NCBI RefSeq assembly: GCF_029952525.1
Contig: NZ_JASAOF010000010.1
Coordinates: 62,001-126,000 of the forward strand
Length of the DNA stretch: 64,000 nucleotides
Direction: 5' to 3'
From: Saccharopolyspora ipomoeae
GTDB lineage: Bacteria; Actinomycetota; Actinomycetes; Mycobacteriales; Pseudonocardiaceae
Positions 1 through 64,000 of this stretch are shown piece after piece. Below the pieces are notes generated by a model. The model saw only the letters and a program-made list of their open reading frames with translations. It searched no databases and was not told where the DNA came from. The translations under genes were made by a program, and so were the position numbers. The stretch's first letter is position 1; each line of letters starts with the position of its first letter.

Positions 1-182
1 ACGCCGGGCTGTTCTTCGTGTGCTTCAACCGCGATCCGCGCAGGCAGTTCGTGCCGATGCAGCGCGCGCTGGCCCGCGACGACACGATGATGGAGTACTT
101 GGAGCACAACGGCTCCGCGCTGTTCGCGTGCCCGCCCGGAGTGCGACCGGGGGAGCACTGGGGCCAGGAGCTGTTCGGCTGA
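1..182 (+). CDS. Dyp-type heme peroxidase, C-terminal fragment
   Basis: Only the last 59 codons lie in the window; the frame enters at base 3 and stops with TGA at 180-182. The visible tail contains FVCFNRDPRRQFVPMQRAL and ends HWGQELFG. This matches the C-terminus of dye-decolorising (EfeB/DyP-type) peroxidases, where a CFxRDPRxQFxPxQRxLA segment and a final GSAxFACPPGV strand close the second ferredoxin-like domain. The heme-binding His and the GXXDG motif would lie upstream, so activity and any Tat signal cannot be judged. The family assignment rests on this tail alone. Confidence 0.72.
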   Translation, partial: AGLFFVCFNRDPRRQFVPMQRALARDDTMMEYLEHNGSALFACPPGVRPGEHWGQELFG

Positions 183-212
183 CCTGCGCCGGAAGAGCCT
201 GGTCCGGGCGGT

Positions 213-232
213 CGTACGACTTTGGTCGTACG
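213..232. promoter_or_regulatory. Inverted repeat CGTACGAC-N4-GTCGTACG
   Basis: Two perfect 8-bp arms (213-220 and 225-232) are separated by TTTG. The element sits 30 bp after the peroxidase stop and about 135 bp before the TPR gene. It could be an operator for the TPR gene or a small transcript-end hairpin. There is no T-run, so a classical intrinsic terminator is not supported. The rest of 183-368 shows nothing else recognisable except the ribosome site of the next gene. Confidence 0.4.
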
Positions 233-368
233 GGTCGGTCTCAGGGTCGCGCGACCGGATTTCCGGGTTCGGACCTGAGGATTCGGCGTCTCGGGCCGCC
301 TAGCGTCTCCAGTGGAAATGATCACCCGCGCCTGGGGGCGGGTGATCCGCCTACTGGAGGGAGACCCC

Positions 369-1373
369 ATGCGCGCCAAGGCAGCCGAGTACCGGGGCGG
401 ACTCGCGGCGTTGTCGGTGAACGCCTCGCTGGACGAGGTCCTGGTCCAAGCCGAGCAGCACGACGCGGCGGCGACCACGGCCGGGGAGCGGGCCGGGGCG
501 CAGCTGGCCATCGCCGAGGCGTGCCGCAGGCTCGGGCGGGTCGACCGCGCCGAGCGGGCCTGGCGCGCCAGCTACCGCACCGCCCGCGACGCCGGTGACG
601 CGGCGGCGATGGCCTGGGCGCTGTGGAGCGGCGGAACCCTGGCCCGCCAGCGCGGCCGCTACCCGCTGGCGCACCGGCTGCTCACCCGCGCCGCGGCCAC
701 CGCCGAGCGCGGCAACGACGTCGTCGCCCGCGGCTACTCGCTGGCCGGTCTGGCCGAAACCGGGCGCGTGCAGGGAGATTTCGCCGGGACGTTGCGGCTG
801 CACGAGAAGCTGCTGGACGAGGCCCGCGCGCACGGGCAGCCGCGCCACGTCGTCTGGGCGCTGGAGGGCATCGCGCAGATCCACCGGCACAACGGCGACC
901 ACGACCGGGCCCTGACGCTGTTCACCGAGGCCTGCGCGATCGCCACCGACAGCGATGACCAGCGCGGACGCGCCTGGGCGCTGCGCGGCATCGCCGACCT
1001 CACCTCGCTGCGCGGCGACGTCGACGGCGCGCTGGAGCTGCTCGCCGAGGCCGAGCAGGCCTGCCGTGCGATGCGCCTGGAGGCCGCGCTGGCCTACAAC
1101 CACAAGATGCGCGGCAACGTCCTCTACCGCGCGGGCCGCTACGCCGAAGCCGAGCAGGTCTACGCGGCGACGATCGAGGAGTTCACCCGGATCGCCGAAC
1201 CCCGGGGGGAATCCCTCGCCCGCCTCGGCCTCATCAAATCCCAATCCCACCAAGGCATGTCACCCGACGAGGTGGCCAAGACCCTCACCGAACTCCACAC
1301 CCGCTTCACCCGAGCAGGGCTCCACCACGCGGTCGACATGGTCAACGCCGCCCGCCGCGACCTCCTCCCCTGA
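369..1373 (+). CDS. Tetratricopeptide-repeat protein, cytoplasmic
   Basis: A 334-residue, wholly helical protein of tandem TPR-like helix pairs. Repeats of the form ALWSGGTLARQRGRY and ALRGIADLTSLRGDVDGAL recur about every 38-40 residues from about residue 60 to 290. There is no HTH, ATPase or enzyme domain and no signal peptide, so a scaffolding or protein-binding role is all that can be inferred. I chose ATG 369 because GGAGGGA lies about 6 nt upstream; an in-frame ATG at 312 lacks a ribosome site. Such stand-alone TPR proteins are common in actinomycetes and often resemble the sensor part of AfsR/SARP-type regulators. The specific partner is unknown. Confidence 0.75.
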   Translation: MRAKAAEYRGGLAALSVNASLDEVLVQAEQHDAAATTAGERAGAQLAIAEACRRLGRVDRAERAWRASYRTARDAGDAAAMAWALWSGGTLARQRGRYPLAHRLLTRAAATAERGNDVVARGYSLAGLAETGRVQGDFAGTLRLHEKLLDEARAHGQPRHVVWALEGIAQIHRHNGDHDRALTLFTEACAIATDSDDQRGRAWALRGIADLTSLRGDVDGALELLAEAEQACRAMRLEAALAYNHKMRGNVLYRAGRYAEAEQVYAATIEEFTRIAEPRGESLARLGLIKSQSHQGMSPDEVAKTLTELHTRFTRAGLHHAVDMVNAARRDLLP

Positions 1374-1497
1374 CCCCACCCCGGTCAAAAACTGCAACAT
1401 TCGTCGGGTGAGAACCGCGGTTTTCGCGGCGTGAAAACCGCGGTTTTCGACGTGACCTATGCGGGGGTTTTCGACGTGGGGGTCGTAGGGTCGGCGG
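1374..1497. repeat. Intergenic palindromes AAAACCGCGGTTTT and AACATTCG motif
   Basis: The gap after the TPR gene carries a perfect 16-bp palindrome GAAAACCGCGGTTTTC at 1433-1448. A near-copy lies at 1412-1425, and a third related half-motif GGGGGTTTTCGACG ends near 1476. The preceding stretch (CCCCACCCCGGTC, then AACATTCGTCG) resembles the sequence directly after fdhD at 58565-58600 (CCCCACCCCGTCC, then AACATTCGACG). That points to a dispersed intergenic repeat. It may help terminate the TPR transcript; it also contains the promoter zone of the permease gene. Confidence 0.45.
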
Positions 1498-2256
1498 GTG
1501 GGTTCTGTTGCGGTGACTCCGGTGCTCGGTGGCGTGATCGGGTTTCTGCTGGTCGCGGCCGGTGCTGTGGGGTGGTTGGGCGGGTTCGCGCGGTGGTGGT
1601 CTGTGCTGGGGGCCGGGGTGCGCGGGGCCGTGCAGCTGGCGGTGGTGTCGCTGGTCATCGCCTACGTGGTGCGGTCGTCGTGGCTCGTCGGGGTGTTCGT
1701 CGTCGTGATGTTCGCGGTGGCGGTGCGGACGGCGGGGCGGCGGATCACCGGTGACCGGACCTGGTGGTGGGCGGGCGTGCCGATCGCCGCGGGGGTCGCG
1801 CCGGTGGCGGCGGTGCTCGTGGTGAGCCGGGCCGTGCCGGTGACCGGGTTGGTGCTGGTTCCGTTGGTGGGACAGCTGATCGGGGGAGCGCTGACGGCCA
1901 CGGCGCTGGCCGGGCGCCGGCTGCTCGACGAGCTGGAGCAGCGCCGCGGCGAGGTCGAGGCGGCGCTGTCGCTCGGGCTGTCCGACCGGGACGCCCGGCT
2001 GGAGATCGCGCGGCCGAGCGCGGGAACCGCGCTGGTTCCCGCGCTCGACCAGACCCGCACCGTCGGCATGGTGACCCTGCCTGGCGCGTTCGTCGGCATG
2101 CTGCTCGGCGGCGCGAGCCCGGTGCAGGCCGGTGCGGTCCAGCTGCTCGTGCTGGTGGGACTGCTGGCGGTGGAAGCGGTGGCGATCGCAGCCGTGCTGG
2201 AGATCGTCGCCCGCGGTCGCCTCACCCGCCCCGGACCGCTCAGCCCGGCAGCGTGA
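1498..2256 (+). CDS. FetB/YbbM-family (UPF0014) ABC transporter permease
   Basis: A 252-residue integral membrane protein with about seven hydrophobic segments, the usual length of the FetB (YbbM) family. The diagnostic cytoplasmic loop is present: LDELEQRRGEVEAALSLG followed by RPSAGTALVPALDQTRTVG and LPGAFVGMLLGG. In E. coli FetB works with the ATPase FetA in metal/iron export linked to oxidative stress resistance. No fetA-like ATPase lies beside it here, so the partner must be elsewhere or the role differs. Start is GTG 1498. The 3' end overlaps the convergent monooxygenase gene by 17 bp, leaving no room for a terminator. Confidence 0.8.
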   Translation: MGSVAVTPVLGGVIGFLLVAAGAVGWLGGFARWWSVLGAGVRGAVQLAVVSLVIAYVVRSSWLVGVFVVVMFAVAVRTAGRRITGDRTWWWAGVPIAAGVAPVAAVLVVSRAVPVTGLVLVPLVGQLIGGALTATALAGRRLLDELEQRRGEVEAALSLGLSDRDARLEIARPSAGTALVPALDQTRTVGMVTLPGAFVGMLLGGASPVQAGAVQLLVLVGLLAVEAVAIAAVLEIVARGRLTRPGPLSPAA

Positions 2257-3403
2257 GAGCGGAGTGCTCGACCCGCCCGGTCTCGGGCAACTCCCCGGTG
2301 AGCGACCGCAGCCCGGCGTTGCGGGTCTCCAGCTCCTCGGCGGTGGTGGGGAACAGGACGGCGTCGCCCTCGCCGACCAGCGCCTGGTTGAGCTCGACGA
2401 ACTCGCGGGTGCTCGCCTCGTAGGCGGTGAAGGCCGCGGTGTGATCGGCGTGGGTGGTCAGCGCGTGAGCGAGCATGTAGGCACCGACCAGCGCCAGGCT
2501 CGACCCCTGCCCGGTCAGGAACGACGGCGCGTGCGCGGCGTCGCCCACCAGCACCGCCCGGCCGCGCGACCACGCGGGCATCCGGATCTGGCTGACGGTG
2601 TCGAAGAACAGGTCGTCGGCCACCTGCATGGCCTCGACCATCGCCGGGGTTTCCCACCCGTGCCCGGCGAACGCCTCCGCGACCATCGCGCGCTGCGCCT
2701 CCGGGTCGCGCAGCAGCTCCATCGGTGGTCGCGGGCAGGCCAGGTTGAGGAACCCGTGCACCGTCTCGCCGTCCTCGACGCCGTAGAGGATCGCGCCCTT
2801 GCCCGGCGCGTTCCACATGACGCCCTCGTGGGAGAGCCCGAAGGTGTTGGGCATGGTGAACCCGGCGAAGCAGAATCCCAGGTAGCGGTGGAACTCCAGC
2901 TCCGGCCCGAAGACGAGCTCCCGGGTGCGGGAGTGCAGCCCGTCGGCGCCGACGACCAGGTCGAAGTCCCGCTCCGCACCGCTGCGGAAGGTGACGTGCA
3001 CGCCGTCGGCGCGCTCGTCGAGGACCTCGATCGAGTCGCCGAAGACGAACTCCACGTCCTCGCGCACCGCGGCGTGGAGCACGTCGGTCAGATCGCCGCG
3101 CCGGATCTCCAGGTCCTCCCCGTCGACACCGCCCACGACGTGCTGCGGGTGCACCGAGGCCGCGACGGAGCCGTCGGTGTTGAGGAACGTCAGCCGCCGA
3201 GTCGCCACGTCGGCGGCCTGCAGCCGCGGCAACAGCCCCATCCGGCGCACGACCTCCAGCGCCGTTCCCCGCACGTCGATCGGGTACCCACCGGACCGCA
3301 CGGTCGCGGCCTTCTCGACCACCGTCACCTCGAACCCGCTGCGGCACAACCAGAACGCCACCGCAGGACCCGCGATGCTCGCTCCGGACACCAGCACTCG
3401 CAT
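2240..3403 (-). CDS. FAD-dependent aromatic monooxygenase (PHBH/TetX-like)
   Basis: 387 residues, a single-component class A flavoprotein. Dinucleotide fold at the N-terminus (VSGASIAGPAVAFWL), the DG motif (VVGADGLHSRTR, about residue 155) and the GD motif (LVGDAAHAPSFLTGQGSSLAL, about residue 285) are all intact. The GGYPIDVRG segment is typical of the branch that includes antibiotic-modifying hydroxylases such as TetX and the rifampicin monooxygenases. It follows the MFS gene by 11 nt on the same strand, so the two form an operon opposite a TetR regulator. Export plus oxidative inactivation of a xenobiotic or endogenous metabolite is the likely job; the substrate is not readable. ATG 3403 is the first start consistent with the fold. 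Confidence 0.85.
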   Translation of the reverse strand: MRVLVSGASIAGPAVAFWLCRSGFEVTVVEKAATVRSGGYPIDVRGTALEVVRRMGLLPRLQAADVATRRLTFLNTDGSVAASVHPQHVVGGVDGEDLEIRRGDLTDVLHAAVREDVEFVFGDSIEVLDERADGVHVTFRSGAERDFDLVVGADGLHSRTRELVFGPELEFHRYLGFCFAGFTMPNTFGLSHEGVMWNAPGKGAILYGVEDGETVHGFLNLACPRPPMELLRDPEAQRAMVAEAFAGHGWETPAMVEAMQVADDLFFDTVSQIRMPAWSRGRAVLVGDAAHAPSFLTGQGSSLALVGAYMLAHALTTHADHTAAFTAYEASTREFVELNQALVGEGDAVLFPTTAEELETRNAGLRSLTGELPETGRVEHSALTLPG

Positions 3404-3414
3404 CTCTCTTCCCC

Positions 3415-4821
3415 TCAACTCGACAACTGCCGACGCATCAGCGCGACGGCGAGCACAGTGGACAGGCAGAACGCGGTCGCGCAGACCGCGATCCAGCCGA
3501 AGACGCCCGAGCTCGAATTCCCCGCGGGCAGCGCGGTGGCCTGCAGCACGGCCGTCGCGGCGAAGTTGAACACCACGGACCCGACCGCCACCACGACCAT
3601 GACCAGGCTCGACACCGTCGCCCGCCGGCTCGCGGGGGCGAGCTCGCCCGCCACGTTGAACCCCGAGGTGCCCAGCGCCCCGACCGTGAAACCCAGCAGC
3701 AGCGCGAAGACCACGGCCACCGGGAACGAACTGACACCGGCGAGCATGCCGAGGCTGCCGATCGTCCCGAGCCCCACCGCGCCGGTCAGCGTCGGCACCG
3801 GACCGACGCGGCCCGCCAGCGCCCCGGCCAGCGGGCCGCCGATCATGACGCCGAGCGCCGGAGCGGCCAGCAGCGTCGCCAGCGAACCCTGACCGCCGAG
3901 CCCGTAGCCCAGCCCGAGGCTCAGCGGAACGTCTCCGACCTGCGGCAACAGCTGCAGCAGGCTCTGGTACGCCCCGGTCGCCAGCACCACGATCAGCAGG
4001 GTCAGCAGCAGCGGGCCGCCGAGCCCTCGCACGTCGATGAGCGGTTCGACCTTGCGCCGCGAGGTGCTCCACCAGCCGGTGAGCGCCGCCGCACCGACGA
4101 CGAGCAGCGAGACCGGGGCCGGGTGGAGCGGGCCGAGTTCGGATCCGAGGCTGATGCAGCTGAGCACGCCGATCAGTCCGGTGCCGAGCAGCGCGGCTCC
4201 GGTGAAGTCGATCCGGCCGGGCGTGGTGATCGCCGACTCGGACACCACCGCGCGCACGGTCAGCGCCATCGCCGCCGCGACCGCGGCCGAGATGACGAAC
4301 AGGACCTGGAACCCGTTCTCGGCGGCCAGCTTCTCCGCGGCGAAGCGCGAAACGATGTTGAGCACGGCGGAACCGGACGTCACGATGCCGACCACGACCA
4401 TCGCCAGGCGGGGCGCGCAGACGTCGCGCACGATCGCCACGATCAGGAACAGCGCCGCCACGGCCGCGCCTTGCAGCAACCGGCCCACCACGAACACCCA
4501 CGTCGTCGGTGCCACCGCGCAGACCAGGGCTCCCGCGCAGCTGATCAGCAGCGTCAGCACCAGGACTTTGCGCTTGCCGTGGACGTCGGCGCTCTTGCCG
4601 AGCAGGGGAGCCCACATCGCACCGGCGAGCATCGCGCTGGCGTTGAGCCAGGCCGCCTGGTCGGTGCCGAAGTGGTCGAGCATCTGCGGGAGGACGATCA
4701 GCGGTGCGCTGATGGCGGTGTCGACCATGAAGTTCACCAGGACGAGCACCGACACCAGTCCGATGAGACGGCCGCTCCACCTGGTGTGGAGGGGTGTCTC
4801 GACCTCGTCGACGGTTGTCAT
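3415..4821 (-). CDS. MFS drug-exporter-like transporter (DHA2 type)
   Basis: 468 residues with about 14 hydrophobic segments. Typical MFS loop sequences are LLGKSADVHGKRKVLVLTL after TM2 and VGRLLQGAAVAALFLI in TM4, as in DHA2 multidrug efflux pumps. ATG 4821 is preceded by GAGGAG-like sequence about 10 nt upstream; an upstream in-frame ATG at 4860 would put the operator within the untranslated leader and is less likely. First gene of the operon with the FAD monooxygenase. The promoter region between it and the divergent tetR holds a near-perfect palindrome, so TetR repression relieved by a ligand that is also the transport substrate is the simple model. Confidence 0.85.
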   Translation of the reverse strand: MTTVDEVETPLHTRWSGRLIGLVSVLVLVNFMVDTAISAPLIVLPQMLDHFGTDQAAWLNASAMLAGAMWAPLLGKSADVHGKRKVLVLTLLISCAGALVCAVAPTTWVFVVGRLLQGAAVAALFLIVAIVRDVCAPRLAMVVVGIVTSGSAVLNIVSRFAAEKLAAENGFQVLFVISAAVAAAMALTVRAVVSESAITTPGRIDFTGAALLGTGLIGVLSCISLGSELGPLHPAPVSLLVVGAAALTGWWSTSRRKVEPLIDVRGLGGPLLLTLLIVVLATGAYQSLLQLLPQVGDVPLSLGLGYGLGGQGSLATLLAAPALGVMIGGPLAGALAGRVGPVPTLTGAVGLGTIGSLGMLAGVSSFPVAVVFALLLGFTVGALGTSGFNVAGELAPASRRATVSSLVMVVVAVGSVVFNFAATAVLQATALPAGNSSSGVFGWIAVCATAFCLSTVLAVALMRRQLSS

Positions 4822-4866
4822 CCGCTCGCTCCTCGTGTCGCCGTGCTCGATGCCGGGCAAAAACTA

Positions 4867-4885
4867 CACTACACGGTGTAGTGTG
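4867..4885. promoter_or_regulatory. TetR-type operator in the divergent promoter
   Basis: ACACTACAC-G-GTGTAGTGT is a perfect 9-bp inverted repeat around one central base. It lies in the 89-bp gap between the MFS gene and tetR, 25 bp before the tetR ATG. Length and symmetry are typical for TetR dimers, and one site could control both directions. No second copy is visible in the window, so the regulator probably acts locally. Confidence 0.75.
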
Positions 4886-4910
4886 GAACGTCTGAGAATA
4901 GGATGAGAAC

Positions 4911-5546
4911 ATGACGACTCCCAGGGCGGCCCCGCAGGCGGACGGTCGGCGCAAGCGGACCGAGATGAAGCGCGCGGCCATCCTGGACGCGGCGGAGGAG
5001 CTGTTCGTCTCCGACGGCTTCGAGGTGACCAGCGTCGATGCCATCGCAGCGCGGGCCGGCGTCTCCAAGCGCACCGTCTACGACCACTTCGGCGACAAGC
5101 GCGGGCTGTTCGTGGGCGTGCTGGAGCGCTCCGGCGAGGTGCTGCTGCGGACCATCCGCGCCGCCATCGACGAGGAGCTGACCGAGGGGCGCGATCTCCG
5201 GGAGGCGCTGCACGCCTTCGCGCAGCGGGTCACCACCGAGACCTTCCCGTCGTCGGTCTACGTCAACTTCCGGCGCCTCAACGGCCAGAACCCGCCCGCT
5301 CCGCGGCTGCCGGACGGCCTCCACGACGAGCCGGAACGCTCGCTGGAGGAGCGCTTCACCCGCTACGCGGACGCGGGCGCGCTGCGGCTCCGCGACCCCC
5401 GCCGCGCGGTCCAGCACTTCATCGCCCTGACCATGCGCCTGGCCCTCGACGTGCTCGACCAGACCCCCGACCTCGCCCGCGACACCGACGAGCTCCACGA
5501 CCTCATCGCCGACGGGGTCGACGCCTTCCTCCGCGCCTACACCTGA
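4911..5546 (+). CDS. TetR/AcrR-family repressor
   Basis: 211 residues. The N-terminal HTH is complete: ILDAAEELFVSDGFEVTSVD, then AIAARAGVSKRTVYDHFGDK as the recognition helix (residues about 25-70). The C-terminal region with AVQHFIALTMRLALD resembles the AefR-like TetR C-terminal domains. Divergent from the MFS/monooxygenase operon and 25 bp from a 19-bp palindrome, so it is almost surely the local repressor. ATG 4911 gives a normal family length. Confidence 0.9.
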   Translation: MTTPRAAPQADGRRKRTEMKRAAILDAAEELFVSDGFEVTSVDAIAARAGVSKRTVYDHFGDKRGLFVGVLERSGEVLLRTIRAAIDEELTEGRDLREALHAFAQRVTTETFPSSVYVNFRRLNGQNPPAPRLPDGLHDEPERSLEERFTRYADAGALRLRDPRRAVQHFIALTMRLALDVLDQTPDLARDTDELHDLIADGVDAFLRAYT

Positions 5547-5587
5547 CCCCGGGGGTGCGTGACTCCAGGGGCTGCGTCGGGTCGCCA

Positions 5588-5661
5588 GGGGGCGGTTTTT
5601 CCTCGAATCACCCATGATCAATGTCCGTTATGTCCGTTCAATTCGAGGAAAAACCGTCCCC
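5588..5661. terminator. Long hairpin, copy 1 of the GATCATGGGTG loop family
   Basis: 21-bp arms (5588-5608 and 5641-5661) pair with one mismatch; stem core GGTTTTTCCTCGAAT. The 32-nt loop, read on the minus strand, ends in GGACATTGATCATGGGTG, identical to the loops at 33636-33667 and 46173-46204. The stem sequence differs from those copies but is fully self-complementary. It follows tetR by about 40 bp. Terminator function is inferred from position and structure; an A/T-rich stem base supplies a short T-run in either direction. Confidence 0.7.
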
Positions 5662-5716
5662 CTCCAGCACCCCCGCGCGGCGGAGCGGAGCAGCTGGAGC
5701 TCGATACAGTGCCGGG

Positions 5717-6373
5717 GTGGGAACCGATGAGCTGCCCGAGGAGTTGCGCGAGGACGCGCGGACGTTGTGGGACTACCACGACCTCCACCACGAGTTGCGG
5801 CGCTGCGACGTCGGCGTGGGGTTGGGCAGTCATGACCTCGGTGTTGCCGACCACGTGGTCGACCTCCACGCGGCCGGGTGGTTCCCGCTGATCGTGTTCA
5901 CCGGCGCGAACGCGCCGACGACCGCCGAGCGGTTCCCGCGCGGCGAGGCCGTCCACTACCGCGAGCACGCCCTGCGGCGCGGTGTCCCGGACGCCGACAT
6001 CCTGGTCGAGCCGAACGCCACCAACACCGCCGAGAACATCGAGTTCACCCGAAAAGCCCTGGAACACCGGGAAGTCCGGTCGATCCTGCTGGTGTCCAAG
6101 CCGTACCAGCAGCGACGCGCCCACGCCACGGCCGAGAAGGTCTGGCCGGAGGTCGACATCGTCTGCAGCTCCCAGCGCGCTCCGCTGGAGGACTACGTCC
6201 GCGCCATCGGCGACGCCGACCGCGTCCTGCACATGCTCGTCGGCGACACCCAGCGCATCACCCTCTACGCGGAGCGCGGCTTCGCCGTCGAGCAGCACGT
6301 CCCCGACGACGTCGACGCCGCCTACCGCCGCCTGCGCGCTGCCGGCTACACCGACCGGCTCGCCCCGGAGTGA
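5717..6373 (+). CDS. YdcF/DUF218-family protein
   Basis: 218 residues. The DUF218 signatures are a central hydrophobic strand PLIVFTGANAP, an acidic helix ILVEPNATNTAENIEFTRKAL and the strand SILLVSKPYQQRRAHATAEK. Related proteins (YdcF, SanA, ElyC) bind or process nucleotide- or sugar-linked substrates, and the stand-alone cytoplasmic type has no settled reaction. No membrane anchor is present. GTG 5717 begins with residues that fit the family; the longer in-frame ATG at 5621 would start inside the hairpin loop and is rejected. No obvious functional link to its neighbours. Confidence 0.78.
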   Translation: MGTDELPEELREDARTLWDYHDLHHELRRCDVGVGLGSHDLGVADHVVDLHAAGWFPLIVFTGANAPTTAERFPRGEAVHYREHALRRGVPDADILVEPNATNTAENIEFTRKALEHREVRSILLVSKPYQQRRAHATAEKVWPEVDIVCSSQRAPLEDYVRAIGDADRVLHMLVGDTQRITLYAERGFAVEQHVPDDVDAAYRRLRAAGYTDRLAPE

Positions 6374-6435
6374 TCCTGTTCCGCCGTCAGCAGAACGGCT
6401 CCGGTGGTGAGTGCGGGAGGTGTCAGGATGTGGGC

Positions 6436-6756
6436 ATGGCGGACGTCGTGGACCTCCAGCGGAGGCGCAAGGCCCGGCCCGAGCCGTTGTGGCGCGAGGA
6501 GCTCGGCCGCAGCCTGCGCGCGGCGCGGGAGGAGCGCGGGGACCGGCTCGTCGACATCGCCGAGCGAGCCGGTGTGTCCCCGCAGTACCTCTCGGAGGTC
6601 GAACGGGGCCGCAAGGAACCGTCGAGCGAGATGATCGCCGCGATCACCGGCGCCCTCGGCATCGAGCTGCCGGACCTGCTCATCACCATCGCCGGTGACG
6701 TCCGCCGCGCCGCCCCGATCGGGCGACCCTCCGGCCCGGTACTCATGGCCGCCTAA
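6436..6756 (+). CDS. PopR/ClgR-like Cro/CI-type regulator of clp genes
   Basis: 106 residues. A basic N-terminal tail (LQRRRKARPEPLWREELGR) leads into an XRE HTH at about residues 25-80, with DIAERAGVSPQYLSEVERGRK as the recognition region and EPSSEMIAAITGALG after it. This is the layout of ClgR and PopR, the activators of clpP operons in actinobacteria. PopR in Streptomyces controls clpP3-clpP4 and is itself a Clp substrate through its C-terminal residues. Here the protein ends in ...VLMAA, an Ala-Ala tail of the type often read by Clp proteases. A clpP pair lies 200 bp away in convergent orientation, supporting the assignment. The exact target is inference. Confidence 0.8.
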   Translation: MADVVDLQRRRKARPEPLWREELGRSLRAAREERGDRLVDIAERAGVSPQYLSEVERGRKEPSSEMIAAITGALGIELPDLLITIAGDVRRAAPIGRPSGPVLMAA

Positions 6757-6940
6757 GCGCTGTGAGGTATGCGGCGGGGCCGCATTCTCGTTCACCATCC
6801 TGGCAGCCGGCACCGCCGCAGGTTCTGATCGGCTTCGTGGCGAGTACGCCGGGACGCCGCGCATTGGCATGCTCAAGGAGCGGCGGACGGAGTCCACGGA
6901 GCCGATCAGGTTCTGCTACCCGCACCGCCAAGCAAGGTGA
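6695..6940 (+). CDS. Possible small CxxC...CYPH protein overlapping popR
   Basis: An open frame whose second half reads RCEVCGG and ends IRFCYPHRQAR, giving two cysteine pairs/His that could hold zinc. The only start in frame is GTG 6695, which overlaps the popR-like gene by 62 bp and has no clear ribosome site. A truncated remnant of a small zinc-ribbon protein is equally possible. The 6757-6960 stretch otherwise shows no gene; the two clp-related genes converge here. Confidence 0.25.
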   Translation: MTSAAPPRSGDPPARYSWPPKRCEVCGGAAFSFTILAAGTAAGSDRLRGEYAGTPRIGMLKERRTESTEPIRFCYPHRQAR

Positions 6941-6960
6941 TCCTCAAAGAGTTCCGCCGC

Positions 6961-7551
6961 CTAGGCGCGTTCGTCCAGGACGTGGTCTGCGAGGCCGTAG
7001 GCGACGGCCTCCCGGGCGTCGAAGACGCGGTCGCGGTCGGTGTCGTGCCGCAGGGTCGCCGCGTCCCGTCCGGTGTGCTTCGACAGGATCTCCTCCAGCT
7101 GCGTGCGCACCCGGATCACCTCGTCGGCCTGCAGGATCAGGTCCGGGATGGCGCCCCGGCCCTGCGCGGCGGGCTGGTGCAGCACCACCCGCGTGTGCGG
7201 CAGCACCGCGCGGTGACCCGGTGCTCCGGCCGCGAGCAGGACGGCGCTGGCCGCGACCGCCTGGCCGACGCAGGTCGTGGCGACCGGGGCCTTGATGTAT
7301 CGGATGGTGTCGTAGAGCGCCAGCATCGCCGACGGATCGCCGCCCTCGGAGTTGATGTAGAGGTTGATCTCCCGCTCCGGGCTGTCGGCCTCCAGGTGCA
7401 GCAGCTGCGCGATGAGCGCGTTGGCCACCCCGGAATCGATCGGTGTGCCCAGGTAGACGATGCGCTCGGCGAGCAGGTGCGAGTAGACGTCCATGATCCG
7501 CTCGGCACCGCCGTTGCGCGTGATCACGTTGGGGATCGTGTAGCTGCTCAT
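6961..7551 (-). CDS. ClpP-family protein with Ala at the catalytic Ser position
   Basis: 196 residues with the ClpP fold from [20 protein letters not shown] to [24 protein letters not shown]. The segment that normally reads GQAAS(A/M) before VLLAAG reads [14 protein letters not shown]. Aligned without gaps, the catalytic Ser falls on Ala100, while a Ser appears two residues later (Ser102). The His (VVLHQP) and Asp (HDTDRDR) of the triad are kept. It starts at ATG 7551 in an ATGA overlap with the upstream clpP, so the two are translated together and probably form one mixed barrel, with this ring catalytically silent like ClpR or regulatory. A shifted but working Ser cannot be excluded from sequence. 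Confidence 0.85.
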
Positions 7552-8171
7552 GCCCGCACCCCCGTCTCGGCGCCCAGCCCCATCGGCGTGCGCGTCGGCA
7601 TCACCTGGCCGAGCCCGTCGACGATGCGGTCGACGAACCCGTAGTCGCGCGCCTGCTCGCTGCTGAACCAGCGGTCGTGCAGCGAGTCGGCGAAGATCCG
7701 CTCCAGCGGCTGCCCGGTGTCCTCGGCGATGAGGCCGAGCACGGTGTCGCGGGTGTAGCGCAGGTCGTCGGCCTGCACCTCCACCTCGACGGCCGAGCCG
7801 CTGATCCCCGACGAGCCCTGGTGCATCAGGATCCGCGCGTGCGGCAGCGCGAACCGCTTGCCGGGCGTGCCCGCCGACAGCAGGAACTGCCCCGCGCTGC
7901 AGGCCAATCCGAGCGCGAGCGTGGAGATGTCGCAGGGCACCAGGCGCATCACGTCGCGGATCGCCAGCATCGACGGCACCGAGCCGCCGGGGGAGTGGAT
8001 CCACAGCGCGATGTCCTTGGCGGGATCGGCGTGGGCCAGCGAGAGCATCTGGGTGATCAGCACGGTCCCGTTGTCGTCGTCGAGCGGGCCGTCGAGCACC
8101 AGAACCCGCTGGTCGTAGAACTTCTCGCGAAGCCGGTGGTCGAACATCGGCTGCTTGTCGTCATCGCTCAT
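7548..8171 (-). CDS. clpP: ATP-dependent Clp protease proteolytic subunit, active-type
   Basis: 207 residues. Catalytic Ser lies in [19 protein letters not shown] and His in ILMHQGSSG. The Asp region is less canonical ([21 protein letters not shown]), with Asp at the usual place of ERDRF/DRDRW motifs. The substrate-gate and head-domain sequences are ClpP-like. A C-terminal extension of about 20 residues follows the fold. ATG 8171 is used because the preceding in-frame ATG lacks a ribosome site. First gene of a two-gene operon with the Ser-less paralogue. With a PopR-like gene nearby, this is likely the accessory, stress-induced clpP pair rather than the essential ClpP1P2, which usually sits beside clpX and tig. 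Confidence 0.88.
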
Positions 8172-8234
8172 TCCCCGAGCCTGCCCCGGGAACCCCACCG
8201 CGCGAGCGCCGCGCTGCCACCGGCGGATCTGCTC

Positions 8235-8864
8235 TCAGCAGCGCGGGAGGGTGCCCGCCTCGTCGGTCATGGCGGTGAACAGGGCGGTGGCGGTGTCGAT
8301 GAGCTGCTCGCGGGTGACGGTGATGAGGCCGTTGAGCCAGGCGAGGAGGAGTTCGCTGAAGCCGCCGACCAGGATCGAGGCGGTGATCATGCTCAGCGGG
8401 TCGCCCGAACCGCCCGCGGCGTCCACGTGGCCGGCGATGATGAAGCCGGTCTCGACGCGGCGGCGGTTGAGCTTCTCGTTGCCCAGCGCCTCGACGTAGA
8501 GGACGCGGCCGCGGCGGTGGTCGGCGTCGATGAACTCCACCGTGGCGCGCACCAGCGCGCGCATCCGGTCGTGCTCGCCCGCGGCTTCGACGGCGTCGGT
8601 GACCTGCTCGCGCAGCTCGTCGATGAGCTGGTCGTAGAGGGCGATGACCAGGTCGTCGAGATCGGTGAAGCTCTCGTAGAAGTAGCGCGGGTTGAGCCGC
8701 GCGGACTGGCAGATCGCGCGCACGGAGGTGCCCGACCAGCCCTCGGTGCCCAGCAGTTCGAGGGCGGCGTCGAGCAGCAGGGCGCGCCGGGCCGACACCC
8801 GGTCGGCGGCCGGAACGCCTGCCCAGCGGGTGGGTTTCGCGGAATCATCAGGTCTTGGCAACAC
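8235..8864 (-). CDS. TetR-family repressor
   Basis: 209 residues from GTG 8864. The HTH region is LLLDAALELLGTEGWSGTSV followed by RAICQSARLNPRYFYESFTD, giving the N-Y-F-Y recognition helix common in actinobacterial TetR regulators of lipid or terpenoid catabolism. It is divergent from the epoxide hydrolase operon at 8948, with a small palindrome directly before its start. It therefore most likely represses that operon and itself. The ligand is unknown; an acyl-CoA or monoxygenated intermediate would fit the neighbouring enzymes. Confidence 0.87.
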   Translation of the reverse strand: MLPRPDDSAKPTRWAGVPAADRVSARRALLLDAALELLGTEGWSGTSVRAICQSARLNPRYFYESFTDLDDLVIALYDQLIDELREQVTDAVEAAGEHDRMRALVRATVEFIDADHRRGRVLYVEALGNEKLNRRRVETGFIIAGHVDAAGGSGDPLSMITASILVGGFSELLLAWLNGLITVTREQLIDTATALFTAMTDEAGTLPRC

Positions 8865-8865
8865 G

Positions 8866-8878
8866 CGTTACCATAACG
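8866..8878. promoter_or_regulatory. Candidate TetR operator CGTTA-N3-TAACG
   Basis: A 5-bp perfect inverted repeat around CCA abuts the tetR GTG and lies about 70 bp before the epoxide hydrolase gene. It is short but occupies the expected place for an autoregulatory operator between the two divergent genes. Confidence 0.45.
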
Positions 8879-8947
8879 TATGTTTCTGGCAACGGCTGTT
8901 TCCAGTCATCCCGCCTCGTTCGCACGGCCAGGGCAAGGAGGCCCCGC

Positions 8948-9907
8948 ATGCCCGAACGCACCCTCAGCTGCAACGGCGTGGACCTGCACGTCGTGGAACA
9001 AGGCTCCGGACCGCCGGTGATCTTCTCGCACGGCTTCCCGGAGCTGGCCTACTCGTGGCGGCACCAGCTGCCCGCCCTCGCGCGGGCCGGATACCGCGCG
9101 GTCGCGCCTGACCAGCGCGGATACGGTCGCTCCTCGCGACCGGAGAGCATCGCCGACTACGACATCGAGCACCTCAGCGGCGACCTCATCGCACTGCTCG
9201 ACGAGCTCGGCGAGGAGAAGGCCGTCTTCGTCGGCCACGACTGGGGCTCGATGGTCGTGTGGCAGACCGCGCTGCTGCACCCCGAGCGCGTCGCCGGGGT
9301 GTGCGGGATGAGCGTGCCGTTCACGCCGCGCCCGCCGGTCCCGCCGACCGAGGCGTTCCGGGCGCGCTACGGCAAGAACTTCTTCTACATCCTGTACTTC
9401 CAGGAACCCGGTGTCGCCGACGCCGAGCTCAACGCCCGGCCCGCGGAGACGATGCGGCGGATGCTCGCCGGTACCCGTGTCGAACCGGACCGGCCCGGCG
9501 GCATGGACGTCGCCGACGACGGGCGCGGATTCGTCGACCGCTTCCCCGAGATGACCGAACTGCCGTCCTGGCTGAGCCAGGACGAACTCGACTTCTACAT
9601 CGGCGAGTTCACCCGAACCGGGTTCACCGGCGGGCTCAACTGGTACCGCAACTTCGACCGCAGCTGGGAGCGCACGCCGCAGCTGGCCGGGGCGAAGGTC
9701 GAGGTGCCCAGCTTCTTCATCGGCGGCACGGCCGACCCGGTGATCGCCATGACACCACCGTCCATCCAGGAGCCCTGGCTGTCCGACAGCCGCGGCAGCG
9801 TCCTCGTCGAGGGCGCCGGGCACTGGGTGCAGCAGGAGGCGCCCGAGGAGGTCAACACGGCCATCCTCGGATTCCTCGACTCGATCGGCTACCGGGAGAA
9901 CGCATGA
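8948..9907 (+). CDS. Epoxide hydrolase (alpha/beta-hydrolase fold)
   Basis: 319 residues. Oxyanion motif HGFPE (about residue 28), nucleophile elbow VGHDWGS with the catalytic Asp, a cap domain rich in Tyr (NFFYILYFQEPG, YIGEFTRTGF) and the catalytic His in GAGHWVQQEAPEEV identify a microsomal-type epoxide hydrolase. It opens an epoxide to a vicinal diol via an alkyl-enzyme ester. AAGGAGG lies 6 nt before ATG 8948. It starts a four-gene operon with a luciferase-like monooxygenase, a Zn alcohol dehydrogenase and an acyl-CoA-dehydrogenase-like protein. The order suggests oxidise, hydrolyse, dehydrogenate, as in limonene-type degradation, though the actual substrate is inference. Confidence 0.87.
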   Translation: MPERTLSCNGVDLHVVEQGSGPPVIFSHGFPELAYSWRHQLPALARAGYRAVAPDQRGYGRSSRPESIADYDIEHLSGDLIALLDELGEEKAVFVGHDWGSMVVWQTALLHPERVAGVCGMSVPFTPRPPVPPTEAFRARYGKNFFYILYFQEPGVADAELNARPAETMRRMLAGTRVEPDRPGGMDVADDGRGFVDRFPEMTELPSWLSQDELDFYIGEFTRTGFTGGLNWYRNFDRSWERTPQLAGAKVEVPSFFIGGTADPVIAMTPPSIQEPWLSDSRGSVLVEGAGHWVQQEAPEEVNTAILGFLDSIGYRENA

Positions 9908-11091
9908 AAAAGCCGCTGAACTTCGGGGTCTTCTACGCGCCGTTCCACCCCATCGGCCAGGACCCGACGCTGGCGCTGGAGTACGACCTGGAGCGCGTCG
10001 AGGCGCTGGACCGCTTCGGCTTCGACGAAGCCTGGTTCGGCGAACACCACTCCGGCGGCTACGAGATCATCTCCTGCCCGGAGATCTTCATCGCCGCCGC
10101 CGCGCAGCGCACCCGCCGGATCCGGCTCGGCACCGGCGTCGTCTCGCTGCCGTACCACAACCCGTGGCTGCTGGCCGACCGGCTGGTCACCCTCGACCAC
10201 CTCACGCGCGGCCGGCTCATCTTCGGCGCCGGGCCCGGGGCGCTGCCCACCGACGCCTACGTCCTGGGCATCGACCCGGTCGAGCAGCGGCGGATGATGG
10301 AGGAGTCGCTGGAGACGATCCTCGCGCTGTTCCGCGGCGAGGAACCGGTGACCCGCAAGACCGACTGGTTCCAGCTCAACGAGGCGCGGCTGCAGGTCCG
10401 GCCGCACCAGTGGCCGCACCCGGAAGTCGCGGTGGCCGCGATGGTGTCGCCGTCGGGGCCCCGGCTGGCGGGCAAGTACGGGACCTCGCTGCTGTCGCTG
10501 TCGATGTCGGCCGCCAACGAGGGATTCGCCGCGATCGGCAAGGCCTGGGGCGTGGTCGAGGAGCAGGCGGCGAAGGCCGGGAACCCCGAACCCGACCGCG
10601 CGTCCTGGCGGGTGCTCGGCACCATGCACCTCGCCGAGACCCGCGAGCAGGCCATCGACGACTGCACCTACGGCCTGCAGGAGTTCGCCGGGTACTTCGG
10701 CGGCGGCGCCGGATTCGTGCCCCTGGCCGAGAACACCGACGGAAAACCCCAGAGCCGCAGGGAGTTCGTCGAGTCCTACGCCCAGTCCGACAGCGTCGTC
10801 ATCGGCACCCCGGACGACGCCATCGACTACATCGAAGGCCTGCTGGACCAGGCCGGGGGTTTCGGCACGTTCCTGCTGCTCGGGCACGACTGGGCCTCGC
10901 CGGAGCGCACCCTCAACTCCTACCGGCTGTTCGCCCAGTACGTGATCCCGCACTTCAAGGGCCGGTTGGCGGCGCCGCGCGCCTCGCACGAGTGGGCCGT
11001 GGGCAAGCGCGAGGAGATCTTCGGCCGCGCCGGGGAAGCCGTGGTCAAGGCGCACAAGCAGCACGTCGCCGAGACCGAGGCGAGCCCCTGA
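9904..11091 (+). CDS. LLM-class flavin-dependent monooxygenase
   Basis: 395 residues, bacterial-luciferase TIM-barrel fold. Typical elements are FGVFYAPFHPIG at the start, DEAWFGEHHSGGYE (EHH motif, about residue 42), IRLGTGVVSLPYHNPW and GAGPGALPTDAYVLGI. This subgroup contains the limonene 1,2-monooxygenase LimB and similar terpene or alkane oxygenases that use reduced FMN or FAD supplied by a separate reductase. No reductase is encoded nearby. The ATG overlaps the hydrolase stop (ATGA), so expression is coupled. Epoxidation or Baeyer-Villiger oxidation upstream of the epoxide hydrolase is a reasonable role but not shown. Confidence 0.85.
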   Translation: MKKPLNFGVFYAPFHPIGQDPTLALEYDLERVEALDRFGFDEAWFGEHHSGGYEIISCPEIFIAAAAQRTRRIRLGTGVVSLPYHNPWLLADRLVTLDHLTRGRLIFGAGPGALPTDAYVLGIDPVEQRRMMEESLETILALFRGEEPVTRKTDWFQLNEARLQVRPHQWPHPEVAVAAMVSPSGPRLAGKYGTSLLSLSMSAANEGFAAIGKAWGVVEEQAAKAGNPEPDRASWRVLGTMHLAETREQAIDDCTYGLQEFAGYFGGGAGFVPLAENTDGKPQSRREFVESYAQSDSVVIGTPDDAIDYIEGLLDQAGGFGTFLLLGHDWASPERTLNSYRLFAQYVIPHFKGRLAAPRASHEWAVGKREEIFGRAGEAVVKAHKQHVAETEASP

Positions 11092-12092
11092 TGCGCGCGG
11101 CGGCGCTGAACTCCGGACGCATCGTGGTCCGCGACGACGTTCCCGAGCCCGTTCCCGGGCCGGGGCAGGTGCTGGCGCAGGTCAGCGCGTGCGGGATCTG
11201 CGGATCGGACCTGCACTTCGCGAAGTTCGGCGACCAGATGCTCGCGCTCGGCGAGGAGATGGGTCGGCCCAGCGGGATCGACCTGGACCGCGACGTGTTC
11301 ATGGGGCACGAGTTCGCCGCGGAGGTCCTGGAGGTGGGGCCCGGCGTCGACACCGCCCGGGCCGGGGACCTGGTGACCTCGATGCCGATCCTGCTCGGCG
11401 AGAGCGGGATGCAGCCGATCGTCTACTCCAACACCGTCGCCGCCGGTTACGGCGAGCGGCTGCTGCTGTCGGCGCCGCTGCTGCTGCCCGTGCCCAACGG
11501 GTTGCCCGCGCATCACGCGGCGCTGACCGAACCGATGGCCGTCGGGCTGCACGCGGTCAACAAGTCCGGCATCCAGGACGGCGAGAGCGCGCTGGTGCTG
11601 GGCTGCGGCCCGGTCGGGCTGTCGGTGATCGCGGCCCTGAAGGCGCGCGGGGTGGAGGAGGTCGTGGCCTCGGACCTGTCCCCGGCGCGCCGGGCGCTCG
11701 CGGGCGCGCTCGGGGCCTCGCGCACCGTCGACCCTCGTGAGGAAAGCCCTTGGGAGGGCGGGAATCCCGTGGTGTTCGAGGCCATCGGCGTGCCCGGCAT
11801 CCTCGACGACGTCCTCAAGCGCGCGCCGCGCGAGGCGCGCGTGGTCGTGGTCGGGGTGTGCATGGAGACCGACTCGATCAACCCCTACTTCGGGATCAGC
11901 AAGGAGCTCAGCGTCCGGTTCGCCCTCGGCTACAGCCCCGAGGAGTTCGCGACCTCGCTGCACAACATCGCCGAGGGCGTCATCGACGTGGGGCCGCTGG
12001 TGACCGCGAGGGTTCCCCTCGACGAGATCTCGTGGGCCTTCGACGCGCTCGGAAACCCGGAAGAGCACTGCAAAATCATCGTGGAGCCGTGA
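11091..12092 (+). CDS. Zinc-binding medium-chain alcohol dehydrogenase
   Basis: 333 residues. Catalytic-zinc ligands lie in CGICGSDLHF (Cys near residue 36) and GHEFAAEV (His/Glu near residue 65). The Rossmann segment VLGCGPVGLSVIAALK follows at about residue 165, then ASDLSPARRALA, whose Asp favours NAD. The structural-zinc four-Cys lobe normally found in class III enzymes is missing, replaced by a short GDLVTSMPILLGESG stretch, as in the threonine/sorbitol-like group lacking it. It overlaps the LLM stop by one base. Probably oxidises the diol or alcohol made by the previous enzymes. Confidence 0.87.
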   Translation: MRAAALNSGRIVVRDDVPEPVPGPGQVLAQVSACGICGSDLHFAKFGDQMLALGEEMGRPSGIDLDRDVFMGHEFAAEVLEVGPGVDTARAGDLVTSMPILLGESGMQPIVYSNTVAAGYGERLLLSAPLLLPVPNGLPAHHAALTEPMAVGLHAVNKSGIQDGESALVLGCGPVGLSVIAALKARGVEEVVASDLSPARRALAGALGASRTVDPREESPWEGGNPVVFEAIGVPGILDDVLKRAPREARVVVVGVCMETDSINPYFGISKELSVRFALGYSPEEFATSLHNIAEGVIDVGPLVTARVPLDEISWAFDALGNPEEHCKIIVEP

Positions 12093-13259
12093 ATGACCGA
12101 CTGGACCGAGGTCGCCACCACCCTGGCCGCCGAGTTCGCCGAGACCGCCGCCGAGACCGATCGCTCCGGGCGGTTCCCGGTCGAGAACGTCGAGCGGATG
12201 AAGGAGGCGGGCTACCTCACCCTCACCGTGCCGGAGGAGTTCGGCGGCGGGGGCGCCGATCTGGAGACCGTCGTGCGCTGCCAGAACATCCTCGCGGGCG
12301 GGTGCGCGTCGACGGCGCTGGCGATCAACATGCACCTGTTCGGGCTCGGCGCGGCGGCCGAGGGCTGGCGCAACGGGGAGAAGGAGACCGGGCCGCTGTT
12401 CGAGATGGTCAGCGACGGCACGGTCGTCGGCGGCAGCCTCACCGACGCGGCCACCGGGCTCAACGTGCGCACGTCGTCGACCCCGGCCAGGCCGGTCGAG
12501 GGCGGGTACGTCGTCAGCGGGCGCAAGTCGTTCTGCTCGCTGGCGCCGGTGCTCGGGTTCTTCTGGGGCACCGCCGCCGACACCGAGACCGGCAGGCTGC
12601 TGCTGTTCGGGCTCACCCGCAACACGCCCGGACTGGAGTTCATCGACACCTGGGACACCATGTCGATGCGCGGAACCGGTTCGTGGGACGTCAAGTTCGA
12701 CGAGGTGTTCGTGCCCGACGCGGCCGTGCAGCAGGGCGCGGATCCGGCCGAGGCGGCGTTGGTGTGGGACGCGGCGCGGGAGCGCGGGTTCGCGTGGTTC
12801 GCGCTCAACGTGGCCTCGATCTACCTGGGCGTGGCCCGCGCTGCGGTGCGCTACGCCTACCACCACGTCACGAGCAGGACGGTGACGGGCGCGTCGCTGC
12901 CGATGTCGCGGCAGCCCGCGCAGATCTTCAACGCCGCCGAGATCGAACTCCTGCTGCGCCCGGCCGAGGCTCTGGTCTCCGACGGCCTGCGCCGCCGCGC
13001 CGAGACCGGCATGCTCAGCCCGCTGGAGCTCAACACCATCAAGCACACCGCCGTCAACGCCGCCGACGCGGCGGTGGACCGCTGCGTCCGGATGACCGGC
13101 GGCCACGGGATCTTCCGGAAGCTGCCGCTGGAGCGCTACTACCGCGACGTCCGAGCGGGCCAGTTCCACCCGCCGAACAACGACGTCGCCCTGGAAACCA
13201 TCGGCAAGTCGGCCCTCGGCATCGACCCCACGGCAGAACCCCGGTGGCCGATGGACTGA
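12093..13259 (+). CDS. Acyl-CoA-dehydrogenase-fold flavoprotein, no catalytic Glu seen
   Basis: 388 residues with the ACAD order: N-terminal helices, VPEEFGGGGADLETVV, a flavin-contact strand GGSLTDAATGLNV, the beta domain, then the helical domain ending in MTGGHGIFRKLPLERYYRDVR. The usual motif that supplies the catalytic Glu (EGT) is replaced by QFHPPNNDVALETIG. This is typical of the branch of two-component hydroxylases and desulfurisation enzymes (DszC/HpaB-like) and of some non-classical ACADs. It may be a flavin monooxygenase rather than a dehydrogenase. It begins directly after the ADH stop (TGAATG) and closes the operon. Confidence 0.8.
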   Translation: MTDWTEVATTLAAEFAETAAETDRSGRFPVENVERMKEAGYLTLTVPEEFGGGGADLETVVRCQNILAGGCASTALAINMHLFGLGAAAEGWRNGEKETGPLFEMVSDGTVVGGSLTDAATGLNVRTSSTPARPVEGGYVVSGRKSFCSLAPVLGFFWGTAADTETGRLLLFGLTRNTPGLEFIDTWDTMSMRGTGSWDVKFDEVFVPDAAVQQGADPAEAALVWDAARERGFAWFALNVASIYLGVARAAVRYAYHHVTSRTVTGASLPMSRQPAQIFNAAEIELLLRPAEALVSDGLRRRAETGMLSPLELNTIKHTAVNAADAAVDRCVRMTGGHGIFRKLPLERYYRDVRAGQFHPPNNDVALETIGKSALGIDPTAEPRWPMD

Positions 13260-13294
13260 GCCCGGCGCGTCACGGGGGTGGGGGTCGGCAGTCG

Positions 13295-13362
13295 GACAGT
13301 TTTAGCCATAATTGACCGGACATAACGGACATGATCATGGGTCAATTATGGCTAAAACTGTC
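13295..13362. terminator. Long hairpin, copy 2 of the GATCATGGGTG loop family
   Basis: A perfect 23-bp stem (13295-13317 and 13340-13362, core GACAGTTTTAGCCATAATTG) with a 22-nt loop. The loop shares GGACATAACGGACAT with copy 1 and GATCATGGGT with all four copies. It sits exactly between two convergent operons, and the minus-strand synthetase gene terminates inside its right arm. A bidirectional terminator is the likely function. Confidence 0.75.
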
Positions 13363-14982
13363 GCCGGTCTCACCCCGAGGCGCCGCACCCGTGCGCCCGG
13401 CGCTGGCGAAGCCCCGCTCCCACGCCTCGCGGCGTTCCGGGGTGAGGCGGTGGTAGCTCGGGGTCGGGCCCTGGCGGAAGTAGACGGGGTCGTCGGTTCT
13501 CCAGGCTGCTTGGCGGAGTGGGGTTCTGGCCGTCTTGTTGCTGGCCGTGGTGGGGAGTTCCGGGGTGATGCGGACGAAGCGGGGGAGCCACTTGGTGCCG
13601 AGGTCGGGCTGTTCGGCGAGGAAGGCCGCGAAGGCGTCCGGGTCGAAGTCGGAGCGGAGCTGGAGGGCGGCCATGACCTGGTCTCCGGTCGTGGGGTCCG
13701 GGACCGGGTAGACCGCGACGGCCTCGACCGGGTCCCAGCGTTGCAGGACGCGCTCGACCGAGGCCGCGGCGAAGTTCTCGCCGTCGACGCGCAGCCAGTC
13801 GGCGGTGCGCCCGGCGAAGTAGAAGAACCCGTCGGCGTCGCGGTAGGCGAGGTCGCCGGTCCAGAAGTCGTCCCCGCGCACGCGCTCGGCCTGCGCTTCC
13901 GGGTTGTTGTAGTAGCCCTCGAACGCCGCCGCGCCGCCGATCGCCACGATCTGCCCGACCGCCTCCTCGGCGTTGACCAGAACTCCGCTCTCGTCGAATT
14001 CCGCCGGCGCGCACTCGGTTCCGGTGTCCTGCCGCAGCACCCGCACGTCGGCGCCGCCGACCGGCAGGCCCAGCGAGCCCGGGGGAGCGGCGGGAGTCCG
14101 GTTGATCCGCAGGACGCCCTCGCTCATCCCGTAGCCCTCGGACACCCGGCAGCCGAACCGCTCGGCGAAGCGCTCCGCCTCCACCGGCGACGCCTCGGTG
14201 CCCACGGCGAGCCGCAACGCGCTGTCCCGGTCCTCGGCTCGCTCGGGCTGGGCGAGCACGTAGGACAGCGTGCGGCCCACGTAGTTGACGAACGTGACGC
14301 CGTAGCGGTGGACGTCGCGGGCGAATCCCGATGCGGAGAACTTCCGCGCCAGCACCACGGTCGATCCGACGTGCATCGCGGGCGCGAGGTTCATCATCGC
14401 CGAATTCCCGTGGAACAGCGGCATGCACAGGTAGGACACCGAATCCCGGGTCAGCTCGGTGCGCGCGGCCAGCGACTCCGCCAGCACCCCCAGCCGACCG
14501 TTCGAGCAGATCACCGCCTTCGGGGCCCCGGTCGAGCCGGAGCTGAACAGCAGCAGCAACGTCCGGTCCGCGTCGGGCACCCGCGAGGGGAGCTCCTCGT
14601 CGCGCAGGTCCAGATCGCCGTCGACGTCGAGCACCGGCACCCCGTGGTCGATCCCGTCGAGCAGCCCGGCGAGACGCTCCTCGGTGACGAGGAGATCGCA
14701 GTCGGTGTGCCGGATGTCGCGGGCGAGCCCGGCCCCGCGACGGGTCGGGTTGATCCCGACCACCACCGCGCCCTCCAGCGCCGCGGCCACGATCCAGAAC
14801 ACGTAGTCCGGCACGTTCTCCAGCAGCACCCCGACGTGCCGCGCGCCGAGGCGGCGCAGCAGACCGGCCCGGCGCGTCCCCTCGGCGACCACCTGCGCCC
14901 AGCTCCACGACCGGTCGCCGAAGCGCAGCCCGGTCTTCGAGTCGCGGGCCCGCGCGAGCACGATCTCCGCGAACGTGCTCAC
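13342..14982 (-). CDS. AMP-forming acyl-CoA synthetase/ligase
   Basis: 546 residues of the ANL family. A3/P-loop motif LLLFSSGSTGAPKAVICS (about residue 170), A5 EGYGMSEG (about 290) and A7/A8 FWTGDLAYRDADGFFYFAGRTADWLRVDG (about 390) are present. The A10 Lys lies in the tail TTASNKTARTPLR. It activates a carboxylic acid to acyl-AMP and then acyl-CoA. GTG 14982 forms a GTGA overlap with the upstream MHS transporter gene, so uptake and activation of one acid is likely. The last residues (GDSFSHN) and the TGA come from the hairpin element at 13295-13362, suggesting that insertion of the element remodelled the C-terminus. Confidence 0.88.
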   Translation of the reverse strand: MSTFAEIVLARARDSKTGLRFGDRSWSWAQVVAEGTRRAGLLRRLGARHVGVLLENVPDYVFWIVAAALEGAVVVGINPTRRGAGLARDIRHTDCDLLVTEERLAGLLDGIDHGVPVLDVDGDLDLRDEELPSRVPDADRTLLLLFSSGSTGAPKAVICSNGRLGVLAESLAARTELTRDSVSYLCMPLFHGNSAMMNLAPAMHVGSTVVLARKFSASGFARDVHRYGVTFVNYVGRTLSYVLAQPERAEDRDSALRLAVGTEASPVEAERFAERFGCRVSEGYGMSEGVLRINRTPAAPPGSLGLPVGGADVRVLRQDTGTECAPAEFDESGVLVNAEEAVGQIVAIGGAAAFEGYYNNPEAQAERVRGDDFWTGDLAYRDADGFFYFAGRTADWLRVDGENFAAASVERVLQRWDPVEAVAVYPVPDPTTGDQVMAALQLRSDFDPDAFAAFLAEQPDLGTKWLPRFVRITPELPTTASNKTARTPLRQAAWRTDDPVYFRQGPTPSYHRLTPERREAWERGFASAGRTGAAPRGETGDSFSHN

Positions 14983-16268
14983 TCGCCCAGGTCCCGGCCT
15001 CGGGTCTCGGAGATCAGCAGCACCGAGACGATCGAAATCCCCACCGCCGCAACGATGATGCAGCTCAGCGGCAGGCTCGACCCGCCGCTCCCGGCCACCA
15101 TCGCGGCGGCGATCATCGGCGTGAACCCGGCGCCCAGCAGGCTCGCCATCTGGTAGCCCAGCGACACGCCGGTGTAGCGGACGCGGGTGCCGAACATCTC
15201 CGAGAGCATCGGAGCGAGCGGCGCGTACATGAGGTTCTGGAAGACCTGCGCGATCACCAGCGCCGCGATCATCGCGGGCACCGTCCGCATCCCCAGCAGC
15301 GCGTACATCGGGAACGCGAACAGCACCGCGCCCGCTGCCCCGATCAGCAGCACCCGCCGGCGCCCGATGCGGTCCGACAGCGCGGAGAACAGCGGGATCC
15401 CGATCAACCCGGTCAGGCTGATCAGCAGGTGCGCCCGCATGATGTCCGGCAGGTCGTAGCCGAGGCCCTTGGCGTAGGCGACGCTGTGCGACCCGATCAG
15501 CGCGGTCATCGCGAACGGCCCGATCCCGGCCGCGCACGCCAGCAGCACCGCGCGAGGCTCGCGCAGCACCCGGAGCAGCGGAACCTGCTCGCGCTCAACG
15601 CCTTTCTCCAAAGCTTGCCGGAACAGCGGGCTCTCGACCACGCTCAGCCGCACGTACAGCCCGATGATCAGCAGCACGGCGCTGGCCAGGAACGGAACCC
15701 GCCAGCCCCAGGACGTGAAGTCCTCCCGGGGCAGCAGCGTCACCAGCGCCACCGCCCCGTTGGACAGCAGCGAGCCCAGCGGTGAACCCGCCTGCATGAT
15801 CCCCGCCCAGGTGCCGCGACGCCGCGCGTCGGCGTGCTCGATGACCATCAGCGCGGCCCCGCCGTACTCGCCGCCGACGGCGATGCCCTGCACGCAACGC
15901 AGCAGCACGAGCAGCACCGGCGCGGTCAGTCCGATGGAGGAGTAGGTGGGCAGCACGCCGATGAGCACGCTCGCCACACCCATCAGCACCATGCTCGTGA
16001 CCAGCGCCGACTTGCGCCCGACGCGGTCGCCGAAGTGGCCGAACAGCAACCCGCCCAACGGCCGTGCGACGTACCCGGCGGCGAGCGTCCCGAACGCGGC
16101 GATGGTCGACACCGCGGGGTTCGACCCGGGGAAGTACAGCGTCCCGAAGACCAGCGCGGCCATCGTGGAGTACAGCAGGAAGTCGTAGTACTCGATCACG
16201 GTCCCCAGCAGCCCGGACAGGGCCACCTTCCGCACCTGACGCCGATCCACCACCTCGGCAGCGACCAC
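14979..16268 (-). CDS. MHS-family (MFS) organic-acid:H+ symporter
   Basis: 429 residues, 12 hydrophobic segments. The metabolite:H+ symporter signatures are clear: GTVIEYYDFLLYSTMAALVF in TM1, GHFGDRVGRKSAL between TM2 and TM3, and RCVQGIAVGGEYGGAALMV in TM4. Relatives include ShiA, KgtP and ProP, which import dicarboxylates, shikimate or osmolytes. GTG 16268 has GGGAGG 7 nt upstream; the longer frame from 16322 has none. A 10-bp palindrome CAAGCGCTTG (16288-16297) lies just upstream. Operon with the acyl-CoA synthetase, whose substrate it probably imports. Confidence 0.85.
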   Translation of the reverse strand: MVAAEVVDRRQVRKVALSGLLGTVIEYYDFLLYSTMAALVFGTLYFPGSNPAVSTIAAFGTLAAGYVARPLGGLLFGHFGDRVGRKSALVTSMVLMGVASVLIGVLPTYSSIGLTAPVLLVLLRCVQGIAVGGEYGGAALMVIEHADARRRGTWAGIMQAGSPLGSLLSNGAVALVTLLPREDFTSWGWRVPFLASAVLLIIGLYVRLSVVESPLFRQALEKGVEREQVPLLRVLREPRAVLLACAAGIGPFAMTALIGSHSVAYAKGLGYDLPDIMRAHLLISLTGLIGIPLFSALSDRIGRRRVLLIGAAGAVLFAFPMYALLGMRTVPAMIAALVIAQVFQNLMYAPLAPMLSEMFGTRVRYTGVSLGYQMASLLGAGFTPMIAAAMVAGSGGSSLPLSCIIVAAVGISIVSVLLISETRGRDLGE

Positions 16269-16369
16269 CGCCAACACCTCCCCGAACCAAGCGCTTGCTG
16301 GGCAAGCTACGTCCAGGATCACACCAGGTCAAGAACGGACGATCGAACCGAAACCGGCCCGCGTGCGGG

Positions 16370-17383
16370 ATGATGGTGCGCGTGGTGAACAGCGCGCGGG
16401 TTGTGCTCGGTGTGGGGGTGGTGGTGAGCCTGGTGCTCACCGCGGCCGTGTGGGCCGGTGGGTTCTGGCTCGGGGACGTGCGGTTATCACCTGATCAAGG
16501 TGCTTCCTGGTACTACTGGAAGCTGCCCGAGCCGACCTTCTGGACCAGGGCTTCGGCGTGGGCCGGGTACGCGGCGCACCAGTTGGTCGGGTGGGGGCTG
16601 ATCTACTACGCGCAGCGGCACGTGCGCCGCTACACCGGCGGCCTGCACCCGGTGAACGTGGTCGCGCTGATCGCCCACCTCGGGTTCATCGCGCTGCACG
16701 AGGTGCAGACGCAGGTGTTCTACGACGGTCTCGCGCAGGACGTTTCGATCTTCTCCTCGCAGGGCTCGGTGATCCTGCTGCTGATCGTCGTGCTGATCAT
16801 GGAGAACCGCCGTCGCGGGATGTTCTTCGGCCGCCCGGCGCCGATCTCGGCGGAGATCACCCGCTTCTTCCGCGAGTACCACGGGTACCTGTTCAGCTGG
16901 GCCGCGATCTACACCTTCTGGTACCACCCGATGGAGACCACCAGCGGGCACCTGATCGGCTTCGCCTACATGTTCCTGCTGCTGTTGCAGGGCAGCCTGT
17001 TCTTCACCCGCGCGCACACCGACCGCTGGTGGACGCTGACCCTCGAACTGCTCGTGGCCGTGCACGGAACGCTGGTGGCGGTGATGAACTCCGGGCCGGA
17101 CGGCATGTGGCCGATGTTCCTGTTCGGCTTCCTCGGCGTCTTCGTGATCACCCAGATGCACGGCCTGGGGCTGTCCCGGACCGTCCGCTGGGTGCTGGCC
17201 GCGCTCTACCTCGCCGCTGCGGTCGCGGTGTACTCCGGGCGGTCGCTGCTCGGCCTGAACGAGATCGTCCGCATCCCGCTCATCGAATACCTCGTGGTGG
17301 CCGTTCTGGCGCTGCTGACCTGGGTGGTGCTGCGCCTGGTGCGCCGGCGGAAGCGAGAACTCGTCGGAAATGTGCGCGGGTAG
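16370..17383 (+). CDS. Multi-pass membrane protein of unknown function
   Basis: 337 residues with an N-terminal hydrophobic helix (residues about 8-28) and eight further hydrophobic stretches. Conserved-looking polar residues lie within or between them: HEVQTQVFYD, EYHGYLFSWAAIYTFWYHPMETTSGH and RAHTDRWW. The HP-E-H set could bind metal or heme, but no known motif is complete. The tail is very basic (RLVRRRKREL), giving a cytoplasmic C-terminus by the positive-inside rule. I do not recognise the family. ATG 16370 is taken; ATG 16373 and GTG 16382 are possible. Divergent from the MHS/synthetase operon. Confidence 0.65.
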   Translation: MMVRVVNSARVVLGVGVVVSLVLTAAVWAGGFWLGDVRLSPDQGASWYYWKLPEPTFWTRASAWAGYAAHQLVGWGLIYYAQRHVRRYTGGLHPVNVVALIAHLGFIALHEVQTQVFYDGLAQDVSIFSSQGSVILLLIVVLIMENRRRGMFFGRPAPISAEITRFFREYHGYLFSWAAIYTFWYHPMETTSGHLIGFAYMFLLLLQGSLFFTRAHTDRWWTLTLELLVAVHGTLVAVMNSGPDGMWPMFLFGFLGVFVITQMHGLGLSRTVRWVLAALYLAAAVAVYSGRSLLGLNEIVRIPLIEYLVVAVLALLTWVVLRLVRRRKRELVGNVRG

Positions 17384-17452
17384 GTCTCGACCTGGGGCGG
17401 TGTCCCGGCTAGACAGGCAGTCGACACTACGACCGAACAACGAGGTTCAGCC

Positions 17453-18757
17453 ATGTCGGACTCGCCACCGCGCGTCAGCCGTACCCGCGATGAGCGGCGG
17501 TTGCTCGCCAGCACGCTCGTCGGGACGACCATCGAGTGGTACGACTTCTTCATCTACGCGCAGGCCGCGAGCCTGGTGTTCGCGCCGCACTTCTTCGCGC
17601 CGCTGAGCCAGGACGCGCCGGGCGTGGCCAGCCTGCTGTCGCTGGCGACCATCGGGATCAGCTTCCTGTTCCGGCCGCTGGGCGCGGTGATCGCCGGGCG
17701 GTTCGGCGACCGGCTCGGGCGCAAGGCCATGCTCGTGATGACGCTGATCATGATGGGGTCGGCCACCGCCCTGATCGGCCTGCTGCCGACCTACGCCCAG
17801 ATCGGGGTCGGGGCGCCGATCCTGCTGATCGTGCTGCGCATCGTGCAGGGCTTCTCCGCAGGTGGTGAGTGGGGCGGCGCGGCGCTGATGGCCGTGGAGC
17901 ACGCGCCGCGCGGCAAGCGGGGCTACTTCGGCGCCTACCCGCAGACCGGGGTGCCGCTGGGGCTGATCCTGGCGACCGGTGTGCTGTGGGTGATCAGCTC
18001 GTCGACCAGCGAGGAGCAGTTCAACGCCTGGGGCTGGCGGATCCCGTTCCTGCTGTCCGTCGTGCTCATCGTGTTCGGCTACCTGGTGCGCCGACTGGTC
18101 GAGGAGAGCCCGGTGTTCCAGGAGATGCTGGAGCGCAAGGCCCACTCCTCGGCGCCGCTGAGCGAGCTGTTCCGCACCAACACCCGCAACGTCGTGCTCT
18201 CGGCGCTGATCTTCGTCGCCAACAACGCGGCCGGCTACCTGGTCATCGCCTACTTCCTCAGCTACGGCAAGACGCTCGGCCTCGCGCGGCCTACGGTGCT
18301 GCTCGCGACGATCGTCGGCGCCGTCGGCTGGCTGGTGTTCACCATCTACGCGGGCGCGCTGTCCGACCGGATCGGGCGGGTGCGGACCTTCCAGATCGGC
18401 TACGCGGCGGTGTTCGCGTGGATGCTGCCGATGTTCCTGATGATGGAGACCGGCTCCGGCGTCATGTTCGCGCTGGCCATCGTGGTGCTGTCGTTCGGCA
18501 TCGGGCTCTCCTACGGTCCGATGTCGGCGATGTACGCGGAGATGTTCCCGGCGAAGGTGCGCTACTCCGGCGTCTCGATCGGCTACGCCTTCGGCGCCAT
18601 CCTCGGCGGGGCGTTCGCGCCCACGATCGCCGAAGCCCTCACCCAGGCCACCGGCAGCGCCTACGCCGTCGGCGCCTACATCATGGTGCTCAGCGTCATC
18701 TCCCTCCTCGCGGCCACCGCGGTCCGCGAGCCCCGGGACACCGACCTCAGCGCGTGA
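17453..18757 (+). CDS. MHS-family (MFS) transporter
   Basis: 434 residues. It shows the MHS hallmarks: STLVGTTIEWYDFFIYAQAA in TM1, GRFGDRLGRKAMLVMTLIMM, and RIVQGFSAGGEWGGAALM in TM4, followed by a long cytoplasmic loop and APLSELFRTNTRNV before TM7. It likely imports an organic acid or betaine with protons. It is a second, divergent paralogue of the transporter at 14979-16268. It stands alone, 69 bp after the membrane protein, and its 3' end overlaps the convergent gtrA-like gene by 11 bp. Confidence 0.87.
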   Translation: MSDSPPRVSRTRDERRLLASTLVGTTIEWYDFFIYAQAASLVFAPHFFAPLSQDAPGVASLLSLATIGISFLFRPLGAVIAGRFGDRLGRKAMLVMTLIMMGSATALIGLLPTYAQIGVGAPILLIVLRIVQGFSAGGEWGGAALMAVEHAPRGKRGYFGAYPQTGVPLGLILATGVLWVISSSTSEEQFNAWGWRIPFLLSVVLIVFGYLVRRLVEESPVFQEMLERKAHSSAPLSELFRTNTRNVVLSALIFVANNAAGYLVIAYFLSYGKTLGLARPTVLLATIVGAVGWLVFTIYAGALSDRIGRVRTFQIGYAAVFAWMLPMFLMMETGSGVMFALAIVVLSFGIGLSYGPMSAMYAEMFPAKVRYSGVSIGYAFGAILGGAFAPTIAEALTQATGSAYAVGAYIMVLSVISLLAATAVREPRDTDLSA

Positions 18758-19274
18758 CGACCTGCGCCTCGGACCGGCCGGGTGCCTCCACCGCGGACCG
18801 GCGGCGGGCGAAGACCCAGAGGCGCATCGCGAGGAATCTGGTGGTGCCGCCGAGGAGGGCCATCGCCGTGACGGCGGTGGCCTCCGCGGTGCTGGACGGG
18901 TCGGTGACGGCCAGGCCCAGCAGCCAGAGGGCGACCTGGTTCGAGGCGCAGTAGAAGACGAACGTCGCCAGCGTCTGCACGTGCATCCGCATCGGGTGCT
19001 CGTCGCGACCGGCGAACACCCAGCGGCGGTGCGCCAGGCTGCTGGCGATCGTGGTGATCAGCACCGAGAGCACGTTGGCGAACCCGGCGCTGAACGTGCC
19101 GCGCAGCAGCACGTACAGCGCCGCGTTGCCCAGCGTGGTGGCCGCGCCGATCCCCGTGAACAGCGCTGCCTGGCCGACGACGTGGCCGCGGAGCTCCCCC
19201 GAGAGCTCGGCGACCCGCCTGGTGAGACCACCCATGATCCGCCTTCCCACGCTCTCCCCGACTGCGCTCACCAA
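18747..19274 (-). CDS. GtrA-like membrane protein
   Basis: 175 residues with four transmembrane helices in two hairpins: QAALFTGIGAATTLGNAALYVLL, FANVLSVLITTIASSLAHRRWVF, TLATFVFYCASNQVALWLLG and EATAVTAMALLGGTTRFLAMRLWVF. The RRWVF and RLWVF ends are the GtrA/DPMS repeat signature. GtrA-type proteins are thought to move polyprenyl-linked sugars across the membrane for cell-surface glycosylation. No glycosyltransferase sits alongside. GTG 19274 gives the longest form; ATG 19235 is also reasonable. Confidence 0.82.
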   Translation of the reverse strand: MVSAVGESVGRRIMGGLTRRVAELSGELRGHVVGQAALFTGIGAATTLGNAALYVLLRGTFSAGFANVLSVLITTIASSLAHRRWVFAGRDEHPMRMHVQTLATFVFYCASNQVALWLLGLAVTDPSSTAEATAVTAMALLGGTTRFLAMRLWVFARRRSAVEAPGRSEAQVVTR

Positions 19275-19335
19275 GTTAGGCGGGAAATGCGCGTGCTCGC
19301 GGTGAACGAGCTGGGAAGAACCTGGGAACGTTCGA

Positions 19336-20211
19336 TCAGCGGTGCATCCACTCGTCGTAGAAGGCGGGCAGCTCCGAGGCGCGGCCCTGGAACTCGGCGT
19401 TCCGCTTCTCGGTGAAGGCGGCGACTCCTTCCTTGCCGTCGCCGACGCTGGTGTGGAACATCGCCAGCGAGTCGATCCGGTGCGCCTCGCGGGGGTGGTC
19501 GTAGGCGCTGTTGCGGCGCATCATCTGCCTGGTCAGGGCCGTGGCCACCGGCGACTTGCCCTTCGTCCAGGCGTCCGCGAGGTCCAGCGCGGCCCGCAGC
19601 AGCTCGTCGGGCTCGTGGACCGAGTTGGCCAGGCCGATCTCGGCGGTCGCGGCGGCGTCGAGGATGTCGGCGCGGTAGACGAGGTCCAGGGCCCGGGGCA
19701 TTCCGACGATGCGCGGCAGGAACCACGTCGACGCGGCCTCGGGCACGATCCCGAGCCGCCCGAAGACCAGGCCGAACCGGGCCTTGCTCGACACCAGCCG
19801 CGCGTCCATCGCCAGCGTCATCGTCGCCCCGATGCCGACGGCGGCGCCGTTGATGGCGGCGATGACGGGCTTGCGGCAGTCGTGGATGGCCAGCGTCACC
19901 CGCCCGCCGGTGTCGCGGACGCGGCTCAGCTCGGGGGAGGAGAGGTCGTCCATGTCGGCCAGCGTCGGCGACTTCGACTCGTCGAGCCCGAAGACGTTGC
20001 CCTCGCTGCTGAGATCCATCCCGGCGCAGAACGCGCGCCCCTCGCCGGTGACGACCACGGCGCGGATCGAGTCGTCGTCGTTGACCTGGACGAACGTCCG
20101 CTCCAGCTCGTCGGCCATGGTGGGGGTGAAGGCGTTGAGCTGGTCGGGGCGGTCGAGCGTGACGACGAGAACCCCGTCGGTGACGTCGTGCCGGATGGTG
20201 CTCGTTTCCAC
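19336..20211 (-). CDS. Enoyl-CoA hydratase/isomerase (crotonase) family
   Basis: 291 residues. Crotonase oxyanion segments are GRAFCAGMDLSS (about residue 58) and INGAAVGIGATMTLAMDARL (about 120), with the active-site helix KARFGLVFGRLGIVPEAASTWFLPR. In the classical hydratase the two Glu residues sit at fixed places. Here the second lies in IVPEAAS, while the first is replaced near AVGIGAT, so hydratase, isomerase or other crotonase chemistry cannot be separated. A disordered acidic insert (DESKSPTLADMDDLSS) follows the first loop. Single gene. Confidence 0.85.
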   Translation of the reverse strand: METSTIRHDVTDGVLVVTLDRPDQLNAFTPTMADELERTFVQVNDDDSIRAVVVTGEGRAFCAGMDLSSEGNVFGLDESKSPTLADMDDLSSPELSRVRDTGGRVTLAIHDCRKPVIAAINGAAVGIGATMTLAMDARLVSSKARFGLVFGRLGIVPEAASTWFLPRIVGMPRALDLVYRADILDAAATAEIGLANSVHEPDELLRAALDLADAWTKGKSPVATALTRQMMRRNSAYDHPREAHRIDSLAMFHTSVGDGKEGVAAFTEKRNAEFQGRASELPAFYDEWMHR

Positions 20212-20350
20212 ACTCGTCTCCTCGTGCTGCGCAGGCGTGACGTCAACGATGTTGACACAGCCCCGAGGTCGGTCGCCGTGGTCCTGATCACGCGACTGCG
20301 CCCCGCATCGAGCGGGGCGCAGTCGCAGCGGTGCGGTCGTGGAGCAGGGG

Positions 20351-21322
20351 TCACTTCGAGCGGGAGGTCTGAGCGGGCACGCGCCGCTCGGGCTCCTCCT
20401 CGTCCTGCTCCTCGTCCTCGTAGTCGGTGTCCTCCTGGCCCTGTTCTTCCCGGTCCTGTTCTGCCTGGTCTTCTTCTTCCGGGCCCCGGTCCTCCTCGTC
20501 GAGCGCTTCCTCGTGGGTCTTGACGACCTCCTCGTCGCGGATCTCGCCGCGCCAGCCCTCGACCTCCTCCTGTTCGAGGATCGTGCTGGTCATCATGTGC
20601 CGCTTGATGTGCTTGAAGTCGGAGCGCACGCGCCGGCCCTGCGCCCGCCAGAGGTTGGCGGTCTTCTCGAAGAAGCCCTGCGGGTAGTACTCCAGGACCA
20701 GCAGGATCCGCGTCATGGTGGGCGCGAGCTCGTGGAAGGTCACCGCGCCGTCGACGTAGCCCTTGGCGCCGGTCGACTTCCACACGATCCGCTCGTCCGG
20801 GACCTGCTCGACGATGGTGGACTCCCAGTCGCGGTGGGAGAAGAAGATCCGGGCGCGCCAGGAGATCGTCTCGTCGGACTCCTGCTCGACCTTCTCCACC
20901 TTCCTGGTGAAGCCGGGGAAGTCCTCGAAGCGGGTCCACTGGTCGTAGACGACGCGCAGCGGAAGGCCGACGTCGACCTCCTCGATGATGTTGACGACCT
21001 TCGAGCCACCGCTGCCACCGCCACCGCCGTTACCGCCACCGACGGCTTTCTTGACCTTGTCCTTCACCCCGGCCATCCCGGCGCTGAGCGCGGAGGTGAC
21101 CGGTGATTTGCCCTCGGCGAGGTCCTTGGCGCCGGTCAGCGCCGCGGTCAGCCCGGACCCGCCGTTGTCGGCGACACCGGTGAGCTTGTCGGTGAGCCCG
21201 GTGACCTTGCCGGTGACCGAGCCGACGGCGCGGGAGACGACCGCTTCGAGCAGTTCCTGCCCGGCGTCCTTGAGGTGATCGAGCGGCAGGTCGTCCTTCA
21301 GGGTCTTCTCGCGCTCAGCCAT
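20351..21322 (-). CDS. SRPBCC-family protein with long acidic tail
   Basis: 323 residues from ATG 21322 (GTG 21331 is an alternative). An N-terminal helical region with repeated VTGKVTGLTDKLTG leads through a Gly/Ser linker (GGGNGGGGGSGG) to a START/cyclase-like SRPBCC domain from about residue 107: VVNIIEEVDVGLPLRVVYDQW, FEDFPGFTRKVEKVEQ, and GAVTFHELAPTMTRILLVLEYYPQGF. The last 75 residues are mostly Glu/Asp/Gln. Such polyketide-cyclase-like domains bind lipids or hydrophobic ligands. It overlaps the upstream membrane-anchored gene by 8 bp. Comparable SRPBCC plus small hydrophobic protein pairs occur beside gas-vesicle genes in Streptomyces, but no gvpA is present here. Confidence 0.75.
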   Translation of the reverse strand: MAEREKTLKDDLPLDHLKDAGQELLEAVVSRAVGSVTGKVTGLTDKLTGVADNGGSGLTAALTGAKDLAEGKSPVTSALSAGMAGVKDKVKKAVGGGNGGGGGSGGSKVVNIIEEVDVGLPLRVVYDQWTRFEDFPGFTRKVEKVEQESDETISWRARIFFSHRDWESTIVEQVPDERIVWKSTGAKGYVDGAVTFHELAPTMTRILLVLEYYPQGFFEKTANLWRAQGRRVRSDFKHIKRHMMTSTILEQEEVEGWRGEIRDEEVVKTHEEALDEEDRGPEEEDQAEQDREEQGQEDTDYEDEEQDEEEPERRVPAQTSRSK

Positions 21323-21830
21323 CGTTCCCACCCGACCTGCTGGACGAGGACGCGGCGGCCTTCTTGCGCGGGGTCGTCGAGGCGGCGCGCGGCGCGGACG
21401 GCTTGCGCGGCGGACGAGCGGACTTCGCCGCCGAGGTTCGCTCCTGCTTCTCGCCGCTCGGCTGTTCCTGCTCCGAACCGGACTCGTCCTGCTCGGAAGA
21501 AGTCGATTTCGTTTCCTCGTCCTCGGATTCCGAAGAATCCGACTGCGGGGATCGGATCTTCGCGGCGCGTTCGGAGAGGTTGTCGCCCAGGGAGTCGAGC
21601 TTGCTGCTCGCCGCGGCGACGGCTGCGGTCTTGGCCGCGTCGACGAGGCGGTCGCGGAGCTCGCCGGACGGGGAGAGGGTGTTGCCGGCCTTGGCCAGCA
21701 GTTCCTTGGGATCTCCCATGCGGCGCCCGAGAACGACCCCGCCGACCATGAGGGCCAGCTTCATCCGGCGACTGCGACCGAGGGCGTACCCGATCGCCAC
21801 CGCCGTCGCGATCTGAGGTCCCTGTTTCAT
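21315..21830 (-). CDS. Small membrane-anchored acidic/basic-tailed protein
   Basis: 171 residues. The N-terminus (IATAVAIGYALGRSRRMKLALMVGGVVLGRRMG) is two short hydrophobic, glycine-rich stretches that look membrane-associated. Next comes a helix (LRDRLVDAAKTAAVAAASSKLDSL), then a low-complexity Ser/Glu/Asp segment and a Lys/Arg/Pro/Ala-rich tail reminiscent of histone-like tails. GGAGG precedes ATG 21830 by 6 nt. It overlaps the SRPBCC gene, so the two act together. Function unknown. The pairing suggests a membrane- or surface-associated structure, and expression from the 309-bp divergent region shared with the repeat protein at 22140. Confidence 0.7.
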   Translation of the reverse strand: MKQGPQIATAVAIGYALGRSRRMKLALMVGGVVLGRRMGDPKELLAKAGNTLSPSGELRDRLVDAAKTAAVAAASSKLDSLGDNLSERAAKIRSPQSDSSESEDEETKSTSSEQDESGSEQEQPSGEKQERTSAAKSARPPRKPSAPRAASTTPRKKAAASSSSRSGGNDG

Positions 21831-22139
21831 CCCGACCTCCTGCAGGAGCGATGGAATCCGCTGACCGCGAAGCGCGGTCCAGTCAGACCTACCCCCGGAC
21901 GAGTGCGTCCACACATCGAGTTCACTGATCGTCCGCAGTGGAGCGAGCGCGGCGTTGTCCCCGGTGGCACGCGTCAGCGGTGCGGTGCGTTTGCATCTGG
22001 TGCAGGGAGCCGAACCTAGGGGCGCAGCAACGCGACGGGTAGGGGCGAAGTTCTCTTCTCCGCAGGCGGCCCCATCGACTAAGGCTGGAGCTGGCGCAGG
22101 GCGCGCCTGCCGACCGCGCGGGAACGGGGGGATTCGACG
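21831..22139. promoter_or_regulatory. Divergent promoter region of the SRPBCC/LEA-like cluster
   Basis: 309 bp without a convincing ORF between two divergent transcripts. GGGTAG occurs at 22038-22043 on the plus strand, and a GGGGGTAG lies on the minus strand near 21892. Both resemble -10 elements of the actinobacterial SigB-type stress sigma factors (GGGTA), but I cannot see a well-spaced GTTT -35 element for either. Stress control of this gene set would be attractive, but the evidence is weak. Confidence 0.3.
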
Positions 22140-23132
22140 ATGGCCGACAGGGACGAGCGACTCGAGGACGACGGCGTCAACGGGGAGCTGGTGGAATCCG
22201 GCGTCGAGGGGGAGCGGGTGTCGAGCTCGCCCGACGGGTCCGGCTCGCCCGGTGGGTACAGCTCGAACGACGAGCACCCCGACGTGTACCTCGACATTCC
22301 CGTGGTGAAGGTCGAGGAGATCAGCCTGGAGGTGGAGAACCTCCGCGCGCGGGTTTCCCTGCAGGCCGAGGTTCTCGATCTCCTCAAGCTCAACGTAGGT
22401 GTGGACGCCGAGCTCGGCCGCGTGGCGCTGCAGATCAAGGGCGTGGAGGCGCAGGCCCACCTCGACGTCCGCCTGGACAACGTCGCCAAGGTCCTCGACC
22501 GGGTTCTGACGACCATCGACCGCAACCCGCAGATCCTGGAGAACCTCACGCAGAGCCTCGGCCGCGCGGTGGAGGACGTCGGTGAAGGCGCCGGATCGGC
22601 GGTCAAGGACGTGGGCGCGGGTGCGGGCGAAGCCGTCGAGGACGTGGGTGAAGGCGCGGGCTCGGCGGTCAAGGAGGTCGGCGCCGGGGCCGGCAGCGCG
22701 GTGGAGAGCGTCGGTGAGGGCGCCGGATCGGCGGTCGAGGACGTCGGTGAGGGGGCCGGGTCGGCGGTCAAGGACGTGGGCGAAGGCGCCGGCAGCGCGG
22801 TCGAGAACGTGGGTGAGGGAGCAGGGTCGGCTGTGGAGAACGTAGGTGAGGGAGCAGGATCGGCGGTGGAGGACGTCGGTTCCGGTGCCGGTGACGCGGT
22901 CGAGAGCACGGGTGAGGCGGTCGAGCAGGTCGGCAGCGGCGCGGGCGAAGCCGTCGAGGACGTGGGCGACACCGTCGAAGACGTCGGGCAGGGCGCCCGC
23001 GAGGTGGTCGGGAGCGACGACGACTCCGATCGGCCCCGAAAGCGCCGAGCACCAGCCGATTCCGAGCGCAGGACCAGGCGCACCAGTCGCGACAGCACCT
23101 CCCGGTCGTCCAGGAGGGAGCGCCGCCGATGA
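22140..23132 (+). CDS. LEA-like protein with 11-residue tandem repeats
   Basis: 330 residues in three parts. Residues 1-50 are acidic and disordered. Residues about 50-140 form a conserved-looking helical domain (VYLDIPVVKVEEISLEVENL, then LQAEVLDLLKLNVGVDAEL and ILENLTQSLG). Residues 143-288 are 12 copies of an 11-mer, consensus AVEDVGEGAGS, interrupted by two 7-mers. The tail is basic and Arg/Ser-rich. An 11-residue period with charged and small residues matches right-handed amphipathic helices of LEA_4 proteins and apolipoprotein-like surface binders. ATG 22140 follows a G-rich stretch. The 75-residue gene downstream overlaps its stop. Role in desiccation or envelope protection is inference. 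Confidence 0.75.
   Translation: MADRDERLEDDGVNGELVESGVEGERVSSSPDGSGSPGGYSSNDEHPDVYLDIPVVKVEEISLEVENLRARVSLQAEVLDLLKLNVGVDAELGRVALQIKGVEAQAHLDVRLDNVAKVLDRVLTTIDRNPQILENLTQSLGRAVEDVGEGAGSAVKDVGAGAGEAVEDVGEGAGSAVKEVGAGAGSAVESVGEGAGSAVEDVGEGAGSAVKDVGEGAGSAVENVGEGAGSAVENVGEGAGSAVEDVGSGAGDAVESTGEAVEQVGSGAGEAVEDVGDTVEDVGQGAREVVGSDDDSDRPRKRRAPADSERRTRRTSRDSTSRSSRRERRR
22566..23003 (+). repeat. 33-bp in-frame tandem repeat (12 full units plus two 21-bp units)
   Basis: The DNA behind residues 143-288 of the LEA-like protein is a tandem array of 33-bp units. Codon choice drifts between units (GGCGCCGGATCGGC, GGAGCAGGGTCGGC), so it is not a very recent expansion. Copies around 22800-22860 are the most alike and use A-containing codons (GGAGCAGG) unlike the rest of the gene, which suggests local recent duplication. 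Copy number could vary between strains. Confidence 0.85.
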
Positions 23133-23356
23133 CGTCCGAAGACCCGGACATCACCTTCACCAGCACCGTCCGCGCGGAGGAGATGACGTTCCGCGAAGCA
23201 CCTGACACCCGAGTCGATTTCACCGGTGACGCCGCCGACCGGTCGACATCCGGAAGCGACCGCACGAACCTCCCGCGCCCGGTCGCGGAGAACACGACCT
23301 ACCACGACGTCCGGGTCGACTACCGGATCCAGGCCCACCTCGACCCGGAGACCTGA
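23129..23356 (+). CDS. Small acidic hypothetical protein
   Basis: 75 residues. It starts at ATG 23129 in an ATGA overlap with the LEA-like gene, which supports it as a real, coupled gene. The sequence is hydrophilic with Thr/Asp/Glu richness and ends DVRVDYRIQAHLDPET. It has no membrane segment, Cys or known motif. Function unknown; it probably belongs with the repeat protein. Confidence 0.6.
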   Translation: MTSEDPDITFTSTVRAEEMTFREAPDTRVDFTGDAADRSTSGSDRTNLPRPVAENTTYHDVRVDYRIQAHLDPET

Positions 23357-23362
23357 CCCGGC

Positions 23363-24157
23363 TCAGTCCTGCGTCGAGCCGCGCCAGGTCTCGGTGTAGA
23401 GGTCCTTGAGGTCGAGCAGGTGGTCGCGCATCAGGGACTCGGCCTCGGCGGCTTCGCCTCGGGCGATGTGGTCGGTGATGGCGATGTGGCAGGAGTCGAC
23501 CTGGTCCCACTGCTCCGGGGCGACCGAGGCGCGGTCGAGACGGGTGCGCAGGACGTCGCTGACGGGCTGGCCCATCATCGTCAGCATCAGGTTCCCGGTG
23601 GCCATGAGGATCATGGTGTGGAAGTCCATGTGCGTGACGAATCCGCTGGGATCGCGGGAATCGCGCGGGGCTTCGGCCGCGGCGCGCAGCGCTTCGACGG
23701 TGTCGGCGTCGGCGCGCTGGGCGGCCAGCCGGGCCGCGGCGGGCTCCAGCAGCAGGCGCGCTTCGAGGAGGTCGCCGATGCCCATCTGCGGGGTGGTGAC
23801 GAGAACGCCGAGCATGCCGCCGAGATCGTCGACGAGCTTGGTGGGCTCGGGTGCGGCGACGAACGATCCGCCCTGCACGCCGCGCCGGGTCTCGATGAGG
23901 TGCTGGCTGGCGAGGGCGCGCAGCGCTTCGCGGACGGTGGAGCGGCTGACGCCGAACATGCCGGTCAGCTCGGACTCCGAGGGCAGCCGGGAGCCGGGTT
24001 CGAGGGTGCCGCGCATGATCTGGGAGCGGAGCTCGTCGGCGACCTGCCGGTAGGCGGGCCGCACCTTCTGCACCCGCAGGTTCGCGCGCGGTGCGCTCCG
24101 GGGCGTCTCGTCGGCGGCGTCGGTGGCGGTGCCCCGACGGTCCGGGTTCGAGCTCAT
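23363..24157 (-). CDS. FadR-subfamily GntR regulator
   Basis: 264 residues. Winged HTH at about residues 35-95: YRQVADELRSQIMRGTLEPGSRLPSE, then ELTGMFGVSRSTVREALRAL. The FCD ligand domain follows (LLEARLLLEPAAARLAAQRAD, DFHTMILMATGNLMLTMMGQP, HIAITDHIARGEAAEAESLMRDHLLDL) and keeps the Asp and His residues that bind metal and a carboxylate ligand. FadR-type proteins with this domain usually sense organic acids. Divergent from citE and the catabolic operon to 31964, which it probably controls. ATG 24157 is used because of GGAG about 10 nt upstream. Confidence 0.88.
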   Translation of the reverse strand: MSSNPDRRGTATDAADETPRSAPRANLRVQKVRPAYRQVADELRSQIMRGTLEPGSRLPSESELTGMFGVSRSTVREALRALASQHLIETRRGVQGGSFVAAPEPTKLVDDLGGMLGVLVTTPQMGIGDLLEARLLLEPAAARLAAQRADADTVEALRAAAEAPRDSRDPSGFVTHMDFHTMILMATGNLMLTMMGQPVSDVLRTRLDRASVAPEQWDQVDSCHIAITDHIARGEAAEAESLMRDHLLDLKDLYTETWRGSTQD

Positions 24158-24258
24158 CTGTTCACGCTCCGGAGTGCTCCTCGTGGTGCCGCGACCGCGT
24201 CGCGACCCTGCCTGCCATTGCATCGTATCCCCGCACGGCTACCCCGAGCGGGATTGTT

Positions 24259-24280
24259 GTGCAAAAGTCTGATGTATGAG
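24259..24280. promoter_or_regulatory. Candidate GntR site 1, GTCTGATG motif
   Basis: AAAAGTCTGATG followed by AGTG sits directly on the citE start (ATG 24276). A close match lies in front of the MFS gene at 25112-25133 (AAATGTCTGATG, then TTAGTG). The shared GTCTGATG octamer plus A-rich left flank in two promoters of the same cluster suggests an operator for the divergent GntR regulator. The lack of a ribosome site before ATG 24276 fits a leaderless transcript. Confidence 0.45.
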
Positions 24281-25100
24281 TGAGAAATCTCTGATCGGTG
24301 CCCGCAGCGTGCTGTTCGTCCCCGGTGACCGCCCCGACCGGTTCGGCAAGGCCGTCGCGACCGGCGCGGACTTCGTGGTCCTGGACCTGGAGGACGCGGT
24401 CGCGCCCGAGTCCAAACCGGACGCCCGACGGGCCGTGTCGGACTGGCTGAAGACCGCGCCGTCGAACGTGATCGTGCGCGTCAACCCGCCCGCGACCCCG
24501 TGGTACGCCGAGGACGTGGCGGCGGTGCCCGGCGTCCCGGTGATGCTCCCGAAGGCCCAGGACCCCGCGGAGGTCGCCGCGCTGGCCGCCGATCTCGGCC
24601 CGAACCCGCAGATCATCCCGCTGGTCGAAACCGCGCTCGGGATCCACCGGGCCACCGAGGTCTGCGCCGTGGCGGGGGTGGTCCGGCCCGCGTTCGGCAG
24701 CGTCGACCTGGCCGCCGAGCTGGGCGTGGACCCGGCCGACAACGAGGCCCTGCGGTACGCCCGCTCCGCGCTGGTGCTGGCCGCGCGGGTGGCCGGGGCG
24801 GGGGCGCCGATCGACGGCGTCACCACCGCCGTGCGCGACGAGGAGACCTTGCTGGCCGACTCCGCGCACGCGCTCTCGCTCGGCTGCACCGCCAAGCTCT
24901 GCATCCACCCGGCGCAGGTCGAACCGGTCTCGCGGGCCTTCGCGCCCACCGCCGAAGAGGTCGAGTGGGCCAGGAAAGTGCTGGTCGCGGCGGGTGCCGG
25001 GGGAGTGGCGGTGCTCGACGGCAAGCTCATCGACCGCCCGGTCGAGCTGCGGGCGCGGGCGATCCTGCTGCGCGCCGGCGAGTCCGAATTTCCGCGGTGA
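24276..25100 (+). CDS. CitE-type beta-hydroxyacyl-CoA lyase
   Basis: 274 residues, HpcH/HpaI aldolase (CitE-like) TIM barrel. Characteristic strands: GARSVLFVPGDRPDRFGKA, DFVVLDLEDAVAPESKPDAR (Mg-binding Glu/Asp), VIVRVNPPATPWY, QIIPLVETALGI (Glu), and GSVDLAAELG. The end CTAKLCIHPAQVEPV carries the conserved IHP. Stand-alone enzymes of this type cleave citramalyl-CoA, malyl-CoA or HMG-CoA; M. tuberculosis Rv2498c is one. The neighbouring CoA-transferase, MaoC hydratase and acyl-CoA dehydrogenase make (S)-citramalyl-CoA cleavage to acetyl-CoA and pyruvate the best guess. First gene after the GntR regulator. Confidence 0.85.
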   Translation: MSEKSLIGARSVLFVPGDRPDRFGKAVATGADFVVLDLEDAVAPESKPDARRAVSDWLKTAPSNVIVRVNPPATPWYAEDVAAVPGVPVMLPKAQDPAEVAALAADLGPNPQIIPLVETALGIHRATEVCAVAGVVRPAFGSVDLAAELGVDPADNEALRYARSALVLAARVAGAGAPIDGVTTAVRDEETLLADSAHALSLGCTAKLCIHPAQVEPVSRAFAPTAEEVEWARKVLVAAGAGGVAVLDGKLIDRPVELRARAILLRAGESEFPR

Positions 25101-25111
25101 ACCCTTGCGGT

Positions 25112-25133
25112 TCTAAATGTCTGATGATTAGTG
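25112..25133. promoter_or_regulatory. Candidate GntR site 2, GTCTGATG motif
   Basis: TAAATGTCTGATGATTAGTG lies in the 127-bp gap between citE and the MFS gene and matches the motif at the citE start at most positions. The gap therefore likely holds a second regulated promoter for the six downstream genes. The remaining part of the gap is GC-rich with no other feature apart from GGAGGGAG before ATG 25228. Confidence 0.45.
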
Positions 25134-25227
25134 TCCGGGGTGTGGCCGGGACCACCCGGTCGCCCCGCGCACCACCGGCGCGGGGCCCGAGGAGCGCGCA
25201 GCGCAGCGCGCCGGAGGGAGCACGACA

Positions 25228-26610
25228 ATGGCGTCTCGACCGTCCGAACCCGGCACCGGCGCGGCACCGCCGACGACCACCGACCTCACCGCCCGCCTGG
25301 ACCGCATCCCGGTCGTCACCCCGCAGCACCACCGCTGGGCCTGGCTGCTGGGCTCGCTGTTCGTCTTCGACCTGGTCGACCTGAACTCCTTCGCCTTCGC
25401 CGCCCCGGCCCTGCGCGCCGAGTGGGGCCTGTCGATCGGCGCCGTCGGCGCGATCACCTCCGCCGGGTTCGTCGGCATGTTCGTCGGCGCCATCGTCGGC
25501 GGCCGGCTCTCCGACCGGATCGGACGTCGTCCCGTGCTCATCGGCGCGGTGTTCACCTACTCGCTGTTCTCACTGCTGAGCGCCTTCGCGGTCGGCCCGT
25601 GGTCGCTCGGAATCCTGCGCGTGCTCACCGGTTTCGGCCTGCAGGCCATGACCGGCGTGCTGCTGGTGTGGGTCAGCGAGATGTTCCCGCGCGCCCACCG
25701 CGGCCGCTGGCAGGCGCTGCTGCTGGCCATCGGCCTGGCCGGAGTTCCGATCGCGGCCTGGGCCGCGCGCCTGCTGGTGCCGCTGGGAGAGGGCGGCTGG
25801 CGGTGGATCTTCGTGATCGGCGCGCTGGGCGCGATCGCCGGTGTCATCGCGCTGAAGGTGCTGCCGGAGTCGGTGCGCTGGCGCGCCGCCCACGGCCTCA
25901 CCGGCGGCGAGGAGGCCCTGGTCGCCAAGCTGGAGGCCCAGGCCGAGAAGCGCACCGGCGAACCGCTGCCGGAACCCGTCGCCGAGAAGCCCGTCGTCGC
26001 GGGCAAGGTCGGCGAACTGCTGCGCGGCGCCACCCTGCGCAAGACGATCGTGGCCGCGCTGGCCTGCGTGTTCCTGATCCTGTCGTTCTACGGCTTCAGC
26101 TCGTGGGTCCCGACGCTGCTGGTCGAGCGCGGCTACACCACCGCGCAGAGCCTGACGTTCTCCTCGATCCTGGCGATCGCCGCGGTGCCCGGCGCGCTGC
26201 TGGCGATGCCGATCATCGACCGCTTCGAGCGCAAGACCGTCATCTTCGGGCTGCAGGTCGCGGTCGCCGTCCTGCTGCTGCTGTTCGGCCTGATCCCGCA
26301 CTCGGCCGCCATCCTGATCTGCGGTTTCGGCGCCGCGATGCTGATGCAGACCGGTGTCGCCACGCTCTACACCTACATCGCCGAGGTCTTCCCGCTGCAC
26401 CTGCGCGGACTCGGATCCGGCATCGCCAACGGCTCCGGGCGGCTGGCCGGTGTGGTCGGCGGACTGCTGGTGGCGGGCCTGTACTCCGGCCTCGGGCTGC
26501 CCGCCGTCTACGTCTACCTCGCCGTCGCCGCCCTGGCGATGGGCCTGGTGATGCTGCTGTTCGGCGAGCGCACCACCAACCGCCGACTGGAAGAGATCGA
26601 ACGCGCCTGA
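25228..26610 (+). CDS. MFS aromatic-acid/dicarboxylate-type transporter
   Basis: 460 residues, 12 hydrophobic segments. The acid:H+ symporter (AAHS/sugar-porter-like) marks are LFVFDLVDLNSFAFAAPALR in TM1 and GGRLSDRIGRRPVLIGAV in the TM2-3 loop. TM4 reads RVLTGFGLQAMTGVLLVWVSE, and IDRFERKTVIFGL is the second-half copy. A charged loop of about 50 residues (LVAKLEAQAEKRTGEPLPEP) separates the halves. Its place between the lyase and the CoA-transferase suggests it imports the acid that the operon breaks down. Confidence 0.83.
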   Translation: MASRPSEPGTGAAPPTTTDLTARLDRIPVVTPQHHRWAWLLGSLFVFDLVDLNSFAFAAPALRAEWGLSIGAVGAITSAGFVGMFVGAIVGGRLSDRIGRRPVLIGAVFTYSLFSLLSAFAVGPWSLGILRVLTGFGLQAMTGVLLVWVSEMFPRAHRGRWQALLLAIGLAGVPIAAWAARLLVPLGEGGWRWIFVIGALGAIAGVIALKVLPESVRWRAAHGLTGGEEALVAKLEAQAEKRTGEPLPEPVAEKPVVAGKVGELLRGATLRKTIVAALACVFLILSFYGFSSWVPTLLVERGYTTAQSLTFSSILAIAAVPGALLAMPIIDRFERKTVIFGLQVAVAVLLLLFGLIPHSAAILICGFGAAMLMQTGVATLYTYIAEVFPLHLRGLGSGIANGSGRLAGVVGGLLVAGLYSGLGLPAVYVYLAVAALAMGLVMLLFGERTTNRRLEEIERA

Positions 26611-26634
26611 GCGCGACGAAGGAGTGTGCAACGC

Positions 26635-27159
26635 ATGTCCGTGAAACCCGGCTGGCAGGGCCGATTCTTCGAGGACTTCGAGATCGGCGACATCTACCAG
26701 CACCCGCTGGGCCGCACGATCACCGACACCGACAACACCTGGTTCACGCTGCTGACGATGAACACCAACCAGGCGCACTTCAACGCCCAGGTCGGCGCGG
26801 ACTCGGAATTCGGGAAGATGCTGGTGGTCTCGCCCCTGACGATCTCCATCGCCATAGGGCAGTCGGTCACCGACCTGACCCAGAACGCCTTCGCCAACCT
26901 CGGTCTCGACGAGCTCAAGCTGACCGCGCCGGTCTTCTCCGGCGACACCCTGTGGTCGGAGTCGATCGTGCTGTCCAAGCGCGAGTCCGGATCGCGCCCG
27001 AAGGCGGGCATCGTCACCGTCAAGACCCGCACCCTCAACCAGGACGCGGTCGAGGTCCTGTCGTTCAAGCGCACCTTCTACGTGCACAAGAAGGAAGCCG
27101 GCGGGGCGGGGACGCTGTTCCCGCAGGCCACCGAGCCGCTGAGCCTGGAGGAGTCATGA
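26635..27159 (+). CDS. MaoC-type hydratase (itaconyl/mesaconyl-CoA hydratase-like)
   Basis: 174 residues, one hot-dog domain. FEDFEIGDIYQHPLGRTITD at the N-terminus and NTWFTLLTMNTNQAHFNAQ hold the hydratase Asp/Asn-His pair region. KMLVVSPLTISIAIGQSVTDL and PVFSGDTLWSESIVLSKRES follow. This specific subtype accompanies CitE-like lyases and CaiB-type transferases in C5-dicarboxylate and leucine-type pathways (M. tuberculosis Rv2499c lies next to Rv2498c). It would hydrate itaconyl- or mesaconyl-CoA to citramalyl- or methylmalyl-CoA. AAGGAG precedes ATG 26635; its stop overlaps the transferase start. Confidence 0.85.
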   Translation: MSVKPGWQGRFFEDFEIGDIYQHPLGRTITDTDNTWFTLLTMNTNQAHFNAQVGADSEFGKMLVVSPLTISIAIGQSVTDLTQNAFANLGLDELKLTAPVFSGDTLWSESIVLSKRESGSRPKAGIVTVKTRTLNQDAVEVLSFKRTFYVHKKEAGGAGTLFPQATEPLSLEES

Positions 27160-28361
27160 GGCCCCTGGAGGACGTGCGGATCGTCTCGCTGGAGCAGTAC
27201 GGCGCGGGCCCCTTCGGCTCGATGCACCTGGCCGAGCTGGGCGCGCAGATCATCAAGATCGAGGACCCATCGGTCGACGGCGACGTGGGGCGCACCGTCC
27301 CGCCCTACGCCACCGACGGCGACTCGCTGTTCTTCCAGTCGTTCAACCGCGACAAGTCCTCGATCACCCTCGACATCCGCACCGACGAGGGCCGCGGGGT
27401 CTTCGAGGACCTGGTGCGCGAGGCCGACGCGGTGTACTCGAACCTGCGCGGCGACGTGCCGGAGAAGCTGCGCATCCGCTACGACGACCTCAAGGACGTC
27501 AACCCGCGCATCGTCTGCTGCTCGCTGACCGGCTTCGGCATGACCGGGCCGCGCTCGAAGGAACCCGGCTACGACTACGTGCTGCAGGCCCTCGGCGGGT
27601 GGATGTCGCTGACCGGCGAACCCGGTGGTGCGCCGCAGAAGACCGGTCTGTCCCTCGTGGACTACTGCGGCGGGTACGTGGCGGCGATCTCGCTGCTGTC
27701 GGGCATCCACGCCGCCCGCCGCGACGGCATCGGCACCGACTGCGACCTGTCGCTCTACGACACCGCGATCAGCCTGCTCACCTACCCCGGCACCTGGCAC
27801 CTCACCGCCGGGTACGAGCCCGCCCGGACCCGGCAGTCGGCGCACCCGTCGCTGGTGCCGTTCCAGGCGTTCGAGGCCGCCGACGGGTGGCTGGTGATCG
27901 GCTGCGCGAAGGAGAAGTTCTGGCAGCGGCTCACCGAGGTCATCGGCAGGCCCGACCTCGCCGCCGACGAGCGCTTCAAGACCTTCGCCGACCGCGACCG
28001 CCACCGCGCGGAACTCCTCCCGGAGCTGGAGGGGATCCTGCGCACCCGCACCGTCGCCGACTGGCTGGAACCGCTGTACGCGGCGTCGATCCCGTGCGCG
28101 CCGATCAACGACGTCGCCGCGGCGATGACCGAACCGCACACCGTGCAGCGCGACCTCATCGCCAGCACCGAGCACCCCGCGTTCGGCACCGTGCGCACCC
28201 TGCGCAGCGCCGTCCGCGTCGGCCCGCCCGGAGCCGACCGGGCGCCGACCCGACCGGCGCCCGCGATGGGCGCCGACACCGACCGGATCCTGCGGGACCT
28301 GGGCTACACCGACGAGGCGATCGCCGAGCTGCACGAAGCCGGCGTGCTGGGGAAGGGCTGA
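27156..28361 (+). CDS. CaiB/BaiF class III CoA-transferase
   Basis: 401 residues. Start PLEDVRIVSLEQYGAGPFGSMHLAELGAQIIKIEDP is the family signature. The active-site Asp is in TGLSLVDYCGG (about residue 167), followed by the large insert and the C-terminal GYTDEAIAELHEAGV. Class III enzymes move CoA between carboxylic acids through an aspartyl-CoA thioester. In this operon it would activate a C5 dicarboxylate using succinyl-CoA or another donor. ATG 27156 overlaps the MaoC stop (ATGA), and the dehydrogenase follows 3 nt after its stop, so the operon is tight. Confidence 0.88.
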   Translation: MRPLEDVRIVSLEQYGAGPFGSMHLAELGAQIIKIEDPSVDGDVGRTVPPYATDGDSLFFQSFNRDKSSITLDIRTDEGRGVFEDLVREADAVYSNLRGDVPEKLRIRYDDLKDVNPRIVCCSLTGFGMTGPRSKEPGYDYVLQALGGWMSLTGEPGGAPQKTGLSLVDYCGGYVAAISLLSGIHAARRDGIGTDCDLSLYDTAISLLTYPGTWHLTAGYEPARTRQSAHPSLVPFQAFEAADGWLVIGCAKEKFWQRLTEVIGRPDLAADERFKTFADRDRHRAELLPELEGILRTRTVADWLEPLYAASIPCAPINDVAAAMTEPHTVQRDLIASTEHPAFGTVRTLRSAVRVGPPGADRAPTRPAPAMGADTDRILRDLGYTDEAIAELHEAGVLGKG

Positions 28362-28364
28362 GCA

Positions 28365-29528
28365 ATGGACTTCACGCTCAACGACGAACAACGGCTGTTC
28401 CGCGACACGCTGCGCGACTTCGTCGACCGCGAGATCGTGCCGGTGGCCCGCGACTGGGAGGCGTCCGGCCGGTACCCGACCGAGATCGTGGAGGGGATGA
28501 AGCAGCTCGGCCTGTTCGGCCTCGCCGTCCCCGAGGAGCACGGCGGGCTCGGTGCCGACACGGTGTCGTTCGCGCTGGCCTTCGAGGAGATCTCGCGCGG
28601 CTGGATGGGCATCGCCGGCATCCTCGGCAGCCACTCGGTGTCCTGCTTCATGCTCGCCCGGCACGGCACCGAGGAGCAGAAGGCCAAGTACCTGCCGGAA
28701 CTGGCCACCGGGCAGCGCCGCACCGGCATCGCGCTCACCGAACCCGGCGCGGGCACCGATCTGCAGGGCATCCTCACCACCGCCCGCCGCGACGGCGACG
28801 ACTACGTCATCAACGGCACCAAGATGTGGATCACCAACGCCCGGCACGCCGACCCGCTGCCGGTGCTGGTCAAGACCGATCCCGGCGCCAGCCCCGCGCA
28901 CCGGGGCATGAGCATCCTGCTCGTCGACGCCGACACGCCCGGCCTGGAAGTCACCCGCGACATCGGCAAGCTCGGCTACAAGGGCACCGAGTCCTGCGAG
29001 GTCGTGCTCACCGACGTGCGGGTCCCGTCCTCCCAGCTGCTCGGCGGCGTCGAGGGGCGCGGCATGCAGCAGGCGCTGTCGTCGCTGGAGACCGGGCGGA
29101 TCAACATCGCGGCGCGCAGCGTCGGCATCGCCCAGCGCGCCTACGAGGAAGCACTCGGCTACGCCCGCGACCGCACCGCGTTCGGCCAGCCCATCGGCGA
29201 CTTCCAGGCGGTGCAGCTGCGCATCGCCGAGATCGCCGTGCGCCTGCAGTCGGCGCGGCTGATGACCTACTGGGCGGCCTCGCGGATGGACGACGGGGTG
29301 CGGATGGACACCGAGTCCGGCATGGCCAAGATCTTCGCCTCCGAGCAGGCCCTGGCCTGCGCGACCGACGCCATGCGCATCCACGGCGGCTACGGTTACT
29401 CCACGGAGTTCGAGGTCGAGCGGCTGTACCGGGACGCCCCGCTGATGTCGATCGGCGAGGGCACCAACGACGTGCTGCGCGGCGTGGTCGCCAAGGCGCT
29501 GCTCGCGGGCAAGGCGACGTTGCGGTGA
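28365..29528 (+). CDS. Acyl-CoA dehydrogenase
   Basis: 387 residues, complete ACAD fold. Substrate/flavin motifs are TGIALTEPGAGTDLQGI (about 125) and MWITNARHADPL. The helical domain carries RTAFGQPIGDFQAVQ, and IHGGYGYSTEFEVERLYRD leads to the catalytic Glu in SIGEGTNDV (about 367). In the setting of a CoA-transferase and a mesaconyl/itaconyl-type hydratase, it could be a methylsuccinyl-CoA or related branched dicarboxylyl-CoA dehydrogenase. An ordinary short-branched acyl substrate cannot be excluded. It starts 3 nt after the CoA-transferase stop. Confidence 0.88.
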   Translation: MDFTLNDEQRLFRDTLRDFVDREIVPVARDWEASGRYPTEIVEGMKQLGLFGLAVPEEHGGLGADTVSFALAFEEISRGWMGIAGILGSHSVSCFMLARHGTEEQKAKYLPELATGQRRTGIALTEPGAGTDLQGILTTARRDGDDYVINGTKMWITNARHADPLPVLVKTDPGASPAHRGMSILLVDADTPGLEVTRDIGKLGYKGTESCEVVLTDVRVPSSQLLGGVEGRGMQQALSSLETGRINIAARSVGIAQRAYEEALGYARDRTAFGQPIGDFQAVQLRIAEIAVRLQSARLMTYWAASRMDDGVRMDTESGMAKIFASEQALACATDAMRIHGGYGYSTEFEVERLYRDAPLMSIGEGTNDVLRGVVAKALLAGKATLR

Positions 29529-29548
29529 CGCGAACAGGAGGATCGACG

Positions 29549-30910
29549 ATGACTCTGTCCCGGCAGGTGGCCGATTTCGCCGCGAAGGCCTCGCTCTCGG
29601 ACGTACCGGAGGAGGTGCTGCTGCGCGCCCGGCACCTCGTGCTCGACGCCGTCGGACTCGCCTTCGCCTCCACCCGCTACCCGTTCGCGGCGGTCGCGCG
29701 GGACGCGCTGAGCGCGTTCGGCGGCGGTGACCACCCGGTGCTGGCGATGCCCGACCGGCTCCCGGCGCGCGACGCCGCGGTGCTCAACGGCGTGCTCATC
29801 CACGGCATGGACTTCGACGACACCCACATCCCGGCGGTCACGCACGTCTCGGCGGCCGCGCTGCCCGCGGCGCTGTCGGCGGCGGTCGCCCAGGGCGCCA
29901 CCACCCGGGACCTGCTGCTGGCCTACGTCCTCGGCGTGGAGGTCTCGGCGCGGGTCGGCGTCGGCGGGGCCGGCGGGTTCCACGACGTCGGGTTCCACCC
30001 GACGGCCGTCGCGGGCGCGTTCGGCGCGTCGGTGGCCGCGGGCAAGATCACCGGGCTCGACGCCGACGGGCTCGCCACCGCCCAGGGCATCGTGGGGTCG
30101 ATGAGCTCCGGTCTGCTGGAGTTCCTCGCCGACGGCGCCTGGACCAAGCGCCTGCACCCGGGCTGGGCGGCCATGTCGGGCCTGACCGCCGCGGGCTTCG
30201 CGAAGGCGGGCTGGACCGGGCCGAACGAGGTCTACGAAGGCCGGTTCGGGCTCTACAACACGCACCTGACCGGCCGCGAGACGCGCCCCGAGGCCGTGGT
30301 CGAGGGCTGGGGCGAGACGTGGGAGCTGATGCGCACCGCCGTCAAGCCCTACCCGATCTGCCACTTCATCCACGCCTTCGCCGACGCCGCGCTGATCCTG
30401 CGCCCCGAGATCGGCGACACCGAGATCAGCAGCATCCGGTGCGCCATCCACCCGGTGCCGGGCAAGGTCGTGTGCGAGCCGCTGGAGGTCAAGTGGGCTC
30501 CGCGCGACGAGTACGACGCCAAGTTCAGCCTCCCGTTCGTGGTCGCGGCCGCCCTGCAGCGCGGGCGCTTCACGCTCACCGAGCTGGAGGACGAGGCGCT
30601 GCGGGACAGGGGGATTCTCGACCTGGCGGGCAAGGTGACCGTCGTCGACGACGACGAGAGCGCTTTCCCCGGAGCGTATTCCGGATACGTGGAGATCGAG
30701 CTGGCCGACGGGCGGGTGCTGCGGCACCGCGAGCAGGTCAACCGCGGCCACGACGAGCGCCCGCTGAGCAACGACGAGATCGTCGCGAAGTTCCACGACA
30801 CCATCGGCACCGCGGCCTCGACGGCCACCGCCGAGAAGGTGCTCGACGCGGTCCTCTCGCTCGGCGACAACACCCCGGCGGCCGACTTCGCGGAGGCCTG
30901 CCGTGGCTGA
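29549..30910 (+). CDS. MmgE/PrpD-family dehydratase/decarboxylase
   Basis: 453 residues. Family segments: HLVLDAVGLAFASTRYPF, NGVLIHGMDFDDTHIPAVTH (GMDFDDTH active-site loop), FHDVGFHPTAVAGAFGASVAAG, TKRLHPGWAAMSG and KPYPICHFIHAFADA. The family contains 2-methylcitrate dehydratase and cis-aconitate decarboxylase, which makes itaconate. In a C5-dicarboxylate cluster either a related dehydratase or isomerase is plausible. AGGAGG sits 7 nt before ATG 29549; GTG 29525 overlapping the previous stop is less likely. It is followed by an LLM gene whose start overlaps its stop. Confidence 0.85.
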   Translation: MTLSRQVADFAAKASLSDVPEEVLLRARHLVLDAVGLAFASTRYPFAAVARDALSAFGGGDHPVLAMPDRLPARDAAVLNGVLIHGMDFDDTHIPAVTHVSAAALPAALSAAVAQGATTRDLLLAYVLGVEVSARVGVGGAGGFHDVGFHPTAVAGAFGASVAAGKITGLDADGLATAQGIVGSMSSGLLEFLADGAWTKRLHPGWAAMSGLTAAGFAKAGWTGPNEVYEGRFGLYNTHLTGRETRPEAVVEGWGETWELMRTAVKPYPICHFIHAFADAALILRPEIGDTEISSIRCAIHPVPGKVVCEPLEVKWAPRDEYDAKFSLPFVVAAALQRGRFTLTELEDEALRDRGILDLAGKVTVVDDDESAFPGAYSGYVEIELADGRVLRHREQVNRGHDERPLSNDEIVAKFHDTIGTAASTATAEKVLDAVLSLGDNTPAADFAEACRG

Positions 30911-31964
30911 CCCCGTGGTGGCCGACTCTGTTGTGGCTGATTCTGTTGTGGCTGACGGGGTGCGGGTCGGAGTCTTCCTGACCCACCAGCAGCCCGAAGG
31001 GCGGGACCCGGTCGAGGCGTTGGGCGAACAGCTCCGCCTCGTCCGGGCCGCCCGGGACGGCGGGTTGGACTCGGTGTTCGCCGGGCAGCACCACCTGCCC
31101 GAGTCGTTCTCGCACATCCAGCCGCTGCCGTGGTTGGCCCGGCTGGCGGCCGAGGCAGGGGAGATGCGCATCGGGACCGGGATCCACCTGCTCGCGCTGC
31201 ACAACCCGGTCGACACGGCCGAGAACTTCGCGAGCCTCGACGCGGTCACCGGCGGGCGCTCGGTCTTCGGCGTGGGCCTGGGCTACCGGGAGGTCGAGTA
31301 CGCGGCGTTCGGGATCCCGCCGGAGCAGAAGGTCAAGCGGTTCACCGAGAACCTGCGCATCGTCCAGGAGCTGTGGAGCGGCGAACCGGTCCACGCCGAC
31401 AACCCGTGGTGCCGCCTCGATGGCGTCCGCTCCACGTCGCTGCCGCGCAGCAAGCCCCCGGTGTGGATGGCGGCGAACTCCGACGGCGCGGTCCGCCGCG
31501 CCGCCCGGCTCGCCGACACGTGGATGATCAACCCGCACGCCACGAGCGCCACGATCCGCAGGCAGCTCGACCTGTTCCACGCCGAACGCGCGGTAGCGGG
31601 CCGTGAACCCGTCCGCGAACTGCCGCTCATGCGCGAGATCTACTGCGCCCCCACGAAAGATCGCGCCCTGGAGCTCGCCCGACCGCACCTGACCCGCAAG
31701 TACCAGGTCTACGCCGACTGGGGCCAGGACAAGGTGATGCCGGACCGGGAATCCTTCCGCACCGACTACGCCGAACTCGCCGACGACCGCTTCATCGTCG
31801 GCTCCCCGCAGGACTGCGTCGACGCGTTGCTCCCGTGGCGGGACTCCTTGGGTGTCAACCACTTCATCCTCCGCACCGACTGGGCGGGGATGCCGGTGGA
31901 AGACGCCCTGGCGTCGCTCCACCTCCTCGCCACCGAGGTCGCCCCCGCCCTCCGCTCGTCCTGA
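30903..31964 (+). CDS. LLM-class flavin-dependent oxidoreductase
   Basis: 353 residues from GTG 30903. The TIM-barrel signs are GVRVGVFLTHQQPEG, DSVFAGQHHLPESFSH, MRIGTGIHLLALHNPVDTAE and VFGVGLGYREVEYAAFGI. The first 18 residues are an imperfect triple repeat of VVADS, encoded by three 15-bp units (GTGGCTGATTCTGTT). Each unit contains an in-frame GTG, so GTG 30903, 30918, 30933 and 30948 are all possible starts, and the leader probably arose by slippage duplication. Last gene of the operon; its substrate is unknown and its link to dicarboxylate breakdown unclear. Confidence 0.8.
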   Translation: MADPVVADSVVADSVVADGVRVGVFLTHQQPEGRDPVEALGEQLRLVRAARDGGLDSVFAGQHHLPESFSHIQPLPWLARLAAEAGEMRIGTGIHLLALHNPVDTAENFASLDAVTGGRSVFGVGLGYREVEYAAFGIPPEQKVKRFTENLRIVQELWSGEPVHADNPWCRLDGVRSTSLPRSKPPVWMAANSDGAVRRAARLADTWMINPHATSATIRRQLDLFHAERAVAGREPVRELPLMREIYCAPTKDRALELARPHLTRKYQVYADWGQDKVMPDRESFRTDYAELADDRFIVGSPQDCVDALLPWRDSLGVNHFILRTDWAGMPVEDALASLHLLATEVAPALRSS

Positions 31965-31976
31965 CCCCCGGTGGGC

Positions 31977-32149
31977 TGACGGATTACCGGAGTAATCCGG
32001 TGACGGAAAACTCCCGTAATCCGGTGACGGAAAACTGCCGTAATCCGGTGACGGAAAACTGCCGTAATCCGGTGACGGATTACTCCCGTATTCCGGTGGC
32101 GGATTACGGGAGTAATCGGGGTGACGGAATACTGCCGTAATCCGTCACC
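31977..32149. repeat. Tandem array of seven 24-bp palindromic units
   Basis: Seven head-to-tail units, consensus TGACGGAAAACTGCCGTAATCCGG. Four are nearly identical, and outer units read GGATTAC...GTAATCC, which is itself an inverted repeat. One unit has 25 bp. The array fills the gap between the LLM stop and the zinc-finger gene on the other strand. It could be a strong multi-hairpin terminator between two convergent genes, a cluster of protein-binding sites, or a variable-number repeat. No spacers exist, so it is not CRISPR. Confidence 0.85.
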
Positions 32150-32166
32150 TCGGGATGGGAGGTGGG

Positions 32167-32382
32167 CTAGGGCAAGGAGTCCGCTATCTTTCGAGCCTTC
32201 TCGTAGCAGTCCTCGCAGGTGGGCCAGAACCAGGCGAGTTCGGAGTTGTCGGCGCTCTGCTCGGTCAAGCCGCACAGCGTCGACACCGAAGTCCCGGTCG
32301 GGTAGACGAAAGTTCCTTCCGGGCGCGGGTCCTCGCTCGCATGACGTGCCAATGCCGACGGAACCCAATGAAACGGATACAT
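32167..32382 (-). CDS. Small actinobacterial zinc-finger-like protein
   Basis: 71 residues. It begins MYPFHWVPSALARHASEDP, has STLCGLTEQSADNSELAWFW and ends with TCEDCYEKARKIADSL. One Cys after a threonine-rich strand, the TCxxC pair and the His residues near the start suggest a zinc site. Small proteins with this layout are common in Pseudonocardiaceae beside DUF5753 regulators and DUF397 proteins. GGGGGT lies 6 nt before ATG 32382. It is divergent from the HTH gene at 32499 and may be part of the same module. Function unknown. Confidence 0.68.
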   Translation of the reverse strand: MYPFHWVPSALARHASEDPRPEGTFVYPTGTSVSTLCGLTEQSADNSELAWFWPTCEDCYEKARKIADSLP

Positions 32383-32439
32383 CGCTGACCCCCAGGTGAT
32401 CTGTGACTGTCCACATCAGAATCGACGTCTACTAGTCAG

Positions 32440-32457
32440 CGATCAAGTACCTGATCG
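32440..32457. promoter_or_regulatory. Inverted repeat CGATCA-N6-TGATCG
   Basis: Perfect 6-bp arms with a 6-bp spacer between the divergent zinc-finger and HTH genes, about 40 bp before the HTH start. The region is relatively AT-rich for this genome and contains TATA-like GGATATAC. It is a plausible operator for the XRE-type protein encoded next to it. Confidence 0.4.
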
Positions 32458-32498
32458 AGCGATGGATATACCAGTTCAGAGGGCCTACGTTTCGTCTC

Positions 32499-33356
32499 GT
32501 GCCTGTAGACGCCAACACGATGACCCCGAGAGCTCGCGCCTTGGCCGCAGCGATCCGCACGGTCCGCGAGGAATGCGGCATCAGCGGCCGCGAACTCAGC
32601 AAACGCCTCGGCATGAGCCACGGCACGATCTCCCACTGGGAAACCGGCCGCAGAGTACCGACTCCGGAAGACGTCGCCTCCCTCCTCACCGCAGCCGGCA
32701 TCACGGGAGTTGAGAAGAGGCGGATCGTCGATCTGGCCAAGCACGCCAGCGAACCCAACTGGCTCACAGTCGGCATGCCAGGCATCCCCCAGCAACTCGC
32801 AGGCGCAGTCGAATGCGAACGCTCGGCCTCGGCGATCTACCAGTGGGCGCCCATGCTCATCCCAGGGCTGCTCCAGACGACCGACTACGCGCGGGCGCTG
32901 TTGAAAGCAGCCGGTTTGCCACCCAACGAGATCGAGGCCCGGATCATGGTGCGCATCGCTCGCCGGGAGGTGATCACGCGCAAAAAACCCCTCGACCTGC
33001 ACGTGCTGCTGGGCGAGAACGCGTTGCGGGATCGAATCGGGTCGAGCGAGGTTATGGTTGATCAGCTCCGCCACATCCGCGAGCTGATGCTCCGGGGCAA
33101 CGTGACGGTCCAGCTCGTGCGCCCCAGCGTGGGCTGGCACCCCGGAGTGCTCGGTCCCTTCGTCCTGTACGAGTTCCCGGACTCGCCCTCAGTGGTTCAC
33201 TTCGAGCACTTCAGCTCGGGAGCCTTCGTCGTCGACACAGATGACGTTCACGAGTATGGACACGCGGTCGACCTGATCGGCAGAGTTGCCTTGAGTCCTG
33301 AAACTACCTCAGAGCTCATCGAAGAGATCGCGAGCAGCACGGAGGCCCAGTGGTGA
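32499..33356 (+). CDS. XRE-family HTH regulator with DUF5753 domain
   Basis: 285 residues from GTG 32499 (ATG 32520 possible). HTH at about residues 15-70: LAAAIRTVREECGISGRELS, then KRLGMSHGTISHWETGRRVP. The C-terminal DUF5753 domain shows YQWAPMLIPGLLQTTDYARALL, RREVITRKKPLDLHVLLGENALR, VTVQLVRPSVGWHPG and FVLYEFPDSPSVVHFEH. The pairing with a DUF397 gene whose start overlaps its stop is a very common actinomycete unit (WhiJ-type systems), thought to tune development or metabolism. A typical pair is a DNA-binding protein and a small partner that relieves its repression. No ribosome site is visible. Confidence 0.88.
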   Translation: MPVDANTMTPRARALAAAIRTVREECGISGRELSKRLGMSHGTISHWETGRRVPTPEDVASLLTAAGITGVEKRRIVDLAKHASEPNWLTVGMPGIPQQLAGAVECERSASAIYQWAPMLIPGLLQTTDYARALLKAAGLPPNEIEARIMVRIARREVITRKKPLDLHVLLGENALRDRIGSSEVMVDQLRHIRELMLRGNVTVQLVRPSVGWHPGVLGPFVLYEFPDSPSVVHFEHFSSGAFVVDTDDVHEYGHAVDLIGRVALSPETTSELIEEIASSTEAQW

Positions 33357-33544
33357 ACGAAGTGCGGAACTGGCGCAAGTCCAGCTACAGCGGCCCGAAC
33401 GGCGAATGCGTCGAGGTCGCCCGATTATCCGGCCACACCGCAGTGCGCGACTCGAAGCACCCGGCAGGCGGCTTCGTCACGGCGACTCCCTCCCAGTGGA
33501 GTGCGTTCGTGCACGCGCTCAAGCTCAACCGCTTCGCGGACTAG
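33350..33544 (+). CDS. DUF397 protein
   Basis: 64 residues. The DUF397 pattern is WRKSSYSGPNGECVEVARL, VRDSKHPAGGFVTATPSQWSAFVHAL. GTG 33350 and GTG 33353 both overlap the regulator stop, so the two are translationally coupled. DUF397 proteins accompany DUF5753 HTH proteins in hundreds of actinomycete loci, and some genetic work links such pairs to sporulation and antibiotic control. Probable partner or antagonist of the HTH protein. Confidence 0.88.
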   Translation: MVNEVRNWRKSSYSGPNGECVEVARLSGHTAVRDSKHPAGGFVTATPSQWSAFVHALKLNRFAD

Positions 33545-33614
33545 AATCGCAAGCGACGGCTCACGTCTTCACCCTGTGCCCTTTCCGCGTTCAGTGGGGT
33601 GGTCGCCTCTGGAG

Positions 33615-33688
33615 GGGGACAGTTTTAGCCATAATTGTCCCGATATTTCGGACATTGATCATGGGTGATTATGGCTAAAACTGTCCCC
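33615..33688. terminator. Long hairpin, copy 3 of the GATCATGGGTG loop family
   Basis: A perfect 21-bp stem (33615-33635 and 33668-33688, core GGGGACAGTTTTAGCCATAAT) with a 32-nt loop ending in GGACATTGATCATGGGTG. An inner TGTCC...GGACA pairing extends the structure within the loop. It follows the DUF397 gene by 70 bp and precedes an esterase remnant, so here it is not between two convergent intact genes. Confidence 0.75.
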
Positions 33689-33708
33689 TGTCAACGGCCG
33701 ATGGCAAC

Positions 33709-33954
33709 GTGGGCGGCGCGGCGGCCCGGGCGAGCTGCCACCGGGGGTGGCTCGAAGTCGGCGGCCTCGATCTGTTCCGCGATGAGGGCCTCGGCTACGC
33801 TCGGCGGCTGCGTGAGGCCGGGGTGCCGTGCGACCTGCACGTCCCGCCCGACGTGGACCGCGGGGCCGACGCCGTGGACGCCGTCGATGAGCCGGTTCCG
33901 GATCGAGATGATCGAATCGGTGCGGCCGCACGTGGGGTGAACCGAGGAGGGAAC
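33709..33954 (+). pseudogene. C-terminal remnant of an alpha/beta-hydrolase (acetyl-esterase type)
   Basis: The translated stretch WLEVGGLDLFRDEGLGYARRLREAGVPCDLHV matches the catalytic-Asp region of HSL-type lipases/esterases. There GxxDxLRDE is followed by a helix YAxRLxxAGVPxxLHxYPGxxHGF. After LHVPP the catalytic His region is degenerate (DVDRGADAVDAVDE), and all of the N-terminal two thirds are missing. The fragment begins 20 bp after hairpin copy 3, as if the element sits at the deletion junction. It happens to stay in frame with the next gene, which has its own ribosome site. Confidence 0.6.
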
Positions 33955-35100
33955 GTGGACGCGCCGTTGATCGGTATTGAGGAACCGGGCTCGTTCGGGT
34001 GGCGGGTGTTCCACGAGCGGCACCCGGTGATGATCGAGCGGTTGTGCGCGGCGCACCCCTTCGGCCCCGACGTGCGCGACGCCCTGTCCGCGCTGTTCGA
34101 GGAATCCACCGGCGGCGTCGTCGCGCCGCTGGACGACGACGCTCCGGATCACGACGTCTGGAACGCCTGGATCGCCGACGAGGTCGGCAAGCCGTGGTCG
34201 CAGACCTCGTTCCTGTTCGCCGAGAGCTACTTCTTCCGGAAGCTCCTCGCGGCAACCGGATTCTTCTCCTCCGGGCCGTGGCGCGGGGTCGACCCGTTCG
34301 CGCCGATGAAGCGGGCCGAGCTGCACAGCGCCGCCACCGCCGACACGCTCAAGGCCCTCGACGCGCTCCCGCAGCTCGACGTCGCCGAACGCGACGCCGC
34401 CGCCGTGCGGGCGGCGGTGTGGGGCAACCAGGCCGACCTGGCGTTCCAGCTGTCCACCGACGCCAGCGGCACCACGTCGGGGCTGGTCACCGGCTCGCCC
34501 GAGCAGTTCTGGGCGCTGTTCGGCGAACCCGGCGAGGTCCACCTCGTCGCCGACAACGCCGCCGGCGAGCTCGCCGCCGACCTGGTGCTCCTCGACCGGC
34601 TGCTGACCACCGGCCGCGCCGAGCGGGTCGTGCTGCACGTCAAGCCGACGCCCTACTACGTCTCCGACGCCACCCCGACCGACGTCGTCGAAGTCCTGCA
34701 CCACCTCGTCGCGATCCCCGGCGAAGCGGGCGAGATCGGACGTCGAGTCCAGGACTCGTTGCGGGAAGGGCGGATCGGCGTGCGCTCGCACCCGTTCTTC
34801 TGCGCGCCGAAGGAGTACGCCGACATGCCCGACGACCTGCGCGCCGAGTTCGCCGCGGCCTCGGTCACGATCTTCAAGGGCGACCTCAACTACCGGCGCC
34901 TCGTCGGCGACCGGCACTGGCCCGCGACCCTGCCCTTCGCCGATGCCGTCGCGCACTTCCCCGGACCGGTGGCGACGCTCCGCGTGCTCAAGTCCGAGGT
35001 CATCGTCGGCCTCGACACCGACGCGGTGTCCGCGCTCGACGCCGAAGGTCAGGCCTGGCGCACGCAGGGCTCCCACGCCCTCATCCAGACCCGGCGGTGA
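33955..35100 (+). CDS. DUF89/ARMT1-family damage-control phosphatase
   Basis: 381 residues from GTG 33955, with GAGGAGG 4-10 nt upstream. The metal-binding active-site segment is VHLVADNAAGELAADLVLLD (DNxAGE, about residue 200). The N-terminal helical part has WIADEVGKPWSQTSFLFAESYFFRKLL, and FKGDLNYRRLVGD near the C-terminus is a second family block. DUF89 enzymes are Mn-dependent phosphatases that remove damaged or over-reactive sugar phosphates and related metabolites. All core residues I can place are present. It stands alone between the esterase remnant and a glycosidase-like gene. Confidence 0.83.
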   Translation: MDAPLIGIEEPGSFGWRVFHERHPVMIERLCAAHPFGPDVRDALSALFEESTGGVVAPLDDDAPDHDVWNAWIADEVGKPWSQTSFLFAESYFFRKLLAATGFFSSGPWRGVDPFAPMKRAELHSAATADTLKALDALPQLDVAERDAAAVRAAVWGNQADLAFQLSTDASGTTSGLVTGSPEQFWALFGEPGEVHLVADNAAGELAADLVLLDRLLTTGRAERVVLHVKPTPYYVSDATPTDVVEVLHHLVAIPGEAGEIGRRVQDSLREGRIGVRSHPFFCAPKEYADMPDDLRAEFAAASVTIFKGDLNYRRLVGDRHWPATLPFADAVAHFPGPVATLRVLKSEVIVGLDTDAVSALDAEGQAWRTQGSHALIQTRR

Positions 35101-35216
35101 CTACGCGCTGATGTGTCCCCGATCACGTCCGGGCAACCTCGGGCTCTCCCGCCGCGAAGCGATCCTGATGGGGGAGGGCGAATTCGCGGCCGTGCTCCGG
35201 AGATCGCGGTAGCGTC

Positions 35217-35254
35217 GATCTCGCGGTCGATGGGGGAACGTCGACCGCGAGATC
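35217..35254. promoter_or_regulatory. Perfect 14-bp inverted repeat upstream of the glycosidase gene
   Basis: GATCTCGCGGTCGA at 35217-35230 and its exact complement at 35241-35254 enclose a 10-nt loop, ending 20 bp before ATG 35275. It would form a stable RNA hairpin in the leader or a DNA operator. With no T-run and so close to the ribosome site it is more likely regulatory than a terminator of the DUF89 gene. The rest of 35101-35274 shows nothing else. Confidence 0.55.
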
Positions 35255-35274
35255 GGAGAACTGGGGAGGCAGCG

Positions 35275-36537
35275 ATGTTCGGTGCGCAGGTGAACCGTCG
35301 GTCCGCGCTGATCGGCGGGGTCGGAGCGCTGGGGGTGGCGACCGTCCTGCCCGCTACCGGGTCGGCGCAGGAGTACCCGCCGAACTGGCCCGCCGTGGAG
35401 CCCTACGGCACGGCTGACCAGCGGGAGGACCTGAAGTTGCGGGCGGACAACACGCGGGTCCTGGACCTCGAACTGCGGCCCCGGGACGATGAGCGGGGGC
35501 GGGTGTGGATCCGCGACACCTACGTCAACCACTTCGTCGTCGACGGCAAGTCCGTCTACGTCGCCACCGGGACCACTCGGCCCGCCGGGACCGCAACGGC
35601 GGGCGGGTACAACGACGGGATCTTCGTGTGGACCGCCGAATCCCTCGACGGGCCGTGGAAGTTGGTGGACACCACCGGGATCCGGCCGGACGCTGACAAG
35701 GGCAAGGTGTGGTCGCCGGAGTTCGTCACCGAGAACGAGCCGGGCCGGACCGTCGTCGCGCCGTGGCAGACCTACTGGGGTGAGGGCGAGAACAAGCGCG
35801 GCGCCGCGTGGGCGCCCGAGGTGCACCACTTCCGGGGGACCTGGTTCATCGTGGCGTGCATGGGGGACTCGTCGCGGAAGGTCGGGTCGTTCATGCTGCG
35901 CAGCGAAGGCGGCCTGGCCGGGCCGTACCGGGTGGTGAACGGGAACCTGGAGAAGCCCTTCGGCGACCGCAACCCCGGTGTCCCCGACGACGTCGACGAG
36001 AAGCGGTACTACCACATCGACGGGGGTCTCCACACCGAAGGCGACAAGGCCTGGCTGGTGCTGCACAACGACCTCTACGCCGAGTTCCAGGACGACATGG
36101 AGGACATCGTCCCGAAGACGAACCTCCCGACGTTCCAGCAGCAGCGCTACGACCCGGAGCCCTACCTCGAAGGCGCGCACGTGATCAAGTACGAGGGCAA
36201 GTACTACCTCGTGCACGCCGCGTGGAACAAGAAGGGCGCGAACGGGCGGCAGGCCTACACGCCGGAGGGGGAGAAGTTCCAGTACGACGCGGTGATCGCG
36301 GTGTCGGACCGGTTCGAGGGGCCGTACTCCCGGCGGTGGACCGCGGGGATCGGGGCCGGGCACAACAACCTGTTCGTCGACGCCGACGGGGCGTTGTGGG
36401 CGACGTTCTTCCGGAACCCCGCCGCCGGGTACTGGAGCGTTCCCGGGCGGAAGGAGGACGCCGCCGTGGCGGGGATCGTGCGGATGGAGTGGACCGGGCC
36501 GTCGGGGAACCGGGTGTACGCGCGGCGCCGGGGGTGA
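35275..36537 (+). CDS. Secreted glycoside hydrolase, GH43-like five-blade fold
   Basis: 420 residues. Tat-type export signal NRRSALIGGVGALGVATVLPATGSA (twin Arg, hydrophobic stretch, AxA cleavage near residue 32). The mature part shows beta-propeller blades with RVWIRDTYVNHFVVDGKSVY, WSPEFVTENEPGRTVV, AWAPEVHHFRGTWFIVAC, HIDGGLHTEGDKAWLVLHND and PEPYLEGAHVIKYEGKYYLV. Similar blade motifs (APE, EGPxxxxxxGxYYL) are typical of GH43 arabinosidases/xylosidases. The usual first catalytic Asp block is hard to place, so specificity is open. GGGGAGG precedes ATG 35275. Exported folded, probably acting on plant polysaccharide. Confidence 0.78.
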   Translation: MFGAQVNRRSALIGGVGALGVATVLPATGSAQEYPPNWPAVEPYGTADQREDLKLRADNTRVLDLELRPRDDERGRVWIRDTYVNHFVVDGKSVYVATGTTRPAGTATAGGYNDGIFVWTAESLDGPWKLVDTTGIRPDADKGKVWSPEFVTENEPGRTVVAPWQTYWGEGENKRGAAWAPEVHHFRGTWFIVACMGDSSRKVGSFMLRSEGGLAGPYRVVNGNLEKPFGDRNPGVPDDVDEKRYYHIDGGLHTEGDKAWLVLHNDLYAEFQDDMEDIVPKTNLPTFQQQRYDPEPYLEGAHVIKYEGKYYLVHAAWNKKGANGRQAYTPEGEKFQYDAVIAVSDRFEGPYSRRWTAGIGAGHNNLFVDADGALWATFFRNPAAGYWSVPGRKEDAAVAGIVRMEWTGPSGNRVYARRRG

Positions 36538-36554
36538 GGGCGGCCGGCGGTCTT

Positions 36555-36611
36555 GGTCCGAACCGCCCGGGCGTGACTTCGTCTGAGCCAGGACGGTTCG
36601 GGCCAGAACCG
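36555..36611. terminator. Convergent-gene hairpin(s)
   Basis: GGTCCGAACCG (36555-36565) pairs with CGGTTCGGGCC (36594-36604), one wobble. The latter can alternatively pair with GAACCG at 36606-36611. The nested structures fill the 78-bp gap between the glycosidase and the dioxygenase, which converge. This suits a bidirectional terminator without a T-run. Confidence 0.55.
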
Positions 36612-36615
36612 CGCA

Positions 36616-37449
36616 CTACTTGGAGCGGAAGTCCGCCGCCGACGTGGCGTCGGTGAGGTGGGGCCAGCGGGGTTCGTCGCCCTTGGGGTCGTCGCCGAGG
36701 ATCGTGACGCGGCGGCCGATGCGGCGTTCGGTGTAGTCGTTGACCGCGTAGTGCTGGGTGGCGCGGTTGTCCCACATGGCGATCGCGCCCTCGGTCCAGC
36801 TGAAGCGGCAGACGTTCTCCGGGCGCTCCGCCGCGGTGAACAGGTGCTGCAGGATCGCGTCGCTCTCCGCGCGCCGCAGCTGCGGGATGCGCAGCGTGAA
36901 CATGCGGTTGACGTACAGCGAGCGGCGGCCCGTCACCGGGTGCGCGCGCACCACCGGGTGCTCGGCCTCGAACACCGTGCCGTTGGGGTGGGTGAAGGAG
37001 TGCACGGCGGTGAGCCCGTCCAGGAAGTCCCGCAGCGGCGCCGAGAGGTTCTCGTAGGCCAGGTGCTGGTTGCTCCACATCGTGTCACCGCCGCGCGGCG
37101 GGCAGTGCACGATCTGCAGGATCGACGCGATCGGCGGGCTCGCCTGGAACGTGACGTCGGTGTGCCACACGTCGGCCTTCGCGCCCTGGTCTGAGTCGAG
37201 CACGACGATCTCGTCGTGGCCCTCCAGCTTCGGCAGGAACGGGTGCACCTCCGGCTCGCCCAGGAACCGACCGAAGGCCTTGTGCGCCTCGGGCGAGAGC
37301 TCCTCGGCCTCGGGGAAGAACAGCACCAGGTTCTCCAGCAGCAGCGCGTGCAGCTGCGCGAAGGTCTCCTCGGTCAGCCCTTCCAGGTCGACTCCGCGGA
37401 CCTCGGCGCCCAGCGCGCCGGAAGCCGGGCGCACGTCGATGCTCGACAT
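36616..37449 (-). CDS. TauD/TfdA-family Fe(II)/2-oxoglutarate dioxygenase
   Basis: 277 residues. Iron-binding facial triad: WHTDVTFQASPP (His and Asp, near residue 95) and the distal His in NRATQHYAVNDY. The 2-oxoglutarate Arg lies in YTERRIGRRVTILGD. Length and the VRGVDLEGLTEETFAQL start fit taurine/alpha-ketoglutarate dioxygenases. It hydroxylates or cleaves a small organic substrate with O2. It is divergent from the O-methyltransferase at 37610. Both lie at the edge of the terpenoid cluster and could decorate its product, or the dioxygenase may serve sulfonate use; no transport genes for sulfonates are near. Confidence 0.87.
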   Translation of the reverse strand: MSSIDVRPASGALGAEVRGVDLEGLTEETFAQLHALLLENLVLFFPEAEELSPEAHKAFGRFLGEPEVHPFLPKLEGHDEIVVLDSDQGAKADVWHTDVTFQASPPIASILQIVHCPPRGGDTMWSNQHLAYENLSAPLRDFLDGLTAVHSFTHPNGTVFEAEHPVVRAHPVTGRRSLYVNRMFTLRIPQLRRAESDAILQHLFTAAERPENVCRFSWTEGAIAMWDNRATQHYAVNDYTERRIGRRVTILGDDPKGDEPRWPHLTDATSAADFRSK

Positions 37450-37609
37450 GGGTGATCACCTCGTTCTCTCTCTGCTGCAGTCGTTTTCGGGCGCGCTCGC
37501 GCCCACGTGGGTCGTTGCGCGCACGTGCGTTGACGTGGTGTTGAGCAGTCGGTAAGGATGAAAAGCACGGAGGCGGACGGGTCTTCAATCCGAGAGAAAG
37601 CAGAGTTCC

Positions 37610-38620
37610 ATGGATTCCGAGGAATCGCGCAAGGCCGGTCTCGAACTCGCCGGCCTCATCGACCTGGCGACACCTTTCGCCATCCGCACGGCGGTGACGC
37701 TGAAGCTGCCGGAGCTCATCGCCGATGGCACCGGCGACGTCGCCGCGCTGGCCGAGGCGAGCGGCGCCGACCGGGACGCGCTGGAGCGGCTGCTCCGCCA
37801 CCTCGTCCACATCGGACTGTTCAGCGACGAGGACGGGAGTTACGGGCTCACGGCGCTGTCCCGCCGGCTGCTCGCCGAGGACGGCAAGTGGCTCAAGGAC
37901 TGGCTGCTCCTCGACGGCCCGGGCGCGCGGATGGACCTGGCCTTCAGCGGCATGCTGCACTCGGTGCGCACCGGCGCGTCGGCCTACGGCGCGGTGCACG
38001 GCACCCCGTTCTGGGACGACTACCAGCGCGACGACGACCTGCGGCGCTTCTTCGGCGACGTCATGGTCGCCTACGCCTGGCAGACCGGCCCGGTGCTGGC
38101 CGCCGAGTTCGACTGGGAGCCCGTCCGGAGCGTCATCGACATCGGCGGCGGGCAGGGCGCGCTGCTGTCGGAGATCGTCAAGGCCAACCCGCACCTCGAC
38201 GGCGAGGTCCTGGACCTGCCCGCCGTCGAGCCGGAGGCCGAGGAGTTCCTGCGCGAGGCCGGGGTGGCCGAGCGGGCGACGTTCGTGCCCGGCAGCTTCT
38301 TCGACGAGCTGCCCACCGGCCGGGACGTCTACCTGGTCTCGCGGGTGCTCACCGACTGGAACGACGAGGACGCTGCGCGGATCCTGCGGCGCTGCGCCGA
38401 AGCCGCGGGCCACGGCCGCGTGGTGATCGTCGAGGTGCTCGCCGGGGACTCCCACGCCCAGCAGAACACCTCGTTCGACCTGCAGTCGCTGGTGCTGCTC
38501 GGCGGCCGGGAGCGCAGCGTCGCCGACTTCGAGGTGCTGGCGGACAAGGCGGGCCTGACCGTCCTGGACACCCGCACCTGGCCCGGTGGTCTCGTCGTCG
38601 TGGAGTGCGGGAAGCGCTGA
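37610..38620 (+). CDS. SAM-dependent O-methyltransferase (family 2)
   Basis: 336 residues. N-terminal dimerisation helices with a winged-helix part (ATPFAIRTAVTLKLPELIADG, LERLLRHLVHIGLFSDED) precede the Rossmann SAM domain. Motif I is SVIDIGGGQGALLSEIVKA (about 175), then GEVLDLPAVEPEA and the later YLVSRVLTDWNDEDAARILRR with its Asp-Trp catalytic region. This is the fold of bacterial tailoring O-methyltransferases such as those for polyketides, phenazines and hydroxyneurosporene. It converges with the cluster operon ending at 38641, 20 bp away. Likely methylates a hydroxyl of the cluster product. Confidence 0.87.
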   Translation: MDSEESRKAGLELAGLIDLATPFAIRTAVTLKLPELIADGTGDVAALAEASGADRDALERLLRHLVHIGLFSDEDGSYGLTALSRRLLAEDGKWLKDWLLLDGPGARMDLAFSGMLHSVRTGASAYGAVHGTPFWDDYQRDDDLRRFFGDVMVAYAWQTGPVLAAEFDWEPVRSVIDIGGGQGALLSEIVKANPHLDGEVLDLPAVEPEAEEFLREAGVAERATFVPGSFFDELPTGRDVYLVSRVLTDWNDEDAARILRRCAEAAGHGRVVIVEVLAGDSHAQQNTSFDLQSLVLLGGRERSVADFEVLADKAGLTVLDTRTWPGGLVVVECGKR

Positions 38621-38640
38621 GCCGCGCACGGCGCCGGTCC

Positions 38641-39876
38641 TCACGCCCATCGGGGCCGGCGCCGCGACCGCGGATCGGGCACCAGGCCGAGCTGGCAGAG
38701 CCGGTCGAACGGCGTCATCGGGTGCAGCCCGAGCCCGGCGAGGTTGTGCATCACCTGGTAGCTGAGCCGCCGGTTCGCGCCGGTGTTGCGCAGCGCCCGC
38801 CGCCCGATGGCGCGGCCCGCCCACGACAGGTCGGTGAGCATCCGCGAGGCGTTGTGGCTGATCGTGCCGATCTGCTCGATCTCCGGCAGCCTGCGGTCCT
38901 GGTAGTCCCGCAACGCGCCGTCCACATCGGACCGCTCGGCGAGGCCGGTGCTCAGGGCGTGGGCGTCGTAGATGGCGCTGTTCATGCCCTGGGCAGCCAT
39001 CGGGTGCACCGAGTGCGCCGACTCGCCGACCAGCGCGATGCCGGGTGCCGCGATCGCGGGCGCGGTGAAGTGCGAGACCGGCAGCGTCTGCCGGTGCTCC
39101 ACGGCGGTGCGCAGCTGCTCCTCGAACTCCGCGAGCTCCGGCAGCTCGGTGAGCAGGGAGTCGGTCCAGCCGCGCAGCCCGACGTCGTCGATGCCCCGGA
39201 ACTCGTCCGGCTGGATCTGCACGTAGAGGCGAATCCTGCTGCCCGGCAACGGGTACCGCATCCGCAGGCCGCGCGCGGTGGTGTGGGCGACGACCTCGGG
39301 AGCGGCGTCGGGCACGTCGGCGAGGTCCAGGGCGACCAGCCGGTGCGGGTAGTCCCGCCGCCGCGCCTCGATCCCGGCCGCCTTGCGCAACCGCGAGGAG
39401 ATCCCGTCAGCGGCCACCACCAGCGGCGCCCGGATCTCGCCGTCGTTGAGCGCCGCACCGGCGATCCGGCCCCCGTCGCGGACCACGTCGGAGACCGGGA
39501 CGCCCCGGCGCAGCTCGACGGTGTCGGGCAGCGTGTCGGCCAGCGCCTCCAGGATCGACTCGTGGTCGGCCGAGAGCAGCCAGTTCGACCCGTCCGGCAG
39601 CTGCGAGTAGTCCAGCGCCATCCGGCCGCGCGCTTCCACCGCCACCAGCCGCGAAAGACGCACCGCGCCGCGCTCTTCCAGGACCTCGCTCACGCCCCAG
39701 GCTCGGAGGATCTTCAGCGCGCCGGGCTGCAGCACCTCGCCCTTGGGGATGCGGGGGACCGTCGCGCGCTTCTCGACGACCACGACCCGCAGGCCCAGCG
39801 CACCGAGCGCGTGCGCGGCGGCGAGCCCGCCCACACCCGCGCCGCAGACCACGGCATCGGCGTTCTCCGCACTCAT
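38641..39876 (-). CDS. FAD-dependent monooxygenase (UbiH/epoxidase-like)
   Basis: 411 residues. Rossmann start AVVCGAGVGGLAAAHALGALG, then RIPKGEVLQPGALKILRAWGV. The DG motif is PLVVAADGISSRLRKAAG (about residue 155), and the GD motif reads GIALVGESAHSVHPMAAQGMNSAIYDA (about 285), with GES in place of GDA. Class A flavin hydroxylases of this type epoxidise prenyl chains or hydroxylate aromatics. ATG 39876 overlaps the UbiA gene stop (ATGA). As the last gene of a prenylation operon it may epoxidise the terminal alkene, giving the substrate for the divergent cyclase. Confidence 0.87.
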   Translation of the reverse strand: MSAENADAVVCGAGVGGLAAAHALGALGLRVVVVEKRATVPRIPKGEVLQPGALKILRAWGVSEVLEERGAVRLSRLVAVEARGRMALDYSQLPDGSNWLLSADHESILEALADTLPDTVELRRGVPVSDVVRDGGRIAGAALNDGEIRAPLVVAADGISSRLRKAAGIEARRRDYPHRLVALDLADVPDAAPEVVAHTTARGLRMRYPLPGSRIRLYVQIQPDEFRGIDDVGLRGWTDSLLTELPELAEFEEQLRTAVEHRQTLPVSHFTAPAIAAPGIALVGESAHSVHPMAAQGMNSAIYDAHALSTGLAERSDVDGALRDYQDRRLPEIEQIGTISHNASRMLTDLSWAGRAIGRRALRNTGANRRLSYQVMHNLAGLGLHPMTPFDRLCQLGLVPDPRSRRRPRWA

Positions 39877-40829
39877 CCGGGAAGGGCCTCCTCGTCCGGG
39901 ATCTCGTGCCGCGACCGCATCACCGCCTGGGTCCACGCGCTGAACACCAGCGCCGGGACCAGCAGGGCCAGCACGACGGGAAGGGGCACCGTGCGCGCGA
40001 GGATCGCCGCGGCGAGCACGAGGCGCTCCACCACGAGGATCTCGTGCGCGCGCAGCGCCCGAGCCTGGCTCAACGTGGGCGCCAGCCGCACCAGCGGCAG
40101 CACCGCGATCAGACCGGCCCCGGCCGCGACGGTCAGCAGCAGCGCGAAACCGGGCCGGTGCGGCCACAGCAGAGCCGGCATCGCGATGCCGATCGCCGCG
40201 ACGTAGAGCCCGACGGCCAGCCGGGCGGCGTAGCGCTGCCCCTTGCGGACCGGGACCGAGCGGTACCCGGCGGAGCGGTCGCCGTCGACGTCCCGCATCG
40301 TGCCGACCAGGTTCGACGCCGTGTCGTGCAGCAGGAAGACCAGCGCGAACGCCACCGCCGACCACCCGGGGAGCGGGTCGGCGACCATCGAACCGATCAG
40401 GAACGCCAGCGCCGTCACCAGACCGCGCACCAGGTTCCCGGACAGGCCGATCGCCTTGCAGAACCGGCTGTAGGCCACGATCCCGCACAGCGCCAGCAGC
40501 ACCAGCGGCAACGCCAGCGAGTTCGCCCAGGTCAGCACCGTCGCCGAGGCCAGAGCGAAGCCGACGCCGCAGAACACGGCGGTGCCCGGCGCCAGCCTCC
40601 CCGACGGGATCGGGCGCTGCGGCTTGGCGAGCCGGTCCAGGTCCCGGTCGAAGTAGTCCCCGAGGTAGTGCGCGGACAGCCAGCCGAACGCGGTGCCGGA
40701 GCCCGCGAGCGCGAACTCGGCGAACCCGGCCGCCCCGCTGACCCCGGCGCCCGCCACGCCCACCAGCACCGGGTACGAGAGGGTGTAGGGCCGGGAGGTC
40801 TGGACGTGCGCCCACAGCGCGGTCCGCAT
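39873..40829 (-). CDS. UbiA-family membrane prenyltransferase
   Basis: 318 residues, eight to nine hydrophobic helices. First aspartate motif: GDYFDRDLDRLAKPQRPIPSG (D-x-x-x-D-x-x-x-D, about residue 60). The second is RDVDGDRSAGYRSVPVRKG (about 185). The pattern is closest to the geranylgeranyl-glyceryl-phosphate/chlorophyll and homogentisate-type branch. It joins a prenyl diphosphate to an acceptor in the membrane. ATG 40829 lies 2 nt after the polyprenyl synthase stop. The acceptor is not coded by an obvious aromatic-acid gene nearby; the aminotransferase may supply it. Confidence 0.87.
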   Translation of the reverse strand: MRTALWAHVQTSRPYTLSYPVLVGVAGAGVSGAAGFAEFALAGSGTAFGWLSAHYLGDYFDRDLDRLAKPQRPIPSGRLAPGTAVFCGVGFALASATVLTWANSLALPLVLLALCGIVAYSRFCKAIGLSGNLVRGLVTALAFLIGSMVADPLPGWSAVAFALVFLLHDTASNLVGTMRDVDGDRSAGYRSVPVRKGQRYAARLAVGLYVAAIGIAMPALLWPHRPGFALLLTVAAGAGLIAVLPLVRLAPTLSQARALRAHEILVVERLVLAAAILARTVPLPVVLALLVPALVFSAWTQAVMRSRHEIPDEEALPG

Positions 40830-40831
40830 CG

Positions 40832-41806
40832 TCACCGGCTCCGGTCGATGGACAGGTCCGCGATCGCCCGCATCCGCTCGACCGCCTCCGCGCCCGGCAG
40901 GCCCGCCAGGCTGTCGCGGGCGGCGGTGATCTCCTCGGCGGCGCGGGAGCGGCTGAGCTCCAGCGCGCCGGTCGACTCCAGCAGCTCGCGCATCAACCGG
41001 TGCGCCTCCTCGGCCGGGAGCTCGCCCGACAGCGCCTCGGCGAAGCGGGCCTTCCCGGCGCTGTCGGCGTTCTCGTGGCCCACCAGCACCGGGTGCGTCG
41101 GGCGCAGGTTCGCCACGTCGCTGGTGGCGGGCTTGCCGGTGCCCTCGCCCAGGTAGGGCAGCAGGTCGTCGTAGATCTGGAAGCCGACGCCGAGGTGCTC
41201 GGCGTAGCGGGTGACCGCGTCGGCCTGCTCGGGGGTCGCGCCGCCCAGGATCGCTCCGGCCCGGCAGGCACCCCGGAACAGCGCGCCCGTCTTGAGCGCC
41301 GCCATCTCCTGGTAGTCGGCGACCGGGCAGGTCAGATCGCCCGCCATCTCCGACTCCCGCACCTGGCCCCGGCACACGTCGGCGCCCGCGCCGGCCAGCA
41401 CCCGCGCGGCCTCCAGCACCGCGCCCGGTTCGGCCGAGCACTCCGAGAGGGCGGTGACCATCGTCAGGATCAGGAAGTCGCCGGTGACCAGCGCGTCGGC
41501 CATCCCGTAGCGGGCGTGCACCGTCTGGCGGCCCCGGCGCAGCTCGTCGTCGTCGATGATGTCGTCGTGCACCAGCGTCGCCACGTGCAGGTACTCCACC
41601 GCCAGCGCGGCGGGCAGCAGCGGGGCGCTGTTCCCGCCGGTGGCCTCCGCCGAGGTCAGCAGCAGCACCGGCCGCAGCATCTTGCCCGGAGCCAGCAGCG
41701 CGTGCCCGGCCATCTGCTCGGTGCGGTCGGCCACCGCCGACCACCGCTTGTCCATCTCCCGGCCGAGCAGCTCGACGAGCTCCGGGGCGAATCCGTCGTC
41801 GTTCAT
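40832..41806 (-). CDS. Polyprenyl diphosphate synthase, altered second Asp motif
   Basis: 324 residues, trans-isoprenyl synthase fold. First aspartate-rich motif LVHDDIIDDDELRRGR is intact, with upstream PGKMLRPVLLL and GDFLILTMVT. The second reads FQIYDDLLPYLGEGTGKPATSD (D213-D214-L-L-P217), where the canonical DDxxD has Pro instead of the last Asp. Many bacterial enzymes keep DDxxD here, so chain-length or metal handling may differ. It would make GPP/FPP/GGPP for the UbiA enzyme. ATG 41806 forms an ATGA overlap with the aminotransferase stop. Confidence 0.85.
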   Translation of the reverse strand: MNDDGFAPELVELLGREMDKRWSAVADRTEQMAGHALLAPGKMLRPVLLLTSAEATGGNSAPLLPAALAVEYLHVATLVHDDIIDDDELRRGRQTVHARYGMADALVTGDFLILTMVTALSECSAEPGAVLEAARVLAGAGADVCRGQVRESEMAGDLTCPVADYQEMAALKTGALFRGACRAGAILGGATPEQADAVTRYAEHLGVGFQIYDDLLPYLGEGTGKPATSDVANLRPTHPVLVGHENADSAGKARFAEALSGELPAEEAHRLMRELLESTGALELSRSRAAEEITAARDSLAGLPGAEAVERMRAIADLSIDRSR

Positions 41807-42825
41807 GCCGAAACCGGTCGCTGCGCTGCGGAATCCGCGACGAACCGGCGCGCGACCTCCAGCAGCTCGTCGTTGGCCTCGGCCGTGCCGACCGTGACCC
41901 GCACCCCGGCGCCGTCGGCCAGCGTGCGCACCGCGATGCCCTCCTCCGCGCATCGGCGCACGAACTCCTCGTTGCCCTCGCCCAGCTTGAGCCAGTGGAA
42001 GTTGGCCCGGCTGCGCGGCACGTCGATGCCGAGCTCGCGCAGTCCCGCGTGCACCCGGTCGCGCTCGGCGGCCACCGCCGCGCACCGCTCGCGCATCGCC
42101 TCCTCGGCTCCCAGCGCCGCGATCGCGGCGTCCTGGGCGACCGTGCTGACCCGGTAGAAGTAGGAGCCCGGGGTCAGCGCCGTCACCACCGAGGGGTCGG
42201 CGACGAGGTAGCCGACCCGCAGGCCCAGCAGCCCGTGCGACTTGGAGAAGGTGCGCACCACCGTCACCCGCGAGTCCTCGGCCGCCGCCCGCAGTCCGTC
42301 GGCGAGCTCGGCGGGATCGGCGAAGTCGGCGTAGGCCTCGTCGATGAGCACGCGCACCCCTGCGGGCAGCCGGTCCAGGAACGCGCGCAGCTCGTCCGCG
42401 CCGAACGCCGCGCCGGTCGGGTTGTTCGGGTTGCACAGCAGCACGACGCTGGTCCGCTCGGTGACGGCGTCGGCCATCGCGGCCAGGTCGTGCGCGTCGT
42501 CGCGCAGCGGCACCGGCACGGCCGTCGCACCCGCGCAGCGCACCAGCAGCGGGTACATCTCGAACGACGGCCACGCGTGCACGATCTCGCCACCGCCGGC
42601 GAACGCTGTCAGGAACTGCTGCAGCAGCGCACCCGAACCGGGCCCGACGAACACCCGCGAGGCGTCCACCCCGTGGTGCTCGGCGATGGCCCGCGTCAGA
42701 CCGGCCGACATCGCGTCGAGGGTGAGGTTGATCCGCTCCGATCCCGCCACGACGGCCTCGCGGACACCGGGCAGCGGTGGCGCGAAGTTCTCGTTGAGGG
42801 ACAACTGGTGCCGAATGGTGGGCAC
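41803..42825 (-). CDS. PLP-dependent class I/II aminotransferase (HisC-like)
   Basis: 340 residues from GTG 42825, with GGAG about 9 nt upstream. HisC-type start LSLNENFAPPLPGV. The PLP sites are FVGPGSGALLQQFLTAF, VVLLCNPNNPTGAAF (Asn), VLIDEAYADFADP (Asp-x-x-Tyr) and the Schiff-base Lys in RTFSKSHGLLGLRVGYL. C-terminal Arg for the carboxylate or phosphate lies near GVRVTVGTAEAND. True HisC is normally within the his operon, so here a tailored role is likely: making or consuming an amino or keto acid used as the prenyl acceptor, or aminating a terpenoid aldehyde. First gene of the prenylation operon. Confidence 0.85.
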   Translation of the reverse strand: MPTIRHQLSLNENFAPPLPGVREAVVAGSERINLTLDAMSAGLTRAIAEHHGVDASRVFVGPGSGALLQQFLTAFAGGGEIVHAWPSFEMYPLLVRCAGATAVPVPLRDDAHDLAAMADAVTERTSVVLLCNPNNPTGAAFGADELRAFLDRLPAGVRVLIDEAYADFADPAELADGLRAAAEDSRVTVVRTFSKSHGLLGLRVGYLVADPSVVTALTPGSYFYRVSTVAQDAAIAALGAEEAMRERCAAVAAERDRVHAGLRELGIDVPRSRANFHWLKLGEGNEEFVRRCAEEGIAVRTLADGAGVRVTVGTAEANDELLEVARRFVADSAAQRPVSA

Positions 42826-43277
42826 AGGCCGGTCTCCGTTCCTCGACAAGTGCGCGCGTGCCTGCTCACGAGCGCGCAGCGTTCGAGCGCAGAGGGAAGT
42901 TCCGGAAATCAGGCGAGACGAATTTTTCGCAGTTCTCCCCGCACTCAGAGCCTGACGTCGACGATCTTGATCCGCGTTCTCCCGCGTTGTCAACGAATCC
43001 CGGTCAACACGGGGTAAATCCCAGGGATGACCCTGAAAAGCCCAGCTCGGACTCGGGGTCGCGGAACAGTTCACTGTGGATGGATCGAGAATTTCCCGGA
43101 GGTCCGGGAATTTGCCGGATTAACAATTGTTGCGGCCGCGGAACAGCACCTGGTCGAAGATCGAGCGCTGGCGTAGAGTCCGGCCGCGCGTCGAAAACGG
43201 CCATCGGGCAACGAATTCGACGCGACCCCTGAGCATGAGGCCGCGCGATCGTGCGCGACCGGAGTGGAGGCAGCCGC
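42826..43277. promoter_or_regulatory. 452-bp divergent promoter region of the terpenoid cluster
   Basis: No convincing ORF. It lies between the aminotransferase operon (minus) and the cyclase/P450 operon (plus). It holds TTCCCGGA-GG-TCCGGGAA, a perfect 8-bp inverted repeat at 43093-43110, and AACAATTGTT, a 10-bp palindrome at 43122-43131. Local AT content is higher than in the genes, notably GACGAATTTTTCGC near 42920 and GGATTAACAATTG. These are good candidates for operators of an unlinked regulator, since no regulator gene lies inside the cluster. TGGAGG precedes the cyclase ATG by 9 nt. Confidence 0.6.
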
Positions 43278-44954
43278 ATGACGACCGTCCCCGAGGAGCT
43301 CGACCGGGCGATCGGCGAGGGCGCTGAAGCCCTGTTCGCGGCCCAGCGCGCCGACGGCGTGTTCGACTACAGCGCGGACAACCTGACCTCCACCCTCGGC
43401 ACCGTCGGGGCCCTGTCTGCGCTGCACCACGCCGACCCGCGGGGCAGCGCCGACCTGATCGAGGCCGGGGTGGGCTGGCTGCGGCGCACCCAGAACCCCG
43501 ACGGCGGCTGGGCGATGGTCCCCGGGCTGGACAGCGAAGCCGGTCCCACGGCGGTGAGCTCGGCGGTGCTGCACCTCGTCGACCCCGACGGCAGCGCCGA
43601 GGCGGTGCGCGCCGGGCAGCGCTGGATGGACGACTTCGGCGGTCTCGACGCGATCCCGCACCCGGAGGTCGTGTCCTGGTGCCGCCAGTACTACGGCTTC
43701 GTCGGCTGGCTCTCCGCCGACGAGATGCGCCGGTTCCCGCTGGAGCTGGGGATGCTGCCGGGCCTGCACCGCAAGGTCTTCGACCTGCGCATCCCGATGG
43801 CCTTCGCGCTCGGCCTCGCCCAGGCCCGGCACAAGCCGCTCAACCCCGTGCAGAAGCTGCTGGCCAAGCTCGGCGAACCGGGCGCGCTCAAGGCGATCCG
43901 CCAGGTCCACGAGCACGAGGGCTCCACCGGCGCCTGGTGCGAGAACGCGTGGGTGACGGGGCTGGTGTGCACCGGACTCGCCCGCGCAGGGCTCGCGCCC
44001 GACCTCGTCGAGGCCGCCGTGCAGTGGTTCCGCAAGACGATGGACCCCGAGGGCTGGTGGCAGACCGGCCCGCTCGACGCCGCCTGGACCATGTACGCCG
44101 CGCGCGGCCTCGCCGAAGCCGGCTACGCCGACGACCCCCGGCTGACCGCCTCGGTGGACCTGTTCGTGCGGTTGCAGCAGCACCGCCCGTTCCTGGCCTT
44201 CGGCTGCCCGCCCGGCTACTGGGGCTGGGCGGGCACCGCGGGATGGCCCTCGACGCTGGAGACCGGCGAGATCCTGTCCGTGCTCTCCCGCCTGCCCGGT
44301 GACCGGCAGGCCGGGGCGGTGACCGCCGGGGTCGACTGGCTGACCCGCATGCAGGACTCGCGCGGCTCGTGGGGGCTGTGCGTGCGCAACACCAAGGTCG
44401 CCAACAGCGGGCCCTGCCCGATGACGACCGTGCAGGCCGTCGACGCGCTGCTCGACGCCGGAATCCCCTCCTCCGACAGCAGGATCCGCCGCGCGCTGCG
44501 CTGGCTGTCGACCGCCCAGCTGCCCGACGGCGCGTTCGAGTCGGTCTGGTACCGGCACCACACGATGGCCACCGCCGCCGTGCTGGAGACCTTCGCCCGC
44601 GCCGGTCAGGCCGACGGCGACACCGCCCGCCGCGCGCAGCGGTGGCTGGAGCGGGCTCGCCTCGACGACGGCTCGTGGGGCGACGGCCACGGTGCGCCCG
44701 CCACCGTCGAGGAGACCGGCTGGGCCGTCTCCGGCCTGCTCGCCGCCGGAGCCGACCCGGAGTCGGTGCGCGCGGGCGTCGACCGGCTGCTGGAGCGGCG
44801 CGAGCCCGGTGGTGGGTGGCCGTCGGAGAGCGTCAACGAGTACGTGCGCCACGTCAGCCGCTACAGCAATCCCGCGCTCGCCCAGGGCATGGCGCTGCGC
44901 GCCCTCGGCCGCTACCGCAACTCGCAGCGCCTCACGAACGGAGAACACGCATGA
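43278..44954 (+). CDS. Class II terpene-cyclase-fold protein without DxDD motif
   Basis: 558 residues, an alpha/alpha-barrel protein of the squalene-hopene cyclase/prenyltransferase-beta superfamily. QW-type repeats: RRTQNPDGGWAM, TRMQDSRGSWGLCV, STAQLPDGAF, ERARLDDGSWGDG, ERREPGGGWPSE. In squalene-hopene cyclases the catalytic DxDDTA lies about 45 residues before a MQxxxGGW repeat. At that exact place this protein has S325-T-L-E328-TG, so the proton-donating Asp is gone and only Glu remains. It may start from an epoxide made by the flavoenzyme, use Glu328, or not be a cyclase at all. The P450 start overlaps its stop. Confidence 0.8.
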   Translation: MTTVPEELDRAIGEGAEALFAAQRADGVFDYSADNLTSTLGTVGALSALHHADPRGSADLIEAGVGWLRRTQNPDGGWAMVPGLDSEAGPTAVSSAVLHLVDPDGSAEAVRAGQRWMDDFGGLDAIPHPEVVSWCRQYYGFVGWLSADEMRRFPLELGMLPGLHRKVFDLRIPMAFALGLAQARHKPLNPVQKLLAKLGEPGALKAIRQVHEHEGSTGAWCENAWVTGLVCTGLARAGLAPDLVEAAVQWFRKTMDPEGWWQTGPLDAAWTMYAARGLAEAGYADDPRLTASVDLFVRLQQHRPFLAFGCPPGYWGWAGTAGWPSTLETGEILSVLSRLPGDRQAGAVTAGVDWLTRMQDSRGSWGLCVRNTKVANSGPCPMTTVQAVDALLDAGIPSSDSRIRRALRWLSTAQLPDGAFESVWYRHHTMATAAVLETFARAGQADGDTARRAQRWLERARLDDGSWGDGHGAPATVEETGWAVSGLLAAGADPESVRAGVDRLLERREPGGGWPSESVNEYVRHVSRYSNPALAQGMALRALGRYRNSQRLTNGEHA

Positions 44955-46153
44955 CCGGCGCGACGCAGCAGGACTCCTTCACCGAGGACTACTGGCAGGA
45001 CCCGCACGCCGCGTTCGCCGAGGCGCGCGCGACCTGCCCCGTCCAGGCGGTCGACTTCGAGGGCGGCCGGACGTGGCTGGTCACCCGCTACGACGACGTC
45101 AAGGCCGGGCTCACCGACGAGCGGCTCGCCAAGGACTGGCGCGCCTGCCTGCCCCCGGAGGAGCGCGAAACGGCCCCGCCCGGCCTGCCCGCGCCGATGT
45201 CGCACATGCTGACCTCCCTCGACCCGCCGGAGCACACCCGGCTCCGCGCCCTGGTCACCCAGGCGTTCACCGCCCGCCGCATCGCCACCCTGCGCCCGCG
45301 CGTGGAGGAGCTCGCCGAGGAGCTGCTGGCGGAGCTGCCCGAGGACGAGACCGTGGACCTGGTGGCGCGGTTCGCGATCGTGCTGCCGATGGTGGTGATC
45401 AGCGAACTGCTCGGCGTGCCCGAGATCGACCAGGCGGAGTTCGCCCGGCTGTCCACAGTGCTCATCGACGAGTGCCCCGACGAGGAGCTGGCCCGCGCCT
45501 CCGCGCAGATGGCGACCTACCTGGAGGGCCTGGTCGCGGCCAAGCGCGCCGCCCCCGACGACGCGCTGCTGTCGGCGCTGATCTCCGCTTCCGACGAGGG
45601 CGACCGGCTCTCCGACCTGGAGATCGTCGCGATGGCGATGCTGCTGCTCATGGCCGGGCACGAGACCACGGCGGTGTTCATCACCAACGCGGTGCGCGCC
45701 CTGGTCGACGACGACGCGGCCCGCGCCCGGCTGTCCGAACCGGAGAAGGTGCCGTCGCTGGTCGAGGAGCTGCTGCGCTGGCTGTCACCGGCGCTGAACG
45801 CCTCGCTGCGCTTCGCCACCGAGGACGTGGACATCGGCGGCGTGCGGATCGCCCGCGGCGAGTCGGTGACCCTGTCGACCGGCGCCGCCAACCGCGACCC
45901 GCAGCGCTACCCGAACCCGGACGTCCTCGACCCCGACCGCGACGTCAGCGGCCACGTCGCCTTCGGCCACGGCATCCACCGCTGCCTCGGCGCGGCCCTG
46001 GTCCGGCTCGAAGGCGAGATCGCCCTGTCCGCCCTGTTCACCCGGCACCCGGACCTCTCGATCGAGGCCGACCCGGCCGAGCTCACCTACCGCCGCAGCG
46101 TCCACGTCCACGCCCCGCGAACCCTGCCGGTCCGGCTGGGCCCCCGGGCCTGA
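44951..46153 (+). CDS. Cytochrome P450
   Basis: 400 residues, soluble bacterial CYP. I-helix LLLMAGHETTAVFITNAV with the acid-alcohol pair, the K-helix ExxR in VEELLRWLSPA, and the heme loop VAFGHGIHRCLGAALVRLEG with the Cys ligand are all present. Earlier parts carry SLDPPEHTRLRALVTQAFT, typical of CYP105/107-like actinomycete enzymes. ATG 44951 overlaps the cyclase stop (ATGA), so it should oxidise the cyclase product. Electron-transfer partners are not encoded nearby. The stop codon directly abuts hairpin copy 4. Confidence 0.93.
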   Translation: MTGATQQDSFTEDYWQDPHAAFAEARATCPVQAVDFEGGRTWLVTRYDDVKAGLTDERLAKDWRACLPPEERETAPPGLPAPMSHMLTSLDPPEHTRLRALVTQAFTARRIATLRPRVEELAEELLAELPEDETVDLVARFAIVLPMVVISELLGVPEIDQAEFARLSTVLIDECPDEELARASAQMATYLEGLVAAKRAAPDDALLSALISASDEGDRLSDLEIVAMAMLLLMAGHETTAVFITNAVRALVDDDAARARLSEPEKVPSLVEELLRWLSPALNASLRFATEDVDIGGVRIARGESVTLSTGAANRDPQRYPNPDVLDPDRDVSGHVAFGHGIHRCLGAALVRLEGEIALSALFTRHPDLSIEADPAELTYRRSVHVHAPRTLPVRLGPRA

Positions 46154-46223
46154 GGACAGTTTTAGCCATAATTGTCCAGACAAAAAGGACATTGATCATG
46201 GGTGATTCTGGCTAAAACCGTCC
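46154..46223. terminator. Long hairpin, copy 4 of the GATCATGGGTG loop family
   Basis: 19-bp arms (46154-46172 and 46205-46223, core GGACAGTTTTAGCCATAAT) with two mismatches. The 32-nt loop ends in GGACATTGATCATGGGTG, identical to copies 1 and 3. It begins at the base after the P450 stop and separates it from the convergent deoR-type gene. Probable bidirectional terminator. Confidence 0.75.
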
Positions 46224-46275
46224 ACTGCCGCACGAGGCTCAGCCGAGGGCGATCACCTGACGGCGCTCAGCCGAC

Positions 46276-47034
46276 CTACGACGCCACGACGAGGTCGAGA
46301 CCTCGGGCGTGGAAGTGGGCCGTGGTGGCCGGGTCCGCCGCGGCGTCGGTGACCAGGATCCAGTCGGGGCTGAGCGGGGCCTGGGCGCGGAACGGGCGGC
46401 GGCCGAGCTTGTCGGCGTGCACCAGCACGTAGACGCGATCGGCCCGCCGTGCCATGAGCTCCTTGAGGCGGGTCTGCTCCAGGTCCGCCTCGCAGATCCC
46501 GTGCTCGGCGGTGACGCCGTCGGCGCCCAGGAACGCGCGGTCGAAAGTCCGCCGTTCCAGGGCGGCCTCGGTCAGCGGCCCCACGAAGCCCTGGCTCAGC
46601 GGCCGCAGGGCACCGCCCAGGCACTCGATGCGCAGGTCCGAGTGGGCCAGCTCGTGCAGCACCGTGATCGAGGTGGTGACGATCGTCAGGTCGCTGCGGT
46701 GCGCCAGCTCGCGGGCCAGGGCGGTGGTGGTGCTGCCCGAGTCGAGCAGCACCGTCTCACCGGGGCGCACCTGCTCGGCCGCCCAGCGGGCGATGGTGCG
46801 CTTGGCGTCGGCGGCCTCGCCGTTGCGCTGGCCCAGCGAGGCCTCGTGCTGCACCGGGATCGCCCCGCCGTAGGTGCGGGCGAGGCGGCCCGCCGCCTGC
46901 AGCTGGGCCAGGTCCCGCCGGATCGTCGAGGCCGTCACCCCGAACGCCCGCGACAGCTCCTCGACGCTGGTCAGCCCGGAACCCTCGGCCAGGTCGAGGA
47001 TCGCGTCCCGTCGTTCCCGCGCCCCGCGCGCCAT
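46276..47034 (-). CDS. DeoR-family sugar-phosphate-responsive repressor
   Basis: 252 residues from ATG 47034, which has GAGGGG 7 nt upstream; GTG 47049 overlapping the pdxA-like stop is possible. HTH: RRDAILDLAEGSGLTSVEELSR, AFGVTASTIRRDLAQLQAAGRL. The ribose-5-phosphate-isomerase-like effector domain follows, with AIPVQHEASLGQRNGEAADAK, LLDSGSTTTALARELAHR, ITVLHELAHSDLRIECLGG and FLGADGVTAEHGICEADLEQT. DeoR proteins answer to phosphorylated sugars. Last gene of the operon with the kinase and the dehydrogenase, and the likely binder of the large operator at 49296-49335. Confidence 0.88.
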   Translation of the reverse strand: MARGARERRDAILDLAEGSGLTSVEELSRAFGVTASTIRRDLAQLQAAGRLARTYGGAIPVQHEASLGQRNGEAADAKRTIARWAAEQVRPGETVLLDSGSTTTALARELAHRSDLTIVTTSITVLHELAHSDLRIECLGGALRPLSQGFVGPLTEAALERRTFDRAFLGADGVTAEHGICEADLEQTRLKELMARRADRVYVLVHADKLGRRPFRAQAPLSPDWILVTDAAADPATTAHFHARGLDLVVAS

Positions 47035-47045
47035 CCCGTTGCCCC

Positions 47046-48044
47046 TCACGCGCAGAGGTTCGCGGCCTGCCGCAGGGCCTCGACCATGCTGTCGGAGCTG
47101 GCCTTGCCCGTGCCCGCGATGTCGAAGGCCGTGCCGTGGTCGACCGAGGTGCGGATGACCGGCAGCCCGACGGTGATGTTCACGCCGGTCTCGATGCCCA
47201 GCACCTTCACCGGGCCGTGGCCCTGGTCGTGGTACATCGCGACGATCAGGTCGTACTCGCCGCGCGTGGCCAGGAAGAACGCGGTGTCGGCCGGCAGCGG
47301 GCCCTGCGCGTCGATGCCGTCGGCGCGCAGCTTCTCCAGCGCGGGGACGATCTTGGAGTCCTCCTCGCCGTAGCCGAACAGCCCGTTCTCGCCCGCGTGC
47401 GGGTTGATCCCGCAGACGCCGATGCGCGGGGATTCCACCCCGGAATCGCGCAGCGTCCGGTCGCCCCGGCGCACGGTGCGCTCCACCAGACCGGGTTCGA
47501 TCTTGGCGACGGCGTCGAGGAGCCCGACGTGGGTGGTCACGTGGATGACCTTCATCGTCGGCGCCGCGAGCATCATCGACACCTCCTCGGTGCCGGTCAG
47601 GTGCGCGAGGAGTTCGGTGTGACCGGGGAAGATGTGCCCGGCCGCGTGCAGCGCCTCCTTGTTCAGCGGCGCGGTGCAGATGGCCTGGGCGGCACCGCTG
47701 GTCGCCAGCTCGCTGGCCACCCGGATGTAGTGGAAGGCGGCGTCCCCGGCCACCGGCGACACCTCGCCCCAGGCCAGGTCGTCGGGCAGCAGGCCGAGGT
47801 CGACGACGTTGATCCGGCCCGGGGTGAAGACCGCGTCGTCGATCGAGTCGACCGCGACGATCTCGGCCTCGGCACCGAGGATCTCCGCGGCCTGGCGCAG
47901 CCGGGCCGCGTCGCCGATGACGACGGGGCGGCAGCGGCCGGCGGTGTCGGCGTCGAGGAGCGCGCCGACGGTGACCTCGGGGCCGACTCCGGCGCCGTCG
48001 CCCATCGTCACGGCGATCACCGGGGTGGGGGAGGCACTGTTCAT
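47046..48044 (-). CDS. PdxA2-type 4-phospho-sugar-acid dehydrogenase
   Basis: 332 residues. PdxA fold signatures: VIAVTMGDGAGVGPEV at the start, AICTAPLNKEALHAAGHIFPGHTELLA (metal/substrate), MKVIHVTTHVGLLDAV, IGVCGINPHAGENGLFGYGEE and IVAMYHDQGHGPVKVLG with metal His residues. The classic enzyme oxidises 4-phosphohydroxythreonine for vitamin B6. PdxA2 paralogues coupled with DUF1537 kinases oxidise D-threonate or D-erythronate 4-phosphate. The direct overlap with a DUF1537 kinase gene makes the catabolic role much more likely here. Its ATG 48044 overlaps the kinase stop. Confidence 0.87.
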   Translation of the reverse strand: MNSASPTPVIAVTMGDGAGVGPEVTVGALLDADTAGRCRPVVIGDAARLRQAAEILGAEAEIVAVDSIDDAVFTPGRINVVDLGLLPDDLAWGEVSPVAGDAAFHYIRVASELATSGAAQAICTAPLNKEALHAAGHIFPGHTELLAHLTGTEEVSMMLAAPTMKVIHVTTHVGLLDAVAKIEPGLVERTVRRGDRTLRDSGVESPRIGVCGINPHAGENGLFGYGEEDSKIVPALEKLRADGIDAQGPLPADTAFFLATRGEYDLIVAMYHDQGHGPVKVLGIETGVNITVGLPVIRTSVDHGTAFDIAGTGKASSDSMVEALRQAANLCA

Positions 48045-49213
48045 TGGGGCAACCTTTCGATTCCTGCGGGACTGAGGTGTTCGACGATGCGGGCGAGGCT
48101 GTCGGCCTCGCCGAAGCTGCCGGGCCGGGTCACCACCGAGGTGCCCTCCGGCGTGCGGCAGACGACCGCGCCGTGGTGGACCTGACCGACCGGGCTCAGC
48201 GAGCGCACGCCCAGCGCGTCGAGGACCAGCCGCGCGGTCTCCCCGCCGGTGAGCACCAGGTCCACCGGGCTCGGGCAGCCTTCGACGATGCGCGCGGCGG
48301 TGGCGGCCAGGCCGCGCGCCCGCTCCCGGGAGCGCTCCGGTGCGATCGGTTCGGACGGGTCGATGCGCAGCGCGACCGGGCCGTGCTCCAGAGCGGCCAG
48401 CGCGCGGGGGACGATCTCGCCGGTGTGGTCGAGGACGCGCGTTCCGCGCAGTTCGGCGAGGCGCAGCTGCTCGGCGGCGGTGGGCGAGCCCGTGCCGACG
48501 ACCATCAGCAGCGGGTTTCCCGTTGCCGGGTGCGGATTTTCGGCCACCGGGGCCGTGGCGGTGCGGCCGAGCGCGGCGGCCAGACCACCGGACCCGGCGA
48601 GCAGGGCGCCGTCCGGTGCCGCGGCGACCACGGCGTCCAGGTCGGCGTCGGTCTCGCCGTCGCAGATCGGAACCCGGCCCGCGGCGAGGCATTCCGCGAT
48701 CGCACCGGCCAGCGCGTCCGAGCGGACGATCTCCAGCGCGATGCCGCGGCAGCGGAGCGGGGTCAGCGCTTCGGCGACGCTGCGCGGCGGCGCGGTGCCT
48801 TCGACCCGCCAGCCGTCCGAGAGGTGCAGCGGCACTCCGCGCACGTGCGCGACCCCACCTGCCACGGTCCGGCCCAGCGCGGGCAGGGCAGGTGCGACGA
48901 CCAGCGGCCGGTCCGCCGCCGCGCCCAGCACCGCCGCCACGGGGCCGCGCAGCTGCGAGTCGATCTTGATGAACACCGGTCGCCCGCCCTGCTCGCGCAG
49001 CGCCTCCCGGGCGCGTTGGCTCGCCTCGGCGGCCGGGAGGGCGCGGTTGTCGAGGTCCGCCACGACCACGCTCTGCGCGTTGTGCGCAAGTGGCGCGGAA
49101 TTCGGTCCGCTCAGCTCGACGGTCGTCGAGCGGCCGAGAGGGCGCAGGCACGCGGCGGTCTCCACCGCTCCGGACAGGTCGTCCGCCAGCGCGAGCAGCC
49201 CTTCTGTCAGCAC
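48041..49213 (-). CDS. Four-carbon acid sugar kinase (DUF1537 family)
   Basis: 390 residues from GTG 49213, with GAGGAG 6 nt upstream. N-terminal substrate half: LLALADDLSGAVETAACL (the DDxxG that binds the acid sugar), FIKIDSQLRGPVAAVLGAA. The C-terminal nucleotide half has LLMVVGTGSPTAAEQLRLAEL, DLVLTGGETARLVLDALGV (GGET) and VVTRPGSFGEADSLARIVEHL. DUF1537 enzymes phosphorylate D-threonate, D-erythronate or related C4 acids before oxidation by a PdxA2 or similar dehydrogenase. First gene of a three-gene operon ending in the DeoR regulator. Confidence 0.88.
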   Translation of the reverse strand: MLTEGLLALADDLSGAVETAACLRPLGRSTTVELSGPNSAPLAHNAQSVVVADLDNRALPAAEASQRAREALREQGGRPVFIKIDSQLRGPVAAVLGAAADRPLVVAPALPALGRTVAGGVAHVRGVPLHLSDGWRVEGTAPPRSVAEALTPLRCRGIALEIVRSDALAGAIAECLAAGRVPICDGETDADLDAVVAAAPDGALLAGSGGLAAALGRTATAPVAENPHPATGNPLLMVVGTGSPTAAEQLRLAELRGTRVLDHTGEIVPRALAALEHGPVALRIDPSEPIAPERSRERARGLAATAARIVEGCPSPVDLVLTGGETARLVLDALGVRSLSPVGQVHHGAVVCRTPEGTSVVTRPGSFGEADSLARIVEHLSPAGIERLPQ

Positions 49214-49295
49214 GTTCAGCTCCTCGTCGTGGATGGTGGCAGCGGCTGGCCGCGCCCTCCGGCCGCTGTGGCGGGGTGTCTCCACGCTAGCTGGT

Positions 49296-49335
49296 TTGCG
49301 CGTTTCGCGCTATGACTATTGCGTGAAACGCGCAA
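49296..49335. promoter_or_regulatory. Large inverted-repeat operator between kinase and AKR operons
   Basis: TTGCGCGTTTCGCGC (49296-49310) and GCGTGAAACGCGCAA (49321-49335) are complementary at 14 of 15 positions, with a 10-bp AT-rich spacer (TATGACTATT). It lies in the 187-bp divergent gap, 83 bp from the kinase start and 66 bp from the aldo/keto reductase. Both operons are thus likely co-regulated, most simply by the adjacent DeoR protein. Confidence 0.75.
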
Positions 49336-49400
49336 CCCTGCCATCGTGAGCTCCACAACGAGGCCGGGTGGCCACCGCCGTTCCCCCGAGGAGTTCCCGC

Positions 49401-50384
49401 ATGACCGTTCCGCGTTTGGAGGTGCCCGGCGTCGAGGTGCCCCTGTCGTCCCTCGTGCTCGGGACGATGACGTTCGGCGACACCGCGGACGCCGCGACCG
49501 CCGCGAGGATGCTCGACACCGCGCTCGACGCGGGCATCAACGCGGTCGACACCGCCAACGGCTACGCGGGCGGTGACACCGAGCGCATCCTCGGCGAACT
49601 GCTGCCCGCCCGCCGCGACCGCGTCTCGCTGGCCACCAAGGCGGGCATGCCGCACCCGGACGCGGGCGAGCACGCGCCGCTGTCCCCGAAGGGCCTGCGC
49701 GCCGGCCTCGACGGCAGCCTCTCGCGGCTCGGTGTGGAGCGCGTCGACCTGTTCTACCTGCACCAGCCCGACCGCGCGACGCCGCTCGCCGACACGCTCG
49801 CCACGCTCGCCGACCTGGTCGCCGAGGGCAAGATCGGCGCCTGGGGCGTCTCCAACTTCGCCGCCTGGCAGATCGCCGAGCTCCGCCACGTCGCCGACGA
49901 GGTCGGCGCCCCGCGCCCGGTCGTCGCCCAGCAGCTCTACAACCTGCTGGCCCGGCGCGTCGATGAGGAGTACGTCGAGTTCGCCCGGGTCACCGGGCTG
50001 CTCACGGTCGTCTACAACCCGCTGGCGGGCGGGCTGCTCACCGGCAGGCACAGCTTCGAGTGCGATCCCTCCTCCGGGCGCTTCGCCGACTCCCGGCTCG
50101 CCGGGATGTACCGCGAGCGCTACTGGGACGAGCGGCTCTTCGACGCCATCGCCCGCCTCGCCTCGATCGCCGACGACGCCGGGATCCCGCTGGTCGACCT
50201 GGCGCTGCGCTGGGTCCTGAGCAAGCCGGTGACCTCCGCGCTGCTGCTCGGCGGCTCGAAGGTCGAGCAGCTCGAAGCCAACATCGCGGCCCTGGGCGCC
50301 GGGGCGCTGCCGGCCGACGTCGTGGACGCCTGCGACGAGGTCGGCGCGTTCCTGCGCGGCCCGATGCCCGCCTACAACCGCTGA
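49401..50384 (+). CDS. Aldo/keto reductase
   Basis: 327 residues, NADPH-type TIM-barrel AKR. Catalytic tetrad: Asp in GINAVDTANGYAGG (with Tyr), Lys in VSLATKAGMP, His in DLFYLHQPDR. SNFAAWQIAEL and LLGGSKVEQLEANIAAL form the cofactor-binding end. CGAGGAG precedes ATG 49401. It begins the operon with an HpcH aldolase, a sialidase-like protein and an Nramp-like transporter, opposite the kinase operon. It likely interconverts a sugar or sugar-acid aldehyde and alcohol in that pathway. Confidence 0.87.
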   Translation: MTVPRLEVPGVEVPLSSLVLGTMTFGDTADAATAARMLDTALDAGINAVDTANGYAGGDTERILGELLPARRDRVSLATKAGMPHPDAGEHAPLSPKGLRAGLDGSLSRLGVERVDLFYLHQPDRATPLADTLATLADLVAEGKIGAWGVSNFAAWQIAELRHVADEVGAPRPVVAQQLYNLLARRVDEEYVEFARVTGLLTVVYNPLAGGLLTGRHSFECDPSSGRFADSRLAGMYRERYWDERLFDAIARLASIADDAGIPLVDLALRWVLSKPVTSALLLGGSKVEQLEANIAALGAGALPADVVDACDEVGAFLRGPMPAYNR

Positions 50385-50411
50385 TCTCACCTGAGGAAGA
50401 GGGGAAGAACC

Positions 50412-51173
50412 GTGTCCGCTGCGGAATTCGCGCGCAAGCTGCGCGCCCGCGAGAGGGTCGTCGGCTACTGGATCGTGCTCGACAACCCGATCGGCACCGA
50501 GCGCATCGCGCGCCTGGGCTACGACTACGTCGCGGTCGACGCCCAGCACGGCCTGCTCGGCTACTCGGGGCTGCTCAACGCCATGATGGCCATCGACGCC
50601 GGAGGCGCCTCGATCGGCCTGACCAGGGTCGAGGCCAACGACCCTGCCGCCATCGGCCACGCGCTCGACGCGGGCTCCAGCGGCATCATCGTGCCGCTGG
50701 TCGACACCGCCGAGGACGCCCGCGCCGCCGTCGAGGCCACCCGCTACCCGCCGCGCGGCCGCCGCTCCTACGGCCCGATGCGCTCCGGCCTGCGGATCGG
50801 ACCGCGCCCGGCCGAGGCCGACGAGTCCGTGGTGCTGCTGGCGATGATCGAGACCCCGGAGGGCCTGGCCAACGTCCGCGAGATCTGCGCGACCGAAGGC
50901 ATCGACGGCGTCTACGTCGGCCCGTCGGACCTGTGCCTGGCCGTCGGCGGCGCGTTCCCGGGCGACCCGGCCGTGGCCGAGGAGTTCGAGCAGGCCGTGG
51001 CCGACGTCCAGCGGGCCGCCGCCGAAGCCGGGATCGCCGCGGGCATCCACACGTCCGACGGCGCCACCGCCGCGCGCAGGCTGGAGCAGGGCTACACCTT
51101 CGCCAGCGTCGCCAGCGACCTGACGCACCTGGAGCGCGTGGCCGGCGAGCACCTGGCGGCGGTGAAGCCGTGA
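50412..51173 (+). CDS. HpcH/HpaI-family class II aldolase
   Basis: 253 residues from GTG 50412. TIM-barrel marks: VGYWIVLDNPIGTERIARLG, YVAVDAQHGLLGYSGLL (the D-x-Q-H-G base), SSGIIVPLVDTAEDARAAV, VVLLAMIETPEGLANV (Glu metal ligand) and VYVGPSDLCLAVGG (Asp metal ligand). Members cleave 4-hydroxy-2-oxo acids, such as 2-keto-3-deoxy sugar acids, to pyruvate and an aldehyde. In this sugar-acid operon it probably carries out the final carbon-carbon cleavage. Followed by the sialidase-like gene with a GTGA overlap. Confidence 0.87.
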   Translation: MSAAEFARKLRARERVVGYWIVLDNPIGTERIARLGYDYVAVDAQHGLLGYSGLLNAMMAIDAGGASIGLTRVEANDPAAIGHALDAGSSGIIVPLVDTAEDARAAVEATRYPPRGRRSYGPMRSGLRIGPRPAEADESVVLLAMIETPEGLANVREICATEGIDGVYVGPSDLCLAVGGAFPGDPAVAEEFEQAVADVQRAAAEAGIAAGIHTSDGATAARRLEQGYTFASVASDLTHLERVAGEHLAAVKP

Positions 51174-52330
51174 CGGACATGATCACCGACGGCGTCCTGC
51201 GCGAGGTCGAACCGCAGCGCAGCGAGACCCACCTCAGCTCCGGGACCGCGCAGTCGCACGCCGCGAACCTCATGCCGCTGCCCAGCGGCGAGCTCGCCTG
51301 CGCCTGGTTCGCCGGGACGCAGGAAGGCCTGTCGGACATCAACATCTGGTTCGCCCGCCTCGACGCCGAAGGCCGCTGGAGCGAACCCGTGCAGGTCTCG
51401 GCCGACGCCGAGCGCTCCGAGCAGAACCCGGTGCTGTTCCCCACGCCCGACGGCGAGCTGTGGCTGCTCTACACCGCGCAGCGCTCCGGGAACCAGGACA
51501 CCGCCGAGGTGCGGCTGATCGTCTCGCACGACGAGGGCCGCGCCTGGAGCGCACCGCGCACGCTGGTGCCCGCGTCCGACACCGGCGGCGTGTTCGTCCG
51601 CCAGCCCGTCGTCGTGCTCGACGACGGCCGGTGGCTGCTGCCGGTGTTCCACTGCGTGAAGCCGGAAACCGGCCGCTGGCGCGGGGACGACGACACCAGC
51701 GCGGTGCTCGTCTCCGACGACCGGGGCGCCACCTGGTCCCACCACGAGGTCCCCGGCAGCACCGGCTGCGTGCACATGAACGTTGTTCCGCTGGCCGGGG
51801 GCGGGCTGCTCGCGCTGTTCCGCAGGCGCCAGGCCGACGCGATCCACGCCAGCCGCTCCGCCGACGGGATCACCTGGAGCGAACCCGAGCCGACCGAGCT
51901 GCCCAACAACAACTCCTCCATCCAGGTCACCGCGCTGCGCGACGGCAGGCTCGCGCTGGCCTACAACCACAGCAGCGCCGCCGACGCCACCGAGCGCCGC
52001 GCCTCGCTCTACGACGAGATCGACGGCGACTCGCTCGCCGAACCCGCTGCGGTGCAGGAACAACCGCCGGGAACCGCCTTCTGGGGCGCCCCGCGCGCCC
52101 CGCTGACGGTGGCGTTGTCGGCCGACGGCGGCCGCAGCTGGCCGGTGCGCCGCGACGTGGAGGTCGGCGACGGCTACTGCTTGACCAACAACTCCCGCGA
52201 CGGCCTCAACCGAGAGCTGTCCTACCCCTCCATCACCCAGACCGCCGACGGTGACGTGCACGTCGCCTTCACCCACTTCCGCCGCGCCATCAAGCACGTT
52301 CGCGTGTCCGCGGAGTGGATCGGCGGCTGA
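51170..52330 (+). CDS. Sialidase-like (BNR/Asp-box) propeller protein, no signal peptide
   Basis: 386 residues from GTG 51170 (ATG 51179 possible). Six-blade propeller with Asp-box style repeats: VSHDEGRAWSAPRTL, VSDDRGATWSHHEVPG, SADGITWSEPEP, SADGGRSWPVRRD. ACAWFAGTQEGLSDINIWFARL and PVLFPTPDGELWLLYTAQ add the conserved Arg-containing strands. The end DGDVHVAFTHFRRAIKHVRV is typical of a cytoplasmic family annotated as exo-sialidase in acid-sugar operons. No export signal is present. Within this operon a lactone- or sugar-acid-directed lyase or hydrolase seems more plausible than sialic acid release. Confidence 0.78.
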   Translation: MTDMITDGVLREVEPQRSETHLSSGTAQSHAANLMPLPSGELACAWFAGTQEGLSDINIWFARLDAEGRWSEPVQVSADAERSEQNPVLFPTPDGELWLLYTAQRSGNQDTAEVRLIVSHDEGRAWSAPRTLVPASDTGGVFVRQPVVVLDDGRWLLPVFHCVKPETGRWRGDDDTSAVLVSDDRGATWSHHEVPGSTGCVHMNVVPLAGGGLLALFRRRQADAIHASRSADGITWSEPEPTELPNNNSSIQVTALRDGRLALAYNHSSAADATERRASLYDEIDGDSLAEPAAVQEQPPGTAFWGAPRAPLTVALSADGGRSWPVRRDVEVGDGYCLTNNSRDGLNRELSYPSITQTADGDVHVAFTHFRRAIKHVRVSAEWIGG

Positions 52331-52356
52331 CGTCCTGCCAGTGCAACGGAGCAATC

Positions 52357-53715
52357 ATGGCTAGTGAACTCAAGGCGACCACCGCGGCGCCGCGTCCACC
52401 CGACACCTGGGCGGGATTCCTGCGGAACATGGGACCCGGCATCGTCGTGGTGATGTCCTGGCTGGGGACGGGCGACTTCATCAGCGCCTCGGTCTCCGGC
52501 TCCACCTTCGGCTACGCGCTGATCTGGACGCTGCTGATCGCCACCTTCTCCCGGTACTTCATCGTGTCGTCGATGTCGAAGTACCAGCTGTGCAACGCCG
52601 TCGGCGACGAGACGATCCTCGACGGGTACGGCCGGGTGTGGAAGGGCTTCCCGATGTTCATCGGGGCCACCACCTGCGTGCTCGGCTTCGTCTACGTCTC
52701 GTTCCTGACGCTGGCGGCGGCCACGGCGCTCGACGCGCTGGTCCGGCCGGTGCTTCCGCTGGGCAGCTGGGGAATCCCGCTGTGGGCGGTGTTCACGACC
52801 GTCGTGGCCTACGCGCTTGCGTCGCGCCGCAAGGGGCACTTCCGGGGTCTGGAGATCGTCGCCCAGATCACGATGGCAGTGCTGGTGCTGTGCTTCCTGC
52901 TGGCGCTGTTCGGCACCGGTCTCGACGTGGGCAAGCTGTTCGGCGGCCTGCTGTTCGAGATGCCGCCGGGGGACCTGGGCTACATCACCGCGGCGAGCAC
53001 CGCGGTCGGGCTCATCGGTGCCGTGGGCGGTTCGGCCGCGAACCTGCTCTACCCGTACCTGATGCACGAGAAGGGTTGGCGCGGACCGGGTTTCCTCAAG
53101 CTGCAGCGGCTGGACCTGCGCTTCGGCAGCCTCGTGATGTTCGGCCTCGTGCTGGCGGTGTGGGTCGTGGCGGCCGAAACCCTGCACGGCACGGGCGAGA
53201 GCGTGTCCTCCGCCGACGGGTTGGCGAGCATGATGGAGAAGGCCATCGGCCCGGCCGGTCCGCCGATCATGTGGCTGGCGATCTTCTTCACGGTGTTCAA
53301 CAACATCGTCACCCAGCCCCGGGTGTTCGTGCGGATGTTCGTGGAATCGCTGCACAAGTCCCGTCCCGAGCGGCTGGCCCGGCTGCGCGCCCAGCGCGAC
53401 CTGACCGGGGTGGAGGACAAGGACGCGTTCTCCTACGACCGGCTGTTCTGGATCATCCTCACGGTGATCATGACGGTGCCGATCGTGTTCTCGCTGCCCG
53501 GCATGCCGGGGATGGTGATCATCACCCTGCTCGGCAACTCGGTCAACGTCCTCACGGTCCCGATGATCATCGTCGGCCTGATCGTCATGACCTCGAAGCG
53601 CTCCCTCATGCTCGAAGGCCACGTCAACAAGTGGTGGGAGACGGCGATCCTCGTAGCCATCGGCGCCGTCGGCCTCTGGGCCACCTACGAACTCGTCCTG
53701 AGCATCATGGGGTGA
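52357..53715 (+). CDS. Divergent Nramp-family transporter
   Basis: 452 residues, eleven or so hydrophobic helices with the Nramp/APC pattern. Canonical Nramp metal ligands are missing. TM1 has SWLGTGDFISAS where DPGN is expected, and TM6 has GAVGGSAANLLYPYLMHEKGW where MPH is expected. These changes occur in non-canonical Nramp-related proteins, some of which move Mg2+, while others sit in sugar- or acid-catabolic operons. Position at the end of a sugar-acid operon makes an organic substrate possible. ATG 52357 is preceded by CGGAG; the longer frame from 52315 would overlap the sialidase-like gene. Confidence 0.8.
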   Translation: MASELKATTAAPRPPDTWAGFLRNMGPGIVVVMSWLGTGDFISASVSGSTFGYALIWTLLIATFSRYFIVSSMSKYQLCNAVGDETILDGYGRVWKGFPMFIGATTCVLGFVYVSFLTLAAATALDALVRPVLPLGSWGIPLWAVFTTVVAYALASRRKGHFRGLEIVAQITMAVLVLCFLLALFGTGLDVGKLFGGLLFEMPPGDLGYITAASTAVGLIGAVGGSAANLLYPYLMHEKGWRGPGFLKLQRLDLRFGSLVMFGLVLAVWVVAAETLHGTGESVSSADGLASMMEKAIGPAGPPIMWLAIFFTVFNNIVTQPRVFVRMFVESLHKSRPERLARLRAQRDLTGVEDKDAFSYDRLFWIILTVIMTVPIVFSLPGMPGMVIITLLGNSVNVLTVPMIIVGLIVMTSKRSLMLEGHVNKWWETAILVAIGAVGLWATYELVLSIMG

Positions 53716-53720
53716 GCGAC

Positions 53721-53777
53721 GGCAGTTCTAGTCATAACTGTCAGTGCCCTGGCACGACAGTTATGACTAAAACTGCC
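53721..53777. terminator. Long hairpin with a different loop
   Basis: 22-bp arms (53721-53742 and 53756-53777, GGCAGTTCTAGTCATAACTGTC) with one mismatch and a 13-nt loop AGTGCCCTGGCAC. The stem resembles copies 2-4 at its outer end (CAGTT.TAG.CATAA) but lacks the GATCATGGGTG loop. It lies between the Nramp-like and moeA genes, which converge. Likely bidirectional terminator. Confidence 0.72.
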
Positions 53778-53823
53778 CACGCACCGAGCACGACGACAAA
53801 AAAGAAACCACCGCTGAACTCCC

Positions 53824-55071
53824 TCAACCCCAGGGCAGTGGCAGCACCTCAACGTCCCCCTCGGGCAGCGGACCCTCCGAAGGAGGAAGCACCGCAAGCC
53901 CGTCCGCCAGCGTGAGCCCCCGCAACATCGCAGGCCCCCCGAACGGCAGCGGCTGAGCCACCCCGTCCCGGACCAGCACCGGAACCAACCGGGTGCTTCC
54001 CGGGTGAGGCAGCAGATCCCCGGCTCGGGCAGTCCGGTTCTCGACCTCGGAGCGACCCCCGAGCCGGTCGAGCAGCGGCATCGCCAGGGTCACCACCCCG
54101 GCCACCGCCGCCAGCGGATTCCCCGGCAACCCGACCAGCCGACCCCCGGACGGGAGCTCGGCCAGCAGCATGGGGTGCCCGGGCCGCACGGCCACGGAGT
54201 CGACGAGCAACCGCGCCCCCAGCTCCGCGAGCGCGGTGTGCAGGTGGTCCACGGGCCCGGCCGCGGTGCTCCCGGTCGTGATCACCACATCAGCCGTGGA
54301 AGCGGAGATCGCCTCCCGCAGCGCGTCGAGCTCGTCGGGCAGCCGCCGGCACCCGACGACGTCGGCGCAGCCCTGCAGCCACGGCACCAGCATCGGGCTC
54401 AACGCATCCCGAACCCGCCCATCGCGGGGCGGCCCCGACGACAGCAGCTCGTCGCCCAGCACCAGCAGCTCCGCGCTCGGGCGCCGGTGCACCTCCAGCC
54501 GGTCGTACCCGGCGGCCGCCGCCATCCCCAGCACCGCCGGGGTGACCGTTGTCCCGGCCGGGAGCAGCACCTCGCCCTGGGAGCACTCCCGCCCGCGCGG
54601 GCGCACGTCCTGCCCGTCGCTCCGGCCGCCCACCAGGTCCGCCAGCCGCTCGCCGTCGACGCGGCCGTGCTCGCGGCGCAGCACCGACGTCGCACCCGGA
54701 GGCAGCGGAGCGCCGGTGGCGATGCCGACGGCGTCCCCGGCGGCCAGCGGCGAGGGGGCGTCGCCCGCGAGGACCTCGCCGCCGGTCAGCCGCCACGGTC
54801 CGGGGCCGGAGACGGCCCAGCCGTCCATCGCCGAGGTGTCGAACGAGGGCAGGTCGGTCCGCGCGATCAGCGGCGCGGCCAGCGCGTGCGAGAGGGCCGT
54901 CTGGGAGGGGGCCGTCTGGGAGGGGGCACCGTCGAGCGGCCGGGTCTCGGCCGGCAGGGCCTCGCCGGCGTCCCGGGCGGTGGCTCGTGCTCGATCCCAG
55001 CTCAGGACGGAGGAGTGCGGTTCCACGACCGGAGCCGCGTTGCCGGCGGACGTGCTCGCCATGACCGGCAT
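53824..55071 (-). CDS. moeA: Molybdopterin molybdenumtransferase MoeA
   Basis: 415 residues from ATG 55071 (ATG 55062 also possible). Family blocks: LPSFDTSAMDGWAV, AVGIATGAPLPPGATSVLRREH, DVRPRGRECSQGEVLLPAGT, ADVVITTGSTAAGPVDHLHTAL, VRPGHPMLLAELPSGGRLVGLPGNPLAAV. It inserts molybdate into adenylyl-molybdopterin. The glycine-rich MoCF_biosynth loop VVITTGS is slightly altered from TGGvSvG-type sequences. A short N-terminal duplication (PSQTAPSQTALS) is odd. It sits beside fdhF-like and fdhD genes, so it probably supports these molybdoenzymes. No clear ribosome site. Confidence 0.85.
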   Translation of the reverse strand: MPVMASTSAGNAAPVVEPHSSVLSWDRARATARDAGEALPAETRPLDGAPSQTAPSQTALSHALAAPLIARTDLPSFDTSAMDGWAVSGPGPWRLTGGEVLAGDAPSPLAAGDAVGIATGAPLPPGATSVLRREHGRVDGERLADLVGGRSDGQDVRPRGRECSQGEVLLPAGTTVTPAVLGMAAAAGYDRLEVHRRPSAELLVLGDELLSSGPPRDGRVRDALSPMLVPWLQGCADVVGCRRLPDELDALREAISASTADVVITTGSTAAGPVDHLHTALAELGARLLVDSVAVRPGHPMLLAELPSGGRLVGLPGNPLAAVAGVVTLAMPLLDRLGGRSEVENRTARAGDLLPHPGSTRLVPVLVRDGVAQPLPFGGPAMLRGLTLADGLAVLPPSEGPLPEGDVEVLPLPWG

Positions 55072-55410
55072 GATTGAACCGCAGGGGCCGGAAGTCAAAT
55101 CGAATTCACCGAAGAACCGATAACTCGGGACTATCGCGTTTCCCATTTTCAGCGGGAAAAGGCGTGTCGCGATTCGGCGTGATCCTGGGCACAGTCGAGC
55201 CCGGTTCGGGGCGCTTTCTGAACAGATCCTGGGTCCGTGACCAGCTGGTTTGATCGATCAAGGCGGTGCTGGTGCGGGTTGTGAACCGCTGTTTATCAAC
55301 CCATAGGCGACGGTTCTTTGACTTCGCCCGGAACGGAGCCAAAGCTGACGTTCGCAACGATTTCGTTCAGCGCACCGGTGCGCTGAGGTGAACAGGGGAA
55401 CGGCGACAGC
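55072..55410. promoter_or_regulatory. Divergent moeA/fdhF promoter region with two palindromes
   Basis: 339 bp without a gene. TTGATCGATCAA is a perfect 12-bp palindrome at 55250-55261. TCAGCGCACCGGTGCGCTGA is a perfect 20-bp palindrome at 55367-55386, ending 24 bp before the fdhF-like ATG. AACGATTTCGTT overlaps its left side. The second site is well placed for a repressor of the fdhF-fdhD operon. The stretch near moeA is AT-rich for this genome (ATTTGAC, GATAACTCGGG). Confidence 0.6.
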
Positions 55411-57702
<2,292 letters not shown>

Positions 57703-57721
57703 CCCTGGAGAGGTGGTCACG

Positions 57722-58564
57722 ATGGGACGAGTGACGGTGCGGCGCCCGGTGCTGCGGATCCGCGGCGACAAGCGGTCGCAGCGGCCGGACACCCTAGCGG
57801 CCGAGGAGCCGATGGAGATCCGCGTCGGCGGGCGACCGCTGACGGTCACCATGCGCACCCCGGGCCACGACTTCGACCTGGCCGCCGGGTTCCTGGTCAG
57901 CGAGGGCGTGGTGCGGAGCGGGTCCGACATCGCCGGCATCCGGTACTGCCTGGGCACGGCCGAGGACGGGAGCAACACCTACAACGTCGTCGACGTGCTG
58001 CTGGCCCCCGGCGTGGCGGCCCCGGACGCGTCGCTGGAGCGCAACTTCTACACGACGTCCTCGTGCGGGCTGTGCGGGAAGGCGAGCCTGGACGCGGTGC
58101 GCACCACCTCGACGTGGCAGGTAGCCGACGACCCGCTGCGGCTCGACGCCGACGTGCTCGCCGAGCTGCCCGACAAGCTGCGCGAGGCGCAGAAGGTCTT
58201 CGACAGCACCGGCGGCCTGCACGCCGCCGGTCTGTTCACCGCCGACGGCGAGCTCCTCGGAGTCCGCGAGGACGTCGGTCGCCACAACGCGGTCGACAAG
58301 GTCATCGGCGACGCCGTCCGCGCGGATGGCCTCCCGCTCCGCGAGACGATCCTCGTGGTCAGCGGCCGGGCCTCCTTCGAACTCGTCCAGAAGGCCATCA
58401 TGGCGGGAATCCCGGCCTTGGCGGCGGTCTCAGCCCCCTCCTCCCTGGCGGTGGAGCTCGCGGCGGACGCGGGTCTCACCCTCACGGGCTTCCTCCGAGG
58501 CGACTCCATGAACATCTACACCGGAACCCACCGCCTCGAAGACCCCAAACCCGAAGCGGCCTAA
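57722..58564 (+). CDS. fdhD: Sulfur carrier FdhD for formate dehydrogenase
   Basis: 280 residues. Family marks: [32 protein letters not shown], the Cys pair [12 protein letters not shown] (CxxC, about residue 120), [45 protein letters not shown]. FdhD moves sulfur from the IscS desulfurase to the molybdenum cofactor before insertion in formate dehydrogenase. It follows the fdhF-like gene and should act on it. ATG 57722 has GAGAGG upstream; GTG 57713 would be four residues longer. Confidence 0.92.
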
Positions 58565-59031
58565 CCCCACCCCGTCCAAACCCCAACATTCGACGCGACG
58601 AAAACCCCTGCATTCGCGACTACGATCGGTGACCGTTTCCCGAGAGTGAGGACAGTTCTCATGAAAACCGTCCTCCCCACCGAACGGAACCCACGGGGGC
58701 GGTGGCCCTCGTCAGATGGGTGGGGTGGGGGAAGTTTTCATGAAAACTTCCCCCACCCTCACACCCGCACCTCGAGGTGGGTGGGCGCCGAAAACCGCTG
58801 CATACGCCGTGACGGCTGGTGGACGGGTCTCGTTGAGGGGTGACAGTTTTCATGAAAACTGTCCTCTTCACTGAAGGGGACTCACGGGGGCGGTGGCCCT
58901 CGTCAGATGGGTGGAGTGGGGGACAGTTTTCATGAAAACTGTCGGCTTCTCGCAACCGCACTTTGGGGTGATAGGTCGCGAGAACCCCTGCGTTCGCACG
59001 ATGAACGCAGGGGTTCTCGACGGTGGGTGGG
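58565..59031. repeat. 467-bp convergent gap with duplicated palindrome-bearing units
   Basis: No gene. Four palindromes centred on TTTTCATGAAAA or a close variant lie at 58648-58675, 58725-58756 (16-bp perfect arms), 58842-58863 and 58922-58943; the last two are the same perfect 22-mer GACAGTTTTCATGAAAACTGTC. A 32-bp stretch (CACGGGGGCGGTGGCCC...) is perfectly repeated at 58692-58723 and 58883-58914. Thus two copies of one composite unit, palindrome-linker-palindrome, sit about 190 bp apart. The start of the gap resembles 1374-1410. It looks like stacked terminator or mobile-palindrome debris between convergent operons. Confidence 0.85.
58979..59019. terminator. Strong hairpin after the iorA-like gene
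   Basis: A perfect 17-bp stem CGAGAACCCCTGCGTTC (58979-58995) with its complement at 59003-59019 and a 7-nt loop, ending 12 bp beyond the minus-strand stop at 59032. It reads as a terminator for the IorAB-type operon. The stem sequence (AACCCCTGC.TTCG) resembles single-stranded motifs at 58592-58612 and 1455-1470. Confidence 0.75.
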
Positions 59032-59508
59032 TCACATGCGGGTGGAGCCGTCCTTGATGGCTTCTCGGATTCTGAAGTAGGTGCCGCAGCGGCAGACGTT
59101 GCGGATTTCCTCGATGTCGGCGTCGGTGATCTCGTGGCCTTCGGCGCGGGCCTGCTTGACCTTGGCGACGGCGGCCATGATCTGGCCCGGTTGGCAGTAG
59201 CCGCACTGGACGACGTCGTGGTCCAGCCAGGCCTCCTGCATCGGGTGCAGCTCCTGGCCGACGGTGTCCGGCAGGCCCTCGATCGTGGTGATCTCGTCGG
59301 ACGGTCCGACGTCCTTGACCTGCACCGAGCAGGGGTTGAACGCCTTGCCGTTGATGTGGCACGTGCAGGCCTTGCAGACGTTGATCCCGCACCCGTACTT
59401 CGGCCCCGTCACGCCCAGCAGGTCGCGGATGACCCACAGCAGCCGGACGTCGTCCTCGGCCTCGACGGTGATCTGCTTCCCGTTCAGCTTGAAGGTGTGC
59501 TCAGGCAT
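59032..59508 (-). CDS. [2Fe-2S] subunit of an isoquinoline/aldehyde-type hydroxylase
   Basis: 158 residues. The plant-type ferredoxin cluster is CGINVCKACTCHINGK with a later Cys in FNPCSVQV. The second helical [2Fe-2S] site is VVQCGYCQPGQIMAA and EIRNVCRCGTYFRIREAI. This two-cluster small subunit pairs with a large molybdopterin subunit without a separate FAD protein, the IorAB arrangement. It passes electrons from the Mo site to an external acceptor such as a cytochrome. ATG 59508 lies 11 nt after the large-subunit stop, with GAGGAG upstream. Confidence 0.92.
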   Translation of the reverse strand: MPEHTFKLNGKQITVEAEDDVRLLWVIRDLLGVTGPKYGCGINVCKACTCHINGKAFNPCSVQVKDVGPSDEITTIEGLPDTVGQELHPMQEAWLDHDVVQCGYCQPGQIMAAVAKVKQARAEGHEITDADIEEIRNVCRCGTYFRIREAIKDGSTRM

Positions 59509-59519
59509 GCGTCGTCTCC

Positions 59520-61898
59520 TCAGTAGGTGTAGTCCAGGCCGTTGGTCGGTGACGGCGGCAGCGGTGGCACGTGCGGGTAGGGCTCGAACGCGAGCGGCTC
59601 CTTGTGGTTGATCGGGAAGTGCGTCGGGGTCGTCCCGGTCGCCGCGCGGTAGGCGCACGCGGTGGCCGCGAACGCCGGCGCGACGCCCATCTCCCCACCG
59701 CCGGAGGGCATTTCGCTCTCCTCGGCGGGCAGGATGACCGGGGTGAACTCGAACGGCAGGTTCCACTGCCTGCAGTAGAAGAAGTTGTCCCAGCTGGCCT
59801 CGGCGATCGCGCCCTTGTCGAGGTGCACGCTGGCCGTGAGCGCCTGGGCGAAGCCGTCGATGAACCCGCCCTGCATCATCGCTTCCAGGCCCAGCGGGTT
59901 GACGACGATGTGCCCGGGCAGCGTCACCAGCACGCCGCGCGTCACGCGCGGACCGGTCACGCCGTTGCGGACCGGGCGGTTGACGGTCTCCGGCCGGCAG
60001 TCGATCTCCACGAAGCAGGCCATCGTGTTCTTGTACTCGTGGTGCAGCGCGATGCCGTGCCCGACGCCGTCCGGCGTCGGCTGACCCCATCCGCCCACCT
60101 CGGCGGCCTTGTCGAGGACCTTGAGCAGGTTCTCGTTCTTGACGTACTTGCGCCGGAAGCTGTACGGGTCCATGCCCATCGTCTCGGCGAGCTCGTCGAC
60201 GAACAGCTCCCGCGTGGTGGCCACGTCAGGCGAGTACACGTTGCGCGTGCTGCCCGTGTTGAACCCGCCGCGCTTCTGGTTGTTCGACGGCGACTGGTGG
60301 GTCTCGGTCAGCAGCGTCTTGGTGACGCCGAAGTTGTACAGCGACGGCGTGGTCAGCGTGAAGATGACCTCCGAGACCGAGTAACCGGCCAGCGGCAGCC
60401 GCGTCGCCGTGGAGGTCAGCGCTTCGCCGAAGCCGTGGCTGAAGTCGGTGCGCACGTTGGCCAGGTGCTGCTCCAGGCTGATCACGTCGTCGGTGAACGA
60501 CGCGCGGATCGTGCCCACCGACATCGGGTGCACGCGGCCCTGCCTGCAGTCGTCGGCGCGGTGCCACATCAGCTTCACCGGCTTGCCGATCTTCTTCGAC
60601 ACCTCGGCGGCCTCGGAGGCCGCGTCGTGGAACAGGCACCGGCCGAACGACCCGCCGCCGGGCACCACGTGCACGGTGACCTGCTGCTGCGCGAGTCCCA
60701 GCTCCGAGGCGATGGCGGCCTGGGCGACGATCGGGATCTTCACCGTCGACCAGATCTCGGCCCGGTCGGACCGGACGTCGGCGATCGCCGAGTTCACGCC
60801 GAGCGCGCTGCCGTTGACGAAGCTGAAGGTGTACTGGCGCTCCAGCGTCTTGGTCGCCGGCGTCGGCGGGATCACCGCCGGGGGAGTGGCGGCCTTGAGC
60901 TTCTCCTCGACGGTCGCGTCCGACTCGTCGTCGACGGGGCCGGGGCCCCACGCCACGTCGAGCGCGTTGACCGCGTCGATGCACTGCCCGAAGGTCTTGG
61001 CGCGCACGGCGACACCGCTGGTGATCTCCACGACGTCGGTGACGCCGGGCATCTGCCGAACCTGGTCGAGGTTGTTGGCCCCGCGCACGGTGCCGTTGAT
61101 CGTCGGCGGGCGGCACACCATCGTCGGCAGCGCGTCCGGGACCTGGAGGTCGGTGGTGAACTTCTTGCGCCCGGTCACGGCTTCCAGCGCGTCGATGCGG
61201 CGCGTGGGCTTGCCGACGATCGTGAACTCGGACTCCGGTTTGAGCGTCGCCTCGACCTCGCGGGTCCTGTCGCTGGCGGCCTTGCGCACCAGGTCGCCGT
61301 AGGGGATGGCGTTGCCCGCGGCGGAGGTGATCGTGCCGAGCTTGGCGGTGAGCAGGTCGGTCTGCTCACCGAGCACGTGGGAGGCGGCCTCCAGCAGCCT
61401 GCCCTTGGCCACGGCCGCGGCGGTGCGCACCGGCCAGTACAGCGCGCTGATCGACGCCGAACCGCCGGTGAGCTGGTTGAACACCAGCTCCGGCCGGGCG
61501 TCGGCGAGGGTGATGTGCACCTTCTCCAACGGCAGTTCGAGCTCTTCGGCGATGAGCATCGCGATCGCCGTGGTCAGGCCCTGGCCGACCTCGGTGCGGT
61601 GCAGCGCGAACGACGCCGAGCCGTCCTCGTTGAGCTGGACGGCGATGAGGTTGGCGGTGGGTCTTGCCGCGTAGACGAGGCCGTCGGTGAGGTCGACGTG
61701 ATCGGCGACCTGCGGTGTCGGGGGTAAGCCCGCCCCGGTCTCGGCGGCGTGCGCGGACGGTCCGAACACCGATGCGCCGCCGAGTTCGGCCGCCGCGACG
61801 AGCGTCGGTGCCGCCAGCAGGTAACCCAGGAAGCGGCGTCTGGTGGGAGCGGTGGCGCCGGGATCCGGAGCCGTGGTGTCCGTGCGAGGAGATCGCAT
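59520..61898 (-). CDS. Molybdopterin large subunit, IorB-type, Tat-exported
   Basis: 792 residues. Tat signal TRRRFLGYLLAAPTLVAAAELGG with AHA cleavage near residue 52. Xanthine-oxidase-family blocks: LTTAIAMLIAEELELPLEKVHITLADARP, FTTDLQVPDALPTMVCRPP, GGSFGRCLFHDAASEAAEVSKK and the C-terminal GEMGVAPAFAATACAYRAATG with the conserved GE near the Mo site. The cofactor is a molybdopterin (cytosine or guanine dinucleotide) hydroxylase type. It hydroxylates an N-heterocycle or oxidises an aldehyde at the outer face. Operon with the iron-sulfur subunit; divergent from a GAF-LuxR regulator with shared motifs in the promoter. Confidence 0.9.
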   Translation of the reverse strand: MRSPRTDTTAPDPGATAPTRRRFLGYLLAAPTLVAAAELGGASVFGPSAHAAETGAGLPPTPQVADHVDLTDGLVYAARPTANLIAVQLNEDGSASFALHRTEVGQGLTTAIAMLIAEELELPLEKVHITLADARPELVFNQLTGGSASISALYWPVRTAAAVAKGRLLEAASHVLGEQTDLLTAKLGTITSAAGNAIPYGDLVRKAASDRTREVEATLKPESEFTIVGKPTRRIDALEAVTGRKKFTTDLQVPDALPTMVCRPPTINGTVRGANNLDQVRQMPGVTDVVEITSGVAVRAKTFGQCIDAVNALDVAWGPGPVDDESDATVEEKLKAATPPAVIPPTPATKTLERQYTFSFVNGSALGVNSAIADVRSDRAEIWSTVKIPIVAQAAIASELGLAQQQVTVHVVPGGGSFGRCLFHDAASEAAEVSKKIGKPVKLMWHRADDCRQGRVHPMSVGTIRASFTDDVISLEQHLANVRTDFSHGFGEALTSTATRLPLAGYSVSEVIFTLTTPSLYNFGVTKTLLTETHQSPSNNQKRGGFNTGSTRNVYSPDVATTRELFVDELAETMGMDPYSFRRKYVKNENLLKVLDKAAEVGGWGQPTPDGVGHGIALHHEYKNTMACFVEIDCRPETVNRPVRNGVTGPRVTRGVLVTLPGHIVVNPLGLEAMMQGGFIDGFAQALTASVHLDKGAIAEASWDNFFYCRQWNLPFEFTPVILPAEESEMPSGGGEMGVAPAFAATACAYRAATGTTPTHFPINHKEPLAFEPYPHVPPLPPSPTNGLDYTY

Positions 61899-62287
61899 GG
61901 GGGCTCAACCTTTCGACGAAGCGGTCAGTTCGGACGTGGTGGTTTCGCCGTGTGTGTCGGTTGGCGAGCAATGGTGCAGGAGTGAATTCCAGTTCACATA
62001 CCCCCGAGTTGGGGTGGTGAGGGCGCGGCGGCGCGTGAGGACCGATCTCCGGTGGTCAGAGGGCACCACATCCGAACCCCGATCACGCAGCGTGGGACAA
62101 GTCCACTCGAACAGCCGCCCCCGGACGGGGGTATTGGCGCGATTCGTGCACGCGGAGAATCGGTTCAGCCGCCAAATGGCCGGTATAGTGTTGCAACTCG
62201 ATGCCACGTCGGAGTGGCAGGTGTCTTCGGCGTGGGACGGAGCAGGCGGACCGGAACGCGCCGATCAGCCGATGGAGGACGGACACT
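61899..62287. promoter_or_regulatory. 389-bp divergent promoter region with C4-5/G4-5 motifs
   Basis: No convincing gene. At 61999-62015 TACCCCCGAGTTGGGGT reads on the minus strand ACCCCAACTCGGGGGTA. At 62118-62135 CCCCCGGACGGGGGTATT repeats the CGGGGGTAT end. A third match, TACCCCAATTCGGGTGTA, lies at 63207-63224 before the acyl-CoA synthetase gene. Such paired C4-5/G4-5 runs match the A/C-C-rich sites bound by the GAF-LuxR regulator RamA of Corynebacterium. GGAGG precedes the regulator ATG. Confidence 0.55.
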
Positions 62288-63193
62288 ATGACCGGCAGCG
62301 GAGACGGCAACGGCGCCGTGTCGCGGGGGGCCGAGAACCGTGCGCGCCTGCGCCCGGACGATCGGGACGCGCTGCGCGCCGAATTGCGTTCGGTGTCAAC
62401 CGAACTGGAGTTCCCGGTCGCCTTCGGCGGGGAGGTCGCCGACGGCGGCGTCCGGCTCACCGAGTGCTTCGGGGCCCTGACCCAGCGGCTGCACAACCTG
62501 GAGGTCCGCGAGGGCAAGGGCCTCGGCGGGCAGGCCCTGGCCTTCGGCAAGCCGATCGGCGTGGCCGACTACAGCGCCGCCCGCCACATCACCCACGACT
62601 ACGACGGACCGGTCAAGGCCGAGCGGCTCTCGGCGGTGCTCGCCGTCCCGGTGCGGGTGCGCGGCAAGTGCCGCGCCGTGCTCTACGGCGCGATCCGGCA
62701 GCGCGTCGGCGTCGGCGACCGCGCGCGGGACTCGCTGGTGCTGGCCGGGCGTCGGCTGGCCGCCGAGCTGGCGGTGCGCGACGAGGTGGACCGGAGGTTG
62801 TCGATGGCCGAGACGATCGCGGCCACGAGCCGCCCCGAGGTTCCCGACGTCGCCAAGCTGGAGGAGCTGCGCTCCGTCCACTCCGAACTGTGCGCGATCG
62901 CGGGGACCGTGGAGGACTCCGCGCTGCGCGGCCGGATGTACGAGGTCGCTCAGCGGCTGGCCGACCTGCGCTCGGGGGAGACCGAGCCGCCACCGGAGTT
63001 CCGCCTGTCGCGCCGCGAGATCGACGTGCTCGCCCAGGTGGCGCTGGGCTGCACCAACGCCGAGGTGGCCGAGCGGCTGTCGCTGTCGCCCGAGACGGTG
63101 AAGGCATACCTGCGCACCGCCATGCGCAGGCTCGGCGCCCACACGCGGCACGAGGCCGTGGTGCGCGCCCGGTCGGCGTGGCTGCTGCCGTGA
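62288..63193 (+). CDS. GAF-domain LuxR-type regulator (RamA-like layout)
   Basis: 301 residues. GAF-like sensor at about residues 35-165 (ELEFPVAFGGEVADGGVRLTE, GLGGQALAFGKPIGVADY, AVLAVPVRVRGKCRAVLYGA). A linker helix follows, then the LuxR/FixJ HTH at about 240-301: FRLSRREIDVLAQVALGCTN, AEVAERLSLSPETVKAYLRTAMRRLGAHTRHEAV. No receiver or kinase domain. The order and size resemble RamA of C. glutamicum, which controls acetate and related carbon metabolism. Flanked by the IorAB-type operon and an acyl-CoA synthetase, both with similar C/G-run motifs in their promoters, so it probably activates or represses both. Confidence 0.87.
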   Translation: MTGSGDGNGAVSRGAENRARLRPDDRDALRAELRSVSTELEFPVAFGGEVADGGVRLTECFGALTQRLHNLEVREGKGLGGQALAFGKPIGVADYSAARHITHDYDGPVKAERLSAVLAVPVRVRGKCRAVLYGAIRQRVGVGDRARDSLVLAGRRLAAELAVRDEVDRRLSMAETIAATSRPEVPDVAKLEELRSVHSELCAIAGTVEDSALRGRMYEVAQRLADLRSGETEPPPEFRLSRREIDVLAQVALGCTNAEVAERLSLSPETVKAYLRTAMRRLGAHTRHEAVVRARSAWLLP

Positions 63194-63206
63194 CCCGGAC
63201 GAGTGG

Positions 63207-63224
63207 TACCCCAATTCGGGTGTA
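63207..63224. promoter_or_regulatory. Candidate LuxR-protein site before the acyl-CoA synthetase
   Basis: TACCCCAATTCGGGTGTA, 68 bp upstream of GTG 63292. It matches the minus-strand reading of 61999-62015 (ACCCCAACTCGGGGGTA) at 15 of 17 positions. A second near-palindrome, GTGTGGTCACCAACACAC, follows at 63252-63269 and may bind another regulator. Confidence 0.5.
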
Positions 63225-63291
63225 ACGCCGCTGGGACGGGGACTCTACGGTGTGTGGTCACCAACACACGCCACCTGCCCGGGAGGACGCC

Positions 63292-64000
63292 GTGACCGCG
63301 GTCGAGATTTCCTATTCGTCCGGTACCTCTGACACGCCGCTGCTGGGCGACACCATCGGCGACAACCTGCGCCGCACCGCCGAGCGCGTCCCGGACCGCG
63401 ACGCGCTGGTGGAGCACGCCACGGGCCGGCGCTGGACGTACCGGGAGTTCGACGCCGAGGTCGACGCGGTCGCGCTCGGACTGCTCGACGCCGGCATCAC
63501 CAAGGGCGACCGGGTGGGCATCTGGGCGCCGAACCGCGCCGAGTGGACGCTGACCCAGTACGCGACGGCGAGGATCGGCGCGATCCTGGTCAACATCAAC
63601 CCCGCTTACCGGCTGCACGAGCTGGAGTACGTGCTCAACCAGGCCGGGATCCGGATGCTGGTGGCCGCGCGCTCGTTCAAGACCTCCGACTACGCGGGCA
63701 TGATCGCCGAGGCGCGGCCGAAATGCGCTGGGCTGGAACAGGTCGTGCTCTTCGACGACCCGGAGTGGGCGCAGCTGCTGGAGAACGGGCGCGCGGGCGA
63801 CCGCGAGCGGCTGCGCGAGGTGGCCGCGACCCTGTCGGCGGACGACGCGATCAACATCCAGTACACCTCGGGCACCACGGGTTTCCCGAAGGGCGCGACG
63901 CTGTCGCACCACAACATCCTCAACAACGGCTTCTTCGTCGGTGAGCTGTGCGGCTACAGCGAGGTGGACCGGGTGGCGATCGTGCCGCCGTTCTACCACT
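63292..64000 (+). CDS. AMP-forming acyl-CoA synthetase, N-terminal part
   Basis: The gene runs off the window after 236 codons. Start GTG 63292 has GGGAGGA upstream. Visible ANL features: DTIGDNLRRTAERVPDRDALVEH, GRRWTYREFDAEVDAVALGL, RVGIWAPNRAEWTLTQYATARIGAILVNINPAYR, and the P-loop INIQYTSGTTGFPKGATLSHHN followed by VPPFYH. This is the FadD/AcsA-like medium- to long-chain acyl-CoA ligase type. It lies 98 bp after the GAF-LuxR gene and carries a copy of that regulator's candidate motif in its promoter. Substrate not readable. Confidence 0.9.
   Translation, partial: MTAVEISYSSGTSDTPLLGDTIGDNLRRTAERVPDRDALVEHATGRRWTYREFDAEVDAVALGLLDAGITKGDRVGIWAPNRAEWTLTQYATARIGAILVNINPAYRLHELEYVLNQAGIRMLVAARSFKTSDYAGMIAEARPKCAGLEQVVLFDDPEWAQLLENGRAGDRERLREVAATLSADDAINIQYTSGTTGFPKGATLSHHNILNNGFFVGELCGYSEVDRVAIVPPFYH

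Follow-up and report, generated by a model that had tools for sequence, protein, structure and literature searches.

The eight genes at positions 36616-46153 of a 64,000-nt stretch of Saccharopolyspora ipomoeae DNA (NZ_JASAOF010000010.1, hereafter the window) probably encode the core steps of a meroditerpenoid pathway of the brasilicardin/phenalinolactone type, and the product predicted from the encoded enzymes would be an unglycosylated β-methoxy α-amino acid diterpenoid similar to the brasilicardin aglycone. This reading draws on the gene set, its conservation, a changed cyclase active site and a kinship with both phenalinolactone-type and brasilicardin-layout clusters, together with a predicted fold of the cyclase.

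Gene set and proposed pathway

Each of the eight proteins scored above the Pfam cut-off of its assigned fold, and genes, folds and coordinates agree with the sequence-only reading. The reverse strand carries an operon of a HisC-like class I/II aminotransferase (AT; 41803..42825; PF00155, 182.4 bits), a polyprenyl diphosphate synthase (PPS; 40832..41806; PF00348, 181.2 bits), a UbiA-family prenyltransferase (39873..40829; PF01040, 117 bits) and an FAD monooxygenase (FMO; 38641..39876; PF01494, 118.5 bits; squalene epoxidase profile, 32.9 bits). PPS overlaps AT, and FMO overlaps UbiA, by 4 bp each, and UbiA starts 2 bp after the end of PPS. Divergent from the AT operon, across an intergenic region of 452 bases between the chosen starts (42826..43277), the forward strand carries a squalene-hopene-cyclase (SHC)-fold protein (43278..44954; PF13243 and PF13249) and a cytochrome P450 (44951..46153; PF00067, 84.7 bits), which likewise overlap by 4 bp. 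A Methyltransf_2-family methyltransferase (OMT; 37610..38620, forward strand; PF00891, 134.8 bits) adjoins a PlaO1-like, TauD/TfdA-family Fe(II)/2-oxoglutarate dioxygenase (TauD; 36616..37449, reverse strand; PF02668, 201.5 bits).

Judging from homology at each of the eight steps, GGPP would be made by the PPS, and the UbiA protein would couple this C20 chain with a three-carbon unit of the pyruvate type, with cyclisation falling either after or before the coupling. The FMO would epoxidise the terminal double bond, and the SHC-fold protein, as a putative class II meroterpenoid cyclase without a DxDD motif, would open the epoxide to give a tricyclic ring system with a hydroxyl. The PlaO1/Bra0-like TauD may then hydroxylate the side chain (the role of bra0), the methyltransferase may cap the new hydroxyl by O-methylation (the role of bra11), the AT would convert the α-keto acid to the α-amino acid, and the P450 might perform further oxidation as an optional late step. 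The enzyme set supports the earlier proposal of a meroterpenoid cluster with enzymes for prenylation, epoxidation, cyclisation and oxidation.

Kinship with described clusters

In the brasilicardin A cluster of Nocardia terpenica (BGC0000632; bra0-bra12), as outlined in excerpts of the published accounts, the dioxygenase gene bra0 is divergent from bra1-11, while bra1-6 are assigned to the core and bra0 with bra11 to the methoxy group (PMC7837296, PMC12185567); the diterpene core is described as tricyclic, with an amino acid side chain attached (PMC7837296). In the Nocardia genome G968, a TauD gene is divergent from AT-PPS-UbiA-cyclase-FMO-P450, followed by a PapA-type acyltransferase and an OMT, and this cluster was taken as bra-layout because its order matches the bra0 / bra1-6 / bra11 plan in those excerpts (PMC7837296, PMC12185567). 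It matches all seven window core genes, AT included, at 42-62% identity, and through it the window genes would correspond to the bra1-bra6 enzymes, the bra set being known by published description. AT, PPS, UbiA, SHC-fold cyclase and FMO, as well as TauD and a methyltransferase, are all present in the window as in the brasilicardin type, whereas the window differs from that plan in the OMT next to TauD and in the divergence of the cyclase from the AT operon, and perhaps also in its P450. Since no bra7-bra10-type 3-hydroxybenzoate or rhamnosyl-transfer genes occurred among the Pfam matches of the window neighbours scanned, the locus should not make brasilicardin A itself.

A MIBiG match to a known cluster was named in the sequence-only reading as what would refute it, and by this test its claim is partly refuted. 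In a published antiSMASH survey, Lentzea fradiae CGMCC 4.3506, a strain with all eight genes (L110), is entered under brasilicardin A, the passage leaving the locus unspecified; for L. xinjiangensis CGMCC 4.3525, which also carries the eight genes (L109), the survey gives xiamycin A, not brasilicardin, as a terpene-type match. The earlier statement that the set matched no known product gives way to a core that matches both the phenalinolactone and brasilicardin families. As for the AT, which had suggested either an amino-acid-derived acceptor or an aminated terpenoid, the latter is the reading now preferred, given that brasilicardin has the nearest of the described layouts and that its diterpene core bears an amino acid side chain in the account excerpted (PMC7837296).

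The PPS may be a GGPP synthase because of its likeness to the G968 copy, with which the residues preceding the first Asp-rich motif are identical; several chain lengths were matched in NCBIfam, none over the cut-off. Both Asp-rich motifs are kept in UbiA, the HTD and distal His are kept in the TauD alignment, and the AT keeps the PLP Lys motif SKSHG. The AT reached 361.9 bits against PRK03321, below the cut-off of 374, and is hence termed HisC-like; a separate paralogue (42%) lies elsewhere in its own genome. In the midpoint-rooted AT tree, the G968 AT is nearer housekeeping copies than the window clade, and the AT may have been recruited once or more than once. The best solved relatives of the OMT are O-methyltransferases, and the SRVLTDW motif, with Thr for His, is common to the window and G968 copies; an α-keto-acid C-methyltransferase role, suggested by a weak NCBIfam match, was rejected. 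The best solved relative of the FMO is 2x3n, and the P450 is 35% identical over 236 aligned residues to a fragment of the split G968 P450.

In the cyclase, the DxDD motif was not found and is replaced by S325-T-L-E328, with Leu at the place of the catalytic Asp and Glu adjoining. A two-domain SHC-like fold is predicted (AlphaFold2 pLDDT 92.6; Foldseek against SHC, TM 0.78). The fourth motif place is Glu in all 81 AT-bearing loci tallied, and Leu precedes it in 77, these loci being partly from the same genomes. The G968 cyclase shows the same change (catalytic Asp to Leu, Glu adjoining), and the pla-type cyclase likewise lacks the DxDD acid, reading NFLD with Asp where the window has Glu. In the cyclase tree, a clade of 28 rows (support 100/98) unites the cyclases of the window and of G968 and leaves the pla cyclases outside. 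Another Nocardia genome, G1087, was rejected as a cluster member, with a cyclase of 35% identity, the motif NTGN and no AT or TauD match.

The phenalinolactone cluster (pla, Streptomyces sp. Tu6071) shares a PlaO1-type TauD, UbiA, a non-DxDD cyclase and an FMO with the window, and a pla-type cluster in genome G774 (PlaO1 99% identical) has the UbiA-cyclase-FMO-TauD block as in the window. The TauD might drive formation of an oxidised γ-butyrolactone from a pyruvate-derived tail, as in phenalinolactone or tiancilactone, with the AT supplying or recycling an α-keto acid only. Among solved proteins, PlaO1 stands nearest to the TauD (E 3e-102, the next at 2.2e-59), with 57% identity between the TauD and the PlaO1 copy of a phenalinolactone-type cluster, and the unrooted TauD tree places pla beside G968, not beside the window. 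UbiA and FMO are also slightly nearer the pla type (47% and 53% identity, against 42% and 49% to the G968 copies), in trees that do not separate the window, pla and G968 groups. However, the 40 kb fetched around the G774 PlaO1 and the three remaining pla-type loci contained no match to either the AT or the OMT of the window, while both are present in the bra-layout cluster, and the cyclase tree separates the window from pla; we regard the lactone as unlikely. Sugar and other decorating genes of the pla type were seen in G774, whereas none occurred among the window neighbours scanned. The tiancilactones of Streptomyces CB03234/CB03238, which came to light when atypical type II diterpene synthases were mined, are reported to be close phenalinolactone analogues (PMC10301674); likened by description, they carry chloroanthranilate and butyrolactone moieties.

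An aromatic acceptor was considered from the zigralone (zig) cluster of Micromonospora zingiberis, in which zigA-zigB-zigC encode an aminotransferase, a polyprenyl synthase and a UbiA protein that assemble prenylated indole-3-pyruvate (PMC13307353). The AT of the window would then make an arylpyruvate (indole-3-pyruvate or similar) for prenylation by UbiA, and AT, PPS and UbiA are indeed neighbours in the same order as these first three zig genes, with the AT nearest a putative phenylalanine aminotransferase (4r2n). The zig cluster, however, relies on a Pyr4-like membrane cyclase, a TPP enzyme and quinolone formation, and its listed genes include neither an SHC-fold cyclase nor a TauD (PMC13307353). 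By Pfam, no TPP-dependent enzyme is among the eight window genes, nor is a Pyr4-like cyclase; ZigA and ZigC are likened by description; and the bra-layout cluster has counterparts of the window cyclase, TauD and AT. An aromatic acceptor therefore seems even less probable than the lactone, and the aminated diterpenoid is preferred. A UbiA search of the family of genome G303 gave one match in 251 genomes. The atolypene (ato) cluster of Amycolatopsis tolypomycina was considered as a further candidate match.

Conservation across the family

Cyclases of this class (at least 44% identity) occur in 44 of 297 sampled species of the family, own species included, or about 1 in 7. Of the 43 family genomes besides its own, flanks were fetched for 42, G055 being without a wide stretch, and all six other core genes lie beside the cyclase in 40 of these 42 loci, counting as complete one (L070) in which the AT is cut by the contig end at 127 residues. 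Because of this, the linkage is not due to chance, and the two divergent halves are conserved together, as the sequence-only reading had expected. The P450 is at least 60% identical in 23 of the 42 loci and is thus optional within the cluster; the identity thresholds for these tallies were our choice. Apart from the P450, several genus groups share only one plausible flanking family, an MFS transporter found next to 7 of 31 named loci, so the boundaries given earlier are those of the cluster; the named loci overlap the family genomes, and the two samples are not independent.

Among the loci tallied, a match was absent for FMO in L132, for OMT in L122 and L123, and for both TauD and OMT in L072, which lies near a contig end. 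L063 was tallied as without UbiA, although another scan shows UbiA there. L086, L111 and L113 had no cyclase row and were left out of the tallies; in a separate scan, L111 and L113 carry all eight genes and L086 carries neither AT nor TauD.

No description of the product of a window-type cluster was found in titles and abstracts of the open-licence literature. Gene order is reshuffled between genera and the product is not known to us, as might be expected if the cluster were decayed or product-free and had persisted by chance. Such decay is very improbable, since the six partners are all kept in 40 of 42 loci and the aligned copies preserve the catalytic motifs of TauD, AT and UbiA.

A possible wider family

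More tentatively, and with considerable doubt, the locus may belong to a large family of unglycosylated terpenoid β-methoxy/β-hydroxy α-amino acids, from which brasilicardin would have branched late and gained its decorations. The cyclases of this family might rely on an acid one residue away, the Glu next to the Leu that replaces the catalytic Asp. The shared purpose of these compounds could perhaps be interference with amino acid uptake, because brasilicardin A is described as an effective immunosuppressant that inhibits L-type amino acid transporters with high affinity (PMC7606929); its methoxy group is stated to be crucial for activity (PMC12185567). If the main reading is right, many soil actinomycetes would hold the core of brasilicardin chemistry without its decorations, and related terpenoid amino acids could be sought as a family. 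Brasilicardin A is made by a pathogen that is difficult to handle, and work on the cyclase, on the side-chain dioxygenase and on amination could then be done in other hosts. The cyclase family also raises the question of which residue protonates the epoxide without the DxDD acid. For Streptomyces, 12 of 16 genomes were fetched (G559, which is the genome of L118, G614, G655 and G931 were left out). Beyond Pseudonocardiaceae, clusters of this proposed compound family would be carried by some Streptomyces, Nocardia and Micromonospora.

Gene set and its retention

The eight genes that the sequence-only reading had placed at 36616-46153 are present at those positions, and for all eight the Pfam score of the named fold exceeded the cut-off. 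The genes for the aminotransferase (AT), polyprenyl synthase (PPS), UbiA and FAD monooxygenase (FMO) form a single coupled run on the minus strand, where TauD also lies, past the plus-strand methyltransferase (OMT). The cyclase and P450 genes are a coupled pair on the plus strand, starting 452 bases from the AT start, a GTG at 42825 set by the length of relatives in an open frame that extends further upstream. On the downstream side, the genes at 46276-51173 (a DeoR regulator and PdxA-like, sugar-acid kinase-like, aldo/keto reductase and HpcH-like ones) look like a sugar-acid catabolic operon, and MoeA-like, molybdopterin oxidoreductase and FdhD-like genes adjoin one another at 53824-58564.

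The cluster is real and widely retained. The cyclase was matched at E 1e-20 or better in 59 of 297 Pseudonocardiaceae genomes (its own included), and at 44% identity or more it has a counterpart in 43 family genomes besides its own. For 42 of these 43, the comparison took in up to 19.5 kb around the cyclase; AT, PPS, UbiA, FMO, OMT and TauD were all present at 40 of the 42 loci, counting L070, where the contig ends within the AT. The exceptions are L063, tallied without UbiA though a separate listing shows it, and L072, which is near a contig end and has no match to TauD or OMT. Where the cyclase is more distant (17 tallied loci), neither an AT nor a TauD match was found. Gene order is variable: the window's order is retained in the nearest Saccharopolyspora loci, and elsewhere AT-PPS-UbiA-cyclase-FMO stand in a row with OMT opposed. 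That the set is kept despite changing order is as expected of a working pathway. The P450, at least 60% identical in 23 of the 42 family loci, is an optional member.

Named carriers include Saccharopolyspora, Saccharothrix, Umezawaea, Actinokineospora, Lentzea, Amycolatopsis, Actinosynnema, Crossiella and Pseudonocardia, as well as Nocardia albiluteola, Micromonospora echinofusca and several Streptomyces. Among the 33 tallied of 35 named loci, the cyclase is at least 44% identical in 31, and 27 of these have all six partners; short of the full set are L122 and L123 (no OMT match), L132, and L126, a short contig with no FMO or TauD match. In a search for flanking families, an MFS transporter stood beside 7 of the 31 named loci (two of the seven were scanned and confirmed) and is the sole plausible family beyond the P450; the other flanking groups seem to be core genes read in the wrong frame. 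Eight loci (L049, L050, L051, L096, L104, L105, L106 and L131) have two AT copies, one by the cyclase and one by PPS. In addition, a contig titled Candidatus Melainabacteria (L124 and L071) carries a full window-type actinobacterial cluster and was probably wrongly binned, and the cyclase of Nocardia sp. NRRL S-836 (L108) groups with Lentzea in the tree, so the strain may carry an outdated name.

Cyclase fold and acid motif

Squalene-hopene cyclases (SHCs) were the stronger match (7.6e-58) of a profile built from 32 cyclase relatives; lanosterol synthase, drimenyl diphosphate synthase and MstE gave weaker ones. The AlphaFold2 model of the window cyclase (mean pLDDT 92.6) likewise has SHCs as its best solved neighbours (TM by query 0.78). 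The DVDD motif of the Alicyclobacillus SHC, whose middle Asp is the catalytic acid, aligns to STLE in the window cyclase, where that position is Leu (L327) and a Glu (E328) adjoins it. Glu holds the fourth motif place in all 81 AT-bearing tallied loci, some genomes standing under two locus ids, and Leu the third in 77 of the 81, the others having Val or Met. Opening an epoxide should require a weaker acid than protonating an alkene, which agrees with FMO as a neighbour, and we infer that E328 is the acid. More distant cyclases have ESED, ETDD, NALE or NSGN, with DIDD and DVDD in two SHC-like copies.

At L132 (Pseudonocardia sp. TRM90224) there is no FMO match, yet the cyclase retains VTLE; here a P450 might epoxidise instead, a role with a reported parallel in ZigK of the zigralone pathway (PMC13307353). 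Three genomes of the window's genus (L078, L079 and L080) have a second cyclase kind, 37-38% identical and with a NAME/NALE motif, in clusters with PPS, FMO and two P450s and no UbiA, AT or TauD match; this is another non-DxDD terpenoid cluster. Five Pseudonocardiaceae loci (L084, L087, L089, L090 and L091) combine an ESED/ETED cyclase with UbiA and at least three P450 matches, with no AT, FMO or TauD match.

Relation to the brasilicardin and phenalinolactone clusters

The cyclase was matched at E 1e-40 or better in 3 of 150 Nocardia genomes. In the Nocardia genome G968, the TauD gene points away from a row of AT-PPS-UbiA-cyclase-FMO-P450; beyond this row come a PapA-type acyltransferase, about 0.9 kb to which no gene was assigned, and then OMT. 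This layout is the published plan of the brasilicardin (bra) cluster. The relevant passages of PMC7837296 and PMC12185567 describe a tricyclic diterpene with a directly attached amino acid side chain, and a dioxygenase gene, bra0, divergent from bra1-11; they assign the core to bra1-6, the methoxy group to bra0 and bra11, and, presumably, hydroxybenzoate and rhamnose to bra7-9 and bra10. The enzymes of bra1-bra6 are left unnamed in those passages and would be the six genes of the G968 row from AT to P450. N. arthritidis is described as retaining 9 of 13 bra genes with the regulator absent and no rearrangement (PMC12153302); with nine or more bra-kind genes, G968 may be that species. Brasilicardin A is also among the antiSMASH matches given for Lentzea fradiae CGMCC 4.3506, with no locus in that passage, and xiamycin A is named there as a terpene-type match of L. 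xinjiangensis CGMCC 4.3525 (PMC9120177); both strains carry all eight window genes (L110 and L109).

Identities between window and G968 are 62% for TauD, 51% for PPS, 49% for FMO, 48% for AT, 47% for OMT, 43% for the cyclase, which has VTLE in G968, and 42% for UbiA. The window OMT (37610-38620) and the L172 OMT have Thr in place of the His of the HDW motif; this Thr (SRVLTDW) is common to window and G968, with Ser in L132 and His in the two best solved relatives.

PlaO1, the TauD-type enzyme of phenalinolactone (pla), is by far the best solved relative of the window TauD (3e-102 versus 2.2e-59 for the next). Its stretch gave matches at E 1e-85 or better in 16 of 392 Streptomyces genomes, four at 83-99% identity and twelve at 57-61%. 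The TauD of Streptomyces genome G774 is 99% identical to PlaO1, and 40 kb of its contig holds sugar genes, a ketosynthase III-type gene, and acyl-CoA dehydrogenase and P450 matches, so its cluster is treated as pla itself or a close copy of it. In G774, UbiA, cyclase, FMO and TauD form a single block; the motif is NFLD in all four pla-type cyclases, and neither the AT nor the OMT of the window is matched at any of these four loci, though G774 does carry a DegT-type aminotransferase of the sugar pathway. Among eight other Streptomyces loci compared, AT is present in seven (the eighth is a short contig) and OMT in two. The TauD iron motif is HID, not HTD, in L160 and L164 (Streptomyces), which have AT and no OMT match.

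In the cyclase tree, window and G968 fall in one clade of 28 rows (100/98), with the pla cyclases outside. The AT tree splits seven housekeeping copies, the own-genome paralogue included, from 24 cluster copies (100/99); at the midpoint root the G968 AT is nearer the housekeeping side than the window clade is, so this tree does not establish a single recruitment. Neither the UbiA nor the FMO tree decides whether pla belongs within the AT-bearing group or apart from it; by raw identity both window proteins are slightly nearer pla, and the unrooted TauD tree sets pla beside G968 and Micromonospora-type copies. On this evidence the family assignment is firm, and it is the cyclase tree, AT and OMT that point to brasilicardin-like over phenalinolactone-like chemistry.

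Product and proposed pathway

The cluster belongs to a known, small, medically interesting family, and no description of its product was found in the literature searched. Brasilicardin A is unlikely, because none of the window neighbours scanned was a decorating gene and the P450 appears to differ. From the comparisons and the established roles of the enzyme families, the pathway would comprise GGPP synthesis, a UbiA step that joins the chain and a pyruvate-type unit, epoxidation, tricyclisation by opening of the epoxide, hydroxylation of the side chain, O-methylation, transamination and one oxidation by the P450. The phenalinolactone lactone has a pyruvate origin. In atolypene, cyclisation reportedly precedes coupling. 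A phenalinolactone paper in the reference list of PMC13307353 has "Sequential prenylation, epoxidation, and cyclization" in its title.
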